Origin: Antiquaquibacter soli
GTDB lineage: Bacteria; Actinomycetota; Actinomycetes; Actinomycetales; Microbacteriaceae
Assembly (NCBI RefSeq): GCF_030580675.1
Contig: NZ_JAUQUB010000001.1
Location: 558,001-622,000, forward strand
DNA length: 64,000 nt
Reading direction: 5' to 3'
Position numbers and translations under genes: made by a program. The stretch's first letter is position 1. Every line of letters starts with the position of its first letter. The notes under the pieces are model-generated. The model made no database searches. It was not told the DNA's origin and saw only the letters and a program-made list of their open reading frames with translations. Below, piece after piece: positions 1-64,000 of the stretch.

Positions 1-251
1 GCCGCGTGCGCGAGCAGTACTACTGGGAGGCTGCACTCGCTCCGCTTCTCGATTTCGTCGCGGCGCCGCACCACGCCCAGGACAACGCGGGCCTCGCCGC
101 AGGCATCACCAAGCCCGCGCGGCCGCGCCAGCGACCCAACCGCCACAAGTCCGCTCTGCGGCGCGACCTCGGGCTCGTTGCCCACTACTTGAAGAACGGC
201 GGACCGCGGCTGGTGCTCTCCAAGATCCGCCGTCGGCTCGGGCGCGGGTGA
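1..251 (+). CDS. C-terminal fragment of a probable glycosyltransferase
   Basis: The reading frame is open from the left window edge (codons begin at base 3) to a TGA at 249-251, so only the last 80 or so residues are visible. The fragment contains the string YYWEAALAPLLDF, which resembles the final helix of GT4-type glycosyltransferases, followed by a basic tail rich in Arg and Lys. It ends one base before the GTG of the next glycosyltransferase gene, which fits a shared surface-polysaccharide operon. The family assignment rests on a short tail and its neighbours, so it is tentative; the donor and acceptor sugars cannot be inferred. Confidence 0.5.
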   Translation, partial: RVREQYYWEAALAPLLDFVAAPHHAQDNAGLAAGITKPARPRQRPNRHKSALRRDLGLVAHYLKNGGPRLVLSKIRRRLGRG

Positions 252-252
252 G

Positions 253-1248
253 GTGACCCGCGTCTCGGTCGCGCTCTGCACCCACAACGGGGCGCGGTTC
301 GTCGGAGCGCAGGTTCAGAGCATCCTCTTGCAGTCCCGCGTGCCCGAGGAGATTGTCCTGTCGGACGATGCGTCGACGGATGACTCGGTCGACATCGTCG
401 AGCGCGCAGTGGCGGGCACCGGCGTCCACCTCGTCGTGCTGCGCAACCCGACCGCCCTCGGCTACGTCGCCAATTTCGAACAGGCCCTCGCTGCGACGAC
501 CGGCGACCTGGTCGCGCTGTGCGACCAGGACGACGTGTGGCACCCGAACAGGATCGAGCGCGCCCTCGAGCTCTTCGAGGCCGACCCCGAGTTGCTCCTC
601 GTCCACTCCGACGCTCGCCTCGTCGATGCCGACGGCGTGCCGCTCGGGCACACCCTCTTCGACGCCCTCGGCCTCTCGCCGCAGGAGCGCGCGGAGGCGG
701 CCTCCGGGGACGAGCTCGCAGTCCTCCTGCGCCGGAATCTCGTCACGGGCGCGACGGCCATGGTGGGCCGCCGGGCAGTCGACCTCGCGATGCCGTTCCC
801 CGAGCACTGGGTCCACGACGAGTGGCTCGCCATGATCGCGGTGAGTGCCGGCACGGGCATCCTTCTGGATGAGTCCCTCGTCGACTACCGGCAGCACGGC
901 TCCAACCAGATCGGCGTGACGCGACTGGGCCTGCGCGGCAAGATCGGTCGCATTCTCGAACCCCGCAATGGCCGCAACGTCTACCTGGAGGCCCGCGCGC
1001 GCGTCCTTGCCAATCGACTGCACGCGCTCGGCGATGCCGTGCGTCCGGATGCGGTTCGCCGCGTGGATGAGAAGCTCGAGCACCTGTCCGTCCGGGCGAC
1101 CTTCGCGCGGTCGCGCTGGCGGCGCATCCGTCCGGTCCTGCGGGAGGTCCGGACGGGCCGCTACGCCCGCTACAGCCGGGGCTGGGGCGACGTCCTGCGC
1201 GATCTCCTGCAACCCGCTGGAGTTCTCCCCGGCGTCGGAGGCGAGTGA
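253..1248 (+). CDS. Family 2 glycosyltransferase (rhamnosyltransferase-like)
   Basis: This 331-residue protein has the GT-A fold signature of family GT2. It shows the nucleotide-binding pair SDDASTDD near residues 37-44, the metal-binding CDQDDVW at 90-96, a catalytic-region HDEW at 188-191, and YRQHGSNQIG at 212-221, which is typical of rhamnosyl- and related polysaccharide transferases. It has no membrane segment and would act on the inner face of the membrane, adding a sugar to a lipid-linked or wall glycan. The GTG start at 253 lies one base after the previous stop, implying translational coupling. The sugar specificity cannot be read from the sequence. Confidence 0.85.
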   Translation: MTRVSVALCTHNGARFVGAQVQSILLQSRVPEEIVLSDDASTDDSVDIVERAVAGTGVHLVVLRNPTALGYVANFEQALAATTGDLVALCDQDDVWHPNRIERALELFEADPELLLVHSDARLVDADGVPLGHTLFDALGLSPQERAEAASGDELAVLLRRNLVTGATAMVGRRAVDLAMPFPEHWVHDEWLAMIAVSAGTGILLDESLVDYRQHGSNQIGVTRLGLRGKIGRILEPRNGRNVYLEARARVLANRLHALGDAVRPDAVRRVDEKLEHLSVRATFARSRWRRIRPVLREVRTGRYARYSRGWGDVLRDLLQPAGVLPGVGGE

Positions 1249-1276
1249 TACTCGAGGATGCTAGCCTGGCGCGGGT

Positions 1277-3121
1277 ATGAGTGATTCACCTTCCGGCCCG
1301 CCGGCACGAGCATCCCGCCGGCGCTGGGTCGTCGTCGGAGCACTGGCCGTCGCCACGGCGATCGGCGTCGCCATCCACGTCGCGGGAGGCGCACCGTTCG
1401 TGCTCGGCGCGGTCGCGGTGTGCGCCCTCGTCATCGCCGTCGGTCAGCGGGCGTCCTGGGCGGTCGCGATCGTCTTCAGTGTCTCCGTGCTGCTGGCCGG
1501 GTACGCCGTGACCCTGCGACTGCTCCAGCCGATCCCCGCGGGACTCGCCGAGAAGAACGCCGTGCTCCTGACCCTGGTCGCGGCGCTCGCCATCGTGCGG
1601 GTTGCGCGCTCGACGCCGCTCCGTCTTCCTCCGTTGCGCTCCACGCTGGCGCTCGGCACGGCGACCCTGCCGGTCGTGGCTCTGAGCGCGGGCGCGCTCG
1701 TGACGGTCGCGGTGGGCGCGGGGGAGCGGCTCGTGTGGTCGATGCAGAACGACGCGATCTGGAACACCATGGTCGCGCGGTTCCTCTGGGAGGACGGCGG
1801 TGTCGCGGTCGACCGGCCCAACGTGTCCCCACTCGTCTCCGGGCTGCTCGCGGGGGCGTTCGCGCCGGGTCGCGCCGCGACCGCCCCCCTTGGTCTGCTC
1901 GAGCACGACCTCGTGCGCCAGGCCGAGCTGTGGATCCTGCTCGTCGCCGCCACGGGCATCCTCGCGGCCGTCGTCGCGTGGCGCGAGCTGCCCAGGCTCT
2001 CGACGACGGGGCGCGCCGCCGCAGCGCTCGCGGTCTCCCTCGTACCCGTATCGCCGTACGTTGCGGGCTACTCGTTCCAGTTCGGCTTCTACAACGCGAT
2101 CGTGGTCGTCCTTCTCCTGCTGTGCGGGTGGATGCTCTTCCGCGAGGCCGACCGGCACCGGGTGCTCGGCGTCATCGGGATGGCGGCGACGTCCATCGCC
2201 CTCCTCGCCGTGTGGGCTCCCCTCGCGGCAGTCCCCTTGGCGCTCGGCGTGCTGCTGCTCGTCACCACGCCGCGGTCGTGGTGGGCCTCCCTCGCGCGGC
2301 GGGAGCTGACCGCCGTGATCGTGAGTCTCGCGGGCATCCCCGCCTACCTTCTCGCGGTGACCGTGCCGGACGTGCTCCGCGACAACGGCGCACTGAGCGC
2401 GGAGGGTGCGACTGTGGGCGTCCAACCGGTGTTCGTGGCGCTCGTCCTCACCGGGATGCTCGGAGTCGCCGTCGTGCGCAGCCGTTTCGATTGGCGCAGC
2501 ACCGAGGTGTGGGGGACCGCCGCGGTGCTCGCCGCGTCCGCAGTCGTGCTGGCGTACCTGATGCTCCAACGGCGGGCGTTCGGCTACTGGGGCTACTACC
2601 CGGCGAAGTTCGCCTGGCTGCTCGTCGTGTTCGCCATCATCGTCTCGAGCGTCTGGCTCATCGCCATCGTGTCGCGGGCTCGATCGCTGCCTCTCCGGGT
2701 CGTCGGGGTGGTCGCTGTCGTCACTGTCGTGGTCTCCGTCATGGTGACGCCGCTCCCCACGCCGGGCTCGCTGCGCTCGTGGTCGGGCGCGTACCTCGGC
2801 ACGGCGATGCCGGTCTCGTCCGATGCGGTCCGGGAGCTCTTCGCCCTCTCCGACCCGGATCAGCTGACGGTCGTGTCGCGCGACCTCGGCGCCGATCAGG
2901 ACCGATTCATCAACGGGTGGCTCATCCAGCAGTCGGCGTCATCGGCGCGGGACCCGATCCGGTCGTTCGCCTACGACTTCGACAGCGGTGACGCGGCCGA
3001 GGTCTGCCGCCTCGCGGACGAGGCACCGGGGCCGATCATGGTCGCGACCCGTGACCCGGGACTGGCGGTCGAGCTCGATGCGCTGTGCTCCGATGCCGAC
3101 GTGAGTGTGGTGGACCGCTAA
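1277..3121 (+). CDS. Polytopic membrane protein, paralogue of 4774-6606
   Basis: This 614-residue protein is mostly hydrophobic and probably crosses the membrane a dozen or so times. A long hydrophilic loop after the first four or five segments carries WSMQNDAIWNTM (residues 154-165) and NVSPL. A later motif, GYWGYYPAKFAW, lies near 435-446, and a C-terminal extracytoplasmic domain holds RFINGWLIQQS. The same motifs recur in the 4774-6606 product, so the two genes are paralogues. The layout resembles GT-C glycosyltransferases and other membrane proteins of wall-polysaccharide clusters, but I recognise no named family and assign no function. The gene ends tail-to-tail with the DUF2142 gene, sharing the bases CTAA at 3118-3121. 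Confidence 0.8.
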   Translation: MSDSPSGPPARASRRRWVVVGALAVATAIGVAIHVAGGAPFVLGAVAVCALVIAVGQRASWAVAIVFSVSVLLAGYAVTLRLLQPIPAGLAEKNAVLLTLVAALAIVRVARSTPLRLPPLRSTLALGTATLPVVALSAGALVTVAVGAGERLVWSMQNDAIWNTMVARFLWEDGGVAVDRPNVSPLVSGLLAGAFAPGRAATAPLGLLEHDLVRQAELWILLVAATGILAAVVAWRELPRLSTTGRAAAALAVSLVPVSPYVAGYSFQFGFYNAIVVVLLLLCGWMLFREADRHRVLGVIGMAATSIALLAVWAPLAAVPLALGVLLLVTTPRSWWASLARRELTAVIVSLAGIPAYLLAVTVPDVLRDNGALSAEGATVGVQPVFVALVLTGMLGVAVVRSRFDWRSTEVWGTAAVLAASAVVLAYLMLQRRAFGYWGYYPAKFAWLLVVFAIIVSSVWLIAIVSRARSLPLRVVGVVAVVTVVVSVMVTPLPTPGSLRSWSGAYLGTAMPVSSDAVRELFALSDPDQLTVVSRDLGADQDRFINGWLIQQSASSARDPIRSFAYDFDSGDAAEVCRLADEAPGPIMVATRDPGLAVELDALCSDADVSVVDR

Positions 3122-4668
3122 TCCCGCAGCGCAGGGTGCGACCCGGCACCGCGCGCGAACCAGTAGCCCGCGACCGCGAAGGCGGTCGCCGTCACTGCGA
3201 CGAGGGCGGTGAGCAGGAGAGCGCCTCCGGGCGGTGCCCAGGCGGGCGCGAGCACGACGTCGACCCAGGAGCCGGAGTCTCCCACCGTGTAGCGGTGCAG
3301 CGCTCCGACGAAGGCGAGGGTCTGACCGACGGCCCAGGCCGCGAGCACGAGCGCGAGCATCCGGCGCAGCGCCGTCTCGGACAGTCGCTCGGCGCGCTCG
3401 CTCAGGACGAACCCCGCTCCGACGAGGAGCATGACGAGCAGCGGGAGCCCGTAGCGCCCCTGCCAGATCCAGCCACCGCTCGTGATGAATGCGGCCTGGA
3501 CGAAGGCGGGCAAGAGCACCGTCGCGGCCGCCAGCGCCGCGACGACGAGGAGGGCGCGTCCTCTCAGGATGATGAACGACCAGGCGACGAGGCTGCCGAT
3601 GAGGACGGACCAGATCAGGTAGACCTCGTCGGGAGCGAAGGTGTCGAGCCAGCCGAAGATTCCGATCATCTCCTGAAGATTGCCCCCGCCGCGAGCGAGC
3701 ATCGTCACGAAGCCGACGAGGGGCGACTCCCCGAGCAGGGGGGCGGTCGGACGGTCGGGGTTGGGGATGGCCTGCGGGGTCAGCGACCCCGTCAGGAGCA
3801 CCCATGCGGCGCCGAACGCTGCAGCGAGGGCGGTGACTCCGATCGCGATCTGAATGGGGCGGGAGCGCAGGAGCTCGCGGAGTTGACCGCGCCGCAAGAA
3901 GACGAGCGGCACGAGGAGCGCGACGGCGACCCACAGCACCGACAGTCCGCGCACGTTGGCCGCGATCGACGCGGACACCGTGAGGATGATCGCGCGCTGC
4001 AGGAGCAACGACCGGTCGGGAGAGGCCACGATGCTGAGCATCGCGACGAATGCGGCGAGCGTGGCGGTGATCTCCAGCGTGTTCGGATTGACGGAGCCCC
4101 CGAGGAACAGCACCATCGGCGTCACCGCCGCTGCCCCGGCGACGACGGGGAGGCGCACCGAGCGCCAGCTCGCGATCACGGCGGCGGCGAGACCGAGGAA
4201 CACGCTCGAGACAAGGCCGCTCACGATGCGCATCGCGTAGATCCCGGTGGAGTCCGAGAAGATCAGTGACGGCCACCCGACGAGCACGTAGTAGATGGGG
4301 TTGTACAGGCCCGCGGTGGTCGCGGAGGCGACGATCGCGGAGGGGTCGCCCGGCACGGGCGGGATGCACGCGGCCGTCGCATCCGCATTCATCGCGTAGC
4401 ACGTCTGGGCGTGCATCCAGGCGACGTACTGCGGCACCTGCACGCTCGAGCCGTCGATCGTCGCCGCGCCGGCGACCTGGCCGCGGACGACCGCCGCAGC
4501 CTGGATCGCGTGGGCGGGTTCGTCCGGCGCTCCCGCGAGCGGTGTCGCGAGCGCCCAGAGCGCCGAGAGCAGGGACATCGCGACGGTGACGACCGCGAAG
4601 ACCGCGAGCGGCCGGGATGCCCGAGCGGGCGTCGTCGAGGGTGCGGGTGTGCTCGTGGCGCGGGGCAT
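3118..4668 (-). CDS. DUF2142 family membrane protein
   Basis: The 516-residue product has a first membrane segment near 23-43 followed by the acidic motif GAPDEPAHAIQAA (residues 46-58), the hallmark of DUF2142 proteins. About ten further hydrophobic segments follow. DUF2142 proteins are found in bacterial surface-polysaccharide clusters and look like GT-C-type transferases, though the reaction is not established. I chose the ATG at 4668 because the reading frame continues upstream only as the antisense of the next gene; the start leaves a 105 bp divergent region. The gene lies between two paralogous plus-strand membrane genes, which hints that the three products act together. Confidence 0.85.
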   Translation of the reverse strand: MPRATSTPAPSTTPARASRPLAVFAVVTVAMSLLSALWALATPLAGAPDEPAHAIQAAAVVRGQVAGAATIDGSSVQVPQYVAWMHAQTCYAMNADATAACIPPVPGDPSAIVASATTAGLYNPIYYVLVGWPSLIFSDSTGIYAMRIVSGLVSSVFLGLAAAVIASWRSVRLPVVAGAAAVTPMVLFLGGSVNPNTLEITATLAAFVAMLSIVASPDRSLLLQRAIILTVSASIAANVRGLSVLWVAVALLVPLVFLRRGQLRELLRSRPIQIAIGVTALAAAFGAAWVLLTGSLTPQAIPNPDRPTAPLLGESPLVGFVTMLARGGGNLQEMIGIFGWLDTFAPDEVYLIWSVLIGSLVAWSFIILRGRALLVVAALAAATVLLPAFVQAAFITSGGWIWQGRYGLPLLVMLLVGAGFVLSERAERLSETALRRMLALVLAAWAVGQTLAFVGALHRYTVGDSGSWVDVVLAPAWAPPGGALLLTALVAVTATAFAVAGYWFARGAGSHPALRD

Positions 4669-4726
4669 GATGCCGATAGTACCGGCGAGCCGCGCCGGTG
4701 TTCCTGAGGGTGGCTCGACGGTGGCT

Positions 4727-4757
4727 GCGTGATAGGTTGACGCAGGCACAATCACGC
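4727..4757. promoter_or_regulatory. Inverted repeat in the divergent region before 4774
   Basis: Arms GCGTGAT (4727-4733) and ATCACGC (4751-4757) are perfect complements separated by 17 bases. They sit between the start of the minus-strand DUF2142 gene and that of the plus-strand membrane protein, where a shared operator would be expected. No convincing -35/-10 pair was found with it, so this is only a candidate. Confidence 0.25.
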
Positions 4758-4773
4758 GAGGGGTGCGTTCCCG

Positions 4774-6606
4774 ATGGACCTGAGTGATCGGCGCATCCGG
4801 CGCGTCGTCATCGTTGCGCTCGTGCTCGGTCTCGTCGTCGGGCTCGCCGTAGACATCGCCGGCGGCGCCCCGTGGGTGCTCGCGGCGACGGCGCTCTGCG
4901 CGGTCGTCGTCGCCGCCGGTCAGAGGCTGCCGTGGACGATGTCCGCGGCGCTGGGGACGATGCTCCTCCTCGCCGGGTACTCCCTCGTCGTCCGACTCGT
5001 GCAACCGCTGCCCGGTGACCTCGCCACGAAGAACCGGGTCGTGCTCGCGGCGGTTGTGATCGTGGTGGTCGTGGTCCTCGCGGTCAGCCGTCGACCGCTG
5101 CGCCTCCCGGCCCGTCGCCCGGCGATCGGCTTCGGGGCGGCCGTGCTCCCGGCTACCGCCGTCGTCCTGGCCGCCGTCGTCGGGGTGGCTCTCTCCGGTG
5201 GCGCACGAGTCGCCTGGTCGATGCAGAACGACGCGGTGTGGAACACGATGATGTCGAGGTTCCTGTGGGCGGACGGCGGGCTCGGGCCGGAGCATCCGAA
5301 CGTCTCGCCGCTCATCCCGGCGCTTCTGGCCGGATCGTATGCTCCCGGCAGGCTGTCGGTCGCGAGCGGCGATCTGCTGCTGCACGACGTCACCCGGCAG
5401 TCCGAGCTCTGGCTGCTGCTCGTCCTGACGACGTGCATTCTCGCGGCCGCGGTCGCCTGGCGCTCGCTGCGCTCGCTCGGACCCCGCGGGAGGTCGGCCT
5501 CCGCGCTCGCGGTCTCGGCGATCCCGGCACTGCCGTACGTCGCGGGATACTCGTTCCAGTTCGGTTTCTTCAACGCGACGGTCGTGCTGATCGCCCTGCT
5601 CGCGTGCTGGCTGTTCTGGCTCGAGGTGGCCGAGCACCGCCTCGCGGCAATCGGGGGACTGTCCGCCGGGAGCGTCGTGCTGCTCGCCACGTGGGCGCCC
5701 CTCGCGATCGTCCCTCTCGCGCTCGGCGCCCTCGTGCTCGTCACCGCACCGCGCCCGTGGTGGGCCGGGGTGCGGGGTAGCCGCCTCGTCGTCCTCGTGG
5801 GAAGCCTCGGCGTCCTCCCCGCCTATGTGCTGGGCATCACCCTCCCCGACGTGCTCCGGGAGGGCGGGGCGCTCGGCGCGGACGGCGCGATCATGGCGAT
5901 CCAGCCCTATCACGTCGCCCTCGTCTACGCGGTGGCGCTAGCGGTGGCCTTCGCGCAGCGCCGGGCGACGGGCTCCGGGACGACGGTCGTCGGGGTGGTC
6001 GTCATCCTGCTGTCGTCGGGTGTGGCCCTCGGCTACCTCGTGTCGCGCCGCCTCGGCGAGGCGTCGCTGTGGGGGTACTACCCCGCGAAACTCGCCTGGC
6101 TCATCGCCGCATTCCTCCTGGTGCTCATCGCGATCGGGGGCGTCGCGCTCGCCGTGCGGGCGGGTAGGGGGCGCACTCGCGCTCTGCTCGTCGCGGCCAC
6201 GGCGGTCGTCGTCATCGGGCTCACGCTCGTGCCGCGGCCGACGAGCGGATCCCTCGCCTCTCTCGCTTCGGCCGTACTGCCGGTGCCGCTCGTCGTGTCG
6301 ACCGAGGCTGCCCACGAGCTCTTCGCGCACTCGGACCCGGAGGAGACCCTCACCGTCGTGTCCCGGGACGTCACCCCTACCGAGGACGCGTTCATCAACA
6401 ACTGGCTCATCCAGCAGTCCGCGGATGGCGGACTCGACCCCATCCGGCTGTTCGGATACCTGCTGGATGCCTCAGACCCCGCACAGCTCTGCTCGCTCGC
6501 CGCCGAGGCCGGGGATGCGCTCGTCGTCGTGACGCGAGACCCCGCCCTGGCTGCCGAGGTCGGGTCGGCGTGCCCCTCGGGGGGTGTGTCCGTTGTCGTC
6601 CGCTGA
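4774..6606 (+). CDS. Polytopic membrane protein, paralogue of 1277-3121
   Basis: This 610-residue, strongly hydrophobic protein matches the 1277-3121 product along its length. Shared features are WSMQNDAVWNTM near residue 149, NVSPLIPALLAGSYAPGR, GYSFQFGF, WGYYPAKLAW near 431, and a C-terminal extracytoplasmic domain with FINNWLIQQS. Conserved polar motifs in a large loop suggest an enzyme or carrier of the GT-C type acting outside the membrane, but no family is recognised. The ATG at 4774 follows a 105 bp divergent region and the frame overlaps the start of the flippase gene by 23 bp, so those two are probably cotranscribed. Confidence 0.8.
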   Translation: MDLSDRRIRRVVIVALVLGLVVGLAVDIAGGAPWVLAATALCAVVVAAGQRLPWTMSAALGTMLLLAGYSLVVRLVQPLPGDLATKNRVVLAAVVIVVVVVLAVSRRPLRLPARRPAIGFGAAVLPATAVVLAAVVGVALSGGARVAWSMQNDAVWNTMMSRFLWADGGLGPEHPNVSPLIPALLAGSYAPGRLSVASGDLLLHDVTRQSELWLLLVLTTCILAAAVAWRSLRSLGPRGRSASALAVSAIPALPYVAGYSFQFGFFNATVVLIALLACWLFWLEVAEHRLAAIGGLSAGSVVLLATWAPLAIVPLALGALVLVTAPRPWWAGVRGSRLVVLVGSLGVLPAYVLGITLPDVLREGGALGADGAIMAIQPYHVALVYAVALAVAFAQRRATGSGTTVVGVVVILLSSGVALGYLVSRRLGEASLWGYYPAKLAWLIAAFLLVLIAIGGVALAVRAGRGRTRALLVAATAVVVIGLTLVPRPTSGSLASLASAVLPVPLVVSTEAAHELFAHSDPEETLTVVSRDVTPTEDAFINNWLIQQSADGGLDPIRLFGYLLDASDPAQLCSLAAEAGDALVVVTRDPALAAEVGSACPSGGVSVVVR

Positions 6607-7846
6607 CGTCACCGGCTCTCGTCGCGGTTTCGTGCTCGTCACGAGCGCGACGATCGTGGCGGGCGTCGGAGGGTACGCCATCACCACGATCCTGGCTCGA
6701 GGGCTGGGCGAGTCCTATGGCCTGTTCGCCATCTTCTGGTCGGCCCTCTACCTGGTTGCGGGCGCACTCTCGGGCATCCAGCAGGAGGTCGCTCGAGCCA
6801 CGCAGCCGCGCACCGTGACGCCCCGGCGGCCGGCGAGCGTGATCGTGCTGGCCCTCGGCGCGGCCGCGGCCGCAATGGTCCTCGTCCTCGTCTCGAGCCC
6901 CCTCTGGGTGCCGACCGCGCTCGGGAGCGAGGGGTGGGCACTGCTGCCCCCGCTGACGGCCGGCGCCGGGTGCTTCGTGCTCATGACCGCGGCGGCGGGA
7001 ACGATGTACGGCACCCACTCGTGGCGCGTCCTCGCCGCGTTCATCGTGCTGGATGTCGCCTTCCGGTTGCTGCTCGTCTGCATCCTCCTCCCGCTCGGGG
7101 TGGGCGTGGTCGGCCTCGCCTGGGCGGCCGTAGTGCCGTACGGGCTGGTGCTCCTGGTGGTGGTGCTCCCCGCCTGGCGGACCCTGTTCGCATCGAGCCA
7201 GCTCGACGTCAGCTACCGGGCCGTGACGGCGAACGTCGTCCGGACCGTCGCGGCGGCCGCTTCGACCGCGGTCATCGTCAGCGGCTTCCCCCTCCTCATC
7301 GGCTTCTCCTCTGCGGGCGATGACGCCCGCATGGTCAGCGCCGTCGTGTTCGCCCTCACGCTCACCCGCGCGCCGATCGTTGTCTCGACGCTCTCGCTGC
7401 AGGGCTACCTGCTCGTCCAGTTCCGCGATCACCGGGCCTCGGCGACGCGGCTCATGCTCCGCCTCTTCGCGCTACTGCTCCTCGCCGCGGTCCTGCTTGC
7501 AGCACTCGCGTGGTGGCTGGGCGCGGATGCGATCGTGTGGCTCGCAGGCGAGGACTTCCGCCTCCCCGGCTGGTACGTCGCGGCTCTCGTGGGCACATCC
7601 GTCGCGACCGGGTGGATCATGGTCGCAGGCACGGCCGCCCTCGCGCGCGGCCTGCACGGCGGTTACTCCGCGGGGTGGGTGCTCACGGCGATCGTCGCCG
7701 TCGTGATCATGATGCTCCCGATCGACCTGCTCGTGCGATCGACGCTCGCGCTCGGCATCGCGCCTCTAGTGGGACTGGCCGTCCACATCCTCGCCCTGCT
7801 GAGGCGCCGTCGCCGCCTCGAGCTCGCGGACCCGGAGGTCCAGTAG
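6584..7846 (+). CDS. Wzx-like polysaccharide flippase of the MOP superfamily
   Basis: The 420-residue product has about twelve to fourteen hydrophobic segments with a short positively charged N-terminus. The early string ILARGLGESYGLFAIFWS and the regular spacing of helices resemble polysaccharide transporters of the MOP/MVF superfamily, which flip lipid-linked oligosaccharides across the membrane. The predicted GTG at 6584 overlaps the upstream gene by 23 bp and has a purine-rich ribosome site; a GTG a few codons further in cannot be excluded. The 3' end overlaps the convergent DUF2304 gene by 81 bp. Being among glycosyltransferases and ligase-like genes fits a Wzx/Wzy-type assembly route. 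Confidence 0.7.
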   Translation: MCPLSSADVTGSRRGFVLVTSATIVAGVGGYAITTILARGLGESYGLFAIFWSALYLVAGALSGIQQEVARATQPRTVTPRRPASVIVLALGAAAAAMVLVLVSSPLWVPTALGSEGWALLPPLTAGAGCFVLMTAAAGTMYGTHSWRVLAAFIVLDVAFRLLLVCILLPLGVGVVGLAWAAVVPYGLVLLVVVLPAWRTLFASSQLDVSYRAVTANVVRTVAAAASTAVIVSGFPLLIGFSSAGDDARMVSAVVFALTLTRAPIVVSTLSLQGYLLVQFRDHRASATRLMLRLFALLLLAAVLLAALAWWLGADAIVWLAGEDFRLPGWYVAALVGTSVATGWIMVAGTAALARGLHGGYSAGWVLTAIVAVVIMMLPIDLLVRSTLALGIAPLVGLAVHILALLRRRRRLELADPEVQ

Positions 7847-8158
7847 CGCCACCTCCTCGGCGAGAGTGCGCGACTGGGTCTCGAGCTTGGTCAACTCGGT
7901 GCTGTGCTGGATGCAGACGAGGAAGAGCACGGCGATGCTCACGAAGAACACCAGGTTGACGGGCAGCCCGACTCCTACGAGTTTCGCAGCCCACTCGAGG
8001 AGGCCAGGGAAGATCCCGACTACGAGCGCGAGGATACCGGCGATGAGCCACCACACCGCATGCCGCTCCCGCAATCGGCGGCGACGCAGCATGTCGATGA
8101 CCACGATCAGCGTCAGGAGCGCCGCGCAGATCCCGAAGATGTAGCTCGTCAGCGTCAC
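7766..8158 (-). CDS. DUF2304 family small membrane protein
   Basis: This 130-residue protein has three hydrophobic segments (about 3-20, 35-52 and 65-85) followed by a heptad-like C-terminal helix rich in Leu and Glu. This is the usual layout of DUF2304 proteins, which are commonly coded next to a dolichol-phosphate-mannose-synthase-like GT2, as here. The GTG start at 8158-8156 overlaps the stop of that GT2 gene as GTGA, implying translational coupling. The role of DUF2304 is not established; a membrane partner for the glycosyltransferase is a reasonable inference. The coding end overlaps the convergent flippase gene by 81 bp. Confidence 0.8.
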   Translation of the reverse strand: MTLTSYIFGICAALLTLIVVIDMLRRRRLRERHAVWWLIAGILALVVGIFPGLLEWAAKLVGVGLPVNLVFFVSIAVLFLVCIQHSTELTKLETQSRTLAEEVALLDLRVRELEAATAPQQGEDVDGQSH

Positions 8159-8889
8159 GGGGTGACCTCCGATCCGGTCGCGGCCGGCGGCCGGATGAGC
8201 GCGAAGGCGAGCGCGACCATGGCGCGGCCCAGGTAGAGGGCGGCCTTGATGGGGCTGTGCGAGGGAGTGCCGCCCTGCCGCACCCGCATGGATGCCGGAA
8301 CCTGCCGCACCACGCAGCCCGCGCGCGCGGCGATCACGAGCGCCTCGATGGTGTCGCCGAGGTACTCGGCGGGGTAGTGGGCCGCGAACAGGCGAACGGC
8401 CTTGGGCCCGCTCGCTTTGAGCCCCGACGTGGTATCCGTGAGCGTGGTCCCCGCGGTGCGGCTGAGGATCTTCGCGAGGAACCACATCGCCCAGCGTCGC
8501 GGGCCGCGGACCGAGTAGTCGCCCTCGCCGGCGAACCGGGCTCCGATGACGAGGTCGGCGCCGTCGAGCGCCTCGAGGAGTCGCGGAACGTTCCGCGGGT
8601 CGTGCTGGCCGTCGGCGTCGATCTGCACGACGTTGTCGAATCCGTGCTCGAGGGCGTACTTGAACCCGAGCCGCATGGCCCCGCCGACGCCGAGGTTGAA
8701 CGGCAGCTGCGCCACGCGGGCGCCGGCGCGGGCGGCAACGAGGGCCGTGGCATCCGACGATCCGTCGTCGACGACGAGGCAGCCGACACCGGGGAGAGTC
8801 TCGAGCACCTCGGCGATGACAGCGCCGATGGCCTCCTCCTCATTGAGTGCGGGCAGCACGACGAGCGTCGACGAGAACTCAGCGGGCAT
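8155..8889 (-). CDS. GT2 polyprenyl-phosphate glycosyltransferase (DPM1-like)
   Basis: The 244-residue protein has the classic features of dolichol/undecaprenyl-phosphate sugar transferases. These are VVLPALNEEEAIGAVI near the N-terminus, VVDDGSSDAT at about 38-47, QIDADGQHDP near 90-99 with the metal-binding DAD, and a C-terminal region with PSHSP. Such enzymes move a sugar from a nucleotide donor to a polyprenyl phosphate on the cytoplasmic face, providing donors for GT-C enzymes outside. The membrane proteins around it (DUF2142, the 610-614 residue pair) could be such acceptors of polyprenyl-linked sugar. The next gene, DUF2304, is coupled by a 4-base overlap. Confidence 0.85.
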   Translation of the reverse strand: MPAEFSSTLVVLPALNEEEAIGAVIAEVLETLPGVGCLVVDDGSSDATALVAARAGARVAQLPFNLGVGGAMRLGFKYALEHGFDNVVQIDADGQHDPRNVPRLLEALDGADLVIGARFAGEGDYSVRGPRRWAMWFLAKILSRTAGTTLTDTTSGLKASGPKAVRLFAAHYPAEYLGDTIEALVIAARAGCVVRQVPASMRVRQGGTPSHSPIKAALYLGRAMVALAFALIRPPAATGSEVTP

Positions 8890-8927
8890 GGGGTAAATAG
8901 TACCTTCTCGCGCAGTCCCGGCCCGGC

Positions 8928-9818
8928 TCAGCGGCGGGAGAAGAGGTGCTTGCCGAGGCTCGACACCCCGCGCCAGTCACGGCGCACCAGCGCCCCGGGT
9001 GCGCGGATGCCGGCGTTGAGCCGCGACAGCACGTGCGCGCGCGAGGTGCGCGCGGCCCGACGCCACCCGAGCCGGTCGAGGCGGTCGGCCGTCTCGAGGA
9101 AGAATCGGCGCTCCTCGATAAAGCGCTTGTTGTCGCTGCTCGTCCACGACGACGCGCTCGCGCGGTGACGGCGGTACTCGAAGACGAGCTCTCCGTCGAG
9201 CACGAGCGAACCCCCGCCGACGATGATGTCGATCTGCAGAGCGAGGTCGAGGACGATGTCGTACCCCGGGTCGAACCCGTGCTCTCGGAGGACCTCCGTC
9301 TTCCAGCACAGCGACGGGAAGTAGGTCCAGTTTCCGCGGAGGAGGCTCGTCGCGAGCTCCTCGCCGGAGAGAACGAGGGGGCGCTCGCCCCGGGGCTCGA
9401 GGATCGACTTGATGCGGTCGGTGAGTCCGACCGCGGGGGCGCCCGCGGAATCGATCGTGCGGACGCGCGGCTGCAGGTAGGCGGCATCCGGGAAGCGCTC
9501 GGCGAGGGCGAGCACCCGCGAGACGAACCCCGGGAGCATGATGTCGTCGCACCCCATGATGACCGTGTACGGGGCGCTTGCGAGGTCGATCGCCCGCTGG
9601 AAGTTGCCGCTGATACCGAGGTTCTCGTCGTTGAGGACATACTCGATGCGGGGGTCGTCGAGAGCGGCGATGTACCGGGCCGGTTCCGGATCGGGGTAGC
9701 GGTCGTCGATGACGACGAGCCGCCAGTCGCCCTCCTGGCGACGCACGCTCTCCACGGCGAGCACGAACAGGCCGACGTCGCCGTAGAACGGCATCATGAT
9801 GTCGAGGGCGGCGGTCAT
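8928..9818 (-). CDS. Family 2 glycosyltransferase
   Basis: A 296-residue soluble GT2 enzyme. Visible motifs are IMMPFYGDVGLFVLAVESV at the start, VVIDDRYPDPEPARYI in the nucleotide-binding region, and IMGCDDIMLPG as the metal-binding segment. A later region with the acidic run DIVLDLALQIDII corresponds to the acceptor side. It lies one base downstream of the GT4 gene, so the two are cotranscribed. It likely adds one residue of the surface glycan; the sugar is unknown. Confidence 0.8.
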   Translation of the reverse strand: MTAALDIMMPFYGDVGLFVLAVESVRRQEGDWRLVVIDDRYPDPEPARYIAALDDPRIEYVLNDENLGISGNFQRAIDLASAPYTVIMGCDDIMLPGFVSRVLALAERFPDAAYLQPRVRTIDSAGAPAVGLTDRIKSILEPRGERPLVLSGEELATSLLRGNWTYFPSLCWKTEVLREHGFDPGYDIVLDLALQIDIIVGGGSLVLDGELVFEYRRHRASASSWTSSDNKRFIEERRFFLETADRLDRLGWRRAARTSRAHVLSRLNAGIRAPGALVRRDWRGVSSLGKHLFSRR

Positions 9819-9819
9819 G

Positions 9820-10920
9820 TCAGCGCCGCGGGTTCGCGAGGGCGGATCGGAACGCGTCGAGCGTCTGGGCGGCCGTCGCCGACCAGCTGAACAGTGCCGC
9901 CTGCTCGGCGCCGACCCGTTCGAGCTTCTCGCGCAGGCCCGGCTCCGACACGATCCTCGTGATCGCCGCGGCGATCGAGACGGGGTCGGCTGGGTCGAAG
10001 TACACCGCCGAGTCCGCGGCGACTTCCCGGAAGACCGGCAGATCGGAGATCATCACGGGAAGGCCCGCCCCCATCGCCTCGAGGATGGGGAGCCCGAAGC
10101 CCTCGGCGTACGAGGGGACCGCGAGGGCGCTCGCCGTGCCGTAGAGCTCCTCGAGCTCCTCCTGCGAGACCCACGAGCGCAGGTCCACCCACTGCTGGAG
10201 GGAGAGCTCGGCGACGAGCGGGCGGAGCGGGTCGTCCCCGCGGCTGCCGGTGATGGTCAGGGTCGGGCGGATCGCGGGGTCCACGAGAGCCAGCGCCCTG
10301 ACGAGGTTGTCGAAGTTCTTGTGCGGCCGCCGGTTGCCCATCGCCAGGATCAGATCGCCGCGCCGCTCGTGGTGCTCCGCTCGGGTGGGATCGGATGCCC
10401 CGGCGAGGAGCACGACCTGGAGGCGCTCCCGCGGGTAGTCCAGGTATTTGACGATCTCGGAAGCGGAGGTCTCGCTGTCGGTGACGACCCAGGACGCATT
10501 CCGCGACGCGACCTTCTCCATCCACTTGACCGGCTCCGTGTACAACGGCGTCGACATGAACTCCGGGTGGCTGAAGTAGAGCATGTCGTGCATCGTCAGC
10601 ACCACCGGGATTCGGGTGCGCGCCGGGCCGAGGGTCGCTGGCCCGTGGATGAGGTCGGCGCCGAGCCGGGACGCCCAACGTCCCACGGCGAAGAGCTCGC
10701 CGAGTGCCCACTGCACGCGGTTCTCGCCGCTGATGCCGGAGGGCACCACTTCGCCGGGGAACCACGACGTGTCGAGCTCGAAGCCCTCCCGTGACGCGAG
10801 CCCGACGAAGGTGAACTCGCCCGGCTGGTCACCGATGCTCCGGTAGAGCTCGCGGGTGTAGGTCTCCATGCCGCCCTTCGTCCCGGTGTACGAGAGGAGG
10901 TCGACGAGCACGAGCGGCAT
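9820..10920 (-). CDS. Family 4 glycosyltransferase (GT-B fold)
   Basis: The 366-residue protein begins with a Rossmann strand and a glycine-rich KGGMETYTREL, typical of the acceptor-binding N-domain of GT4 enzymes. The C-domain carries GNRRPHKNFDNLVRAL and the E-x7-E-type segment PSYAEGFGLPILEAMGAGLP that contacts the nucleotide-sugar donor. I chose the ATG at 10920 over the upstream TTG at 10938 because the protein then begins right at the conserved first strand. It starts about 40 bases downstream of the ligase-like gene and reads into the GT2 gene after one base. Mannosyl or glucosyl transfer is common in this family but is not proven here. Confidence 0.85.
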   Translation of the reverse strand: MPLVLVDLLSYTGTKGGMETYTRELYRSIGDQPGEFTFVGLASREGFELDTSWFPGEVVPSGISGENRVQWALGELFAVGRWASRLGADLIHGPATLGPARTRIPVVLTMHDMLYFSHPEFMSTPLYTEPVKWMEKVASRNASWVVTDSETSASEIVKYLDYPRERLQVVLLAGASDPTRAEHHERRGDLILAMGNRRPHKNFDNLVRALALVDPAIRPTLTITGSRGDDPLRPLVAELSLQQWVDLRSWVSQEELEELYGTASALAVPSYAEGFGLPILEAMGAGLPVMISDLPVFREVAADSAVYFDPADPVSIAAAITRIVSEPGLREKLERVGAEQAALFSWSATAAQTLDAFRSALANPRR

Positions 10921-10957
10921 GATGGCCGAGCTTACCAAGCCCCGCCTGGACGGATGC

Positions 10958-12253
10958 TCACGGTCGGGGAGGCTGACCCGTGCGGCTGAAGGCCTGGCGC
11001 CAGCTCAGCTGCTCGGCGGCCTTGACGGCGCAGACGACGAAGGTCAACCAGCCGAACTCGACGAGGAGCGAGCTCTCGGCGAGGGCGGTCGTGAGGAGGG
11101 CGACGAGAACGAGCGCCGGCCACGCGAACACGACGCTGCGCCGTCGCGACGCGAGCAGCCAGGAGCGGGCGAACGCGAGGCCGACCAGTCCGAGGAAGAT
11201 CACGAGGCCGACGAGTCCGAGCTGGAGCCATACGTCGAGGTACGTGTTCGACGCGGAGGTCTCACTGCGCACCGAGAGTCCCTGGAAGAGGCTGTACGGA
11301 GGCAGTTCGGACTGCCACGTGCCGATCCACCCCCACCCTTCCAGCGGGTGCAAGCCGATAAGGCTCCACGCCTGATACCAGATCGCGAGCCGGTAGCTGA
11401 GCTCGCCTCCCGCGTTGAGCAAGTCGATGATGGCGGAGCGGAAGATCCACGTCACCCCCGCACCGATCACGGCGATCACGAGGATGGCGATCTGCCAGTA
11501 GCGCCGCCGCTCGTCGGGCGCGCGACGGAGCCCGTACAGTGCCGCTGCTGCGACGCACACGACCGCGAAGCCGCCGATCGCGACGGGGGAGCGGGTCAGC
11601 AGGAGGGCGATGGCGGCGGCGACGAGCGAGCCGATCGCGAGCCCGCGCGGCACCGACTTGGTGCGGTACTCGGTGCCGAACGTGATGAGCGCGAGCACCG
11701 CGAGGATGCCGAGCTGGTTGCGCGTGCCGGCGATTCCCTGGATCGGCCCCAGTGCCTCCAGATTTCCGAGGATGCCCAGTAGCCGGATCTCGGTGTCGAG
11801 GAGCAGCCCCGAGAGGATCTCGAGCGCGATCGAGAGCCCGAGGGCGGCGCGCAGCACATCGCCGAACGCGCGGACGATCTGGATCGTGTCCCGGAGTAGC
11901 GCGACGTAGAGCGCGAGCACCGTGAAGGCCCCGAGGTACAGGAGCGACCACAGCGTCGCCCACTGGTACTGGCTCCACAGGAGTGTGAGCCCGGCCCAGG
12001 CGATGTAGACGATGAGCGAGACCGGCAGCAGTCCGCGCCACTCGATGCTGCGCCAGCGGGCGACGATGGATGCCGCGGCGAGGACGACGAGGACTGCGAG
12101 CGCCCCGACAAGGCCCGCCCACCCGCTGAGCTGGCGGATCGGGTGGGCGAAGACCGCGATGCCGATAGCGACGGACGTGATCGCGGTGACGAGGCGCGGA
12201 TGACCGAGGAACGACAGTCCCGCCGCGAGCAGCTCATCGCGACCGAGGGTCAT
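10958..12253 (-). CDS. O-antigen ligase/polymerase-like membrane protein (second copy)
   Basis: This 431-residue protein has about ten to twelve membrane segments and a large external loop with GWGWIGTWQ and a following NTYLDVWLQLG, the layout of the Wzy/WaaL (O-antigen ligase) superfamily. The loop usually bears the catalytic Arg and His residues; an NQLGILAVLAL segment matches the conserved N-x-L-G region. It would polymerise or ligate polyprenyl-linked glycan on the outer face. Its ATG overlaps the stop of the upstream homologue at 12250-12253, and the two share several motifs, so they are tandem paralogues. Confidence 0.8.
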   Translation of the reverse strand: MTLGRDELLAAGLSFLGHPRLVTAITSVAIGIAVFAHPIRQLSGWAGLVGALAVLVVLAAASIVARWRSIEWRGLLPVSLIVYIAWAGLTLLWSQYQWATLWSLLYLGAFTVLALYVALLRDTIQIVRAFGDVLRAALGLSIALEILSGLLLDTEIRLLGILGNLEALGPIQGIAGTRNQLGILAVLALITFGTEYRTKSVPRGLAIGSLVAAAIALLLTRSPVAIGGFAVVCVAAAALYGLRRAPDERRRYWQIAILVIAVIGAGVTWIFRSAIIDLLNAGGELSYRLAIWYQAWSLIGLHPLEGWGWIGTWQSELPPYSLFQGLSVRSETSASNTYLDVWLQLGLVGLVIFLGLVGLAFARSWLLASRRRSVVFAWPALVLVALLTTALAESSLLVEFGWLTFVVCAVKAAEQLSWRQAFSRTGQPPRP

Positions 12254-13581
12254 CGCAGCTCCCCGGCGGTATCGCCGTATTTCGACTTCACCGAGATGAG
12301 CACGAGGAAGAGCATCCCGAACTCCACGAGGAGCCGGCTCTCAGCGAGGCTCTGCACGACGAGGGCGGTCATGATCGCGAGCGGCAGCAGGGGCAGCGCG
12401 CGATACGGCAGGGGTCGGTCGGGGAGGTGCTGGGGCCGGTCGAGCGCGGCGAGCCACGTGCGCACGACGGTCGAGAGCACGAGCGCGCCGAAGACGACGA
12501 GCCCCACGGCCCCGAGCTGGAACCACACGTCGATCCACGCGTTGTGGGCCTGAAGCATCCGCACGCCGTTGCGGAAGGCGAGAGTGTCGAACGGCTCGGC
12601 CCACGGGACCCAGTAGCTCACCCACCCCCAGCCGAATGCGGGGCGCTGCGCGGCGAGCTCGGTGACCTTCTCCCAGATGCCGAGACGCCCGGTGAGGTCG
12701 GAGCTCTTCCCCAGCAGCTCGAGGAGGGTGCCCCGGGCGAACACGATGACCGCGGCGGCGACCGCGGCGGCAGCGATCAGTGCAGCGAAGGTCCAGCCCC
12801 GCGCGCGCGGGGTCGTCGCGCGTCGCAGGAGCAGCACGACGCCGACCACTGCTGCGGTGGCCACGAGCGCCACGGTGACGGTCGCGGATCGGGTGCAGAC
12901 GAGCGTGACGGCGGCGACGCCGAGCCATGCGATCGAGTGCCACCGCCGCGCCAGACGGCGATCGGCGAGCTCGATCGCGAACACGATCGCGGCGAGCAGC
13001 GCGAGGAACCCGAGATGGTTGGCGTTGCCGACGATCCCCTGGATGCGGCCCTCGTCGAGCACGTCGAACAGCTCGTCGCGCGACCAGTAGAGCATTTTCG
13101 GAATCGTCTCGTACTGCGAGTAGTCCACCCCCGGCTGCACCCACAGCGGGAGGATCGGGCGGCGCAGCACGAGCGACACGAACAACTCGAACAGCAGGGA
13201 TGCCGCGAGCACGATGCGCAACAGGGTACCGAGTCCGCGCAGCAGCTCGGCCCAGCTGTACGTCACTGCGAGCGCGATGCCCGTGACGGCGAGCATCCAC
13301 GTCGTCAGCAGACCGAGGGCGGTCGCGCCGGGGTAGGCGGACCACGCGATCGACGCGGTCGCGAGGAGGAGGAAGGCGAGCAGAGGATAGGGCAGCGACC
13401 CGATCGACCACCGCCGGCGCTCGACGACGAGCAGGGCGACGGATGCGAGTGCCGTGAGCACGGCGAGCACTCCGTACACCCACCACCCGGCGCTGTACCG
13501 CCATGCGTCTCCCGCGAGGGCGAGGCTCAGCACGAGCACGAGGATCGCGTGCCGGGCGCGGGCGCTCGAGATCAGTCGCAT
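12250..13581 (-). CDS. O-antigen ligase/polymerase-like membrane protein (first copy)
   Basis: The 443-residue product has the same plan as its downstream neighbour. It has multiple hydrophobic segments, a NANHLGFLALLAA segment, an external loop with GWGWVSYWVPW, and HNAWIDVWFQLGAVGL, where the His and Asp fall at the position expected in Wzy/WaaL proteins. It ends with LVEFGMLFLVLISVKSKYG, which parallels LVEFGWLTFVVCAVK in the second copy. It is the first gene of a minus-strand run that continues through the GT4 and GT2 genes. Whether one copy polymerises and the other ligates cannot be told from sequence. Confidence 0.8.
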   Translation of the reverse strand: MRLISSARARHAILVLVLSLALAGDAWRYSAGWWVYGVLAVLTALASVALLVVERRRWSIGSLPYPLLAFLLLATASIAWSAYPGATALGLLTTWMLAVTGIALAVTYSWAELLRGLGTLLRIVLAASLLFELFVSLVLRRPILPLWVQPGVDYSQYETIPKMLYWSRDELFDVLDEGRIQGIVGNANHLGFLALLAAIVFAIELADRRLARRWHSIAWLGVAAVTLVCTRSATVTVALVATAAVVGVVLLLRRATTPRARGWTFAALIAAAAVAAAVIVFARGTLLELLGKSSDLTGRLGIWEKVTELAAQRPAFGWGWVSYWVPWAEPFDTLAFRNGVRMLQAHNAWIDVWFQLGAVGLVVFGALVLSTVVRTWLAALDRPQHLPDRPLPYRALPLLPLAIMTALVVQSLAESRLLVEFGMLFLVLISVKSKYGDTAGELR

Positions 13582-13642
13582 CCCGTAAGGCTAGACGGTG
13601 CGGCTGCGCCGCGCCCGACCGAACCGGGTCGGGGATCCATCC

Positions 13643-14824
13643 CTAGACGAACGCCGCCGAGCCGGTGATCGCTCGGCCCACGATGAGGGTGTTCATCTCG
13701 CGGGTGCCCTCGTACGAGTAGAGGGCCTCGGCGTCGGCGAACGCCCGCATCGCGCCGTAGTCGAAGACGATCCCGTTGCCGCCGAGAGCCTCGCGGCACC
13801 ACGCAACGGTCTCACGCATGCGGCTCGTCGCGAACTCCTTGGCGAGCGCCGAGTGCTCGTCGCGCTGCACTCCCTCGTCGAGCATCTCCGAGACGCGCGT
13901 GACGAGCGCGATGGACGAGGTGATGTTGCCGAGGCTCTTCGCAAGGAGCTCCTGGATGAGCTGGTGCGAGGCGATCGGCTTGCCGAACTGCACACGGTCC
14001 TTCGCGTAGGCGACGGCGGCCTCGTACGCCTGCACCGAGTTGCCGACCGCCGCCCAGGCGACTTCGGCGCGAGTGAGGCGGAGCACGGCCGCGGTGTCGC
14101 GGAACGAGTTCGCGTTCTGCAGCCGGTTCGACTCCGGCACGACGACATCGGTGAGGGTGATGTCCGCGTTCTGGATGATGCGCAGCGACCCCTTGCCCGC
14201 GATCGCCGTCGCGGAGTACCCGGGGGAGTCCTGCGGGACGATGAAGCCCTTGACCTGCCCGTCGTCGGCGTCCTTCGCCCAGATGACCGTGATGTCGCCG
14301 ATCGACCCGTTGCCGATCCAGCGCTTCGCACCGTTGAGCACCCAGTTGTCGCCGTCTCGGCGGGCGACCGTACGCAGGCCCTGCGCCGAGTCGGAGCCCG
14401 AGAGCGGCTCGGTGAGCCCGAACGCCCCGAGCAACTCGGCGGAGGCGAGCCTCGGCAGCCACTCCGCGCGCTGCTCGGCCGAGCCGCACTGGGCGATCGC
14501 GCCCATGGCGAGCCCGTTCTGCACGCCGACGAGCGTGGCGACGCTCGCGTCCACCCGCGCGAGCTCGAGGGCGACCCAGCCGCGGAAGACGGCCGAGTTC
14601 TCGAACCGGCGCGTCTCGTCCCACGCGAGGCCGTAGATGCCGAGCTCGGCGAGTCCGCGGTGCACCTCCGGGCCGAACATCTCGCCGCGCTCCCAGAGGC
14701 CGTTGGCGACCGGCCGCACGGTCTCGTCGAGCCAGGCGCGCAGCCTGAGCAGGGCATCCTGCTCCGTCGGGGTCAGGCGGCTCTCGAAGCCGTAGAAGTC
14801 ACTGGGAAGGGTCTCGAAGGGCAT
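13643..14824 (-). CDS. Acyl-CoA dehydrogenase, glutaryl-CoA dehydrogenase-like
   Basis: This 393-residue flavoprotein has the acyl-CoA dehydrogenase plan: a helical N-domain, a beta-domain with AFGLTEPLSGSDSAQG for FAD binding, and a C-terminal helical domain. GGNGIVFDYGAMR and SYEGTREMN follow, where Glu near residue 372 is at the catalytic-base position used by glutaryl-CoA and isovaleryl-type enzymes. It would oxidise a short acyl-CoA to the enoyl-CoA, passing electrons to an electron-transfer flavoprotein. Overall spacing is closest to glutaryl-CoA dehydrogenases, but the arginine that recognises the distal carboxylate was not pinpointed. It is divergent from manA and unrelated to the flanking sugar genes. 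Confidence 0.8.
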   Translation of the reverse strand: MPFETLPSDFYGFESRLTPTEQDALLRLRAWLDETVRPVANGLWERGEMFGPEVHRGLAELGIYGLAWDETRRFENSAVFRGWVALELARVDASVATLVGVQNGLAMGAIAQCGSAEQRAEWLPRLASAELLGAFGLTEPLSGSDSAQGLRTVARRDGDNWVLNGAKRWIGNGSIGDITVIWAKDADDGQVKGFIVPQDSPGYSATAIAGKGSLRIIQNADITLTDVVVPESNRLQNANSFRDTAAVLRLTRAEVAWAAVGNSVQAYEAAVAYAKDRVQFGKPIASHQLIQELLAKSLGNITSSIALVTRVSEMLDEGVQRDEHSALAKEFATSRMRETVAWCREALGGNGIVFDYGAMRAFADAEALYSYEGTREMNTLIVGRAITGSAAFV

Positions 14825-14905
14825 GGGCGATACTCAACCAGGGCCCCGGTCGCCGGTTCCAGACGGTTGTTAGGGTGATCCAATGCGCACGGAGGAGTTC
14901 GCCGG

Positions 14906-16087
14906 ATGTTTGTAGCCATCACCAATACACCGCGCGACTACGCGTGGGGCTCCTCGGGTGCGATCTCCGAGCTCCTCGGAGCGCCGGCGACCGACGCCGT
15001 GGAGGCGGAGCTCTGGCTCGGGGCTCACCACGGCAGTCCCAGCCGCATCCTCGACCCCACCGCGACGGACGGCGCGGGCGACCTCGCCCAGTGGATCGCC
15101 GCCGACCCGGCGACGGCGACCGGCGACGAGGATGCCGCGACCCTGCCGTTCCTCCTCAAGGTGCTCGCCGCGCGCTCCCCGCTCTCGCTCCAGGCTCACC
15201 CCACACCGGAGCAGGCGGCGGCCGGGTTCGCCCGGGAGGATGCGGCGGGCATCCCGATCGACGCCGCGCACCGCAACTACAAGGACCCGTACGCCAAGCC
15301 GGAGCTCATCCTCGCCGTGAGCGAGGAGTTCGGGGCGCTGTGCGGCTTCCGTCCCGCCGCCGAGTCGCGCCGCGCGATCGCCCGACTCCTCGAGCTCGCG
15401 GAGCAGTCGGAGCCGGATGCCCGGGGACCGCTCACCGACTGGCTCGAGCGCCTCAGCGGGGATGACTCGATCCAGTCGGTCTTCGAATGGCTCATCTCGC
15501 GCGGCGAGGGGGTCGACGAGCTCGTCGCCGCGGTCGCGCGTGTCGTCGCGACGGGTCCGGGATTCGCGACTCAGCGCACGATCGCGGAGACCTACCCCGG
15601 CGATCCCGGCCTCGTCATCAGCCTCCTCCTGCACGAGGTCACGCTCGCGAAGGGCGAGGCACTGTTTCTCCCGGCGGGGAACATCCACGCCTACCTCCAT
15701 GGCGTGGGCATCGAGCTCATGAGCTCCTCCGACAACGTGCTGCGCGGCGGACTCACTCCCAAGCACGTGGACGTCGCCGAGCTCCTGTCGGTCCTCGACT
15801 TCCGACCGCTTCCCGCCCCCTACCTGGTGCCGGAGGTCCCGGTGCCGGACGTGCGGGTGTTCCACCCGGAGGGCACGGACTTCGAGCTCGTCGAATTCGA
15901 GGCGTCCGGACTGCTGCCCCTCGACGGTCCCGCCATCGCGCTGTGCCTCGAGGGGTCCTTCGAGCTCACGGGCGGGCTCGGCTCGGCGATGCTCAGCCGC
16001 GGCGACGTGCTCTACATCACTCCCGACGAGGGCGACCTCGCCGTGGGCGGCACCGGGCAGCTCGTCGTCGCCACCGTCGTCGGCTGA
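14906..16087 (+). CDS. manA: Mannose-6-phosphate isomerase, class I
   Basis: The 393-residue enzyme interconverts fructose 6-phosphate and mannose 6-phosphate, the entry step to GDP-mannose. It shows the type I phosphomannose isomerase features: NTPRDYAWGS at the N-terminus, a zinc-ligand segment SLQAHPTPEQA near 95-105, KDPYAKPELI, and GNIHAYLHG near 256-264 carrying another zinc-ligand His. A jelly-roll C-domain follows. The ATG at 14906 is preceded by GGAGG about ten bases upstream. The gmd genes downstream make a nucleotide-sugar supply role likely. Confidence 0.93.
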   Translation: MFVAITNTPRDYAWGSSGAISELLGAPATDAVEAELWLGAHHGSPSRILDPTATDGAGDLAQWIAADPATATGDEDAATLPFLLKVLAARSPLSLQAHPTPEQAAAGFAREDAAGIPIDAAHRNYKDPYAKPELILAVSEEFGALCGFRPAAESRRAIARLLELAEQSEPDARGPLTDWLERLSGDDSIQSVFEWLISRGEGVDELVAAVARVVATGPGFATQRTIAETYPGDPGLVISLLLHEVTLAKGEALFLPAGNIHAYLHGVGIELMSSSDNVLRGGLTPKHVDVAELLSVLDFRPLPAPYLVPEVPVPDVRVFHPEGTDFELVEFEASGLLPLDGPAIALCLEGSFELTGGLGSAMLSRGDVLYITPDEGDLAVGGTGQLVVATVVG

Positions 16088-16138
16088 CCGGCGTCCGGCT
16101 CCCGCCTCGCCCGAGATCGCCGCGCAAGGCTGATCTAG

Positions 16139-18123
<1,985 letters not shown>

Positions 18124-18160
18124 GGCTGCTCGATCCGGCCGAATTGCTGCGTGCTAGCCT

Positions 18161-19528
18161 ATGCCGGTGCCCAGTGAAGCAGCGGTCCCGGCACCCGGGC
18201 AGCCGATCCGACGCGAGCTGGGCCCGACGCTCCGCAAGCACGCCGACGCCCTGATCTGCGTCGGGCTCGTGCTCGCGAGCCTCCTCGTCGGCATCGTCCA
18301 GGTACCGAAGCACTCGATGGTCTCGCCGATCGACGAGTACGTCTACATCGACGCCGTCGCCAAGGTCCCCACTCAGCTCGTGGTCCGCCAGGGCGAGGAG
18401 GTGGGCGACTTCGCTCGACGGTACCTGGCCTGTCACAGCGTGCGGCTCATCGGGATCTACCCCGAGTCGCTGTGCGCGGCCCCCACGACCGACGACGACG
18501 CCGAGTACCCCAACGAGGGCCGCACGACGGCCGACATCTACGTGCCGCTCTACTTCGCGACGACCTGGCTGCTCGCGCAGCCGCTGACCTGGTTCGGCGT
18601 CGACCTCGTCGATGCCGGGCGCTCGGTCGGCGCGCTCTGGCTCGCGCTCGCGGCGGTCGCCCTCTTCCTCGCCTTGCGCCGGCTCGCGATCCCGCGCGCG
18701 CTCGCCGCCGCCTTGCCGGTGCTCCTCGTCGGGTCCCTCGCCGCCTACTGGTCGAACACCTACATCAGCACGGATGCCACGGCCCTCGCAGCGGGATCGG
18801 TGCTCCTCCTCACCGCCGTCCGCGTGCGTGAGGGGTCCGCATCGCCGTGGTGGTTCGGTGCGCTGTCGGTCCTGTTCGTGCTGTTCAAGCTCCAGAACAT
18901 CGTCGCGGTCTTGGCCGTGGGCCTCTTCCTCATGCTGTGCGCCATCCGGGAGGTGCGGGGCGCCGAGCGGCCCGTCAGCGCCTGGCTGCGCCACCGCTGG
19001 GTCTGGGCATCGGCCCTGACTGTCGTCGTGGCAGCGCTCGCCCAGATCGGCTGGGTGGTTCTGCGGCGGGTTCTCGCGGTGGACCTCGGCGTTCGCCAGG
19101 GGGTCGACAGCGATTTGAGCGCGACGGCGATCGCGCGCGAGTTCTTCAAGTTCCTGCCCGGTGCGGCGACCGGGGCGAGCGCCCCGGAGGCGCTCGGTCT
19201 CGCCGCCGTGTTCATCGGGGGAGTGACGGCGCTCCTCGTCGTCGGAGGCGTGATCGGGGTCATCGGTGCCCGCCGCGGCCTGTCCGCGGCGAGCAACCTC
19301 GGCGTCGCGACACTCGTCGTCTCCGCGCTGTCGGCACCGATCCTGGCCCTCGTGACGGTGATCGTGGCGGGGGAATTCGTGCCGCTCGTGCCGCGCTACG
19401 GCATGTCGATCGTCCCGATCGCCTTCGCGTGCGTCGCCCTTCTGTTCCAGCGCCGCCGCTGGGTCCAGGTCCCGCTGCTCGTCCTCTCGCTCGTGCTCTT
19501 CGCGGCCTCGCTCACGATCGAGGGCTGA
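18161..19528 (+). CDS. Polytopic membrane protein of the surface-polysaccharide type
   Basis: The 455-residue product has an N-terminal cytoplasmic stretch, a first membrane segment near 29-47, then an external acidic motif SPIDEYVYIDAVAKVP (55-70). An extended loop with two cysteines follows, and then about nine more hydrophobic segments. An acidic pair straight after the first segment is the pattern of GT-C glycosyltransferases and of DUF2142 (DEPAH), so a distant relation to the 3118-4668 gene is plausible. I do not recognise a named family. It follows the gmd pair by 37 bp and may use the sugar they make. Confidence 0.7.
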   Translation: MPVPSEAAVPAPGQPIRRELGPTLRKHADALICVGLVLASLLVGIVQVPKHSMVSPIDEYVYIDAVAKVPTQLVVRQGEEVGDFARRYLACHSVRLIGIYPESLCAAPTTDDDAEYPNEGRTTADIYVPLYFATTWLLAQPLTWFGVDLVDAGRSVGALWLALAAVALFLALRRLAIPRALAAALPVLLVGSLAAYWSNTYISTDATALAAGSVLLLTAVRVREGSASPWWFGALSVLFVLFKLQNIVAVLAVGLFLMLCAIREVRGAERPVSAWLRHRWVWASALTVVVAALAQIGWVVLRRVLAVDLGVRQGVDSDLSATAIAREFFKFLPGAATGASAPEALGLAAVFIGGVTALLVVGGVIGVIGARRGLSAASNLGVATLVVSALSAPILALVTVIVAGEFVPLVPRYGMSIVPIAFACVALLFQRRRWVQVPLLVLSLVLFAASLTIEG

Positions 19529-19529
19529 G

Positions 19530-20483
19530 TCAGCTCGCTTCGCGCGCCCCGAACGCCCGCCGGTACGCCATCGGAGAGGTCTGCAGCACCCGCACGAAGT
19601 GGTGCCGCATGACGGCGGCGGTGCCGAAGCCCGTCTCCTGAGCGATCTGCTCGAGCCCGAGGTCGGTCTCCTCGAGAAGCTGCTGGGCACGGATGATCCG
19701 CTGCCGGTTGAGCCACGCCGCCGGAGTCGTGCCCATGTCGGCGCGGAAGCGCCGCGCGAATGTCCGGCTCGACATGAGGGCCTTGCGGGCGAGCTGGTCG
19801 ACGGTGAGGTCCTCGTGCAGGTTCTCGAGCATCCACTGGGCGACGAGCGCGAACGAGTCGCTCTTGCACTCGGCGATCGGCGCGTCGATGTACTGGGACT
19901 GGCCCCCGTCGCGCTGCGGGGGCACGACCATCCGACGGGCGATGACGTTGGTGGCAGCGGCGCCGTGCTCCTTGCGCACGATGTGCAGGGCCGCGTCGAT
20001 ACCGGCGGCGGTCCCGGCACTCGTGACGACCTTGCGGTCCTCGACGAAGAGCACGTCGGGGTCTACTTCGGTCTTCGGGTACATCGCCGAGAGCTTGTCC
20101 GTGTGCATCCAGTGCGTCGTCGACTTCCGGCCGTCGAGGATGCCCGCCTGGCCGAGTGTGAAGGCGCCGCTGCAGACGCTCAGCACCCACGCGCCGCGGG
20201 CCTCGGCGGCGCGGATCGCCTCGAGGTAGCGGGGGTCGACGTCCTCGATCACGTGGGCGGGGACGGCGAGCAGGTCGGCGTCGGCCGCGATGGAGAGGTC
20301 GTCGGCGATGTGCATGTCGAAGCCGAGGCTCGTAGTCACCGGACCCGGATCGGCGGTGGCGATGCGGAAGTCGAACTTCGGTCCGCCGCTGTCGCTGCGG
20401 TCGACGCCGAACACCTCGCAGACGACGCCGAACTCGAAGGGGGCGACGCCCGGGATCGCGAGGGCGACGACGCTGCGCAGCAT
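19530..20483 (-). CDS. GlxA-type AraC-family transcriptional regulator
   Basis: This 317-residue regulator joins an N-terminal DJ-1/PfpI-like domain (about 1-180) to a C-terminal AraC-type double helix-turn-helix. The nucleophile-elbow position is occupied by Cys104 in LSVCSGAFTLG. The HTH region has DLTVDQLARKALMSSRTFAR, PAAWLNRQRI and QIAQETGFGTAAVMRHHF. I chose the ATG at 20483 because AAGGAGG sits just before it and the conserved domain begins immediately; the frame further upstream is unsupported. It is divergent from the mini-protein gene at 20566. GlxA-type regulators often respond to small metabolites, but the ligand here is unknown. Confidence 0.9.
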   Translation of the reverse strand: MLRSVVALAIPGVAPFEFGVVCEVFGVDRSDSGGPKFDFRIATADPGPVTTSLGFDMHIADDLSIAADADLLAVPAHVIEDVDPRYLEAIRAAEARGAWVLSVCSGAFTLGQAGILDGRKSTTHWMHTDKLSAMYPKTEVDPDVLFVEDRKVVTSAGTAAGIDAALHIVRKEHGAAATNVIARRMVVPPQRDGGQSQYIDAPIAECKSDSFALVAQWMLENLHEDLTVDQLARKALMSSRTFARRFRADMGTTPAAWLNRQRIIRAQQLLEETDLGLEQIAQETGFGTAAVMRHHFVRVLQTSPMAYRRAFGAREAS

Positions 20484-20565
20484 GGGGCCTCCTTGGCAGG
20501 AACTGTTCGAAGTATGTCCATGCTGCCAGTCGTGGCGGAAATCTGCAATCCGTAGCGTTACTGCC

Positions 20566-20676
20566 ATGATCGCTTTCACTCTCGTACTGGCAGGCCTCGC
20601 CCTTGCGGGCGCCGTGGCGAGCATCCGTACCACCCTCAGCGACGGGTACCGACGGGTGCCTACCCGATCGCGGTAG
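20566..20676 (+). CDS. 36-residue single-pass membrane mini-protein
   Basis: An ATG at 20566 opens a 36-codon frame ending in TAG at 20674-20676. The product has one hydrophobic segment (about residues 2-18), then a basic tail ending in DGYRRVPTRSR. Short proteins with one membrane helix and a DGYRR(V/I)PT-type tail are, to my recollection, recurrent in Microbacteriaceae, which is why I call it coding. The wobble positions are mainly G or C. It lies in the 82+ bp space between the GlxA-type gene and galE. Function is unknown. Confidence 0.55.
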   Translation: MIAFTLVLAGLALAGAVASIRTTLSDGYRRVPTRSR

Positions 20677-20686
20677 TTTGGGAGCC

Positions 20687-21661
20687 ATGACCTGGCTCGT
20701 CACTGGTGGTGCTGGCTACATCGGATCGCACGTCGTCCGGGCTCTCGGGGCAGCCGGGCTGCCGTCGGTGGTGCTCGACGACCTCTCGAGCGGGCACGAG
20801 TCCTTCGTGCCCGGCGACGTGCCGTTCGTCCGCGGCTCGATCCTCGACGGCTCGCTCCTGCTCCAGGTCCTCGAGGACCACCGGATCACCGGGGTCATCC
20901 ACGTCGCCGGCTTCAAGTACGCGGGCGTCTCGGTCACCCAGCCGCTGCACACCTACGAGCAGAACGTGACCGGCACGCAGCGGCTGCTCGCGGCGATGGA
21001 ATCCCACGGGGTCGACCGGATCGTGTTCTCCTCGAGCGCTGCGGTCTACGGCACGCCTGACACCGATCTCGTCACCGAGCAGACGCCCAAGAACCCGCAG
21101 TCGCCCTACGGCGAGTCCAAGCTCATCGGAGAGTGGCTGCTGCGCGACCAGGCGGTGGCGCGCGGCTTGCGCCACACCTCCCTGCGCTACTTCAACGTGG
21201 TCGGATCCGGGGATGCCTCGCTCTACGACTCGAGCCCGCACAACCTCCTCCCGCTCGTGTTCACCGCGCTCGTCGAGGGTCGGACGCCGCGCATCAATGG
21301 AAACGACTACCCGACGCCGGACGGCACGAACGTGCGCGACTACATCCACGTCTCCGACCTCGCCCTCGCTCACGTCGTCGCCGCCCAGCGGCTCGACGCG
21401 GGCGACGAGCTCGAGCCGGCGTACAACCTCGGGTCCGGGTCGGGCTCGTCGGTGGGGGAGATCATGGCGACGGTCGCGGAGGTCACGGGCATCCCGTTCA
21501 CGCCGGAGATCGCGCCCCGCAGGCCGGGCGACCCCGCCCGGATCGTCGCCGCGGGCGACCTCGCGGCCCGCGACCTCGACTGGCGGATGCGGCACTCGCT
21601 GCGCGAGATGGTCGAGACGCAATGGATAGCGACACGCGGGGCCGCACAACCCTCCGAGTGA
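20687..21661 (+). CDS. galE: UDP-glucose 4-epimerase
   Basis: The 324-residue SDR enzyme interconverts UDP-glucose and UDP-galactose, supplying galactose for wall glycans. It has the NAD-binding TGGAGYIGS (6-14), SSAAVYG with the catalytic Ser, SPYGESK with Tyr near 141 and Lys near 145, YFNVVGS, and RDYIHVSDLA, all characteristic of GalE. The ATG at 20687 has GGGAG just upstream, and the NAD motif sits at the expected distance from it. The gene begins 10 bases after the mini-protein stop. UDP-GlcNAc epimerisation cannot be excluded from sequence alone. Confidence 0.9.
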   Translation: MTWLVTGGAGYIGSHVVRALGAAGLPSVVLDDLSSGHESFVPGDVPFVRGSILDGSLLLQVLEDHRITGVIHVAGFKYAGVSVTQPLHTYEQNVTGTQRLLAAMESHGVDRIVFSSSAAVYGTPDTDLVTEQTPKNPQSPYGESKLIGEWLLRDQAVARGLRHTSLRYFNVVGSGDASLYDSSPHNLLPLVFTALVEGRTPRINGNDYPTPDGTNVRDYIHVSDLALAHVVAAQRLDAGDELEPAYNLGSGSGSSVGEIMATVAEVTGIPFTPEIAPRRPGDPARIVAAGDLAARDLDWRMRHSLREMVETQWIATRGAAQPSE

Positions 21662-21686
21662 AGTTGAAGCCCATATGATCCGCGAC

Positions 21687-21716
21687 TTGACGCGAGGGTA
21701 ACTACACCGATGTAAT
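21687..21716 (+). promoter_or_regulatory. Probable promoter of whiB
   Basis: TTGACG (21687-21692) and TGTAAT (21711-21716) are separated by 18 bases and match five of six consensus positions each. Transcription would start near 21723, giving a leader of about 38 bases with the ribosome site GGAGGGG before the whiB ATG. The surrounding bases are clearly richer in A and T than the genes. Confidence 0.6.
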
Positions 21717-21760
21717 TATCCCTAGCGGCGGATGGCAGTTGGGCGTCCGCCGGAGGGGAG

Positions 21761-22099
21761 ATGAGCATGGCGAGCAATGTCAGTCGCGCGCCGCACGGCC
21801 CCGGGGTGCCCGACGACTGGTTCGTAGACCCGATCCGCCTGGGGGTTCCGGGGGTCCGGCAGCCGGTCGAGGACGACGACAACCCGCTGGCCTGGCAGTC
21901 GGACTCGCTGTGCGCGCAGACCGACCCGGAGGCGTTCTTCCCCGAGAAGGGCGGCTCGACGCGCGACGCGAAGAAGATCTGCGCCTCGTGCGAGGTCCGC
22001 GCCCAGTGCCTCGAGTACGCGCTCGAGAACGACGAGCGCTTCGGTATCTGGGGCGGACTGTCCGAGCGCGAGCGCCGCAAGCTGCGCAAAAGGGCCTAA
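21761..22099 (+). CDS. whiB: WhiB-family iron-sulfur transcriptional regulator (WhiB2/WhmD-like)
   Basis: The 112-residue protein has the four cluster-binding cysteines of the family (Cys51, Cys74, Cys77, Cys83), the C-x2-C-x5-C spacing, the turn GIWGG at 95-99, and a basic C-terminus for DNA contact. WhiB proteins bind a [4Fe-4S] cluster and act with the primary sigma factor. The position ahead of DUF5719, DUF3499 and ahcY genes matches whiB2 (Rv3260c), which is needed for septation in mycobacteria. A second ATG at 21767 is possible; the first has the better-spaced GGAGG. A good promoter lies at 21687. Confidence 0.93.
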   Translation: MSMASNVSRAPHGPGVPDDWFVDPIRLGVPGVRQPVEDDDNPLAWQSDSLCAQTDPEAFFPEKGGSTRDAKKICASCEVRAQCLEYALENDERFGIWGGLSERERRKLRKRA

Positions 22100-22149
22100 C
22101 GGCCGTGTCACACCGGGGCTGAGCGCACCCGCCGCATAGTCTCGATTCG

Positions 22150-24981
22150 ATGCAGCCGAGAGTCACCGCAGTTCTCGTCGCCCGCAACGGCGCCGACTAC
22201 CTGCCCCGAACCCTTGCCGCTATTGCGGCGCAGACTCGGCGACCCGATTCGCTGCTCCTCGTCGACTCCAGTTCGTCCGACTCGACCGGCAGCCTGCTCT
22301 CCGACTTCGGCGGCGCGGTGATCACCACCCCGGGTCGCCGCTCCTTCGGCGACGCCATCGCCCACGCGCTGCAGGTGAGCGGCGGCGGCTCCGCGGAGAA
22401 CGACTGGCTGTGGCTGCTGGGTCACGACAACGCGCCAGAGCCGGGTGCGCTCGCGGCGCTGCTCGGCGCTGTCGAGGTCGCCCCGTCGGTGGCCGTCGCC
22501 GGTCCCAAGCTCATGCGCTGGGACGCGGCCGACACGATCGCAGCCTTCGGCGAGACCATCACGACCTTCGGCCGATCGGTGCAGCTCGTCAGCGATGAGC
22601 TCGACCAGGCCCAGTACGACGTGCAGAGCGATCTCCTCGCCGTCGCGGCCGGGGGGATGCTCGTGCGCCGCTCCGTGTGGGTGGCGCTCGGCGGCTTCGA
22701 CCCCGGGCTGCCCTCGGTGGATGCCGCACTCGACTTCTGCGCTCGCACGCGACTCGCCGGCCACCGGGTCGTCGGTGTCCCGGCCGCGCGCGTCGCGACC
22801 GCGGGACCTCCCGAACTGTTCGGTAGGCGCTCCCTGTCGGCGGGCGCCCAGAACCGCGTCCGGCGTGCCGCGCAGCTCCACCGCCGCCTCGCGTGGGCTC
22901 CGACGATCGCCGTGCCGCTGCACTGGCTGACCCTCGTGCCGCTCGCCGTCCTGCGCTCGCTCGTGCACCTCGTCGCCAAACGACCCGGGTCGGTCGGGGG
23001 CGAGCTCGCGGCGGGGATCGGGGCGGCGTTCGACGGCTCCGTGCCGAGCGCCCGCCGGAGCATCCGTCGGTCCCGGGTGCTGGGCTGGCCGGCTGTCGAC
23101 GCGTTCCGGATGTCGACCGGGCAGGTGCGCGAGCGCCGCGCGCAGGAGCGGGCCGCCGCCGCTGTCGCGTTCTCGGGTCATCGCGAGGGCCCCGGGTTCT
23201 TCGGGGGAGGGGGCGCGTGGGTCGTGCTCGTCGCCCTGGTCATCGGACTTATCGCGTTCGGTCGCTTCCTCGGGGTCGGCGCGCTCTCCGGCGGCGGACT
23301 CGTTCCGCTGTCGTCGACGGTCGCCGAGCTGTGGTCCCACGTCGGCTACGGCTGGCATGACATCGGCCTCGGATTCCTGGGTGCCGCGGATCCGTTCGCG
23401 GTCGTCCTGGCCGTGCTCGGCTCGATCACGTTCTGGTCGCCCTCGTTCTCGATCGTTCTGCTCTACCTGGCGGCCCTCCCGCTTGCCGCCCTCGGGGCGT
23501 GGTGGTGCGCCGCCGCGTTCTCCCGCCGGGGGTGGGGACCCTCCGTCGCCGCCATCGCGTGGGCGCTCGCGCCGCCCTTCCTCGCGTCGCTCGCCGGCGG
23601 CCACCTCGGCGCGGTGATCGCGCACATCCTCCTGCCCACCCTCGTGCTCGCGATCGTTCGCGCCGCGCGCAGCTGGGCCATGGCGGCCGTCGCCGCGCTG
23701 CTCTTCGCGGCGGTCGCGGCCTCCGCTCCCGTTCTCGTCCCGGCGCTCGCGGTCATGCTCGTCGCCTGGATGCTCGCCCGCCCCCGCGGCATCCCCCGTC
23801 TCCTCGGCATCCCGATCCCCGCCGCCGCGCTCTTCGCTCCGCTCGTCGTGGACCAGCTCGGTCGCGGCTCGTGGCTCGCGCTCCTCGCGGAGCCGGGCGT
23901 GCCCGTGCTGCAGGCGGCCCCCTCGGGCTGGCAGCTGGCGCTCGGCGCCCCCACCGGGCAGTTGCACGGCTGGGATGCCCTGCTCGCCCCGCTCGGATTG
24001 CCGGGACTCGTCCCGCACGTGGCCGTCCTCGTGCTGCTCGCGCCCCTCGCCGTGCTCTCGCTGCTGTCGCTCTTCCTTCCCGGGTCGACCCGCTCGATCC
24101 CGATCCTCCTCGTCGCGCTCCTCGGGTTCGCCACCGCCGTGGCGAGCACGCACATCGCCGTGACCCTCGTGGGCTCGCAGGCGACGCCGATCTGGGCGGG
24201 GGCCGGGCTGAGCCTCTACTGGTTGGGGCTCGTGGGCGGTGCCGTCGTCGCCCTCGACGCACTCGGGTCGCGGGCGGGCGTCCCTGCCTGGGTCGCCGGG
24301 CTCGCCCTGGTCGCCGTCGCAGTGCCCGCCGTGGTCTCCGGCTCGTCGGGGTCGACCGCCGTCGTGGAGTCCTCCGGGCGGCTCCTCCCGGCGTTCGTCA
24401 CGGCCGAGGCCTCGTCGCGGCCCGATCTCGGCACACTCGAACTGCGCGCGGAGCCGGACGGCGGACTCGCCGTCACCCTCCACCGCGGAGTCGGGACGAC
24501 CCTCGACGAGCAGTCGACTCTCGCCGCGACCGCGACCGAGCTCACGGACGACGACGTCCGACTCGCGCAGCTGGCGGGCAACCTGGCCTCGCGCAGCGGC
24601 TTCGACATCGCGGCCGAGCTCGACGCGCTGCAGATCGCGTTCGTCGTCCTCCCCGCGCCGGCCGCGACCGAAGAGGCGGAGGCGACGCAGTTGCGCACGG
24701 CCGAGTCGCTCGACGGCAACCGGCTGCTCACCCCGGTCGGTGCCACGAGCGCGGGCTATCTGTGGGCGTTCGAGGGCCTCGCCGAGGGTGAGGCGCCGAG
24801 CGGCCCGCGGCCGACGGATTCGCCGTGGGGACTCGGCATCCTCATCGGCCAGGGGATCGTGTTCGGCCTCACGCTCCTGCTCGCGATCCCGACGACGCGC
24901 CGCCGCCGCGTTCGCTCGGCCCGCGGCTCCGACAGCGACGAGTCCGAGTCCGCCTCGGGCGAGGAGGCCGTCGATGACTGA
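22150..24981 (+). CDS. Large GT2 glycosyltransferase with polytopic membrane C-domain
   Basis: The 943-residue protein has an N-terminal GT2 domain (about 1-235) with VLVARNGADYLPRTL, LLVDSSSSDSTG, LLGHDNAPEPG (90-100) and AGGMLVRRSVW. A second half (about 255-720) has some twelve hydrophobic segments, and an external or soluble domain follows before a last helix near 890. The DxD of the active site appears as HDN. Proteins of this plan are found downstream of whiB in actinobacteria and are thought to build the cell envelope; the substrate is not known. The gene overlaps the DUF5719 gene by 8 bp. Confidence 0.8.
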   Translation: MQPRVTAVLVARNGADYLPRTLAAIAAQTRRPDSLLLVDSSSSDSTGSLLSDFGGAVITTPGRRSFGDAIAHALQVSGGGSAENDWLWLLGHDNAPEPGALAALLGAVEVAPSVAVAGPKLMRWDAADTIAAFGETITTFGRSVQLVSDELDQAQYDVQSDLLAVAAGGMLVRRSVWVALGGFDPGLPSVDAALDFCARTRLAGHRVVGVPAARVATAGPPELFGRRSLSAGAQNRVRRAAQLHRRLAWAPTIAVPLHWLTLVPLAVLRSLVHLVAKRPGSVGGELAAGIGAAFDGSVPSARRSIRRSRVLGWPAVDAFRMSTGQVRERRAQERAAAAVAFSGHREGPGFFGGGGAWVVLVALVIGLIAFGRFLGVGALSGGGLVPLSSTVAELWSHVGYGWHDIGLGFLGAADPFAVVLAVLGSITFWSPSFSIVLLYLAALPLAALGAWWCAAAFSRRGWGPSVAAIAWALAPPFLASLAGGHLGAVIAHILLPTLVLAIVRAARSWAMAAVAALLFAAVAASAPVLVPALAVMLVAWMLARPRGIPRLLGIPIPAAALFAPLVVDQLGRGSWLALLAEPGVPVLQAAPSGWQLALGAPTGQLHGWDALLAPLGLPGLVPHVAVLVLLAPLAVLSLLSLFLPGSTRSIPILLVALLGFATAVASTHIAVTLVGSQATPIWAGAGLSLYWLGLVGGAVVALDALGSRAGVPAWVAGLALVAVAVPAVVSGSSGSTAVVESSGRLLPAFVTAEASSRPDLGTLELRAEPDGGLAVTLHRGVGTTLDEQSTLAATATELTDDDVRLAQLAGNLASRSGFDIAAELDALQIAFVVLPAPAATEEAEATQLRTAESLDGNRLLTPVGATSAGYLWAFEGLAEGEAPSGPRPTDSPWGLGILIGQGIVFGLTLLLAIPTTRRRRVRSARGSDSDESESASGEEAVDD

Positions 24982-26509
24982 TATCGAGCCCACCGGCGAC
25001 GCCGTCGAGCGCGACGACCCCTTCGTCGACCAGCCCGACGAGGACTTCCGGGAGAGCCGCGCCCCGGTCACCGTCCGCGGAGTCGCGATCGTCGGAGCGC
25101 GCGTCGTCACGGGGGCGATCGGCATCGGGGTCGCTGCCGCGGCCATCGCGGTCGCCGCGCTCGTGCCCCTGCCCCGCGTCGCCTCGCAGGCCCCGAGCGA
25201 GCTCGTGGTTCCCGTTCCGACGGCGCAGCAGCTCGTGTGCGCCGGCCCGCTCCTGCGGCTCTCCGACGAGTCGGGACAGGAGGCCACCCAGGCGTCGCCG
25301 ATCGGGGTCCCGGAGCTCGCCTCCGACTCGAGCTCCGGTGCCGTGACCAGTGACCCGCTCGACCAGTCCGACGCGGGCTCCGGCGGAACGGATGCCGCAC
25401 CTCGCGTGATCTCGACGCCGCCGAACGAGGCCGACCCGAGCGAGCGCATCCTCCTCTCGGGTGCTCAGTCGCAGAGCGTCTCCGACGGCGACTTCGTCGG
25501 CCTCGCGGCGGCCGACTGCGGCGTCGCCTCGGCCGACGTCTGGCTCGCGGGCGGTGCGACGACGGTCGGCCGGACCACCCTGCTCACGCTCAACAACCCG
25601 ACCGAGGTGCCCGCCACCGTCGACCTCGAGCTATTCGGTGAGAACGGTCCGATCGTGGCTCCCGGTACGAGCGGCATCGTCGTGCCCCCCAGCGGGCAGC
25701 GCGTGCTCTCGCTCGCAGGTTTCGCCCCGGATGTCGAATCGCCCGTCGTGCACGTGACGAGCGCCGGCGGCCAGGTCGTCGCCGAGCTCCAGCAGTCGAT
25801 CGTGCGCGGCCTCGTCGCCGGCGGCGCCGAAATCGTCGGACCCACCCAGTCGCCGTCCCTGGAGACGGTCATCCCGGGACTCGTCATCTCGGGCGGCGCG
25901 GACATCGAGGAGAACCTCGGCCTCGGGCCCGGCTTCGAAGATCTGCAGACGGTCCTGCGCGTCTTCGTGCCCGGGGAGGAGCCCGCGCAGGCGACGATCC
26001 GAGTCATTCCCGAGGACGGCGTCGGCACCGGGACATCGTTCGAGTTCGAGTTCGATGCCGGGCTCGTCCAGGATGTCCCGATCCCCGACCTCGCGGATGG
26101 CACCTACACCGTCCGGGTGGACTCCGAGGTGCCCCTCCTCGCTGCGGCTCGCGCGTCGGCCGCGTCGGGCGACGGCACCGACGTCGTCTGGCTCCCCGCC
26201 GCCCCGGCTCTCGGCGAGGTCGCGGCCGTCACGATCGCGCCGGGGCCCTCTCCGAGGCTGCACCTCGCGAACCCTACGACGGCGCCCGTGACGGTCGAGC
26301 TCGTCGGCGCGGACGGCGGCGACGACTCCGAGGTCGAGGTCGCGGCCGGCGCCGCGGTGAGCGTGTCTGTCGACCCCGGCGCGAGCTACGTGCTGTCCGG
26401 TTTCGACCGGTTGTTCGCGTCGGTCTCCCTCGTGGACGGCGCCCAGATCGCCGGGTACGTCGTGCGACCGCCGGGCGTGGGATCGAGCCCGATCCTGATC
26501 TACCCGTAG
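24974..26509 (+). CDS. DUF5719 family membrane-anchored extracytoplasmic protein
   Basis: The 511-residue product has an acidic cytoplasmic N-terminus, one membrane anchor near 35-63, and a long extracytoplasmic part. That part consists of repeated beta-strand modules rich in Val, Pro and Gly (for example LTLNNPTEVPATVDLELFG and PRLHLANPTTAPVTVELVG, which look like related repeats). This matches DUF5719, a family coded next to the large GT2 gene in actinobacteria. The two genes overlap by 8 bp, so they likely act together at the envelope. Function is not established. The ATG at 24974 was chosen because the longer frame upstream is the shadow of the GT2 gene. Confidence 0.8.
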   Translation: MTDIEPTGDAVERDDPFVDQPDEDFRESRAPVTVRGVAIVGARVVTGAIGIGVAAAAIAVAALVPLPRVASQAPSELVVPVPTAQQLVCAGPLLRLSDESGQEATQASPIGVPELASDSSSGAVTSDPLDQSDAGSGGTDAAPRVISTPPNEADPSERILLSGAQSQSVSDGDFVGLAAADCGVASADVWLAGGATTVGRTTLLTLNNPTEVPATVDLELFGENGPIVAPGTSGIVVPPSGQRVLSLAGFAPDVESPVVHVTSAGGQVVAELQQSIVRGLVAGGAEIVGPTQSPSLETVIPGLVISGGADIEENLGLGPGFEDLQTVLRVFVPGEEPAQATIRVIPEDGVGTGTSFEFEFDAGLVQDVPIPDLADGTYTVRVDSEVPLLAAARASAASGDGTDVVWLPAAPALGEVAAVTIAPGPSPRLHLANPTTAPVTVELVGADGGDDSEVEVAAGAAVSVSVDPGASYVLSGFDRLFASVSLVDGAQIAGYVVRPPGVGSSPILIYP

Positions 26510-26517
26510 GGGCCCGG

Positions 26518-26961
26518 CTACAGGTGCCGGAAGCGCTCGGGGGCGAGGTCCCAGGGGTCCTTGCCCAGCAGCTCCGCCACGGCTCGGAACACGCAGCTCT
26601 CGATCATCATCCGGCGGTGCAGCTCGTCGTCGCGGTGCAGCTTCGAGAGTCGCTCGATGGGGAGCCGGTACAGGATGACGCGGCCCTGCTGCGGGAGCAC
26701 GCGCCAGCGGTCGACCGACCGGCCCCCGCCCAACTGCGCGGGGAGGCCGGCGACCTCGAAGGAGACGTCGGCGAGCTCGTCCGGCCAGAGGTCGCGCAAG
26801 TACTCGGCGGTCGACGCGACGGTCATATCGAAGTCGTCGACGCGGGTGTGCAGCAGCGGCAGGTGCGGTCCAGTGACCGCGGAGCGCATTCCGCGCCCGT
26901 GGCGGTCCCGCCAGCCGCGACGGGCTGAAGGTGCGCTCACGCGCCGGGGAGACCTGGGCAC
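26518..26961 (-). CDS. Zincin-like metallopeptidase family protein (PF06262-type)
   Basis: The 147-residue protein has a basic, probably disordered N-terminus, then the PF06262-like core DDFDMTVASTAEYLRDLWPDEL and RVILYRLPIERLS. The helix that should hold the zinc site reads MMIESCVFRAVAELLG. Where true zincins have HExxH, this copy shows no His, so peptidase activity is unlikely. The gene order (DUF5719, this gene on the opposite strand, DUF3499) is like that around Rv3259. It ends 8 bp from the convergent DUF5719 gene. Later in-frame starts are possible because the first 25 residues are not conserved-looking. Confidence 0.75.
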   Translation of the reverse strand: MPRSPRRVSAPSARRGWRDRHGRGMRSAVTGPHLPLLHTRVDDFDMTVASTAEYLRDLWPDELADVSFEVAGLPAQLGGGRSVDRWRVLPQQGRVILYRLPIERLSKLHRDDELHRRMMIESCVFRAVAELLGKDPWDLAPERFRHL

Positions 26962-27028
26962 GACCCCATCCTAGCTTTCCGCGTGCCGCGCAGGCCGGGA
27001 CGGTGGCCGGTCGTAGGCTGTGCGTGAG

Positions 27029-27244
27029 ATGAGCGAGATCACCGGCCGCCCGTGCAGCAAGGTCGCCTGCAACGACGAGGCCGTGTCCACCCTCACCTAC
27101 GTCTACGCCGACTCGATGGCCGTCCTCGGCCCCTTGAGCCTCTCGGCCGAGCCGCACTCCTACGACTTGTGCGAGCGTCACGCCGAGCGGCTGTCTGCTC
27201 CTCAGGGCTGGCAGGTCGTGCGCCACGTAGTCTTGGGGGCATGA
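27029..27244 (+). CDS. DUF3499 family protein (small zinc-ribbon-like)
   Basis: The 71-residue product has GRPCSKVAC near the N-terminus and YDLCERHAERL in the middle. The cysteines and histidine (C-x4-C and C-x2-H) look like a small metal-binding knuckle. It matches DUF3499 (Rv3258c-like), coded in many actinobacteria between the PF06262 gene and a phosphomannomutase. I chose the ATG at 27029; an in-frame GTG three codons earlier is possible. The stop overlaps the next start as ATGA, so it is coupled to the HAD enzyme. Function is unknown. Confidence 0.85.
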   Translation: MSEITGRPCSKVACNDEAVSTLTYVYADSMAVLGPLSLSAEPHSYDLCERHAERLSAPQGWQVVRHVVLGA

Positions 27245-28065
27245 GCTTCTCCTCCCCGGCCGATCTGGCCGCCGTCGTCTTCGACCTGGACGACACCCTC
27301 GCCCCGTCGAAGTCGGTGATGGATCCGGCGATGAGCGAGGCGCTCGCGCGGCTCCTCGAGCGCACGGCGGTCTGCATCATTTCGGGGGGTCGCTTCGAGC
27401 AGTTCCAGTCCCAGGCGCTGCGGGCGTTCAGCGCCCCCGAGGACGCCATGGACCGGCTTCACCTGATGCCGACGTGCGGCACCCGCTACTACCGGTGGGA
27501 GTCGGGCGGATGGTCGCTGCAATACGCCGAAGACCTCACCGATGACGAGAAGGCCCGCACCATAGCGACCCTCGAGGCGGGCGCTCGTGAGCTCGGCCTC
27601 TGGGAGCCCGAGCCCTGGGGCGACATCATCGAGGACCGGGGCAGCCAGATCACCTTCTCCGCGCTCGGCCAGCGGGCCCCCGTCGAGGCGAAGACCGCGT
27701 GGGACCCGGATGGCTCGAAGAAGCGCGCGCTCGGCGAGTGGGCGGCTCCTCGCCTCCCCGATCTCGAGGTGCGCGGTGGCGGGTCGACGTCGATCGACGT
27801 GACGCGCAAGGGGATCGACAAGGCGTACGGGGTGGCCAAGCTCCTCGCCGAGCTCGACGTCGCCAAGGAGAACCTGCTGTTCATCGGGGACCGCCTGGAT
27901 GAGGCGGGCAACGACTACCCGGTCTTCGAGTTCGGCGTCGCATCCATCCCGGTGCACGGCTGGCGGGACACGCTCGCGACGGTGACGGCCGTGAGCGAGT
28001 GGATCGACGAGGGCGGCCCGTTCCCGTTGGAGACGATGACTCCGCTCGCCCAGGTGCGAGAATAG
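27241..28065 (+). CDS. HAD-IIB hydrolase, phosphomannomutase (PMM)-like
   Basis: The 274-residue protein has the HAD motifs FDLDDTL (nucleophile Asp15, acid Asp17), SGGRFEQF (motif II, Ser48) and [10 protein letters not shown] (motif IV). The cap region carries [20 protein letters not shown], close to the substrate-binding IDV-x-PKG-x-DK of eukaryotic-type phosphomannomutases. It could convert mannose 6-phosphate to mannose 1-phosphate, the step after ManA, or be a sugar phosphatase. In mycobacteria this locus holds a phosphohexomutase of an unrelated fold (Rv3257c). It overlaps the DUF3499 stop by four bases and ends 5 bases before ahcY. Confidence 0.8.
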
Positions 28066-28070
28066 AGGGC

Positions 28071-29531
<1,461 letters not shown>

Positions 29532-29585
29532 GGTCGTCGCCTCTAGTGCCTCGCTGACTGAGGCTCCGGAAGGCGCCTCCGCCGG

Positions 29586-30452
29586 CTACCCGCGGTCGGG
29601 GAAGCCGCGAGGCATGCCCCGCAAGGCCGGGGCGAGTCGCTCCAGACCGCGCTTCTGCAGCTCGAGGGCGGCGAACTCCCGATCCCGTCGGATCGCGGAG
29701 ACTCCGGCGAGGAAGAGTTCGGGGTCGACGGCGGGCACGGGCGAGACGAAGACGGATGCCTCGTTGGCGAGCCCTGCCGCGAGGCGCGACCGGGTCTGCG
29801 GGGTGAGCGCGGTGGCTTGCGCCAGGAACTGCGCGATCCGCCGGGACAGGCCGTCGGGCATCCGGGCCACATCGGCGGTGCGCGACCATTCCTGCAGGAC
29901 TACGGGCACGCCGAAGACCGGGGTGACGGCGTGCGGGACGCGCTCGTTCTGGCTGTAGGTGCCCGCGACGAGGTCGCCGAGCCGCTGCGAGCGGCTGTTC
30001 AGGAGAGCGATGATGGCCGCCCCGCCGCCGAGGGTGCCGAAGATCTCGAACACGCCGGTGAGCGCGCGGATGAAGGCGTGCCGGAACCCGATGGAACCGC
30101 CGTCGTCCCGCACGATGCGCGCCCCGACTGCCAGCTTGCCGAGCGACTTGCCCTGCGAGAGCGTCTCGACGGCGGTCGGCACGACGACGATGGCGATCAC
30201 GAGGCCCACGACCGAGATCGCCCTCGTGAGCGCCTCGTCGAGGCCGAGCTGACCCGCGTAGGTGAGCAGCAGCCACAACAGGAGCAGGTAGGTGCCGAAG
30301 TAGGCGACGAAGTCGATCGCGGCTCCCGCCGCGCGCAGCACGAAGGCCGCGGGCCTGAGGTCGAGCGCGACGGCCTCTCCGATGATGAGCCCGTTGGCCG
30401 CCTCGTCGTGGGCGACGGCATCCGTGCGGGGGACCGCCGCGGGGGTGCTCAT
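29586..30452 (-). CDS. RDD family membrane protein
   Basis: The 288-residue product has three membrane segments (about 34-62, 80-97 and 125-150) embedded in an RDD domain, with the charged signatures LRAAGAAIDF and QGKSLGKLAVGARIVRDDGG. A soluble C-terminal tail of about 120 residues follows. RDD proteins are thought to be transport- or envelope-related; the role is not firmly known. In M. tuberculosis the RDD gene (Rv3695) lies with SpoIIM-like, DUF58 and MoxR genes; here the SpoIIM gene is next door and divergent. The ATG at 30450-30452 partly coincides with an ATG on the other strand. Confidence 0.85.
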   Translation of the reverse strand: MSTPAAVPRTDAVAHDEAANGLIIGEAVALDLRPAAFVLRAAGAAIDFVAYFGTYLLLLWLLLTYAGQLGLDEALTRAISVVGLVIAIVVVPTAVETLSQGKSLGKLAVGARIVRDDGGSIGFRHAFIRALTGVFEIFGTLGGGAAIIALLNSRSQRLGDLVAGTYSQNERVPHAVTPVFGVPVVLQEWSRTADVARMPDGLSRRIAQFLAQATALTPQTRSRLAAGLANEASVFVSPVPAVDPELFLAGVSAIRRDREFAALELQKRGLERLAPALRGMPRGFPDRG

Positions 30453-30468
30453 GCCATCATTTAAGCAG

Positions 30469-31461
30469 ATGGACCTCGACGCCTACTCCGCCGCCCACCG
30501 CGATGAGTGGGACAGGCTTGCCCGGCTCGGCTCGCAACGGCGCTTCTCCGGCGCGGAGGCGGATGAGCTCATCGAGTCGTACCAGTCGGGGGCCAGCCAG
30601 CTCTCCGCCATCCAGACCTCGGCCGGTCAGTCCGTCCCGGGCGATCGTCTCTCTCTCGCTCTGAGCCGTGCCCGCTTGCGCTTCACCGGGGCGTCGGCGA
30701 ACGTGCTGAGCCTGCTGCCGCGCTTCTTCGTCGCTCAGCTGCCGGCGGCCCTGTACCGAGTGCGCTGGCTGAGCGCGGTCGTTGCGGCCGCCTTCGTGCT
30801 CGTGGCGGTGCTGTTCGGCTGGTGGGCCGCATCGAACCCGGCGGTTCTGGCGACGATGGGCACGCAGGCCGAGTTCGAGCAGTACCGCGAGGACTTCGTG
30901 AACTACTACTCGGAGTTCTCTGGCGGGTCCTTCACGTCGGTCGTCTGGACCAACAACGCGTGGCTCGCGGCGCAGTGCATCGCGTTCGGCATCACCGGCC
31001 TGTACCCGGTCTACCTGCTCTTCTCGAACGCCCAAGGGCTCGGGATGGCCGCCGCCGCCCTCGACTCGGTCGACGCGCTCGACGTCTTCTTCCTCTACAT
31101 CGCCCCGCACGGCCAGCTCGAGCTCTACTCGCTCTTCGTGTCCGGCGCGGCAGGGTTGCGCGTGTTCTGGGCGTGGATCGCGCCCGGAGCGCGCACTCGG
31201 GCCCGGGCGCTTGCGGAGGAGGGTCGGGCGATGTTCACCATCGTGGTCGGCCTGATTCTCGCCCTGTTCGTCTCGGGGATCATCGAGGGCTTCGTGACCC
31301 GGCAGGACTGGCCGTGGGTGATCAAGATCGGCATCGGCACGGTCGCGCTCGGAGCGTTCCTCGCCTATCAGTGGGTGGTGGGCCGTCGCGCCTTCCGCGC
31401 GGGTCAGACCGGCGACCTGGACGAGTTCGAGGCGGGGGCGCGGCAGCTCGTCGCGGGTTAG
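30469..31461 (+). CDS. SpoIIM-like (stage II sporulation protein M family) membrane protein
   Basis: The 330-residue protein opens with DLDAYSAAHRDEWDRL, a helical soluble region of about 95 residues. Five or six membrane segments follow, including the region APHGQLELYSLFVSGAAGLR that is characteristic of SpoIIM/DUF95 proteins. I chose the ATG at 30469 because homologues start at M-D-L-D; an ATG at 30451 would collide with the divergent RDD start. Actinobacteria of this type do not form endospores; the protein is usually coded with RDD, MoxR and DUF58. The stop shares TTAG (31458-31461) with the convergent ArsR-type gene. Confidence 0.85.
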   Translation: MDLDAYSAAHRDEWDRLARLGSQRRFSGAEADELIESYQSGASQLSAIQTSAGQSVPGDRLSLALSRARLRFTGASANVLSLLPRFFVAQLPAALYRVRWLSAVVAAAFVLVAVLFGWWAASNPAVLATMGTQAEFEQYREDFVNYYSEFSGGSFTSVVWTNNAWLAAQCIAFGITGLYPVYLLFSNAQGLGMAAAALDSVDALDVFFLYIAPHGQLELYSLFVSGAAGLRVFWAWIAPGARTRARALAEEGRAMFTIVVGLILALFVSGIIEGFVTRQDWPWVIKIGIGTVALGAFLAYQWVVGRRAFRAGQTGDLDEFEAGARQLVAG

Positions 31462-31973
31462 CCCCGGTCCCGTCCGCGATCGCGGCGCGGCAGGTCGGGA
31501 TGCTCGGCGAAGAACAGGGAGATCGGGTCGCCGTCGGGGTCCGCGGGCCGCGACGCCCAGCGCTGGAAGACCGCCTCGAACTCCGCGAGCATCTCCGCCC
31601 GGTTCTCGGCGGTGAGCTTGAGGCCGAGCCGCGTCGCGCTGATGTCGTCGGGCGCGAGCCCCTCGATCTCCTGCAGGAAGGTCTCGAGCAGGATGGGGCC
31701 GACCCCGGGGACGGGGGTGCGCCACGACCGTCGCGTGGCCCGGTAGGGCACCTCTCGCGCTCCGCGGGCACCGCGTCGCGGCTCGGCAGCCTCGAGGAAG
31801 CCCGTCGCGACGAGGGAGCGGACGTGGTGCAGCATGCTGCCGGGGTTCAGGCCGAGTTCCTCGGCGAGCTCCTTGTTGGTGCGCGGCTCGTGCAGGCACA
31901 GGCGCAGGATGCGCATACGCAGTGGTGAGGCGAGCGCCCGGGCTCGGGCGCCGTCGTCGGGCGAGGCATCCAT
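31458..31973 (-). CDS. ArsR-type winged-helix transcriptional regulator
   Basis: The 171-residue protein has a winged helix at about 8-75, with ALASPLRMRILRLCLHEP, the recognition region TNKELAEELGLNPGSMLHHV, and a wing LVATGFLEAAEPRRGARG. A C-terminal region of about 90 residues follows that may dimerise or bind ligand. No cluster of metal-binding cysteines is visible, so a metal sensor role is unlikely. It is divergent from an MFS exporter, and an inverted repeat lies between them, so it probably controls that gene. Confidence 0.8.
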   Translation of the reverse strand: MDASPDDGARARALASPLRMRILRLCLHEPRTNKELAEELGLNPGSMLHHVRSLVATGFLEAAEPRRGARGAREVPYRATRRSWRTPVPGVGPILLETFLQEIEGLAPDDISATRLGLKLTAENRAEMLAEFEAVFQRWASRPADPDGDPISLFFAEHPDLPRRDRGRDRG

Positions 31974-31988
31974 GACCCTATCCTACTG

Positions 31989-32012
31989 AGTGATTGACGA
32001 AAGCCAATCGCT
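31989..32012. promoter_or_regulatory. Candidate operator between the ArsR-type and MFS genes
   Basis: Arms AGTGATTG (31989-31996) and CAATCGCT (32005-32012) are complementary except at one position and are separated by 8 bases. The site lies in the 47 bp gap between the divergent starts. This size and spacing suits a winged-helix dimer. Regulation by the neighbouring ArsR-type protein is inferred. Confidence 0.4.
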
Positions 32013-32020
32013 AGCGCAGG

Positions 32021-33283
32021 ATGGGGACCGTGACCCCCCTCGACCTCCCGCTTCGCCGCAACCGGAACTTCCTGTGGTTCTGGGGCGGCGAGGCGGTGAG
32101 CCAGCTCGGCGCCCAGTTCACCCTGCTCGCCATCCCCGTGCTCGCCGTGACCTTCCTCGGCGCGACCGAGTGGCAGGTGGGACTCCTCGGCGCAGCCCAG
32201 ACCGCGGCGTTCCTCCTCGTCGGACTCCCCGCCGGCGCGTGGCTCGACCGGATGCTCAAGCGCCGGGCCATGATCGCGGCCGACATCGTCCGCGCCGCCG
32301 CCTTGGCGACGCTGCCCGCGCTCTGGTTCGCGGGACATCTCGAGATGTGGCACCTCTACGTCGTCGGCATCGTCGTGGGCGTCGCTACCGTCTTCTTCGA
32401 CGTCGCCTACCAGAGCTACGTTCCGATCCTGCTGCCGTCGAGCCAGATCGGCTCCGGCAACTCCCGGCTGGAGACGACGTCGCAGATCGCCAGCATCGGC
32501 GGCCCCGGTCTTGCCGGGGCGCTCCTCACGATCGTGAGCGCGCCGGTGCTGCTCGTCGTCGACGCGATCTCCTACGTCGTCTCCGCCTTCGCCATCTGGA
32601 GAGTCCGGGACACCGAGACCACTCCGCCACGTCACGAGCGGCGACCGCTGGCGACCGAGATCGCCGAGGGCATCGCGTTCGTGTTCCGGCACCGACTTCT
32701 CCGTGCGATCGTCCTCACGACCGCGGCGACGAACTTCTTCGGCTTCTTCATCACGACCCTCGAGGCGCTCTATGTGCTCCGCGAGCTCGACCTCGGTCCG
32801 GCCTCGCTCGGCCTGATGTACTCCGTCGGCTCGGTCGGGGGACTGCTCGGTGCCGTCGCGACGCCGTGGTTCACGCGCCTCATCGGCGAGGGGACGGCGA
32901 TCACCGTGTCCGCGATCGGCTTCGGCATCGCCACCGCCGCCTACCCGCTCGCCTCCCTCGCCGGGGTTGCCGCGCTCCCCGTGCTGATCGGCGGGATGCT
33001 CCTGCAGTCGTTCTTCGTCCTGGTCTACAACATCACCCAGGTCACGATGCGCCAGCGGCTCTGCCCGCCCCGCCTGCTCGGCCGCATGAACGCCTCGATA
33101 CGCTTCGTCGTCTGGGGGGTCATGCCGCTCGGGAGCCTCGCCGGGGGCGCGCTCGGAACCGGGCTCGGAATCGTGCCGACGATGTGGATCGGCACTGTCG
33201 GCGGGCTTCTGGGGGCGGCCTTCGTGCTGTTCTCGCCGCTCACGGGGATGCGCGAGCTGCCTCGGGAGCAGGTGCGGGACTAA
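32021..33283 (+). CDS. MFS transporter (MFS_3/enterobactin-exporter type)
   Basis: The 420-residue protein has twelve hydrophobic segments. Its motif-A-like loop GLPAGAWLDRMLKRR lies near 66-80, between the second and third segments. The N-terminal LPLRRNRNFLWFWGGEAVSQLG and the helix LLPSSQIGSGNSRLETTSQ are typical of the MFS group with EntS-like or macrolide exporters. The substrate is unknown; a drug or metabolite exporter controlled by the divergent ArsR-type gene is the simplest reading. GTG at 32030 is an alternative start. The end shares CTAA (33280-33283) with the convergent PLP gene. Confidence 0.85.
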   Translation: MGTVTPLDLPLRRNRNFLWFWGGEAVSQLGAQFTLLAIPVLAVTFLGATEWQVGLLGAAQTAAFLLVGLPAGAWLDRMLKRRAMIAADIVRAAALATLPALWFAGHLEMWHLYVVGIVVGVATVFFDVAYQSYVPILLPSSQIGSGNSRLETTSQIASIGGPGLAGALLTIVSAPVLLVVDAISYVVSAFAIWRVRDTETTPPRHERRPLATEIAEGIAFVFRHRLLRAIVLTTAATNFFGFFITTLEALYVLRELDLGPASLGLMYSVGSVGGLLGAVATPWFTRLIGEGTAITVSAIGFGIATAAYPLASLAGVAALPVLIGGMLLQSFFVLVYNITQVTMRQRLCPPRLLGRMNASIRFVVWGVMPLGSLAGGALGTGLGIVPTMWIGTVGGLLGAAFVLFSPLTGMRELPREQVRD

Positions 33284-34428
33284 GCGGAGTCGGCGGAGCA
33301 GTCCGAGCAGCCCGACCGGTGCGCCGCAATCGACTCGAGTACCGCCCGCGCGACTTCCGGGGGCTCGTCGGGCGCAAGAAGCTGAGGGCTCAGAGCGATC
33401 CGGGCACCGGGCGCCGGGAGAACGGCCACGCGTGGGGATCGGTCCCAGAGCCGGCCGATGACGTCGTCGCGGCAGTCGCGCAATCCGCTCGGCACCCGCA
33501 CGAGCAGCCGCGGCACGAGCTGCCCGCAGTGCCCGGACGGATCCGCGTAGACGGCGAGGCGATGAGCGACGAATGCCGTCGACCATTCGTTGACGACGGC
33601 GAGCCTCTCGGCGTACTCGTCGTCTTCGTCCCGTTCGAGGAACTCCTCGACTGCGGCGAGAAGACCGAGGAGCTCTTCGCGGCCGATCTTCGCCGTACGT
33701 CCGACCCCGTGTTCGGTGCCGCTGTTGGTTCGGCATGCGGCGACCAGCTCTGCGGTGCCGACGACGAGCCCGCTGCTGGTGGGGCCGCCGATGCCCTTGC
33801 CCCCGCTGAAGACGGCGAGCGACGCTCCCAGCACGCGCGTGTAGTCGGTGAGTCGCGAGCGCGGCGGTACTTGATCGGCAGCGTCGACGACGACCGGGAT
33901 GCCCAGCTGCCGTGCCGCGTCGGCGAACAGGCGAAGCATCCCGTCCTCGTCCTCATGGGGGAACATCCCCGGGAACCAGACAAATGCCGCGTCGGCGCGG
34001 TCGAGTTCGCGGGGGTGCTCGACGACGCGCACGGCGCCGCCGCCCGCGGCGATGCTGTTGAGGTAGTCGTTGGGGTGCCAGGCGTCGGCCCCCGCGAGCT
34101 GGCCGCCGAGATGGCCGGACCAGACCGCGACGTCGGGTCGCTCGCTGCTGCGGGGGAGAGCTGCGGCCCGCTCTGGATCCGGTCCGGCGATCGTTGCGGC
34201 GACGGCGACCATGACTCCGGCGGCGCTGCCCGCGCTCACCCACGCTGACTCGTTGCCCGTCGCCTCGGCGAGGCGACGACCGACTTCGTCGTGGAGCGCC
34301 TCGATGTCGACGTATTCGGTCGACGCCCGGGCCATCGCCTCGAGAACCCTCCGGGAGAGCGTCGAGCCGCCGAGCCGCGATTGCGCAGCCCCCGCGTTGA
34401 TCACGCGGGGGAGGCCTAGGAGGCTCAC
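33280..34428 (-). CDS. SelA-fold PLP-dependent enzyme
   Basis: The 382-residue protein is related to the SelA / D-glucosaminate-6-phosphate ammonia-lyase branch of PLP enzymes. It shows RVINAGAAQSRLGGSTLS at the N-terminus, VDIEALHDEVGRRLAEATG, VVVDAADQVPP with the cofactor-binding Asp, and FSGGKGIGGPTSSGL, where the Lys is the expected PLP site. True SelA function is unlikely since no selB, selD or Sec tRNA is seen. A lyase or aldolase acting on an amino sugar acid or beta-hydroxy amino acid is the family-based guess. The GTG at 34428 overlaps the CGNR stop as GTGA. Confidence 0.75.
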   Translation of the reverse strand: MSLLGLPRVINAGAAQSRLGGSTLSRRVLEAMARASTEYVDIEALHDEVGRRLAEATGNESAWVSAGSAAGVMVAVAATIAGPDPERAAALPRSSERPDVAVWSGHLGGQLAGADAWHPNDYLNSIAAGGGAVRVVEHPRELDRADAAFVWFPGMFPHEDEDGMLRLFADAARQLGIPVVVDAADQVPPRSRLTDYTRVLGASLAVFSGGKGIGGPTSSGLVVGTAELVAACRTNSGTEHGVGRTAKIGREELLGLLAAVEEFLERDEDDEYAERLAVVNEWSTAFVAHRLAVYADPSGHCGQLVPRLLVRVPSGLRDCRDDVIGRLWDRSPRVAVLPAPGARIALSPQLLAPDEPPEVARAVLESIAAHRSGCSDCSADSA

Positions 34429-34991
34429 TGACCCGCCGTCACCCTCTGCCGCTCGCGATAGGCGGCGGCGTTGACGCGGTTGCCGCATCGGCCGCTGTCG
34501 CAGAACGTGCGCGAGCGGTTCTTCGAGTAGTCGACCATCACGCGGGAGCAGTCCGGAGCACGGCAGACGCGAAGCCGGTCGCCCTCGCCCGAGGTCAGCA
34601 TCACTGCGAGGGCCATCGCGCAGTCGGCCACGAGATGCTCCTCGAGAGTCGCGAACGGCGGGAAGTAGTGCAGGTGCAGGCCGAGACCGTCGTGATCGGA
34701 CAGCCGCGGCGTGATGCGCGCCGACGCCAGGAGTCGGTTGACGATGTCGGTGCGGGCCGACTCGTCGGGAGCAACGAAGACCGCCCGCAATTGGGAGCGA
34801 ACCAGGTGGATCGGCTCGAGGTCGCGCGCCGTCGGCTCCTCGACCTCCGTGATCACGCGGTCGAGCACGAAGCGGCGCAAGGCTTCCGCCGTCCCGAGCT
34901 CCTCGGAGTCCGCCGCGGGGGTGCCGGTGTTGATGAGCGCGGTGATGGTGCCGAGAACGTGCTCGAGATCGCGCCAGTCGTGACCGTTCAT
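34425..34991 (-). CDS. CGNR zinc-finger (ABATE domain) transcriptional regulator
   Basis: The 188-residue protein has an N-terminal ABATE-type helical domain and a C-terminal zinc finger with Cys143, Cys148, Cys164 and Cys169, the last in the signature CGNR (169-172), followed by VNAAAYRERQR. Such proteins are presumed stress- or ligand-responsive regulators. It is divergent from the substrate-binding lipoprotein gene and cotranscribed with the SelA-fold enzyme, so it is the probable local regulator of the catabolic operon. The ATG at 34991 has a leader of about 35 bases behind a good minus-strand promoter. Confidence 0.85.
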   Translation of the reverse strand: MNGHDWRDLEHVLGTITALINTGTPAADSEELGTAEALRRFVLDRVITEVEEPTARDLEPIHLVRSQLRAVFVAPDESARTDIVNRLLASARITPRLSDHDGLGLHLHYFPPFATLEEHLVADCAMALAVMLTSGEGDRLRVCRAPDCSRVMVDYSKNRSRTFCDSGRCGNRVNAAAYRERQRVTAGQ

Positions 34992-35032
34992 GTGTGTCCC
35001 GTCGTTGCGGCCACCTCCGGCCGGCTAGCAGC

Positions 35033-35061
35033 AACATACTCGCCGCGATAAGCAGCGTCAA
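35033..35061 (-). promoter_or_regulatory. Promoter of the CGNR-PLP gene pair
   Basis: Read on the minus strand, TTGACG (35061-35056) and TATGTT (35038-35033) are 17 bases apart, matching the vegetative consensus well. Transcription would begin near 35026, about 35 bases before the CGNR ATG. On the plus strand a TTGACA is seen at 35096-35101 facing the transporter genes, but no good -10 box follows it at the right distance. Confidence 0.55.
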
Positions 35062-35151
35062 ACAGTTTGGTTATTACTCCGTCACAGAGAAACGCTTGAC
35101 AGCGGCAGGAGCGGTGCGCTTTGCTGTCGACAACATAAGCACCAAAAGGGT

Positions 35152-35177
35152 CTTTGACCATCACTCAATGGTGAAAG
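35152..35177. promoter_or_regulatory. Candidate operator upstream of the transporter-catabolic operon
   Basis: CTTTGACCAT (35152-35161) and ATGGTGAAAG (35168-35177) form 10-base arms with one mismatch around a 6-base centre. It lies 54 bases before the substrate-binding protein ATG at 35232, inside the 240 bp divergent region, the only A/T-richer stretch nearby. An operator for the CGNR protein or another regulator, or an mRNA hairpin in the leader, would both fit. Confidence 0.45.
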
Positions 35178-35231
35178 AGGCACGCCCCGGACGGTTCTGT
35201 TCTGCATCACTGACCTGAAAGACGAGGATCG

Positions 35232-36539
35232 ATGAAAGCAACAGCCCTCCGCGTCGGGTTCGCCCTGACGCTTCCCGTAGCCCTGGTACTGGGCGGCTGT
35301 GCCGCCGGTGACGGCGGCTCCGAGGAGATCACGCTCACCGTTCAGACCGACTCCTACGCGCTGCCGGGCTTCCAGCTCGTGGCGGACCAGTTCGAGGCGG
35401 ACCACCCGGGCGTGACGGTCGAGTTCCAGGTGCTCACGCCGGATCAGCAGTCGACCACCAACCTGCAGACGCTCACCTCCGCCGACGCCCCCGACATCGC
35501 GAGCGCGCCCTTCAACACGACCGTCTTCACGGAGATGCTCGCGGCCGACCAGTTCGTGCCGCTCGACGACGTCTGGGAGGAAGCTGACCTCGAGGCGCGC
35601 TACGGCCAGTCGCTCGCTGACGCCATCCGCCCGGGTGGCCAGCAGGTCGGAGTCCTGTTCAGCAAAGTGCTCTATGGCATCGCCTGGTACAACAAGGCGA
35701 TGTTCGAGGAGGTCGGCATCGAAGTGCCCGAAGACCACCAGATCGGCACGATGGACAATCTCGCCGAAATGGTCGCAAAGCTCCGCGCCGGCGGCTACCA
35801 GCCTCTCTCCATCGGCGGCAGCTCCAACTACCACCTGACGTGGATCCTCGACAACCTCCTCGCGACCTCCGCGACGGCGGACGAGCTCACCAACTACGTG
35901 ACGAGCTTCGACCCGGACGTCGACGTGACGGCGTCCTACACCGACGCAGCCTTCACTGACGCCCTCGAGCGCATCAAGGAGATGTACGACTCCAACACCT
36001 TCCAGGACGGCGTTCTCGGCATGGACCAGGACGCGGGGCTCGCGCTCTTCGCCGCGGGGCAGGCCGGGATGATGATGGGGCACAACCAGACACCGGCCGG
36101 TGTCGCCAACAAGGAGTCCGATGTCGACATGGGCTTCCTCTTCCTGCCCCCGATCAACACGGATGTCACGCTCCCGAACTTCTACGCGGGCAACCTGCTC
36201 GAGATCCCGAAGAACGCCCAGCACCCGGACCTCGCCAAGGAATTCCTCGTGCTGCTCATGTCCGACGAGATGCAGATCGCGGCGATCGAAGCCACGGGCG
36301 GCGCGTTCCCTGGTGTCGCGGTCGACGAGAGCGCGATCGCCACGGCGCCGGACTCGGTGCGCGAGCTGCTGGAGTTCGAGTCCGAGTACGGCAACGTCGC
36401 GGGGTGGGCATCCCTTGTCCCCGCCAAGCTCGGCACGACCGACCCTCTCATCCAGAAGCTCCTGCTCGGCGAGACGACCGCCGAGGAGATCGGCGTCGAG
36501 CTCGACGCGCTGCTCGAGGAGATCCGCACCGATGGCTAG
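35232..36539 (+). CDS. ABC sugar-type substrate-binding lipoprotein
   Basis: The 435-residue protein has a lipoprotein signal peptide with the lipobox VLGGC, giving Cys23 as the lipidated residue. A family 1 solute-binding fold follows: ITLTVQTDSYALPGFQLVAD, FEADHPGVTVEFQVLTP and GKxx-like GGYQPLSIGGSSN. It would be anchored outside the membrane and hand a sugar or sugar-like compound to the two permeases coded next. The start has GACGAGGAT as ribosome site. It is the first gene of the long plus-strand operon. The ligand cannot be deduced. Confidence 0.9.
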   Translation: MKATALRVGFALTLPVALVLGGCAAGDGGSEEITLTVQTDSYALPGFQLVADQFEADHPGVTVEFQVLTPDQQSTTNLQTLTSADAPDIASAPFNTTVFTEMLAADQFVPLDDVWEEADLEARYGQSLADAIRPGGQQVGVLFSKVLYGIAWYNKAMFEEVGIEVPEDHQIGTMDNLAEMVAKLRAGGYQPLSIGGSSNYHLTWILDNLLATSATADELTNYVTSFDPDVDVTASYTDAAFTDALERIKEMYDSNTFQDGVLGMDQDAGLALFAAGQAGMMMGHNQTPAGVANKESDVDMGFLFLPPINTDVTLPNFYAGNLLEIPKNAQHPDLAKEFLVLLMSDEMQIAAIEATGGAFPGVAVDESAIATAPDSVRELLEFESEYGNVAGWASLVPAKLGTTDPLIQKLLLGETTAEEIGVELDALLEEIRTDG

Positions 36540-36572
36540 GTTCAGCTCAGGCCCCGCGGCGAACGGTCGGGC

Positions 36573-37481
36573 ATGACCGCAGTGTCGCGAACGGTGTCCG
36601 GGGGCGCGGGGATGCAGGTGCGGGTTCGCCTGGTCCTGCTCGCTGCGCTCCCGGCGCTGCTCCTCCTCCTCGTGGTGTTCGCCTACCCGATCGTGCAGAC
36701 CGTCCAGCTCTCCCTCTCGGAGTGGCGGGGCTTCGGGCCGATGGAGTGGACCGGACTCGACAACTACGCCGACGTCCTGTCGAGCGACGCCTTCTGGGAC
36801 GCCCTGCGCAACACCGTGGTGTTCGCGCTCGGTGCGACGATCTGCATTGTCGCCGCCGCGCTCCTGCTCGCGGTGGCGGCGACCCGGGGTCAGCGCTTCG
36901 ACCCGGCGTTCCGGGCGATCTGGTTCCTCCCCGCGATCGTGCCCGGCACGGCCGCGGCGGTCTTCTGGTCGATCTCGGTGCAGCCCCAGTCGGGGGTGGT
37001 CAATGCGGTGCTCGGCTTCCTGGGTCTCGGCAACGGTCACGCCTGGCTCGCGTCCCCTGAGACGGCTCTGTGGGTGATCGTGGGTGTCGCGGCGTGGACG
37101 AGCACGGCCTTCCCCTTCCTCCTCCTCGCGGGCGCGATCGACCGCGTCCCCGCGGAGGTCTACGAGGCCGCGCGAATCGATGGTGCCGGCGACGCCCAGC
37201 AGTTCTGGTACTTCACGATCCCGCTCATCCGCCCCGTGCTGACCATGGTGGTGGCCCTCCAGTTGATCTGGAACTTCAATGCCTTCACCCTCGTCTGGGC
37301 GATGACGAAGGGCGGCCCGGCGGGATCGACCACGATCCTGCCTGTGCTCCTCTACCAGGAGGGGTTCAAGAACGGCGACTTCGGCACGGCTGCGGCGATG
37401 GGTGTCATCTCAAGCGCTCTGCTGATCGCGCTCGGCGCTGTGACGCTTCGCGGGTCTGCCTCCCGGGCGGCCGGAGAATGA
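36573..37481 (+). CDS. ABC sugar transporter permease (MalF/UgpA type)
   Basis: The 302-residue protein has six membrane segments, the first near 22-42. It has the cytoplasmic EAA loop VYEAARIDGAGDAQQFWYFT (about 199-218) that docks on the ATPase. TMD topology and QLSLSEWRGFGP after the first helix match carbohydrate uptake transporter-1 permeases. It starts 33 bases after the binding-protein stop; an in-frame ATG at codon 14 is an alternative. It forms the heterodimeric channel with the next gene's product. Confidence 0.9.
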   Translation: MTAVSRTVSGGAGMQVRVRLVLLAALPALLLLLVVFAYPIVQTVQLSLSEWRGFGPMEWTGLDNYADVLSSDAFWDALRNTVVFALGATICIVAAALLLAVAATRGQRFDPAFRAIWFLPAIVPGTAAAVFWSISVQPQSGVVNAVLGFLGLGNGHAWLASPETALWVIVGVAAWTSTAFPFLLLAGAIDRVPAEVYEAARIDGAGDAQQFWYFTIPLIRPVLTMVVALQLIWNFNAFTLVWAMTKGGPAGSTTILPVLLYQEGFKNGDFGTAAAMGVISSALLIALGAVTLRGSASRAAGE

Positions 37482-38317
37482 GCGCCGCGCGCGTGTCGAA
37501 CGGTGCCTGGACGGCGCTCAAGCTCGGCATCACGGCGCTCGTGATCCTGCCGTTCGTCTTCATCCTCCTGCTCTCGTTCCGTTCGATGGCGGACATCTAC
37601 CGCAACCCGCTCGGGTTCACCGGCAACTGGGTCCCCGGGAACTTCGTCCGGGCCTGGAACGGCCCGCCCGGAGGTACCGGATTCTCGAACTACTTCGTCA
37701 ACTCGGTGCTCGTCGTGCTCGTGGCGGTCGTGATCGCCGCGCTGTTCGGCGCGCTTGCCGCCTACTTCGTGTCGCTGCTGCCGGCCCGGTGGCGCTCCCG
37801 GGTGCTCATGATCCCGCTCATCGCAACGATCGTCCCGACCATCGCGCTGCTCATCCCCTTCTTCCAAATGTTCAGTGCGTGGGGGCTGATGAACAGTCCC
37901 GTCGCAGTCGGGGTCCTGTACGCCGGGCTGTGCCTGCCGATGACCGTGCTCATCCTGCACGCATTCTTCGTCGACTTCCCCGGTGAGTTGCGCGAGGCCG
38001 CCGCCCTCGACGGACTCGGTCACGTGCGCACGTTCTTCACGATCGTCGTGCCGCTCTCGAAGCCGTCACTGCTCGCGGTCTCCCTGCTCAACCTGATCTG
38101 GGTCTGGGGAGAGACGCAGGTGGCCATCGTGCTGCTGCAGAAGGCCACGAGTCAGACGATCCCCGTCGGTGTTCTCACATTCCAATCGAGTTTCATGAGC
38201 GACCTCGGTCCGATCTTCGCCGGACTGAGCCTCGCGACCGTGCCGGTGCTCATCGTCTACTTCGTCTTCAACAAGACGATCAGTCGAGGGGTCTCGATGG
38301 GAGGCACGTTCCGATGA
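37478..38317 (+). CDS. ABC sugar transporter permease (MalG/UgpE type)
   Basis: The 279-residue protein has six membrane segments and the EAA loop LREAAALDGLGHVRTFFTI near 190-208, with VPLSKPSL after it, as in MalG-type permeases. The ATG at 37478 overlaps the previous stop as ATGA. No ATP-binding subunit is coded in the operon or elsewhere in the window. In actinobacteria a shared MsmK-type ATPase commonly energises several such importers, so that is the likely partner here. Confidence 0.9.
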   Translation: MSAARVSNGAWTALKLGITALVILPFVFILLLSFRSMADIYRNPLGFTGNWVPGNFVRAWNGPPGGTGFSNYFVNSVLVVLVAVVIAALFGALAAYFVSLLPARWRSRVLMIPLIATIVPTIALLIPFFQMFSAWGLMNSPVAVGVLYAGLCLPMTVLILHAFFVDFPGELREAAALDGLGHVRTFFTIVVPLSKPSLLAVSLLNLIWVWGETQVAIVLLQKATSQTIPVGVLTFQSSFMSDLGPIFAGLSLATVPVLIVYFVFNKTISRGVSMGGTFR

Positions 38318-39087
38318 CCCTGCGCCGATTCGACGAGCTCACGCGCGAGGCGCTCCGCGAGCGGACCGGAGATCTCGTGGTGGTGCCGCTCGGGGCGACT
38401 GAGCAGCACGGCGAGCACCTGCCGGTCATGACGGATGCGGCCATCATCACCCACCTCGCCGAGCGAGCGGGCGAGATCGCGGGAGAGCGAATCGACGTGC
38501 TGATCGCCCCTACCGTCAGGGTGGGGATATCGGGGCACCATGTCCCGTTCGGCGGCACGTTGACGGTCGGCTCGGAGACGTTCATCCGGGTACTGGTGGA
38601 CCTCGTGTCTGCCCTGCGCACCCAGGGATTCTCGCGCTCGCTCTTCGTCAACGGTCACGGCGGCAACGACGCGGCCATGCGGGTCGCGGTCGAGCGACTC
38701 GCCGTCACGGCGACGGGCGGCGAGTCGACGGCAGCGCTCTCCTACTGGGCGTTCGCGGGCGACGCAGTCGGGCACCGTTTTCCTACCCCGGGGCACGCGG
38801 GGGGCTTCGAAACGAGCGCGATGCTCGCTCTCCGACCCGAGCTCGTCGGAGCCGTTCCCACAGGCCCGCTCGTGCAGTTCGACCTCGCGACGGACGTCGT
38901 GACCGGCCTGCACGATGTGCGACCGGAAGCCTGGCGATCGAGCGCGGGCGTGACCGACAACGCCGCGGGAGCCGACGCCAAGGCCGGCGCCGCCGACCTC
39001 GAACAGATCGCGTCGCGAATCGCCGACGCCATGGTGGAGCAGGTCGCGCGGCTCGATGCCGCGCGCAGAACAGGAGAGAGTCGATGA
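38314..39087 (+). CDS. Creatininase family amidohydrolase
   Basis: The 257-residue enzyme carries the metal-binding motifs of the creatininase/ArfB family: LGATEQHGEHLPVMTD (27-42; Glu30, His32 and Asp41 region), NGHGGN, and HAGGFETSAML. Members hydrolyse cyclic or linear amides, such as creatinine or a formamidopyrimidine, or cleave the MftA peptide; the genuine substrate here is unknown. It overlaps the permease stop as ATGA. Its place straight after the importer suggests it opens an amide bond in the imported compound or its first product. Confidence 0.85.
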   Translation: MTLRRFDELTREALRERTGDLVVVPLGATEQHGEHLPVMTDAAIITHLAERAGEIAGERIDVLIAPTVRVGISGHHVPFGGTLTVGSETFIRVLVDLVSALRTQGFSRSLFVNGHGGNDAAMRVAVERLAVTATGGESTAALSYWAFAGDAVGHRFPTPGHAGGFETSAMLALRPELVGAVPTGPLVQFDLATDVVTGLHDVRPEAWRSSAGVTDNAAGADAKAGAADLEQIASRIADAMVEQVARLDAARRTGESR

Positions 39088-40391
39088 CGACACCACTGAC
39101 GATCGCCTCGGTGGAGCGCATCCGGGTGCACGTTCCTTTCACGGAGCGCAGTCGCCCGTGGAACAACGTGCTCGTAGGCGGATGGGGCCACATCGAGCTG
39201 TGCAAGGTGACGACGAGCTCTGGCGTGGTGGGCTGGGGCGAGACCCTGCTCACGTACACGTGGAAGCTCGTCGACGATGCGGCGGTCGCACGAGTGACCG
39301 GCAAGCCCCTCTTCGACCACCTCTGGGACGACTCGCTCGGTGCCGGATTGCAGCTAGCCCTGCTGGACGCCGCGGGCAAAGCCCTCGGCGTGCCTGCGCA
39401 CCGGCTGCTCGGTCTGCCCCAGGTTCGGCAGTCCATGCCGCTCGCTTGGTGGAGTACGAAGATGCCTCCGGAGGTACTCGCCGAGGAGGCGGCGGAGGCG
39501 GCGAGCCGCGGATACCGCGCCCACAAGTTCAAGGCGAGGCCGTGGTTCGACGTCGACGACCAGGTCGCGCAGGCGTCCGCCGCGACGCCCGATGACTACT
39601 CGTTCGGCATCGACTGGAATTCTCTGCTCCTGAGCTCGGCGGGCGCCCGCCCGGTGCTCGAACGGCTCGACGGCAACTCTCGCGTGCACTTCTTCGAGGG
39701 CGCCGTGGGCCGCGCTCAGATCGCCGACCAGAAGGACCTCCGCGGACGCTTCACGACGCCTCTCGTGGAACACTACGACGCCGCGCTGTTCCCGACCTGG
39801 ATGACCGAGAACGCCCTCGACGGTTTCGTCGTCGACACCGGTGGCATTTCGCGCTTCCTCCATATGGGCGCGACGTGCGCGGCCTTCAACAAGGAGTTCT
39901 GGCTCCAGATCGTCGGGACCGGCATCACCACGGCATTCGCCCTGCAGCTGAGCGCGGTGCTGACGCACGCCCGGTGGCCCTCGGTGACGGCTCTCAACGT
40001 TTTCGAGTCCACCCTCGTCACCGAGTCGATGGAACCCACTCTGGGCCTCCTGGCGATCCCGACCGCTCCAGGCCTCGGCGTCACCATCGACGAGGAAGCG
40101 GTGGAGCGGTACCGGGTCGGTGACGACTACCGCGTGGAACTGCCCCGCACGATACTCGTGTTCCGGCGGCCGGACGGCGCATCCCGGGACTACGCCTCCA
40201 TCAACCACCTCTGGCAGGAGTGCCTCGACGACGGGACGATGGGCGTGCAGTCGCCTGGCGCGCGCCTGGACATCGTCGAGGACGACGGCGGCTCAGAGTT
40301 CGCGGAGCGGTTCGCCGAGGCGGGCGCTCGGTTCAGCGGAACCGGAGTGCCCTGGCCGGCTCTCACGTTCTACCCGGGGCTCGACACGTGA
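39084..40391 (+). CDS. Enolase-superfamily (mandelate racemase-like) enzyme
   Basis: The 435-residue protein has the enolase-superfamily capping domain (1-110) and barrel. HKFKAR gives the K-x-K pair (Lys148, Lys150), and the three metal ligands are filled by Asp177 (GIDWNS), Glu205 (FFEGAV) and Asp251 (VVDTGG). Such enzymes take a proton next to a carboxylate and then dehydrate or racemise sugar acids. No clear second base (His-Asp dyad or Lys) on the later strands was identified. A sugar-acid dehydratase is the most frequent function near such transporters, but this is inference. The start overlaps the creatininase-family gene as ATGA. Confidence 0.85.
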   Translation: MTTPLTIASVERIRVHVPFTERSRPWNNVLVGGWGHIELCKVTTSSGVVGWGETLLTYTWKLVDDAAVARVTGKPLFDHLWDDSLGAGLQLALLDAAGKALGVPAHRLLGLPQVRQSMPLAWWSTKMPPEVLAEEAAEAASRGYRAHKFKARPWFDVDDQVAQASAATPDDYSFGIDWNSLLLSSAGARPVLERLDGNSRVHFFEGAVGRAQIADQKDLRGRFTTPLVEHYDAALFPTWMTENALDGFVVDTGGISRFLHMGATCAAFNKEFWLQIVGTGITTAFALQLSAVLTHARWPSVTALNVFESTLVTESMEPTLGLLAIPTAPGLGVTIDEEAVERYRVGDDYRVELPRTILVFRRPDGASRDYASINHLWQECLDDGTMGVQSPGARLDIVEDDGGSEFAERFAEAGARFSGTGVPWPALTFYPGLDT

Positions 40392-41179
40392 CCGATCGGC
40401 TCTTCGACACGCACTGCCACCTGTTCGAGCGGGGGTTCTCCGGTTCGACCGGTGTGCTGTTGCGGGGGCGCCACGCCGAGCTCCACGCCTACGAGCGCTA
40501 CCGCTCGGAGTTCGCCATCGAGCGTAGCCTCGTCATCGGTTTCGAGGGGGAGGCGGGCTACCTCGGATCTAACGCCTACCTCGAGAGCCTCTCCGTCGGG
40601 CGGCCCTGGCTCATCCCCGTGCCCTTCGTCGCGGTGGGCTCCCCGCTGCGCGGCCGCGCCGCCTGCGCCTACGTCTCGACCGCGGACGACGGCCAGTGGC
40701 TCGCGGCGGAGCTCGGTCGGCGGGACGCCCCCTCCCTCCTCTCCCTCAATGCCAGACCGGAGGCGCTCGCCGCAGCCGCACCCGCCCTCCGCGCCGCCGG
40801 GGGGACGTGGATCCTCGTCTCCCACCTCGGACTGCCCGGCCCGGCACCCTCTCTCCTGGCGGCGATCGAGCGGCTCGAGCCGCTCCTCTCGCTCGCCGCC
40901 GCCGACCACGTGACCGTCAAGCTCTCGGGCCAGTACGCCGCGAGCTCGCTCGGCTACCCGCATCCCGACGTTCAGCCGATCGTCGATCTCGTCGCCGATC
41001 GCTTCGGCGGACTCCGGCTCACGTGGGGTTCCGACTTCTCGCCGTGCCTTGAGCACGTCGCCTTCGCCGAAGCCGTCGATTGCGTCCTGCCGTCGGGGGC
41101 GAGCCCCACCGAGCGGGACGCCATCCTCTTCAGCACCGCCGACCGCCTGTACCACCACTATCTCGGAGTGCCAGCATGA
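40388..41179 (+). CDS. Amidohydrolase_2-type TIM-barrel hydrolase
   Basis: The 263-residue protein starts with FDTHCHLF (His9-x-His11, a metal-site signature). It has a VTVKLSGQYA strand and a TWGSDFSP with the Asp expected at the end of the barrel, as in amidohydrolase family 2 (lactonases such as 2-pyrone-4,6-dicarboxylate hydrolase and fuconolactonase relatives). Hydrolysis of a lactone or cyclic amide of a sugar acid is plausible. The GTG at 40388 overlaps the previous stop as GTGA and leads straight into the conserved motif. Confidence 0.8.
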   Translation: MTDRLFDTHCHLFERGFSGSTGVLLRGRHAELHAYERYRSEFAIERSLVIGFEGEAGYLGSNAYLESLSVGRPWLIPVPFVAVGSPLRGRAACAYVSTADDGQWLAAELGRRDAPSLLSLNARPEALAAAAPALRAAGGTWILVSHLGLPGPAPSLLAAIERLEPLLSLAAADHVTVKLSGQYAASSLGYPHPDVQPIVDLVADRFGGLRLTWGSDFSPCLEHVAFAEAVDCVLPSGASPTERDAILFSTADRLYHHYLGVPA

Positions 41180-42303
41180 CGTCGCCGACCGCCTTGGGCC
41201 CGTTCTACCGCGATCACCTCGTCGGCGTCGACGACGTGGTGCACCTCTACTCCGGAGCCGAGGGGCCGGCCCTGCGCGCGCATCGCGAAGCGGCGGCTCG
41301 CTACGTCGTCGACAAGTCCGCGGGCGAGGAGGGCCGCCGTCGCAGTGAAGCAGTGCTCGACACGACGAGGGAGCAGCTCGCGAGGCTGATGGGCGGGTCG
41401 GCCAACTCGATCGCCATCCTCGGCAACGCATCGGATGCCATCAACCGACTCGTCGGCGCCGTCCGGCTCGAGCCTGGCGACAACGTCGTGACGAGCGACC
41501 TCGAGTTCCCCTCCGGCGTCCAGTCGCTCCTATTGCTGCGCGACCGAGGAGTGGAGGTGCGCTTCGCGCGCGGCCGCGAAGGACACCTCTCGGCGGCCGA
41601 CTTCGAGCCGATGATCGACGAGCGCACCCGGCTCGTGGTCTCGAGCCACACAAGCTACGTCAGCGGGGCGCGGATCGACCCCGCGACCGTTCATGCTCTC
41701 GCTCGGCGCGTCGGTGCCGCCTTCATCCTCGATGTCACTCAGTCGCTCGGGGTTCTGCCGGTGGTCGCAGCCACGGCGGACGCGATCGTCTCGAGCTCCT
41801 ACAAGTGGGTCCTGGGGCCCCACGGCCTCGGGATCGTGCACCTCACCAATCCGGCCGCGTTCGGTCATGCCGCCGCAGGCTGGCGATCCGTGCCCGACGT
41901 CTTCGCGCCCGATCGCCTCAGCACGGTTCGGTTTCGCCCGGATGCCCGCAGCCTCGAGCTCGGATTCCCGAGCTTCCTCGGCGCCTACTTCCTCACCGAG
42001 TCCCTCGCCCTCATCCTCGATGCCGACCAGTCCGCCGTCGAAGCCCACGTGAACTCGCTCACCGCGCAGCTCGTGGACGGGCTGCTCGGCGCCGGCGCCC
42101 GCCTGCTCTCGCCCCTCGACCCCGCGGAGCGCGGCACGAACATCAGCGTCGTCGCGGCAGATGGCGAGTCCGTCGCGGCGCGGATGCTCGAATCGGGCGT
42201 GCGCGTCTGGGGCGGCGACGGCCGCGTTCGTTTCTCGGTGCACGCGTTCAACACCGCCAACGACATCGACGCGGCGCTCGCTGCATACCGGGCGGCAGCA
42301 TGA
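41176..42303 (+). CDS. Class V aminotransferase-fold PLP enzyme
   Basis: The 375-residue protein has the aminotransferase class-V fold of cysteine desulfurases, kynureninases and isopenicillin-N epimerases. It shows VLEFPSGVQ-type active-site strand (SDLEFPSGV), FILDVTQSLGVLP with the PLP-binding Asp, and SSYKWVLGPHGLG with the Schiff-base Lys. No desulfurase Cys loop is evident, so an epimerase, lyase or hydrolase acting on an amino compound is more likely than sulfur transfer. It overlaps the upstream gene as ATGA. Confidence 0.8.
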   Translation: MTSPTALGPFYRDHLVGVDDVVHLYSGAEGPALRAHREAAARYVVDKSAGEEGRRRSEAVLDTTREQLARLMGGSANSIAILGNASDAINRLVGAVRLEPGDNVVTSDLEFPSGVQSLLLLRDRGVEVRFARGREGHLSAADFEPMIDERTRLVVSSHTSYVSGARIDPATVHALARRVGAAFILDVTQSLGVLPVVAATADAIVSSSYKWVLGPHGLGIVHLTNPAAFGHAAAGWRSVPDVFAPDRLSTVRFRPDARSLELGFPSFLGAYFLTESLALILDADQSAVEAHVNSLTAQLVDGLLGAGARLLSPLDPAERGTNISVVAADGESVAARMLESGVRVWGGDGRVRFSVHAFNTANDIDAALAAYRAAA

Positions 42304-43451
42304 CTCTGCCGCCCGTGCGCCGAGCGGATGCGGATTCCGCCCGCGAGCTGCTCACCGCCCTCGTCAGCATCCCCTCGGTCAATCCGGCCTACGATCCCGC
42401 GTCCCCGGGCGAGAACGCTCTCGGCGACGCCATCCTCGAGTGGACGGCCGGGCTGGGGCTCGAAGGCTCCCGCGAGCCGGTCGTCGACGGCCGCCGGAAC
42501 ATCCGCGCGCGACTCGCAGCGTCGCGATCCGAGCGCACCCTGCTCATCGAGGGCCACCTCGACACCGTCGGCCTCTCACCCGGATCCGGAACGCAGGCGC
42601 GAGTCGAACGCGGACGGCTGCACGGCCGAGGCGCGTGCGACACCAAGGGCGGCATCGCCGCCGCCCTCCTCGCCATCGCCGAGCTCGCCGAGCGTGGGCT
42701 CGAGCGGACGGACGTGGTGCTGCTCGGCGCGATCGACGAGGAGCTCGCCTTCCGGGGGATCACGGCGGCGATCGCGGGAGGTGAGCGAGGCGACGCCGCG
42801 ATCGTTCTCGAGCCCACCGACCTCGCGATCGTGACCGAGCACAACGGGGTGCTCCGTTCGGAGATCCTGGTCACCGGGCGCGCGGCCCACACGTCACGTC
42901 CCGAGGAGGGGCGCAACGCGATCGTCGACGCCCTCGAGGTGGTCCGCGCCCTGGAGGAATGGATCGCCCGGGACACCCTCGAAGGCGACGACACCGGTCG
43001 CATCCTCGCGGTGACGACGATCGCGGGCGGGTCGGCGATCAACATCGTGCCGGACTCCTGCCGGCTCGGCGTCGATCTTCGCATTCGGCCCGCCGAGCAT
43101 CCCGAGGGCGTCCTCGACGAGCTCCACGGGCTTCTCGCGTCGCTGCCCGTGGACGCCCGCGTCGATCGCGTGCTGCTCGCGGACGGCGGACTGAGCACGG
43201 CCCCGACGAGTCGCGTCGTCCTGGCCGCCCAGCGCGCGGCCGGCCTCCATCAGCTGCCGGTGGAGGCCGTCCGCGTACCCTACGGAACCGACGGCAGCAA
43301 GCTCGCCCGGGCCGGGATACCGACCGTCGTCTTCGGACCGGGCTCGATCGCCGACGCCCACGGCGACGAGGAGTCGGTCGCGCTCGACGACGTGGTCACC
43401 GCGGCGCGCGTCATCCGCGACCTGGTGCTCGCCCTCGAGGAGTTCGCGTGA
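42300..43451 (+). CDS. M20 family metallopeptidase/deacylase
   Basis: The 383-residue enzyme carries all M20 metal and catalytic residues. These are His86 and Asp88 in IEGHLDTVG, Asp114 in GACDTKGG, the general base Glu147 with ligand Glu148 in IDEELAF, Glu171 in VLEPTD, and the last His in ADAHGDEE. The dimerisation lid lies between about 185 and 290. M20 enzymes remove N-acyl, N-succinyl or N-carbamoyl groups or split small peptides. In this operon it may deacylate the nitrogen-bearing intermediate. It is coupled to the neighbour on each side by four-base overlaps. Confidence 0.9.
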   Translation: MTLPPVRRADADSARELLTALVSIPSVNPAYDPASPGENALGDAILEWTAGLGLEGSREPVVDGRRNIRARLAASRSERTLLIEGHLDTVGLSPGSGTQARVERGRLHGRGACDTKGGIAAALLAIAELAERGLERTDVVLLGAIDEELAFRGITAAIAGGERGDAAIVLEPTDLAIVTEHNGVLRSEILVTGRAAHTSRPEEGRNAIVDALEVVRALEEWIARDTLEGDDTGRILAVTTIAGGSAINIVPDSCRLGVDLRIRPAEHPEGVLDELHGLLASLPVDARVDRVLLADGGLSTAPTSRVVLAAQRAAGLHQLPVEAVRVPYGTDGSKLARAGIPTVVFGPGSIADAHGDEESVALDDVVTAARVIRDLVLALEEFA

Positions 43452-44341
43452 GTGTGCGGGTTGGAGTGATCGGTGCCGGCGCCTTCGGGCGCGAGCACGC
43501 ACTCGCGTACTCGCAGCTTCCCACTGCCCGGCTCGTGTCGATCGTGGACGCCGATCCTGCGCGGGCCGACTCCCTCGCCGCCGAGCTCGGGGTCGATCGG
43601 GGAGGGGCGCTCGGTCACCCCGACGCCGTCTCGGTCGTCGTGCCGGCCGCATCGCGGGGCACGCTCGTCGCCGACAGCATCGCGGCGGGCCGTGCGGTGC
43701 TCATCGAGAAGCCGCTCGCCGCGACCGTGGAGGAGGCGCGAGAGATCGTTCGACTGGGCGGCGGGCTACCGGTCATGGTCGGTCACCTGCTCCGATTCGC
43801 GGAGCCGTACGTGCGGCTCGAGCAGCGGGCGCGCGCGTTCGGGCGTCTCTCGGGCGGAACCCTCGGTCGGCTCCGGTCCGCCGCACACGCTGCGCGTCAT
43901 CCCGCAGACGACGTCGTGGGGCTCACCATGATCCATGACCTGGACGCCGTCGCGTGGCTTGCCGGCTCGAGCATCGCGACAGTGCGGGCCACGGGGAGGG
44001 CGGACGACGAGCGCTGGATCGCGAGCGACGCCGAACTGACGATGGCCGATGGCTCCCGGTGGTTCGTGCACGCGGCGTGGGAAGGCAGCGACGCCGATCA
44101 GCGGGATGACGCAAGCATCGTCGCCGCCGACGGCCGCGAGTCGAGCCTGTCCCTCGGCTCCGCCGACGCGGCGGTCTACGACAGTGCGCTCGAGGCCGAG
44201 CTCGCGCACTTCGTCGAGTGCGCCGCGCTGGGCGCACCCTCCGACCGCCTCGTGCTCGCGGACGCGGCCCGCGCGGTGGCAGCGGCCGACGCGGTCCGCA
44301 CCTCGATGGAGCAGAAGGGAGCGCCGGTCGATGTCTGGTAA
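43448..44341 (+). CDS. Gfo/Idh/MocA family oxidoreductase
   Basis: The 297-residue protein has the NAD(P)-binding VGVIGAGAFGREHA at the N-terminus, the conserved EKPLA with the active-site Lys, and HDLDAVAWL in the C-domain where His serves catalysis. It is short for the family. Members oxidise or reduce sugars, inositols and related polyols; this one presumably acts on a carbohydrate-like intermediate. The GTG at 43448 overlaps the M20 stop as GTGA. The downstream gene starts 11 bases before its stop. Confidence 0.85.
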   Translation: MSVRVGVIGAGAFGREHALAYSQLPTARLVSIVDADPARADSLAAELGVDRGGALGHPDAVSVVVPAASRGTLVADSIAAGRAVLIEKPLAATVEEAREIVRLGGGLPVMVGHLLRFAEPYVRLEQRARAFGRLSGGTLGRLRSAAHAARHPADDVVGLTMIHDLDAVAWLAGSSIATVRATGRADDERWIASDAELTMADGSRWFVHAAWEGSDADQRDDASIVAADGRESSLSLGSADAAVYDSALEAELAHFVECAALGAPSDRLVLADAARAVAAADAVRTSMEQKGAPVDVW

Positions 44342-45767
44342 CGCCGATCTGCTGGTGCGGCACGCCCACCTGATCACCATGGACGACGAACGCAGCATCA
44401 TCCCGGATGCTGCGATCGCAATCGTCGACGGGGCGATCGTCGACCTCGGCCCGGACGCCGATGTCGTCGCGCGCTGGGGTGCCACGGAGGTCATCGACGC
44501 GGCGGGGGCTCCCGTCCACCCCGGTCTGGTCGAGGCGCACTTGCATTGCTCGTACCAGTTGTTCCGCGGCGCCCTGCCTGACCAGCTCCAGGAGGAGGAC
44601 GCCTTTCGCGAGTTCGAGGGTCACTTCTACCGCGCGGTCGACGACGAGGACGAGCACGCCTCTGCGGTGATTGCGGCCCTCGAGATGATCCGCCACGGCA
44701 CGACTGCCTTCCTGGAGCCCGGCACGGTCCTGGAGGTCGAGGCCGCCGCCACCGCTGCCGAGCTAGTGGGCATCCGTGCGGTGCTCGCCGACTCGTTCAT
44801 CTGGGACGACCCGGAGGGCCTCGCGATGGGCAAGAACGCCCACCCCGAGCGCAACACATCGATGATCCCGCGGGCGGCGAGCGATCGCGCGTCGGTTCGC
44901 TCCCGCCTCGGCCGCATGGCCGTGCGCCAGTCGCCACCCGGGTCCCTCGTCACGGGGCACGTCGCCGTGCTCGGACTCGGCACGGCGTCAACCGAACTCA
45001 TGATCGAGGCCAAAAGGGTCGCGGACGACGCGGGTGTTGTACTCAACTTCCACCAGTCGTACAGCCCGGGGGACACCGCACGCGACCACCAGCGACTCGG
45101 TGCCCACCCGATCGTCGCGCTGCGCGACCTCGGCGTGGTGGATCGATCGACCACGATGGCGCACGTCAACCACGTGTCCGACGCGGAGTTCCACGCGCTC
45201 GTGGAGTCGGGTGCGACCGTCGCGTGGGCGCCGGCCGCGTCGATGATGTGGGGGCACGGCTCGACGCTCGACGGCCGACATGCAGAACTGCACAGGGCGG
45301 GCGCGTCAGTCGCTCTCGGCTCCGACTCGCCGAACTGGTCGAACAGCCTCGACCTCTTCCGCCAGGCATCCCTCGCAGTGCTGACGGCTCGCGAGTCGCA
45401 CCGCGATCGCACCTACCTCGTCGCCGAGGACGGGTTCGCGATGGCGACTCGCGGTGGGGCTCGGGCCGCGGGGATCTCCGATCGGGCGGGCTCAATCGAG
45501 ATCGGCAAACGAGCCGACCTCGTCGTCCACTCACTGCGCCGGCCAGAGCTCCTGCCGCTGACGGACCCGGTACGGAACCTCGTCTACTCGGCGGGCTCGA
45601 GCACGGTCGACACGGTCGTCATCGAGGGCCGCGTCGTGCTGCGCGGTGGAATGTTCCCGCACCTCGATGAGGAGGCTCTCCTGCGGCGGGCGAGCGAGCG
45701 CTCCGTGGGACTGCTGCGGCGCATGGGCTACACAGTGGGGCCCAACGACCTGGGGCGGAGGGTATGA
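44331..45767 (+). CDS. Amidohydrolase/deaminase of the ATZ-TRZ (cytosine deaminase-like) group
   Basis: The 478-residue enzyme shows the metal site of the amidohydrolase superfamily: His70-x-His72 in VEAHLHCS, a third His in NFHQSY, HVNHVSD, and the barrel-end Asp in ALGSDSPNWSN. A composite beta-domain built from both ends holds LLVRHAHLITMDD and GKRADLVVHSL. This subgroup deaminates or dechlorinates nitrogen rings (guanine, methylthioadenosine, triazines, imidazolones). A nitrogen heterocycle or amidine in the operon's substrate is suggested by it. Start overlaps the previous gene by 11 bases. Confidence 0.85.
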   Translation: MSGNADLLVRHAHLITMDDERSIIPDAAIAIVDGAIVDLGPDADVVARWGATEVIDAAGAPVHPGLVEAHLHCSYQLFRGALPDQLQEEDAFREFEGHFYRAVDDEDEHASAVIAALEMIRHGTTAFLEPGTVLEVEAAATAAELVGIRAVLADSFIWDDPEGLAMGKNAHPERNTSMIPRAASDRASVRSRLGRMAVRQSPPGSLVTGHVAVLGLGTASTELMIEAKRVADDAGVVLNFHQSYSPGDTARDHQRLGAHPIVALRDLGVVDRSTTMAHVNHVSDAEFHALVESGATVAWAPAASMMWGHGSTLDGRHAELHRAGASVALGSDSPNWSNSLDLFRQASLAVLTARESHRDRTYLVAEDGFAMATRGGARAAGISDRAGSIEIGKRADLVVHSLRRPELLPLTDPVRNLVYSAGSSTVDTVVIEGRVVLRGGMFPHLDEEALLRRASERSVGLLRRMGYTVGPNDLGRRV

Positions 45768-46798
45768 GCACCGTCATCCCGCTCGTTCCCGCCCAGTTCC
45801 CGGAGAGCGGACGGCGCACCCTGCTCGAGGCCGACGGGATCGTGGTCGAAGGCTTCCGCTACAGCTCCGGTATCGAGGGGATGACGGTCCGCAGCGAGGC
45901 CCTCGAGCTCGACGTCCTCCCGTTCACCGGACAGCAGATCTGGCGCGCTCGCATCGGGGGGCGCGATCTCACGATGCGGTCGACGTTCGAGGAGCCCGTC
46001 GCGTCGCGCGAGTACCTCGAGAGCAACGGGGCCTACTTCATCCATTGCGGCGGGAGTGCGATGGGCAACCCCGGCCGCGGGGACGAGCACCCGCTGCACG
46101 GCGAGCTGCCGAGCGCGCGGCTGGGCGATGTCGCGCTCGAGCTCGAGGGCCACGAGCTGCGGCTCCGCGGCGGGTTCACCTCGCGGGTCGCGTTCGGTGC
46201 CTACTTCCGTGCCGCGTTGTCGCTCCGTGTTCGGGTGGGTGACACGCTCATCGAGTCCCACGCCGAGCTCACGAACCTCAGTGCTGAGCCCCGCCCGCTC
46301 ATGTACCTCGCCCACATCAACATGCTGCCGGCGGTCGGTGGCCGTCTCGTCGAGGAGTACGAGCCCGGCCGGAGGCCGGTAGCGCGCGGCGACGTGCTCG
46401 TCGGCGGGCGACCGGTGCCGGCAGCCGACCTCGACTCCGGCGCCGTCGATATCGAGGAGCTGCTCGCGCCCGGTGTGCGGGTCGAGCCCGAGCTCGTGCA
46501 GACAGTCCCGGTCGCGCATCCCGGCGGGTGGTCGACCGTTCGACAGGTGCATCCCACCGGGCACACCGACATCGTCTCCTTCGAGCACGGCGACCTCACC
46601 CACACGATCCGATGGCTGCGGCGCTCGGCCGACGACGACGCCTTCGGGTTCGCGCTGCCCGCCACCGCCGAAGCCGACGGTCTGGCGGCGGAGACCGCCA
46701 AAGGCCACGTTCGACTGTACGGACCCGGCGAGAGCCTTCGCGCAACCATCCGGCACGGCAGTGAGCCGGCCACCCCCAGAGAAAGGTCCCCCGAATGA
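45764..46798 (+). CDS. DUF4432 family protein (aldose-1-epimerase-like fold)
   Basis: The 344-residue protein matches DUF4432, a galactose-mutarotase-like beta-sandwich family. It shows LDVLPFTGQQIWRARIGGRD, GNPGRGDEHPLHGELP with the conserved His pair, and LAHINMLPA. DUF4432 proteins are often found in carbohydrate catabolic operons and are presumed to bind or epimerise sugars; the reaction is unproven. It suggests that the pathway handles a sugar or sugar derivative. ATGA overlaps couple it to the genes on both sides. Confidence 0.85.
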   Translation: MSTVIPLVPAQFPESGRRTLLEADGIVVEGFRYSSGIEGMTVRSEALELDVLPFTGQQIWRARIGGRDLTMRSTFEEPVASREYLESNGAYFIHCGGSAMGNPGRGDEHPLHGELPSARLGDVALELEGHELRLRGGFTSRVAFGAYFRAALSLRVRVGDTLIESHAELTNLSAEPRPLMYLAHINMLPAVGGRLVEEYEPGRRPVARGDVLVGGRPVPAADLDSGAVDIEELLAPGVRVEPELVQTVPVAHPGGWSTVRQVHPTGHTDIVSFEHGDLTHTIRWLRRSADDDAFGFALPATAEADGLAAETAKGHVRLYGPGESLRATIRHGSEPATPRERSPE

Positions 46799-47190
46799 AC
46801 ACCGAGATCCACACTCCGCTAGCGCCGACTCCGCTGTCGAGCTTCGCCCAGGGCGCGAGATCCGGACCCTTCCTGCAGGTCTCCGGCTGCGGCTCCCTCG
46901 ACCCGGGGACGGGTCAGGTGATCAACCTCGGCGACGTGGGCGCGCAAGTGACGGCGACGCTCGAGACCGTCCGCGCCATCCTCGCGGCGGGCGGGGCGAG
47001 CTTCGCCGACGTGCTCATGGTGCGCGTCTACCTGACCGACCGCGCCCATTTCCCGCTCATGAACGCCGCGTACGAGTCGTTCATCGCGGAGCACGCTCCG
47101 ACGGCGAAGCCAGCCCGCACGACGCTCATGGTCGGGCTGCCCCTCGAGGGCATGCTCGTCGAGATCGACGCCCTCGCCGTAGTCGCCTAG
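46795..47190 (+). CDS. RidA family (YjgF/YER057c/UK114) protein
   Basis: The 131-residue protein has the RidA core, with VRVYLTDRAHFPLMNAAY, the conserved Arg108 in PARTTLMV, and Glu123 in VEIDAL at the inter-subunit pocket. RidA proteins form trimers and hydrolyse reactive enamine/imine products of PLP enzymes. Its place as last gene of an operon containing a class-V PLP enzyme, and near a second PLP gene, suggests it processes their imine intermediate. The start overlaps DUF4432 as ATGA. Confidence 0.9.
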   Translation: MNTEIHTPLAPTPLSSFAQGARSGPFLQVSGCGSLDPGTGQVINLGDVGAQVTATLETVRAILAAGGASFADVLMVRVYLTDRAHFPLMNAAYESFIAEHAPTAKPARTTLMVGLPLEGMLVEIDALAVVA

Positions 47191-47206
47191 GCACCGATCA
47201 AGCGCA

Positions 47207-47238
47207 GGATGCCCGGAGCCGATCGGCCCCGGGCATCC
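47207..47238. terminator. Hairpin between the convergent RidA and aquaporin genes
   Basis: Arms GGATGCCCGG (47207-47216) and CCGGGCATCC (47229-47238) are perfect 10-base complements. The 12-base loop itself holds the palindrome GCCGATCGGC, so an extended or cruciform structure is possible. No T-run follows on either strand. Its place between two convergent stops fits a bidirectional terminator. Confidence 0.55.
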
Positions 47239-47259
47239 GTGCAGTCGTGCTGCCGAGCG

Positions 47260-48009
47260 CTACTTGGCGCGCTTGGAGTCGAACAGCGCCGAGTAGGTGA
47301 AGCCCGCGATGAGGGCGCCCACGATCGGGGCGACGATGAACACCCACAGCTGGATGAGCGCGTCCGGTCCGCCGTAGATGGCGGTCGCGATCGAGCGGGC
47401 CGGGTTGAACGACGCGTTCGACACCGGGATCGCCACGAGGTGCAGGAGGGTCAGGGTGAGGCCGATCGCGAGCGGCGCGAAACCGCTCGGCGCGCGGCGA
47501 TCGGTGACCCCGAGGATCACGTAGAGGAACACCGCCGTCAGGACGACCTCCGTGACGATCACCGCGAGCAGGTTGAAGCCGGCGGGGGAGTGCTCGCCGA
47601 AGCCGTTCGAGGCGAATCCACTCTCGACCGCGCTCGCGAGGAAGCCCTCCGGGCCGTTGCTGGCAACGATGAAGAGCACGGTCGTGGCGAGCGCGCCGCC
47701 GATGATCTGCGCGAGCACGTAGTACGGCACGTCGCGCCACGCGAAGCGACCGGATGCCGCGGCGCCGAGCGTCACCGCCGGGTTGAAGTGACCGCCCGAG
47801 ATGTGACCGACCGCGTAGGCGCCGCCGATGACGGTGAGGCCGACCGCGAGGGCGACACCGAGCCAGCCGGTGTTCGGCGAGGAGAACAGCGCCGTGCCGA
47901 TGACGCCGCCGACGAGCAGGAAGGTTCCGAAGAGCTCGGCGGTGACGCGCTGGGCGAGCGAGGAGGCGGAGTCGACGTCGACGTCCGCATTGGCAACAGT
48001 CTTGGCCAC
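47260..48009 (-). CDS. aqpZ: Aquaporin (MIP family)
   Basis: The 249-residue channel protein has six membrane segments and both NPA boxes, in GGHFNPAVTLG and ASFNPARSIA. The His two residues before the first box and the small residues near the second pore half suit a water channel more than a glycerol facilitator, but this was not tested. It is monocistronic, at the right end of the accessory block, and convergent with the catabolic operon. GAAAGG lies just before the ATG at 48009. Confidence 0.85.
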   Translation of the reverse strand: MAKTVANADVDVDSASSLAQRVTAELFGTFLLVGGVIGTALFSSPNTGWLGVALAVGLTVIGGAYAVGHISGGHFNPAVTLGAAASGRFAWRDVPYYVLAQIIGGALATTVLFIVASNGPEGFLASAVESGFASNGFGEHSPAGFNLLAVIVTEVVLTAVFLYVILGVTDRRAPSGFAPLAIGLTLTLLHLVAIPVSNASFNPARSIATAIYGGPDALIQLWVFIVAPIVGALIAGFTYSALFDSKRAK

Positions 48010-48071
48010 GGCCGGAGACCTTTCTGTGAAGGAGCTGGGACTCTCCGAGCCTAGCGACGGGGCTCAGCCGG

Positions 48072-49388
48072 TTACAGCCGCCCCGCCGCCTTGAGCGCGA
48101 TGTACCGGTCCGCGAGAGCGGGCGGCAGATCGGCGGGAGCGCCGGTGACGACGTCCGCCCCGAGCTGACGGACGGCCGCCGCGACGCGGGCCTGGTCGAG
48201 GAGCGCGCGCTCCGCGGCGGCGGCGCGGTACACCTCGTCGCGGTCGGTGCGGGAGCGGGTGGCATCCAGCACCGTCGCATCGGTGACGGATGACACGAGC
48301 ACCGTGTGCTTGCGCGTCAGCTGCGGCAGAACCGACAGGAGACCGCGGGACGCGCCCGGCGCGTCGGCGGTCGTGGCGAGCACGACGAGCGCGTGGTGCG
48401 CCGTCACCGAGCGAACGAGCCCGGGCACCGCCGACCAGTCCATGTCGATGAGCTCGGGTTCCACCGGGGCCATCGTCGACACCATGCGCGACAGGAGCTC
48501 GGCGCCCGTCGCGCCCTGCACGCGACCGCGCACGCGCCGGTCGAAGATCACGACGTCGACGCGGTCGCCCGCTCCCGACGCGAGGGCCGCGAGCAGCAGG
48601 GCCGACTCGAAGGCCGTGTCGATCCGCGGCTCGTCGTCGATGCGCGCGGCTGACGTGCGACCGGAGTCGATGACGATGACGACGCGGCGATCGCGCTCCG
48701 GGCGCCAGGTGCGCACCACGAGCCGGCGGCCCGAGGGGCTCGTGGGGTCGTTGCGCCGGGCCGTCGCCCGCCAGTCGATCGATCGCACGTCGTCGCCGCG
48801 CACGTAGTCGCGCAGGCTGTCGAACTCGGTGCCCTGCCCGCGCACCATCACGCTCGTCGCGCCATCGAGCTCGCGGAGGCGCGCGAGCCGAGAAGGGAGG
48901 TGCTTGCGCGAGTTGAACGGCGGGAGCACGAGTAGGGACGCGGGGGCGAGCAGAGTCGCCTGGCGGGCCCAGAGCCTCAGCGGTCCGAAGGAGCGCACCG
49001 TGACGGCGGAGGCCCGGCGCTCGCCGCGACGGAAGGGGGTCAGGACGGTCGAGTAGGAGCGCCGCTCGCCGGCCGGCACGGTCACGCGATGGCGGGTCGG
49101 GGTCGCGCCAGCGGAGGGCGGCCAGGCGTCGCGGGCGATCCCGCGCACAGTCCGTCGACCGCGGTTGGTGATGAGCAGCGTGGCTGCCGCGGACTCGCCG
49201 AGCCGCACGCGGCCGGGCACATCCCTCTGCACGTCCAGCCGCCGAGGCGACCCGGCGAGTGCGAGATCGACGAGCCCGAGCGCGAGGGCGCCGAGGAGCC
49301 ACCACGCGAGCACCGCGCCGTCCCCCGTGATGACGAGGGGCACGGCCCCCGCGAGCACGAGGAGGACGAACCAACCGGAGATCGCCAT
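48072..49388 (-). CDS. DUF58 domain protein
   Basis: The 438-residue protein has two N-terminal membrane segments (about 5-40), an Ig-like external stretch with LLITNRGRRT, and the DUF58 core with LRDYVRGDDVRSIDWRATAR at about 200-220. A von Willebrand A-like region follows, with VVIVIDSGRTSA where a MIDAS-like DxS is seen. DUF58 proteins are coded with MoxR ATPases, which are thought to act as chaperones for their vWA partners. It starts 3 bases after the moxR stop and is the last gene of the minus-strand operon. Confidence 0.85.
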   Translation of the reverse strand: MAISGWFVLLVLAGAVPLVITGDGAVLAWWLLGALALGLVDLALAGSPRRLDVQRDVPGRVRLGESAAATLLITNRGRRTVRGIARDAWPPSAGATPTRHRVTVPAGERRSYSTVLTPFRRGERRASAVTVRSFGPLRLWARQATLLAPASLLVLPPFNSRKHLPSRLARLRELDGATSVMVRGQGTEFDSLRDYVRGDDVRSIDWRATARRNDPTSPSGRRLVVRTWRPERDRRVVIVIDSGRTSAARIDDEPRIDTAFESALLLAALASGAGDRVDVVIFDRRVRGRVQGATGAELLSRMVSTMAPVEPELIDMDWSAVPGLVRSVTAHHALVVLATTADAPGASRGLLSVLPQLTRKHTVLVSSVTDATVLDATRSRTDRDEVYRAAAAERALLDQARVAAAVRQLGADVVTGAPADLPPALADRYIALKAAGRL

Positions 49389-49391
49389 GGT

Positions 49392-50348
49392 CTAGATCGG
49401 CACCTGCACCTGCTGCAGGATGGCCCGCAGGATCGTGTCGGCGGAGACGCCCTCGAGCTCGGCCTCGGGCCGGAGCTGGATACGGTGCCGCAGGACGGGC
49501 AGCGCCATCGCCTGCACGTGGTCGGGGGTGATCGCGTCGAACCCGTTGAGCCAGGCCCACGCCTTCGAGGCGGCGAGGAGCGCCGTCGACCCACGGGGGC
49601 TCACGCCGAGCTTCACGGACGGGCTCTGCCTCGTCGCCCGCGCGAGGTCCACCGCGTAGGCGAGCACGTCGGCGCTCGCCCCCACCGAAGCGACGGCAGC
49701 CTGCGCGGCGGCGAGCTGATCGGCGCCGAGTACGGGGGTGACGCCCGCGGCGGCGAGGTCGCGCGGGTTGAATCCGCTCGCGTGCCGCTGGAGCACCTCG
49801 ACCTCGTGATCGCGCTCGGGCAGCTCGAGGGTGAGCTTCATGAGGAAGCGGTCGAGCTGGGCCTCCGGGAGCGTATAGGTGCCCTCGTACTCGATCGGGT
49901 TCATCGTCGCCGCCACGAGGAAGGGCACCGGGAGCTTGCGCGTGACGCCGTCCACCGACACCTGCCGCTCCTCCATCGCCTCGAGGAGCGCGGATTGCGT
50001 CTTCGGTGGCGTCCGGTTGATCTCATCGGCGAGCAGGATGTTCGTGAACACCGGTCCCTCGCGAAACTCGAACTCGCCCGACTTCGAGTCGTAGACGAGG
50101 GAGCCCGTGAGATCGCCAGGCATCAGATCGGGGGTGAACTGCACGCGCTTGGTCTCGAGGGCGAGCGCGTGGCTGAGGGTCCGCACGAGGAGGGTCTTCG
50201 CGACGCCCGGAACGCCCTCGAGGAGCGCGTGGCCCCCGGCGAGAAGCGTGATGGTCAGTCCGGTGACCGCGGCGTCCTGGCCGACGACGGCCTTGCCGAC
50301 CTCGGTGCGGAGGGCGGCGAACGCCTCGCGGAGCTGGCTCTCTGTCAT
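49392..50348 (-). CDS. MoxR family AAA+ ATPase
   Basis: The 318-residue ATPase has Walker A GVPGVAKT (45-52), Walker B ILLADEINRTPPKTQ and the sensor region VAATMNPIEYEGTY, as in MoxR/RavA proteins. These ATPases help assemble or activate vWA-containing partners, here probably the DUF58 protein coded next. It is in one run with the DUF4350 and DUF4129 genes upstream. A 74-base gap separates it from the DUF4350 stop. Confidence 0.92.
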   Translation of the reverse strand: MTESQLREAFAALRTEVGKAVVGQDAAVTGLTITLLAGGHALLEGVPGVAKTLLVRTLSHALALETKRVQFTPDLMPGDLTGSLVYDSKSGEFEFREGPVFTNILLADEINRTPPKTQSALLEAMEERQVSVDGVTRKLPVPFLVAATMNPIEYEGTYTLPEAQLDRFLMKLTLELPERDHEVEVLQRHASGFNPRDLAAAGVTPVLGADQLAAAQAAVASVGASADVLAYAVDLARATRQSPSVKLGVSPRGSTALLAASKAWAWLNGFDAITPDHVQAMALPVLRHRIQLRPEAELEGVSADTILRAILQQVQVPI

Positions 50349-50422
50349 GTCTCGATTCTCTCCTGTCGGGGGCGTGCGGTCGGTTGCGTGCGGGCGGCGG
50401 GGGATGGCGGCGGGGATCGGTG

Positions 50423-51586
50423 TCAGGGTCGCAGACGATCGGCGACGCCTCGCTCAAGGGTGAGCAGGGCATCCGACAGCTCGACGAGCTCCCGGTCGGA
50501 CCCCGGGTCGGCGTCGACGAGCACACGACGCACCTCGTGCGGCTGCGCGCCGGTGAGGGAGCTCACGGCTCCGACGACGTCATCGACGGTGGCCGTGCTG
50601 GGCAGCCCGCACAGCGCGGCGAGGCGCTGAACCGTGCCCACCCGCAGCGCGTCGAGCGCCCGCAGTCGTGCCGAGGACTTCTCGTAGAGCCGGGCGCGGC
50701 CGAGCATGGTCTCGTTCGACCTGACGACGACGGGCAGTGCCTCGACGACGAGGGGGCCGAGCCGCCGACCCCGCCAGATCGCCGCCGCCACGAACACGAG
50801 TGCGAGGAGAACCACGAGCGGGGTGACCCACCCGGGAGTGAGTTCCGCGAGCGATTCGGTGGACTCGACGTCCGCGAAGGAGGGCAAGTACCAGACGAGG
50901 GTCTCCCTGCTGCCGAGCAGGCCGAGGGCGAAGGCCGCGTTGCCGTCGGCGATCGCGAGCTCGTTGGTGAGCGGCGCGGTCGCCCCGAGCACGAAGAGCT
51001 GCCGGCCGTCGTCCTCGAGCCCCACGAGCGAGTAGACGCCGTCGCCGCTGCCCAGGCAGGTGAGGGCGGCCGCGTCGTCGTCGATCACCCGGTAGCCCTG
51101 GCTCTCGCCCGAGACGACGCCCGCGCGCTCGACCGCACCGAGCTCGCAGTCCGCCTCGAGCGGGCCGTCGACGACGCCCGCTTGAGCGACTCCCGGCGCG
51201 ATCGCCTGCAGCTGGCCGAAGTCGGGTTCCGCGACGATGACGGTGTCGGCGAGCCCGACAGCGTCCTCGAGCTGCTCGTCGGTCAGGTAGAGGCCCGGGT
51301 CGAAGAGGAAGAGCGTCGTCGTCGACGGCGAGTCGATCGCGTCGCGGGTCTCCGTGAGCGAGGAGGTCGCGATCACCTCCACCCCCTGCTGGCGCAGCAC
51401 CTCCGCGACCGCCATGGCGCCCGCGGGCGCCGCGTTCTGGGGATCGAGTGGCGCCCGATCCTGCGCTCCGCCTGTCGTGGCGAGGGTGATGACCGCGATC
51501 GTGACCACGACGACCGCGCCCACCACCCAGAACGCCGCCCGCTTCGCCGTCGACCTCAGCCGTGGCGTCACGACCTCGGTGCTCAC
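50423..51586 (-). CDS. DUF4350 domain membrane protein
   Basis: The 387-residue protein has a membrane anchor near 16-37, an external domain with LDPQNAAPAGAMAVAEVLRQQG and TLFLFDPGLYL (the DUF4350 core, related to glutamine amidotransferase-like folds), a second membrane segment near 250-270, and a cytoplasmic helical tail. It matches the Rv3691 type. The GTG at 51586-51584 overlaps the DUF4129 stop as GTGA. Together with DUF4129, MoxR and DUF58 it forms a common envelope-associated actinobacterial module of unknown function. Confidence 0.85.
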   Translation of the reverse strand: MSTEVVTPRLRSTAKRAAFWVVGAVVVVTIAVITLATTGGAQDRAPLDPQNAAPAGAMAVAEVLRQQGVEVIATSSLTETRDAIDSPSTTTLFLFDPGLYLTDEQLEDAVGLADTVIVAEPDFGQLQAIAPGVAQAGVVDGPLEADCELGAVERAGVVSGESQGYRVIDDDAAALTCLGSGDGVYSLVGLEDDGRQLFVLGATAPLTNELAIADGNAAFALGLLGSRETLVWYLPSFADVESTESLAELTPGWVTPLVVLLALVFVAAAIWRGRRLGPLVVEALPVVVRSNETMLGRARLYEKSSARLRALDALRVGTVQRLAALCGLPSTATVDDVVGAVSSLTGAQPHEVRRVLVDADPGSDRELVELSDALLTLERGVADRLRP

Positions 51587-52227
51587 GCGTCCACCTTCTC
51601 GATCACGGGGGACTGGCCGCGGACTCGCTCGTCGAGCGAGGCGATCTGCTCGAACTGCTCGCGGGTGCCCTCCCGCCCGAGGTACCGCACCCCGTCGAAG
51701 GAGCGTGCGGATGACTCGAACTCCGACTCCAGGCTCGGGAAGGACGCCCCTGCTCGAGCCGCGAACCCCGACGCCGTCGTGCCCGGGGTGACCGTGACGA
51801 GCGTGCGCTCGGCGAGACCGCGCGCGGTGGCTCGGAACATCTCGGCGACCGCGGTCGACCATTCACCGGCGGCTGCGGCGGCCCGGGCATCCCGCCGCAT
51901 GGAGTCGGCGTCGCGGTCGTCGTCCTCTCCGAACATCGAACCGCGCACCGCGCTGCGGCGATTCAGTCGCGGAAGGCCGAAGATCAGGATGCCCACCACC
52001 ACGGCAGCGGCGACGAGCAGCAGCACGAGCCCGAGACCGAGCGCGGGAGGCCCCTCGAGCCCGCCGACCTGCAGGCCCGTCAACCACTCCCAGAAGGCCT
52101 GCGCGATCTGATCGAACAGCGTCGGCCTCGCCGCCTGGTACTGCGGCTTGCTGAGCTCCTGGATGAGCAGCTCCCGCGCCTCGTCGGCGTCGGGGTCGAC
52201 GGGAACGTCGAAGGGCAGCAGGAGCAT
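51583..52227 (-). CDS. DUF4129 domain membrane protein
   Basis: The 214-residue product has an N-terminal region with ELSKPQYQAARPTLFDQI, one membrane segment near 65-90 (LGLGLVLLLVAAAVVVGI), and a cytoplasmic DUF4129 domain with AGEWSTAVAEMFRATARGL and FDGVRYLGREGT. DUF4129 is sometimes found fused to transglutaminase-like proteins. The ATG at 52227 is one base after the upstream stop. The longer minus-strand frame before it is an antisense artefact. Confidence 0.85.
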   Translation of the reverse strand: MLLLPFDVPVDPDADEARELLIQELSKPQYQAARPTLFDQIAQAFWEWLTGLQVGGLEGPPALGLGLVLLLVAAAVVVGILIFGLPRLNRRSAVRGSMFGEDDDRDADSMRRDARAAAAAGEWSTAVAEMFRATARGLAERTLVTVTPGTTASGFAARAGASFPSLESEFESSARSFDGVRYLGREGTREQFEQIASLDERVRGQSPVIEKVDA

Positions 52228-52228
52228 G

Positions 52229-53524
52229 TCAGGCGGCAGGCTCCGGCTGGCGCACGGCGTACGGGTCCGGCACGCTCGAGTCGCCGGCCTGGCGCGCCTC
52301 GACGAAACGCGCGAGCTCGATGTCGAGCCCCTCCTTGCGCATACGCAGATCGATGTAGAGCAGCCCTGTCGTCGCCGATTGGACGACAGCGCTGATCGCG
52401 CCCACGACGATCGAGACGACGATCGAGAGCAGGTAGACGATGAGCACGACCCAGATCGCCGACTCCATGTCGCCCGTGGGGCTGAACAGTCCGATGCTGA
52501 GGGACATGATGAGCGACAGCGGCGTCGAGACGATCGACGACACCGTCGACAGGATGACCGAGACGAGCAGCTGGATTCCGAGGACCTTCCAGAAGTACCC
52601 GGTGGTGAGCGACCAGGAGCGCCGGATGGCAGAGCGCAACGGCAGCCGCTCGAGGACGAGCGCACTCGGCACGAGGCACAGCCGTGTTCCCAGCCAGAAG
52701 CCGAGCACGACCGCCGCGAGGGCCGACAGGATGCCGAGCATGATGCCCCCGCCGAGCCCTCCGACGCCGCCGAAGGTGACGAGCACCGTGATGAGGAGGA
52801 CGACGATCACGACGGCCACCACGACGATGGCGGTCACGAGGAGCGACCAGCCGATGAGCGCGCCGATGCGGCCGCGAGCGGCGCGCCACAGGCCGCCGAG
52901 CCGCAGCTTCTCGCCGACGGTGCCGCGCGCGACCTCGAGGACGACGATGCCCTGGAGCACGGCGACCACGGCGATCGAGAAGGCGATCGGGATGAGCGCG
53001 CTGAGGATGATGCCCGCCACCGAGCCGGCCGCAATCGCGTCGGCGTCGGCTCCGGTCGCCGTGCTCAGGCGCGCGATGCTCAGGAAGGTGACGACCCCGA
53101 CGAGCAGGAGGGTGGCGACGAAGACGAGCGCGGTCAGGAGGAGCGAGAAGCCGAACATGGGCCGCGGGTTGCGCCTCAGCACCTGGAACGAGGCGCCGAG
53201 GATGGTGCCGAGCGTGAGCGGTCGCAGGGGGATGAGCCCGGGCTTGGGCGGGGGAGTCCAGCCCGGGTGCACCGGCGCGACGCCGGCCCCGGGACCGAAC
53301 GGCGCGGCAGGGGTGCCCGGCGCGACCGTGGGCGGTGGGAAGCCGGCGGGTGGCGGGAACGCGGCGGGCGACGGAGCACCGCTCGGCGGCGGGAACGCGT
53401 CGGGCGGGGGCGTCGCGCCGGGAGCAGTTCCGCCCGGAGGCGCCCACGAGCCGGTATCGGACACGGCAGTCCCCTCTCGCCATCCGGCCGACTCCGGCCA
53501 TTCCCAGGCATCTTTCGCACTCAT
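52229..53524 (-). CDS. Proline-rich multi-pass membrane protein (GDPD membrane-domain-like)
   Basis: The 431-residue protein starts with about 95 residues rich in Pro, Gly and Ala. About six long membrane segments follow, with PLTLGTILGASFQVLRRNPR before the first and LRSAIRRSWSLTTGYFWKVLG in a loop. This is the layout of proteins annotated as glycerophosphoryl diester phosphodiesterase membrane-domain proteins; no phosphodiesterase catalytic domain is present. It is the first gene of the minus-strand module and is divergent from mtrA across 78 bp. Confidence 0.8.
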   Translation of the reverse strand: MSAKDAWEWPESAGWREGTAVSDTGSWAPPGGTAPGATPPPDAFPPPSGAPSPAAFPPPAGFPPPTVAPGTPAAPFGPGAGVAPVHPGWTPPPKPGLIPLRPLTLGTILGASFQVLRRNPRPMFGFSLLLTALVFVATLLLVGVVTFLSIARLSTATGADADAIAAGSVAGIILSALIPIAFSIAVVAVLQGIVVLEVARGTVGEKLRLGGLWRAARGRIGALIGWSLLVTAIVVVAVVIVVLLITVLVTFGGVGGLGGGIMLGILSALAAVVLGFWLGTRLCLVPSALVLERLPLRSAIRRSWSLTTGYFWKVLGIQLLVSVILSTVSSIVSTPLSLIMSLSIGLFSPTGDMESAIWVVLIVYLLSIVVSIVVGAISAVVQSATTGLLYIDLRMRKEGLDIELARFVEARQAGDSSVPDPYAVRQPEPAA

Positions 53525-53602
53525 GCTTTCACACTCGACTACTCTTGTGCCAAAGCTCCCGAGCCTTGCTCAGGCCGGGGATGACCCCAGTTGCGAGGAT
53601 CA

Positions 53603-54283
53603 GTGAACGCGCGAATTCTTGTGGTCGACGATGACACCGCGCTCGCCGAGATGATCGGCATCGTCTTGAGGACGGAGGGCTTCGAGCCGTCCTTCTGCGA
53701 TGACGGCACCGGTGCTCTCGAGGCGTTCCGCTCGACCCGACCCGACCTCGTGCTGCTCGACCTCATGCTCCCGGGCATCGACGGCATCGAGGTGTGCTCG
53801 CGCATCCGCGAGGAGTCCGGCGTTCCGATCATCATGCTCACCGCGAAGAGCGACACCGCCGACGTGGTCAAGGGGCTCGAGTCCGGTGCCGACGACTACG
53901 TCGTGAAGCCCTTCAACCCCAAGGAGCTCGTCGCCCGCATCCGCACGCGCTTGCGCCCGACGCCCGAGACGAGCACCGGCTCGCTCACGATCGGCGACCT
54001 CGTCATCGACGTCGCCGGTCACGAGGTCAAGCGAGGGGATGCCCGTATCAGCCTCACCCCCCTCGAGTTCGAGCTCCTTCTCGCGCTGGCCCTCAAGCCG
54101 CAGCAGGTGTTCACGCGGGAGATGCTCCTGGAGCAGGTGTGGGGGTACCACTACAAGGCCGACACCCGCCTCGTGAACGTCCACGTGCAGCGACTGCGCG
54201 CGAAGGTCGAGGAGGATCCGGACAACCCGAAGATCGTGATGACCGTGCGCGGGGTCGGCTATCGCGCTGGCAGCTCCACGTAG
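53603..54283 (+). CDS. mtrA: Two-component response regulator MtrA
   Basis: The 226-residue OmpR/PhoB-type regulator has the receiver acid pocket VVDDD (8-12), phospho-accepting Asp53 in LLDLMLPG, and Lys of KPFNP. A C-terminal winged helix carries LTPLEFELLLALA and VQRLRAKVEEDPDNP, followed by VRGVGYR. MtrA is an essential actinobacterial regulator of cell-division and wall-turnover genes. I chose the GTG at 53603, with GAGGA five bases upstream, over a TTG at 53591, since the length then matches the family. mtrB follows after 4 bases. Confidence 0.95.
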   Translation: MNARILVVDDDTALAEMIGIVLRTEGFEPSFCDDGTGALEAFRSTRPDLVLLDLMLPGIDGIEVCSRIREESGVPIIMLTAKSDTADVVKGLESGADDYVVKPFNPKELVARIRTRLRPTPETSTGSLTIGDLVIDVAGHEVKRGDARISLTPLEFELLLALALKPQQVFTREMLLEQVWGYHYKADTRLVNVHVQRLRAKVEEDPDNPKIVMTVRGVGYRAGSST

Positions 54284-54287
54284 GACG

Positions 54288-55901
54288 ATGCGCTACGTCG
54301 ACTGGCGCGCCTGGGCCGCCCGGCTCGCCACCCTGTGGCGGTCTTCGCTGCAGGTGCGCACGGTCGCCATCACGGTCGTGCTGTCCGCCATCGCGGTATT
54401 CATCATCGGCGGCTATATGTCGGTGAGTGTGGGCACGAACCTCTTCGACGCGCGCCGCGCCGAGCTGGAGGCGACGAGCGCGAACGCGACACTCACCGGT
54501 CAGCGCTTCTTCGACGAGTCCGTCGAGCAGCTCGGCACCGACGACCTCGACGTGCTCATCTACGACGCCGCGCGGGACATCGCGGCCGCCGCGTCGACCC
54601 CGACGGGAACTCAGTACGCCATTCTGCGCACCCCCGGTCAGCCCGGGTCGCCGACTCCCCAGGACATCGCGTCGCGGGGCCTCGACGCGGGCACCACCCT
54701 CATCAGCCCCGAGCTGCGCGCGGCGGTCCAGGACGAGAGCGAGCCCCGCACGCACTCCCAGTCCGTCGCGCTGCCGGTGGACGGGGGCGTGCATCCCGGA
54801 CTCGTCGTCGGCACTCAACTCGACATCCGCGGGGCGCAGTACGAGCTCTACCTCGTCTACGACATCGTCGACGCCTCCGACACGCTCGGGTTCGTGCAGC
54901 AGACCCTGGTCGTCGGCGGGCTGGCGCTCATCGTCCTCATCGGCGCGGTGACCTTCACGGTCGTGCGACTCGTCGTCGGTCCCGTGCAGCTCGCGGCCGA
55001 GACGAGCGAGCGCCTCGCGGCCGGTGACCTCGAGGTGCGCATCCCGGAGAAGGGCGAAGACGTCATTGCGACCCTCGCGCGCTCCTTCAACGGCATGGCC
55101 GACAGCCTGCAGAGCCAGATCACCCGGCTCGCCGACCTGTCGCAGGTGCAGCAGCGGTTCGTCTCCGACGTGTCCCACGAGCTGCGCACGCCCCTCACGA
55201 CCATCCGCCTCGCGGGCGACGTGCTGTACGACCAGCGGGACACCTTCCCGCCCGCGACCGCGCGCACCGCCGAGCTCCTGCACACGCAGGTGGAGCGTTT
55301 CGAGCTCCTCCTCGCCGATCTCCTCGAGATGAGCCGCTACGACGCCGGCGCCGTCGATATGGAGACGGAACCCACCAACCTCGTCCGCCTCGCCGAGGAG
55401 GCGATCGAGTCCGTCTCCGCCCTCGCCGAGCAGAAAGGCAGCGACCTGCGCATCGTCGCGCCGGGGGGATACTTCGAGGCCGACGTCGATGCGCGCCGCA
55501 TCCGGCGCATCCTCGGCAACCTGCTCGGCAACGCGATCGATCACGGCGAGGGCAAGCCCATCGTGCTGTGGGTGGACAGCGATCGCGAGGCGGTCGCGAT
55601 CGCCGTACGGGACTACGGTGTCGGGATGACTCCGGCCGCCGTCGACCGCGTCTTCGACCGCTTCTGGCGCGCCGACCCGTCGCGCCAGCGCACCACCGGC
55701 GGCACCGGACTCGGTCTGGCCATCTCGCTCGAGGACGCCGCCCTGCACGGCGGCTGGCTCGAGGTGTGGTCCTCACCCGGCGAGGGGTCGTGCTTCCGCC
55801 TCACGCTGCCGCGCCGTCGGGGAGCGGTCCTCACCGGCTCCCCCCTCGAGCTGCCGCCCGATGACGCCCCCGCCCTGGAGGTGAGCCGCGATGAGGACTA
55901 G
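54288..55901 (+). CDS. mtrB: Sensor histidine kinase MtrB
   Basis: The 537-residue kinase has a membrane segment near 24-43, an external sensor domain of about 160 residues, and a second segment near 203-227. A HAMP domain with VGPVQLAAETSERLAAGDLE follows, then the H-box SDVSHELRTPLTTIR with His297, and the ATP-binding domain with NLLGNAIDHG, DYGVGM, FWRAD and GTGLGLAI. It phosphorylates MtrA. The gene overlaps lpqB by 11 bases, and the lipoprotein LpqB is known to modulate MtrB, so the three form one signalling operon. Confidence 0.95.
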   Translation: MRYVDWRAWAARLATLWRSSLQVRTVAITVVLSAIAVFIIGGYMSVSVGTNLFDARRAELEATSANATLTGQRFFDESVEQLGTDDLDVLIYDAARDIAAAASTPTGTQYAILRTPGQPGSPTPQDIASRGLDAGTTLISPELRAAVQDESEPRTHSQSVALPVDGGVHPGLVVGTQLDIRGAQYELYLVYDIVDASDTLGFVQQTLVVGGLALIVLIGAVTFTVVRLVVGPVQLAAETSERLAAGDLEVRIPEKGEDVIATLARSFNGMADSLQSQITRLADLSQVQQRFVSDVSHELRTPLTTIRLAGDVLYDQRDTFPPATARTAELLHTQVERFELLLADLLEMSRYDAGAVDMETEPTNLVRLAEEAIESVSALAEQKGSDLRIVAPGGYFEADVDARRIRRILGNLLGNAIDHGEGKPIVLWVDSDREAVAIAVRDYGVGMTPAAVDRVFDRFWRADPSRQRTTGGTGLGLAISLEDAALHGGWLEVWSSPGEGSCFRLTLPRRRGAVLTGSPLELPPDDAPALEVSRDED

Positions 55902-57546
55902 GGCGATCGGGCTCGTCGCCGTCGTGCTCGCGCTGTCGGGGTGCGTCGGCATCCCCACGTCGGGCGGCGTCGTGACGGGCGGCATCATCGACGACCGGCT
56001 CGAGCCCGACTTCTTCGTGCTGCCGTCGGGCCCCCGACCGGGCTCGACTCAGGAGGAGATCCTGTCGGACTTCATGCTCGCGCTGCGCGGTCCGCAGTCC
56101 CAGTACGCGATCGCGCGGCAGTTCCTCGCCGACTCGATCGCGGACGACTGGAACCCCGACGCCGAGGCGATCATCCGCACGGGCATCCCCGCGATGACGC
56201 CCGGGGCGGCCGAGAACTCGATCGACTACACGGTGACGAGCAAGGCCGTCGTCGACGCCGACGGCCGCTACCAGGAGACGCCTCCCGCGTCGCAGACGCT
56301 CAGCTACTCGTTCGTGCAGGAGGACGGCGAGTGGCGCATCAGCGACGCGCCCGACGCGATCGTGCTCTCCCAGTCGAGCTTCAACGTCGTGTTCACCGAG
56401 CAGGCTCTCTACTTCTTCGACCCCAGCTACCAGTACCTGGTCCCCGACGTCCGGTGGTTCCCCGCGCGTGCGACGGTGACGAGCCGGATCGTGCGCGAGT
56501 TGCTCGAGGGTCCCGCGTCGTGGCTTCAGCAGGGCGTCGTGCTGAGCTCGTTCCCCATCGCGACGAGCGTCGTGAGCTCGGAGGTGGTGTCGGGCACGGC
56601 GACGGTCGAGCTGAGCTCCGAGGCGCTCACGGCGAGCCCCGCCGACCGGGAGCGGATGCAGCAGCAGCTCGCCGCGAGCCTCGACGTGTCGAGCGTGATC
56701 ATGACGGTCGGCGGCCTCGAGATCGTCGCGCCCGAGACCGGCACTCCCGCGGTGCGCAACCCGGGCGTCGAGTCCGCCGTCCTCGTGGGTACCGACGAGG
56801 GATTCGGTTTCGACACCGGCGAGGGGCCGACGGGCCTCGGCGCCCTCGGCGCACAGGTCGCCGCCGCGGGCGCGACCGCGGCGACCCTCAGCAACGACCA
56901 GCAGACGGTCGCCTTCCTCAGCCCGGCCGGGGTCTCGGTCGCGAGGGCCGGCGCCGACCAGCCGCTCGTCGTGGACGCCCGATCCGGCCTCATCGCCCCG
57001 TCGCTCGATCCCTTCCGCTTCGTGTGGTCGGTGCAGGGCTCGAGTGCGGGGTCGCTCAAGGTCTTCGAGGTCGACGGCACGGAGCATCCGATCGCGACGG
57101 GCCTCCCGGTGGACGCCCGCATCGTCGCCGCCGACGTCTCCCGCGACGGCACCCGATTGCTCGTCTACCTCGCCACCAGCGCCGGGCCGCAACTCGGCGT
57201 GGCGGGCATCGTGCGCCAGCAGGGGACGAACATCCCGACGGAGCTCGGCGAGCTCCTGCCCCTCCCGGCCCCGTCGAGCACCCCGGTCGACGCGACGTGG
57301 GTGAGCGACCGTGTCGTCGCCACCGTCTCCCACGGTGCCGAGGCCTCGCCGATCACCACGGTCGAGATCGGCGGTCCGAGCAGTCCGCTCAGCCAGGTCT
57401 CCGATGCCACCACGATCGCCGGCGGCAACAACGGCACGGACGGGTTGCGAGTGCTCGCTCCCGACGGGAGCATCTGGCAGGCGCGTGGGTCCGGGGGGTG
57501 GGTCGCCTCGGGTCTCACCGCCTCCTTCCTCGCGAGCAAGCAGTAG
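55891..57546 (+). CDS. lpqB: Lipoprotein LpqB
   Basis: The 551-residue protein has a lipoprotein signal with LALSGC, giving Cys18 as the lipidated residue. A GerMN domain lies at about 190-290 (TSRIVRELLEGPASWL, TATVELSSEAL) and a C-terminal propeller-like LpqB domain from about 300, with DQQTVAFLSPAG and WVSDRVVATVS. LpqB sits outside the membrane and interacts with the MtrB sensor in mycobacteria. The start overlaps mtrB by 11 bases with GGAGG just upstream. Confidence 0.93.
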   Translation: MRTRAIGLVAVVLALSGCVGIPTSGGVVTGGIIDDRLEPDFFVLPSGPRPGSTQEEILSDFMLALRGPQSQYAIARQFLADSIADDWNPDAEAIIRTGIPAMTPGAAENSIDYTVTSKAVVDADGRYQETPPASQTLSYSFVQEDGEWRISDAPDAIVLSQSSFNVVFTEQALYFFDPSYQYLVPDVRWFPARATVTSRIVRELLEGPASWLQQGVVLSSFPIATSVVSSEVVSGTATVELSSEALTASPADRERMQQQLAASLDVSSVIMTVGGLEIVAPETGTPAVRNPGVESAVLVGTDEGFGFDTGEGPTGLGALGAQVAAAGATAATLSNDQQTVAFLSPAGVSVARAGADQPLVVDARSGLIAPSLDPFRFVWSVQGSSAGSLKVFEVDGTEHPIATGLPVDARIVAADVSRDGTRLLVYLATSAGPQLGVAGIVRQQGTNIPTELGELLPLPAPSSTPVDATWVSDRVVATVSHGAEASPITTVEIGGPSSPLSQVSDATTIAGGNNGTDGLRVLAPDGSIWQARGSGGWVASGLTASFLASKQ

Positions 57547-57610
57547 GAGTTCTCCACAGGGCGCGCGTTGAGCGCTCATGCGTCGGCGCGCTCCCTGGCA
57601 GGGTCGACGG

Positions 57611-58282
57611 ATGATCATCGACGCGCTCCGCGATGCCCGGGCCCTGCTCTTCCCCCTTGACTGCGCGGGCTGCGGCGCTCCCGATCGCGGCCTGTGCGAC
57701 GACTGCGCCGCCCTCCTGCGCCCCGCGGTCACCCCGCGGTCGACGCCGGGCGGCCTCGTCGTCTACACGGCCCTGCGGTACGAGTCGGAGGTGCGGCGCA
57801 TCATCCTGACCTTCAAGGAGGAAGGGCGCACCGACCTCGCGCGGCAGCTGTCGTGGCCCCTGGGCGAGGCGATCCGCGCGGCGCTCGCCGAGTATCCCGA
57901 CGCGGTCGTGGTGCCCGTTCCCTCGAGCCGAGCGGGCTACCGGCGCCGCGGCTTCGATCCGGTGCGGCTGCTGCTGCGGCGCACCGGGCGTCGGTTCGAG
58001 CGGGTGCTCGCACCGACCCGCGCGACAGGGGTGCAGAAGTCGCTCGGCCGCGTGGAGCGGGCCGACAACCTCCGTGACGCGCTCGGCGCGCGGCCCGGAA
58101 TCCGGGGTCGGCGGGTGCTTCTCATCGACGACATCCTCACGACCGGAGCGACCCTCGAGGAGGCGGCGAGGGCAGTAGCTGCGGCCGGCGGGGAGGTCGT
58201 GGGGGCCGCCACCATGGCGTTCACTCCGAGGTTGCACAGAAGCCGTGACATCCCTGGGGCCGAGGACTACGGTGGGGTCTAA
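57611..58282 (+). CDS. ComF family phosphoribosyltransferase-like protein
   Basis: The 223-residue protein has an N-terminal four-cysteine knuckle (LDCAGCG and LCDDC) and a PRT-type domain with VVVPVPSSRAGYRRRGFDP, a basic RVERADNLRDA, and the PRPP loop VLLIDDILTTGATL. It resembles ComF, needed for DNA uptake in competent bacteria, but no other competence genes are near. The conserved place between lpqB and hpf (Rv3242c position) suggests a housekeeping role. Start ATG 57611. Confidence 0.88.
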   Translation: MIIDALRDARALLFPLDCAGCGAPDRGLCDDCAALLRPAVTPRSTPGGLVVYTALRYESEVRRIILTFKEEGRTDLARQLSWPLGEAIRAALAEYPDAVVVPVPSSRAGYRRRGFDPVRLLLRRTGRRFERVLAPTRATGVQKSLGRVERADNLRDALGARPGIRGRRVLLIDDILTTGATLEEAARAVAAAGGEVVGAATMAFTPRLHRSRDIPGAEDYGGV

Positions 58283-58354
58283 AGGCGCGAATCGACCGCC
58301 TGGGAGGAACTTGGCGGAGCGCAAGATCGCGTCGACGAGGGCTGGGAGGTCGAT

Positions 58355-59026
58355 ATGGACATCACTATCACCGGACGCAACCTGGGGGTTACGGACCGCT
58401 TCCGCGAATACGCCACCGAGAAGGCCGAGAAGATCGATCATCTCGCCGAGCGAGCCATCGCCTTCGAGGTCAAGGTCAGCCGCCACCACGAGACGCGCGG
58501 CTCGAGCGGTGACGATCGCGTCGAGCTGACCCTCATCGGTCCCGGGCCGCTCGTTCGCGCGGAGGCCGCCGGCTCCGACAAGTACGTCGCGTTCGACCTG
58601 GCCATGGCCAAGCTCGTGGAGCGCATCCGTCAGTCGAAGGACCGCCGCAAGGTGCACCGCGGTCAGCACCGGCCGGTCTCCCTGCGCGAGGCGTCAGCCG
58701 ATGGCTTCAGCGTCATCGACATCACGCCCGTGAGTCCCGATGTCATCGAGAAGGTGACGACCGGCAGCATCCCGGTTCAGGCGACGGATGACTCGGACGA
58801 GGACTACACCCCCGTCGTCATCCGGCAGAAGGTCTTCCCGTCGAGCATCATGAGGGTGTCCGAAGCGGTGGACCACATGGAGCTCGTGGGTCACGACTTC
58901 TTCCTCTTCATCGACGCCGAGACCGATCGGCCGAGCGTGGTCTACCGCCGCAAGGGCTGGGACTACGGCGTCATCTCCCTCGAGGAAGAGGCGGTCGCGC
59001 CCGCCAAGCGTTCCCGCAGAGCGTAA
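58355..59026 (+). CDS. hpf: Long-form ribosome hibernation promoting factor
   Basis: The 223-residue protein has the S30AE N-domain (1-105; MDITITGRNLGVTDRFREYA and FDLAMAKLVERIRQSKDRR). After a linker comes the C-terminal dimerisation domain (about 160-215; VVIRQKVFPSSIMRVSEAVD and DFFLFIDAETDRPSVVYRRK). Long HPF pairs 70S ribosomes into inactive 100S dimers in stationary phase. GGGAGG lies just before the ATG. A strong terminator follows, which separates it from secA. Confidence 0.94.
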   Translation: MDITITGRNLGVTDRFREYATEKAEKIDHLAERAIAFEVKVSRHHETRGSSGDDRVELTLIGPGPLVRAEAAGSDKYVAFDLAMAKLVERIRQSKDRRKVHRGQHRPVSLREASADGFSVIDITPVSPDVIEKVTTGSIPVQATDDSDEDYTPVVIRQKVFPSSIMRVSEAVDHMELVGHDFFLFIDAETDRPSVVYRRKGWDYGVISLEEEAVAPAKRSRRA

Positions 59027-59038
59027 TCGTCCAGCGTC

Positions 59039-59077
59039 GGGAAACCCCTGTCCGCCCGGTGCGGGCAGGGGTTTCCC
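59039..59077 (+). terminator. Strong hairpin terminator after hpf
   Basis: Two 17-base arms (59039-59055 and 59061-59077) pair with a single G-T wobble around the loop CCGGT. The stem is GC-rich at its tip and begins GGGAAACCCC. Only a short T-rich stretch follows. It begins 12 bases after the hpf stop and ends 68 bases before secA. Confidence 0.75.
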
Positions 59078-59145
59078 AGCGCCGTGTTGCTACGATTACG
59101 AGTCTGTAACAGCACGTTCCGCGTGCCGTAAATAGGGAGTCTTTC

Positions 59146-61965
<2,820 letters not shown>

Positions 61966-62005
61966 ACGGCGGTCCGGGGTAGGCGCGCGGCCCTACAGTA
62001 GTGAC

Positions 62006-62554
62006 ATGTTCTCGCGCATTCGCCTCGCCGCAGTCCTGCCCGCCGTCGCGCTTGCCGCTGCTCTCGCGGCGTGCACCACCCCGTCGGCGGGCCCCGCTCC
62101 CGAGCCGTCGGCCACGCCCACCGCGGAGACGCCGGTCGGCACGGGCGACTTCGTTCCCGACGAGGAATGGTTCGCCGGTCTCGATGAGGCCCGCAACGGA
62201 CTGGGCGAGTACGTCGGCTGGTGGAACACACAGAAGTGCACGTACCAGCAGGTGATCGACGGCGACTTCAACTGCAGCATCCACATCGCCGGCATCCAGG
62301 AGCAAGTGCTGGCAGTTCAGTCCTACCTGGTCGATGTCGTGGACATCGCTCCCGGCTCTGAGGACCTCGTGGCCGACCTCCCGGAGGCGGCAAGCCGGTC
62401 GGCGGAGGCGGCCGCTGCGGCCGAGGCCTTCAGCGACTCGGGTTGCGACTTCAGCCCCGGGGAGTCGTGCACCGATGGAGCCGACTTGCTCGTCTCGCTG
62501 GCGACCGCACTGGATGTCGCCCTCGCGGGCTGGGAGACGCCGCCGCTCCGCTAG
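62006..62554 (+). CDS. Small putative lipoprotein of unknown function
   Basis: The 182-residue protein has an N-terminal signal with LAAALAAC, giving Cys23 as the lipidated residue, and a Pro/Ala/Thr-rich linker (24-45). An acidic helical domain then carries the string EEWFAGLDEARNGLGEYVGWW and four further cysteines (about residues 75, 88, 148 and 156) that could form two disulfides. I recognise no family. It starts 40 bases after secA, and a perfect palindrome follows its stop by 6 bases. Confidence 0.7.
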   Translation: MFSRIRLAAVLPAVALAAALAACTTPSAGPAPEPSATPTAETPVGTGDFVPDEEWFAGLDEARNGLGEYVGWWNTQKCTYQQVIDGDFNCSIHIAGIQEQVLAVQSYLVDVVDIAPGSEDLVADLPEAASRSAEAAAAAEAFSDSGCDFSPGESCTDGADLLVSLATALDVALAGWETPPLR

Positions 62555-62560
62555 CGCTCG

Positions 62561-62592
62561 ATCCATTCTCTGACTAGAGTCAGAGAATGGAT
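62561..62592. promoter_or_regulatory. Perfect 32 bp palindrome over the MarR-GNAT start codon
   Basis: Arms 62561-62575 (ATCCATTCTCTGACT) and 62578-62592 are perfect 15-base complements around AG. The ATG of the MarR-GNAT gene (62587) lies inside the right arm. TAGAGT at 62575-62580 would be a fair -10 box, placing transcription start at about the A of the ATG, so a leaderless mRNA is possible. MarR dimers bind palindromes of this size, so autorepression is the likely role; it might also end transcription of the upstream lipoprotein gene. Confidence 0.65.
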
Positions 62593-63468
62593 CCCGACGC
62601 CGTTGCGCGAGTGCGCCGATTCAACCGCGCCGTCACCCAGCGGGTCGGCGCTCTGGACGACGCCTTCCTTGCTCGGGGCCGCAGCCTCGGTCAGTCGCGC
62701 TTGCTCTGGGAGATCGGGGAGTCCGGCGCCGAGCTCAGGGAGCTGCGCGCGCGGCTCGACCTCGACTCCGGCTACCTCACGCGAATGCTTCAGGCGCTCG
62801 ACGCGGCGGGCCTCGCCAGCGTCGGTTCGGAGCCCGGAGATGCACGGGTGCGCGTCGCCAGGCTCACCCCCGCCGGCGCGGCCGAACGGCGCGAGCTGGA
62901 TCGCCTCTCCGACGCGCAGGCCGAGTCGATGCTCGCGCCCCTCGACGCCACCCAGCGCGCCCGCCTCGTGGAAGCCATGGGCGAGGTAGAGCGGCTCCTG
63001 GCCGTGTCGGCCGTCACCGTCGAGGTGGTGGCGCCGTCGCATCCCGACGCGCGAGCCGCAGTCGGCCACTACTTCGCCGAGCTCGCCACTCGATTCGAGA
63101 GCGGCTTCGACGCGGGCACGACGCTACCTCTCAGCGACGAGTCACTTCAGCTCCCGTCGGGCGCGATGCTCCTCGCGCGGCTGCACGGCGAGCCAGTAGC
63201 GGTCGGGGGCGTCAAGCTGCTCGGCGACGGGGTGGGCGAGATCAAGCGCGTGTGGGTGTCGCCCACCGCACGCGGACTGGGTCTGGGTAGGCGGATGCTC
63301 ACCGAGCTCGAATCCGTCGCGCGCGAGCACGGGCGATCCGTCGTGCGGCTCGACACCAACCGCGCCCTCGTCGAGGCCATCGCCCTGTACCGGTCCGCCG
63401 GCTACCACGAGGTCACCGCGTTCAATGCGGAGCCGTACGCCCACCACTGGTTCGAGAAGGAGCTCTGA
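62587..63468 (+). CDS. MarR-GNAT fusion: regulator plus acetyltransferase
   Basis: The 293-residue protein joins an N-terminal MarR-type winged helix (about 1-135) to a C-terminal GNAT acetyltransferase (about 140-293). The MarR part has GQSRLLWEIGESG, LRARLDLDSGYLTRML and a wing GDARVRVARLTPAG. The GNAT part has VWVSPTARGLGLGRRML, the acetyl-CoA pyrophosphate loop, and ALYRSAGYHEV. Such fusions are known; the acetyl acceptor is unknown. The start lies in a perfect palindrome, suggesting it controls its own expression. The RraA-like gene follows after one base. Confidence 0.88.
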   Translation: MDPDAVARVRRFNRAVTQRVGALDDAFLARGRSLGQSRLLWEIGESGAELRELRARLDLDSGYLTRMLQALDAAGLASVGSEPGDARVRVARLTPAGAAERRELDRLSDAQAESMLAPLDATQRARLVEAMGEVERLLAVSAVTVEVVAPSHPDARAAVGHYFAELATRFESGFDAGTTLPLSDESLQLPSGAMLLARLHGEPVAVGGVKLLGDGVGEIKRVWVSPTARGLGLGRRMLTELESVAREHGRSVVRLDTNRALVEAIALYRSAGYHEVTAFNAEPYAHHWFEKEL

Positions 63469-63469
63469 G

Positions 63470-64000
63470 ATGGATCGATTCGCGACCCTCACGACGGCGC
63501 ACATCGCCGACGCGTGCGTTCGGCTCGGCGTGCCCCTGAGGGTCGCACCGCCGGGCCTGCGAGCGGTGTCGCCGGGCGACAGGTTCGCCGGCCGAGTGCT
63601 GCCGGTCCGGCACGTCGGCAGCGTCGACCTCTACCTCGAGGCGTTGGAGGGGTCGATCCCGGGGGATGTGCTCGTCGTGGACAACGAGGGGCGCACCGAT
63701 GAGGCGTGCGTCGGCGACCTCGTCGCCCTCGAGGTTCGGGAGGCCGGGCTCGCCGGCATCCTGATCTGGGGCCTGCACCGCGACACGGCGGACATTCGCG
63801 CGATCGGCCTGCCCGTATTCAGCCTGGGATCCACTCCGCCGGGTCCGGTGCGAGTAGATCCCCGCGCGCCAGACGCCCTCGAGGCCGCGACCGTCGGCGA
63901 GCAGGAGGTCACCGCCGAGGATGCCGTCTTCGCCGACGATGACGGAGCCCTCTTCGTCGCGCTCGATCGGCTCGATGACGTCCTCACGGCGGCGGAGGGC
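63470..64000 (+). CDS. RraA family protein, 5' part only
   Basis: The ATG at 63470 opens a frame still open at the window end (177 codons). The visible part has TAHIADACVRLGVPL, FAGRVLPVRHVGS, SIPGDVLVVDNEGRTDEA and a RDTADIRAIGLPVFSLG, the core of the RraA/dimethylmenaquinone-methyltransferase-like fold. Members include regulators of RNase E and also 4-hydroxy-4-methyl-2-oxoglutarate or oxaloacetate aldolases/decarboxylases; the aldolase reading is usually safer in actinobacteria. AAGGAG is 8 bases upstream, inside the end of the MarR-GNAT gene, so the two are coupled. Confidence 0.8.
   Translation, partial: MDRFATLTTAHIADACVRLGVPLRVAPPGLRAVSPGDRFAGRVLPVRHVGSVDLYLEALEGSIPGDVLVVDNEGRTDEACVGDLVALEVREAGLAGILIWGLHRDTADIRAIGLPVFSLGSTPPGPVRVDPRAPDALEAATVGEQEVTAEDAVFADDDGALFVALDRLDDVLTAAEG

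Follow-up and report, generated by a model that had tools for sequence, protein, structure and literature searches.

In soil and water, amino sugars are a major reservoir of carbon and nitrogen; the usual view is that bacteria phosphorylate these sugars before degrading them. Oxidative, non-phosphorylating routes are known for aldoses: in the L-fucose, L-rhamnose and Weimberg/Dahms routes a mutarotase, a C1 dehydrogenase and a COG3618-type lactonase act in turn, followed by loss of water to give a 2-keto-3-deoxy acid. In the Thermotoga-type inositol route, IolN, a hydrolase of the creatininase family, works with a MocA dehydrogenase. For oxidized chitin (N-acetylglucosaminate, GlcNAc1A), the accessible part of PMC9537276 describes the Ong pathway of Pseudoalteromonas: GlcNAc1A, which arrives already oxidized, is taken up via TonB receptors and an SSS symporter, deacylated (OngB, annotated as a D-aminoacylase) and deaminated to KDG in a PLP-dependent step (OngC, annotated as a D-amino-acid deaminase), with an essential RidA protein, OngD, and a downstream KDG kinase. 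A PLP enzyme likewise removes water and ammonia from a 2-amino-aldonate in the D-glucosaminate-6-phosphate route (DgaE/DGL), where DGL acts on the 6-phosphate according to the accessible part of PMC9529869.

Here we analyzed a 64,000-nucleotide stretch of the Antiquaquibacter soli genome (the window; contig NZ_JAUQUB010000001.1, positions 558,001 to 622,000), which carries an operon of 12 genes, all on the + strand (35232-47190). Ten of the 11 junctions are overlaps, nine of 4 bp and one of 11 bp, and the single gap (33 bp) separates the SBP and permease genes. The first-pass annotation had located these 12 genes correctly and named their families, the family model of each exceeding its curated Pfam cut-off, but had missed two divergent genes (33280-34991) that are co-conserved with the operon.

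33280-34428, - strand: DgaE/SelA-like PLP enzyme (NCBIfam TIGR01437 124 bits, NF047797 122 bits, both below cut-off)
34425-34991, - strand: CGNR zinc-finger regulator (ABATE and zf-CGNR; Pfam 52 and 59 bits)
35232-36539, + strand: solute-binding lipoprotein (SBP), CUT1 sugar type (SBP_bac_1 94.9 bits)
36573-37481, + strand: ABC permease 1 (BPD_transp_1 57.4 bits)
37478-38317, + strand: ABC permease 2 (BPD_transp_1 54.2 bits)
38314-39087, + strand: creatininase-family metallohydrolase (Pfam 181 bits)
39084-40391, + strand: divergent enolase-superfamily enzyme (MR_MLE_C 84.9 bits)
40388-41179, + strand: Amidohydro_2 enzyme (AH2), proposed N-acylamino-aldonolactonase (Pfam 43.9 bits)
41176-42303, + strand: class-V PLP enzyme, proposed 2-amino-aldonate ammonia-lyase (Aminotran_5 101 bits)
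42300-43451, + strand: M20 deacylase, proposed N-acylamino-aldonate deacylase (Peptidase_M20 94.5 bits, M20_dimer 59.8 bits)
43448-44341, + strand: Gfo/Idh/MocA oxidoreductase, proposed sugar C1 dehydrogenase (Pfam 69.6 bits)
44331-45767, + strand: Amidohydro_1 enzyme (AH1), ATZ/TRZ-like (Amidohydro_1 130 bits, Amidohydro_3 61.8 bits)
45764-46798, + strand: DUF4432 protein, proposed sugar mutarotase (Pfam 60.9 bits)
46795-47190, + strand: RidA-family enamine/imine hydrolase (Ribonuc_L-PSP 84.4 bits)

No operon protein passed an NCBIfam cut-off among the matches listed (the best 25 of 51 for M20 and the best 25 of 39 for AH1), so that family models assign no specific function to these proteins. 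A Salinibacterium MAG has all 14 genes together at the corresponding position. Across the 11 genes compared between the window and this MAG, differences at third codon positions are 1.6 to 2.7 times as frequent as those at first positions (for AH1, 0.21/0.12/0.51 at positions 1/2/3), an excess of the kind expected under protein-level constraint. A smaller core, composed of the MocA dehydrogenase, AH2, M20, class V and RidA with either DUF4432 or the mutarotase RhaM, has a patchy distribution over further actinobacterial genera, at least seven genera in all, among loci retrieved by similarity to class V or AH2 (L033 by enolase), which are not a blind sample and of which several belong to one genus. 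The catabolic unit suggested in the first-pass annotation is supported by the full set in the MAG and the core of six elsewhere; the lack of co-conservation that would have refuted it was not seen. In 8 of the 13 core loci, the stretches read contain none of the creatininase, enolase, AH1 and DgaE-like genes, and 9 have no creatininase; the earlier idea of a single new linear route through all 12 genes is not supported on this point.

Based on these comparisons, we propose that the operon encodes uptake of an N-acyl 2-amino-2-deoxy sugar and its oxidative degradation without phosphorylation, a reading that we consider to have an even chance of being correct; this sugar would probably belong to a larger or decorated substrate. 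Neighbourhood comparison thereby narrows the amide-bearing, carbohydrate-like substrate suggested before, while no clear evidence was found for the amidine or N-heterocycle suggested with it. The substrate would enter via the CUT1 importer, with an ATPase encoded elsewhere; DUF4432 would interconvert the anomers, the MocA enzyme would oxidize C1 to give a lactone, and AH2 would convert the lactone to a 2-acylamino-aldonate. M20 would take off the acyl group, and the class-V PLP enzyme would eliminate water and ammonia from the 2-amino-3-hydroxy acid to yield a 2-keto-3-deoxy acid, with RidA hydrolyzing the enamine or imine; a KDG/KDGal-type kinase and a KDPG aldolase encoded elsewhere in the genome would complete the route.

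The general logic of such a route is known, and the Ong pathway for N-acetylglucosaminate is its described relative and closest known system, with which the proposed scheme would share deacylation, PLP-dependent deamination to KDG, RidA and a downstream KDG kinase in the accessible part of PMC9537276. In the literature searched, as far as the sources were accessible, neither the operon enzymes in this role nor any orthologous operon of known substrate was found; within that search, the word undescribed from the first-pass annotation applies to the gene set, but the chemistry behind it has this described relative. The two systems differ in that the Ong enzymes act on a compound oxidized beforehand, whereas here MocA, AH2 and DUF4432 would perform the oxidation inside the cell, and in uptake, here by a CUT1 importer. 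In place of an OngB-type D-aminoacylase-family deacylase the operon would use M20, and the candidate for the OngC-type deaminase, by annotation, is the class-V (Aminotran_5) enzyme, with D-serine-dehydratase-type proteins in the related loci L093, L096 and L097. The RidA of the cluster is encoded at 46795-47190. No KDG kinase gene lies within the operon; a KDG/KDGal-kinase-like gene (203 bits, cut-off 440) overlaps the host eda (TIGR01182, 227 bits, cut-off 156) elsewhere in the genome. Compared with the aldose routes, the proposed order of mutarotase, dehydrogenase and lactonase is the same; M20, class V and RidA would stand in for the dehydratase, a change made necessary by an acylamino group at C2. 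A relative of the DgaE family is present at 33280-34428, although the main eliminating enzyme proposed here is class V.

Among the core enzymes, AH2 has as its nearest solved relatives by family profile 2ffi (E 8e-14), named pyrone-dicarboxylic acid hydrolase, and 4dlf (E 3e-12), which we take to be a fuconolactonase, and these matches support the proposed scheme; the fucono-lactonase NCBIfam model (cut-off 400 bits) gave 23.7 bits for the window AH2 and 37.9 for the AH2 portion of the fused L094 protein. The M20 residues H86, D114, E147, E148, E171 and H354 are invariant in six aligned proteins. Among NCBIfam models, MocA matches best those for a UDP-GlcNAc 3-dehydrogenase and for inositol dehydrogenases, all below cut-off. 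For DUF4432, Foldseek with a low-confidence model (pLDDT 48) gave a putative aldose 1-epimerase as best match (3ty1, E 1.6e-7, TM 0.49), followed at ranks 2-15 by entries titled galactose mutarotases or epimerases (E 0.005-0.014), and the sequence profile match to the aldose 1-epimerase fold was weak (E 0.22). In class V, R352 and K210 are invariant in 10 aligned proteins. The window protein contains no Cys, and in C-terminal columns 311-389 eight of the 10 proteins have none, with one each in L033 and L082; lacking the catalytic C-terminal-loop Cys, the window enzyme is not a cysteine desulfurase.

Further support for the N-acyl amino sugar scheme comes from the gene neighbourhoods. The core stands without accessories in L099, which has AH2, class V, M20, MocA, DUF4432, RidA and the divergent CGNR gene and in which no creatininase, enolase, DgaE-like gene or AH1 orthologue was found, just a distant AH1 match (24%) outside the cluster. 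AH2 is fused to class V in L094, and DUF4432 (four loci) and RhaM (six) never share a locus, although 10 of the 13 loci have one of them. L097, the sole locus without class V, keeps AH2, M20, MocA and CGNR and encodes both a PALP Ser/Thr dehydratase (326 bits, cut-off 331) and another protein, of D-serine-dehydratase type; this argument from replacement is weakened by L093 and L096, where class V and a D-serine-dehydratase-like protein are both present. FAA hydrolases, which are used on compounds derived from 2-keto-3-deoxy acids, adjoin the core in L081 and L100, the latter also with a NagK-like kinase (86 bits, cut-off 370) and a SIS isomerase-type protein (268 bits, cut-off 135). GH20b-domain proteins lie beside L091 and L099, just above cut-off (L090 fell below it and L088 had no match). 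Among 23 lower-similarity class-V control loci, 22 lack all of AH2, M20, MocA and RidA, and the 23rd (L096) is another core cluster. The host eda and KDG-kinase-like genes and the essential role of OngD in the accessible part of PMC9537276 also favor the scheme.

Other observations weaken it, including the NCBIfam scores and the poor quality of both structure models made (pLDDT 57 and 48). Core members are missing in the stretches read: AH2 in L093, M20 in L081, class V in L097 and RidA in L093, L094 and L097. The module is rare: with a threshold of E 1e-40, class V was found in 7 of 299 family genomes and 5 of 394 class genomes, own genome included. The GH20b matches span only the N-terminal domain, which is not a catalytic one. 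A host NagB-like gene scored near its cut-off (219.5 of 236.9 bits), so that plain GlcNAc would not need the operon route.

The creatininase, enolase, AH1 and DgaE-like enzymes, whose lack of a place in the core scheme also counts against it, would form an accessory set for preparing the substrate or treating its second half. Possibly, though we think it unlikely, the pathway is two-part: the core would produce a 2-keto-3-deoxy acid from a free N-acyl amino sugar without phosphorylation while these four enzymes treat an attached acidic or second amino sugar, and the imported molecule would then be a disaccharide-like compound with undescribed catabolism.

An improbable alternative is a sugar-amino-acid conjugate (opine/Amadori type, or O-glycosyl serine or threonine), with the sugar half going to MocA and AH2 and the amino-acid half to M20, class V and RidA. 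Both types of enzyme are present, and in Mesorhizobium a relative of class V has genes for sarcosine oxidase and threonine/serine dehydratase as neighbours; however, the AH2-class V fusion and the mutarotase exchange are simpler if one molecule takes all core steps. Similarly improbable is catabolism of an aminocyclitol or inositol-type ring, in which MocA would oxidize ring hydroxyls and the creatininase-family enzyme would open a diketo ring like IolN. The pairing of these two families is shared with the Thermotoga-type route, MocA matches IolG (84 bits, cut-off 355), and inositol dehydrogenases are among its PDB matches, but the IolN match is weak (NF041098, 59.4 bits, cut-off 245) and lies behind MftE (118.6 bits) and creatininase (94.3 bits, cut-off 235), all below cut-off; the frequent absence of the creatininase from core loci also speaks against it, and a mutarotase and a lactonase suit aldoses rather than cyclitols.

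Mycothiol is made by actinobacteria, and a cysteine-conjugate route would have M20 deacetylate a mercapturate or mycothiol-derived conjugate, class V cleave C-S and RidA hydrolyze aminoacrylate. We regard this as very doubtful. Among the best 60 of 83 matches, most class-V relatives of solved structure are cysteine desulfurases, which also weakens the amino sugar scheme, and the L-cysteine/cystine C-S lyase is among these relatives too; the EgtE model gave 61 bits (cut-off 400) among the matches listed; against this, the mutarotase, AH2 and sugar importer would have no role, and L097, in the same setting, has hydroxy-amino-acid dehydratase families. Equally doubtful is the broader idea of the first-pass annotation, a single linear route for an amidine- or N-heterocycle-bearing carbohydrate, with creatininase and AH1 cutting ring C-N bonds. 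In its favor, these families often act on nitrogen-containing rings and are both co-conserved in the Salinibacterium MAG; against it, the catalytic Glu of deaminases is missing from AH1 and the accessory genes are absent from most core loci within the stretches read.

If the N-acyl amino sugar scheme is true, an actinobacterial module oxidizing unphosphorylated amino sugars would change the annotation of such clusters. It would also provide DUF4432 and three clades, so far named just 'amidohydrolase', 'peptidase M20' or 'cysteine desulfurase-like', with testable functions and account for the frequent companionship of RidA with these clades.

The accessory enzymes show further features. AH1 keeps the metal ligands HxH, H and D (H70, H72, H241 and D332 in all three aligned proteins), yet Tyr244 stands in all three where 4f0r has the Glu of the HxxE motif, which is catalytic in ATZ/TRZ-type deaminases; the earlier label of ATZ/TRZ-type deaminase is therefore doubtful, and the Amidohydro_1 and Amidohydro_3 scores would be compatible with AH1 being distantly akin to D-aminoacylases. 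The enolase-superfamily enzyme keeps KxK, and by reading of the alignment (seven orthologues) lacks the usual beta6 and beta7 partners. As a guess from its family, the creatininase-family enzyme, also found in L033, L093 and L094, might act on a cyclic amide or lactone. The DgaE-like protein has no Pfam family, scores of 122-124 bits where the cut-offs are 385 and 600, PDB matches to 8t7j and 7lc0, and orthologues in the Salinibacterium MAG (63%) and L094 (43%). Of the residues with roles given in the accessible part of PMC9529869, His163 falls in a column not conserved among the three relatives aligned (the window may keep His; L033 and L094 do not), and the Arg226 position holds Thr in the window and Arg in L033 and L094.

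The operon lacks an ABC ATPase gene, and two MalK-type ATPase candidates are encoded elsewhere in the genome. The nearest PDB entry to the SBP is the chitin-oligosaccharide-binding NagB1 (7ehp, E 4e-15). The CGNR protein, co-conserved in L033/L080, L094, L097 and L099, is probably the regulator of the operon.

The twelve plus-strand genes between 35232 and 47190 form a real and well-delimited operon. Gene positions agree with the first-pass annotation, and the families it had named hold for all twelve proteins, each of which matched Pfam above the curated cut-off. Among the NCBIfam matches listed, which covered 25 of 51 matches for the M20 deacylase and 25 of 39 for the Amidohydro_1 (ATZ/TRZ-like) enzyme, no operon protein scored above its cut-off. 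Nine junctions are 4-bp overlaps and one is an 11-bp overlap; the sole gap, 33 bp, separates the binding-protein gene from the first permease gene. A consensus scan for promoter- and terminator-like sites was uninformative, since they occurred at about the frequency seen in shuffled sequence. Two genes that overlap each other are divergent from the operon:

33280-34428, strand opposite to the operon, DgaE/SelA-like PLP enzyme
34425-34991, strand opposite to the operon, CGNR-type regulator

Elsewhere in the host genome a second creatininase-family gene is present (L001; G000:C1:75092-75853), whose product is 29% identical to the operon copy.

The class-V PLP enzyme was searched in genomes of the genus (27), family (299), class (394) and phylum (396). 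At E 1e-40 it was detected in 7 of the 299 family genomes and 5 of the 394 class genomes, the host's own genome counted, indicating that the core module is rare. The Amidohydro_2 profile at E 1e-20 was found in 3/12 genomes of one other genus and in 5/248 of the order (own genome counted). Reading the stretches around the better matches yielded a table of 13 loci from seven genera, including the window, in which absence means absence from an 18-23 kb stretch. These loci are not independent because several share a genus (L088, L089 and L090; L093, L094 and L097; the window, L080 and L081). The Gfo/Idh/MocA oxidoreductase was present in all 13, the class-V enzyme, the Amidohydro_2 hydrolase and the M20 deacylase in 12 each, and RidA and a mutarotase-type gene (DUF4432 or RhaM) in 10 each. 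The weakest oxidoreductase match, 25% in L081, may mean little, as this is a large superfamily. Other genes were less frequent: CGNR in five loci, creatininase in four, DgaE-like in three, and enolase and Amidohydro_1 in two each, the last with an additional weak match (24%) outside the cluster in L099. Five further loci were left outside the table: L098, L101 and L102, with Amidohydro_2 matches (E ~1e-21) and neither class V nor M20 among the called genes, and L082 and L092, with class-V matches of 34-35% and no M20. At the cut-off of the control search, L082 had none of Amidohydro_2, M20, MocA and RidA, while L092 had weak Amidohydro_2 and RidA matches and a 48% Amidohydro_1.

As a control we used 23 class-V loci of lower similarity, five of them covering only 8.9-14 kb because the contig or the requested region stopped there. 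Amidohydro_2, M20, MocA and RidA were absent at E 1e-5 from 22 of the 23. The remaining one, L096, which had been fetched as a control and is counted as such, has all four and proved to be another core cluster, one that includes RhaM. Among the ten preset clade-member loci besides the window, Amidohydro_2 was present in 9, M20 in 9, MocA in 10 and RidA in 8. A phylogeny was built from 48 class-V proteins, those of L089 and L096 not included; in it, the proteins of ten core loci and one Mesorhizobium protein grouped together with a support of 0.988.

Several features of these loci bear on the chemistry of the core. A natural fusion of Amidohydro_2 and class-V PLP enzyme in a single protein of 664 residues (L094:9358-11352, minus strand) makes it very likely that both act in one pathway. 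DUF4432 and RhaM are mutually exclusive, with four loci having the former, six the latter and three neither. In a Foldseek search, a low-confidence model of DUF4432 matched best a putative aldose 1-epimerase (E 1.6e-7), and ranks 2-15 carried titles of galactose mutarotases or epimerases (E 0.005-0.014); the sequence profile reached only E 0.22 against that epimerase structure. The nearest solved relatives of the Amidohydro_2 clade are 2ffi, named a pyrone-dicarboxylic acid hydrolase, and 4dlf, which we take to be a fuconolactonase. A second cluster in genome G902 (L097:5367-15689) encodes CGNR, M20, Amidohydro_2, MocA and CUT1-type permeases; it lacks class V and has a PALP-fold Ser/Thr dehydratase and a D-serine-dehydratase-like protein. 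The exchange between class V and dehydratase is not clean, since L093 and L096 have class V together with a D-serine-dehydratase-type protein. Cysteine desulfurase was rejected as a name for the class-V enzyme because the window protein contains no cysteine; it keeps R352, which in our reading lines up with the arginine that binds the carboxylate in SufS. FAA hydrolase genes adjoin the core in L081 and L100, and L100 additionally has genes for a NagK-like kinase and for a protein of the SIS isomerase type. Conserved proteins of 514-560 residues lie beside RhaM-type clusters:

L088:17095-18639, no GH20b match
L090:17172-18854, GH20b match below the cut-off
L091:16732-18411, GH20b match above the cut-off

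The match, which covers the N-terminal GH20b domain and no catalytic one, was just above the cut-off in L091 and L099, below it in L090 and missing in L088.

In combination, these features fit a route in which a 2-acylamino aldose would be oxidized at C1, ring-opened, deacylated, and deaminated with loss of water. We give roughly even chances to this scheme, an oxidative, unphosphorylated breakdown of an N-acyl 2-amino sugar to a 2-keto-3-deoxy acid, which is drawn from comparative genomics. The substrate had been proposed to be a carbohydrate-like compound carrying an amide, amidine or N-heterocycle; this class is partly supported and sharpened here, with an N-acyl amino sugar as the best reading, but the heterocycle is not supported.

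The second half of the proposed scheme has a counterpart in the Ong pathway of marine Pseudoalteromonas, in which GlcNAc1A loses its acetyl group through OngB, a protein with a D-aminoacylase annotation, and KDG is produced by OngC, whose annotation is D-amino-acid deaminase; the RidA protein OngD is essential, and KdgK phosphorylates KDG (PMC9537276). DgaE converts glucosaminate-6-phosphate to KDG-6-phosphate, and its His163 protonates the enamine ahead of release (PMC9529869); this residue is not conserved when the DgaE-like enzyme of the window is compared with two relatives, a variability that could leave RidA with work to do. A glucosaminate route has also been predicted in Natrarchaeobius (PMC12343721). 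Among the matches listed from openly licensed PMC literature, we found no description of the present gene set and nothing close beyond the Ong pathway, and the two papers in this literature that mention DUF4432 were unrelated by title. Based on these comparisons, the kind of pathway is known, whereas the enzyme set and the intracellular oxidation at C1 would be new.

For the downstream steps, the host has a KDPG aldolase gene on another contig (227 bits, cut-off 156), overlapped by a gene resembling KDG/KDGal kinases (203 bits against a cut-off of 440). Two MalK-type ATPase candidates in the host genome could energize the importer. A NagB-like gene that falls slightly short of its cut-off is likewise present in the host, so that ordinary GlcNAc is not the obvious substrate.

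A single linear route through all twelve genes is unsupported, as creatininase, enolase, Amidohydro_1 and DgaE-like genes are all missing from eight core loci (L081, L088, L089, L090, L091, L096, L097 and L100), and L099 has only its weak Amidohydro_1 match. These four accessory enzymes could be the newest part of the system. The creatininase has long motifs invariant in four aligned sequences, with MftE as the nearest NCBIfam model. Beside the creatininase gene, L093:11397-12560 (minus strand) and L094:12376-13566 (plus strand) encode a protein of 387-396 residues, 49% identical between the two and without a Pfam match; the L094 gene overlaps that of the creatininase. Seven enolase orthologs keep the KxK motif, D177, E205 and an E-H pair, and in our reading of the alignments other residues stand where Lys/Asp on beta6 and His on beta7 are usual. 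A structure model of the enolase (pLDDT 57) was unused, its matches being at superfamily level only. Amidohydro_1 retains the metal ligands and has Tyr in place of the catalytic Glu; it may be a deacylase, an idea suggested by L092, where its gene overlaps the MocA and class-V genes and no M20 was found. The DgaE-like gene was set aside as the main ammonia-lyase because only 3/13 core loci have it.

The enolase was scanned against one genome per species (84,980 species). Because a hit had to contain one of six 8-residue patterns without any mismatch, the scan detects close relatives only. It returned six genomes. A Salinibacterium MAG (L080 and L033), which belongs to the window's own genus, has all 14 genes in identical order at the identical chromosomal place, with identities of 51-81% for the 14 genes and 69-87% for six flanking genes. 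In the window, ArsR and MFS genes (31458-33283) separate the operon from the gene at 30382-31461; in the MAG there is no match for ArsR, and the MFS gene flanks the operon on its opposite side. Within the genus, class V at at least 65% identity was found in 2 of 27 genomes, the window's own and this MAG. The five remaining relatives of the enolase come from three Nonomuraea, from Phytoactinopolyspora and from a Propionibacteriaceae MAG; they are 44-53% identical and stand in different gene sets, which is why the enolase alone was dropped as a pathway marker; at most it indicates a sugar acid. Permease homologs are close to four of these five orthologs (not in L037), and the few neighbors scanned were a beta-helix protein, a DHDPS-type aldolase and a second MR_MLE in L034, DUF4838 in L035 and a pyruvyl transferase in L036.

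In a plasmid collection, class V (from the window and L088), Amidohydro_1, creatininase and enolase matched only relatives below 60% identity, and the L088 Amidohydro_2 had no match. The best class-V neighborhood there, in Mesorhizobium NZP2077, and the Amidohydro_1 neighborhood of Mesorhizobium B2-1-8 were both rejected as the same cluster, having different gene sets. On a Mesorhizobium plasmid (L078:478-13056), a relative belonging to the class-V group is accompanied by purU and by genes for sarcosine oxidase and threonine/serine dehydratase.
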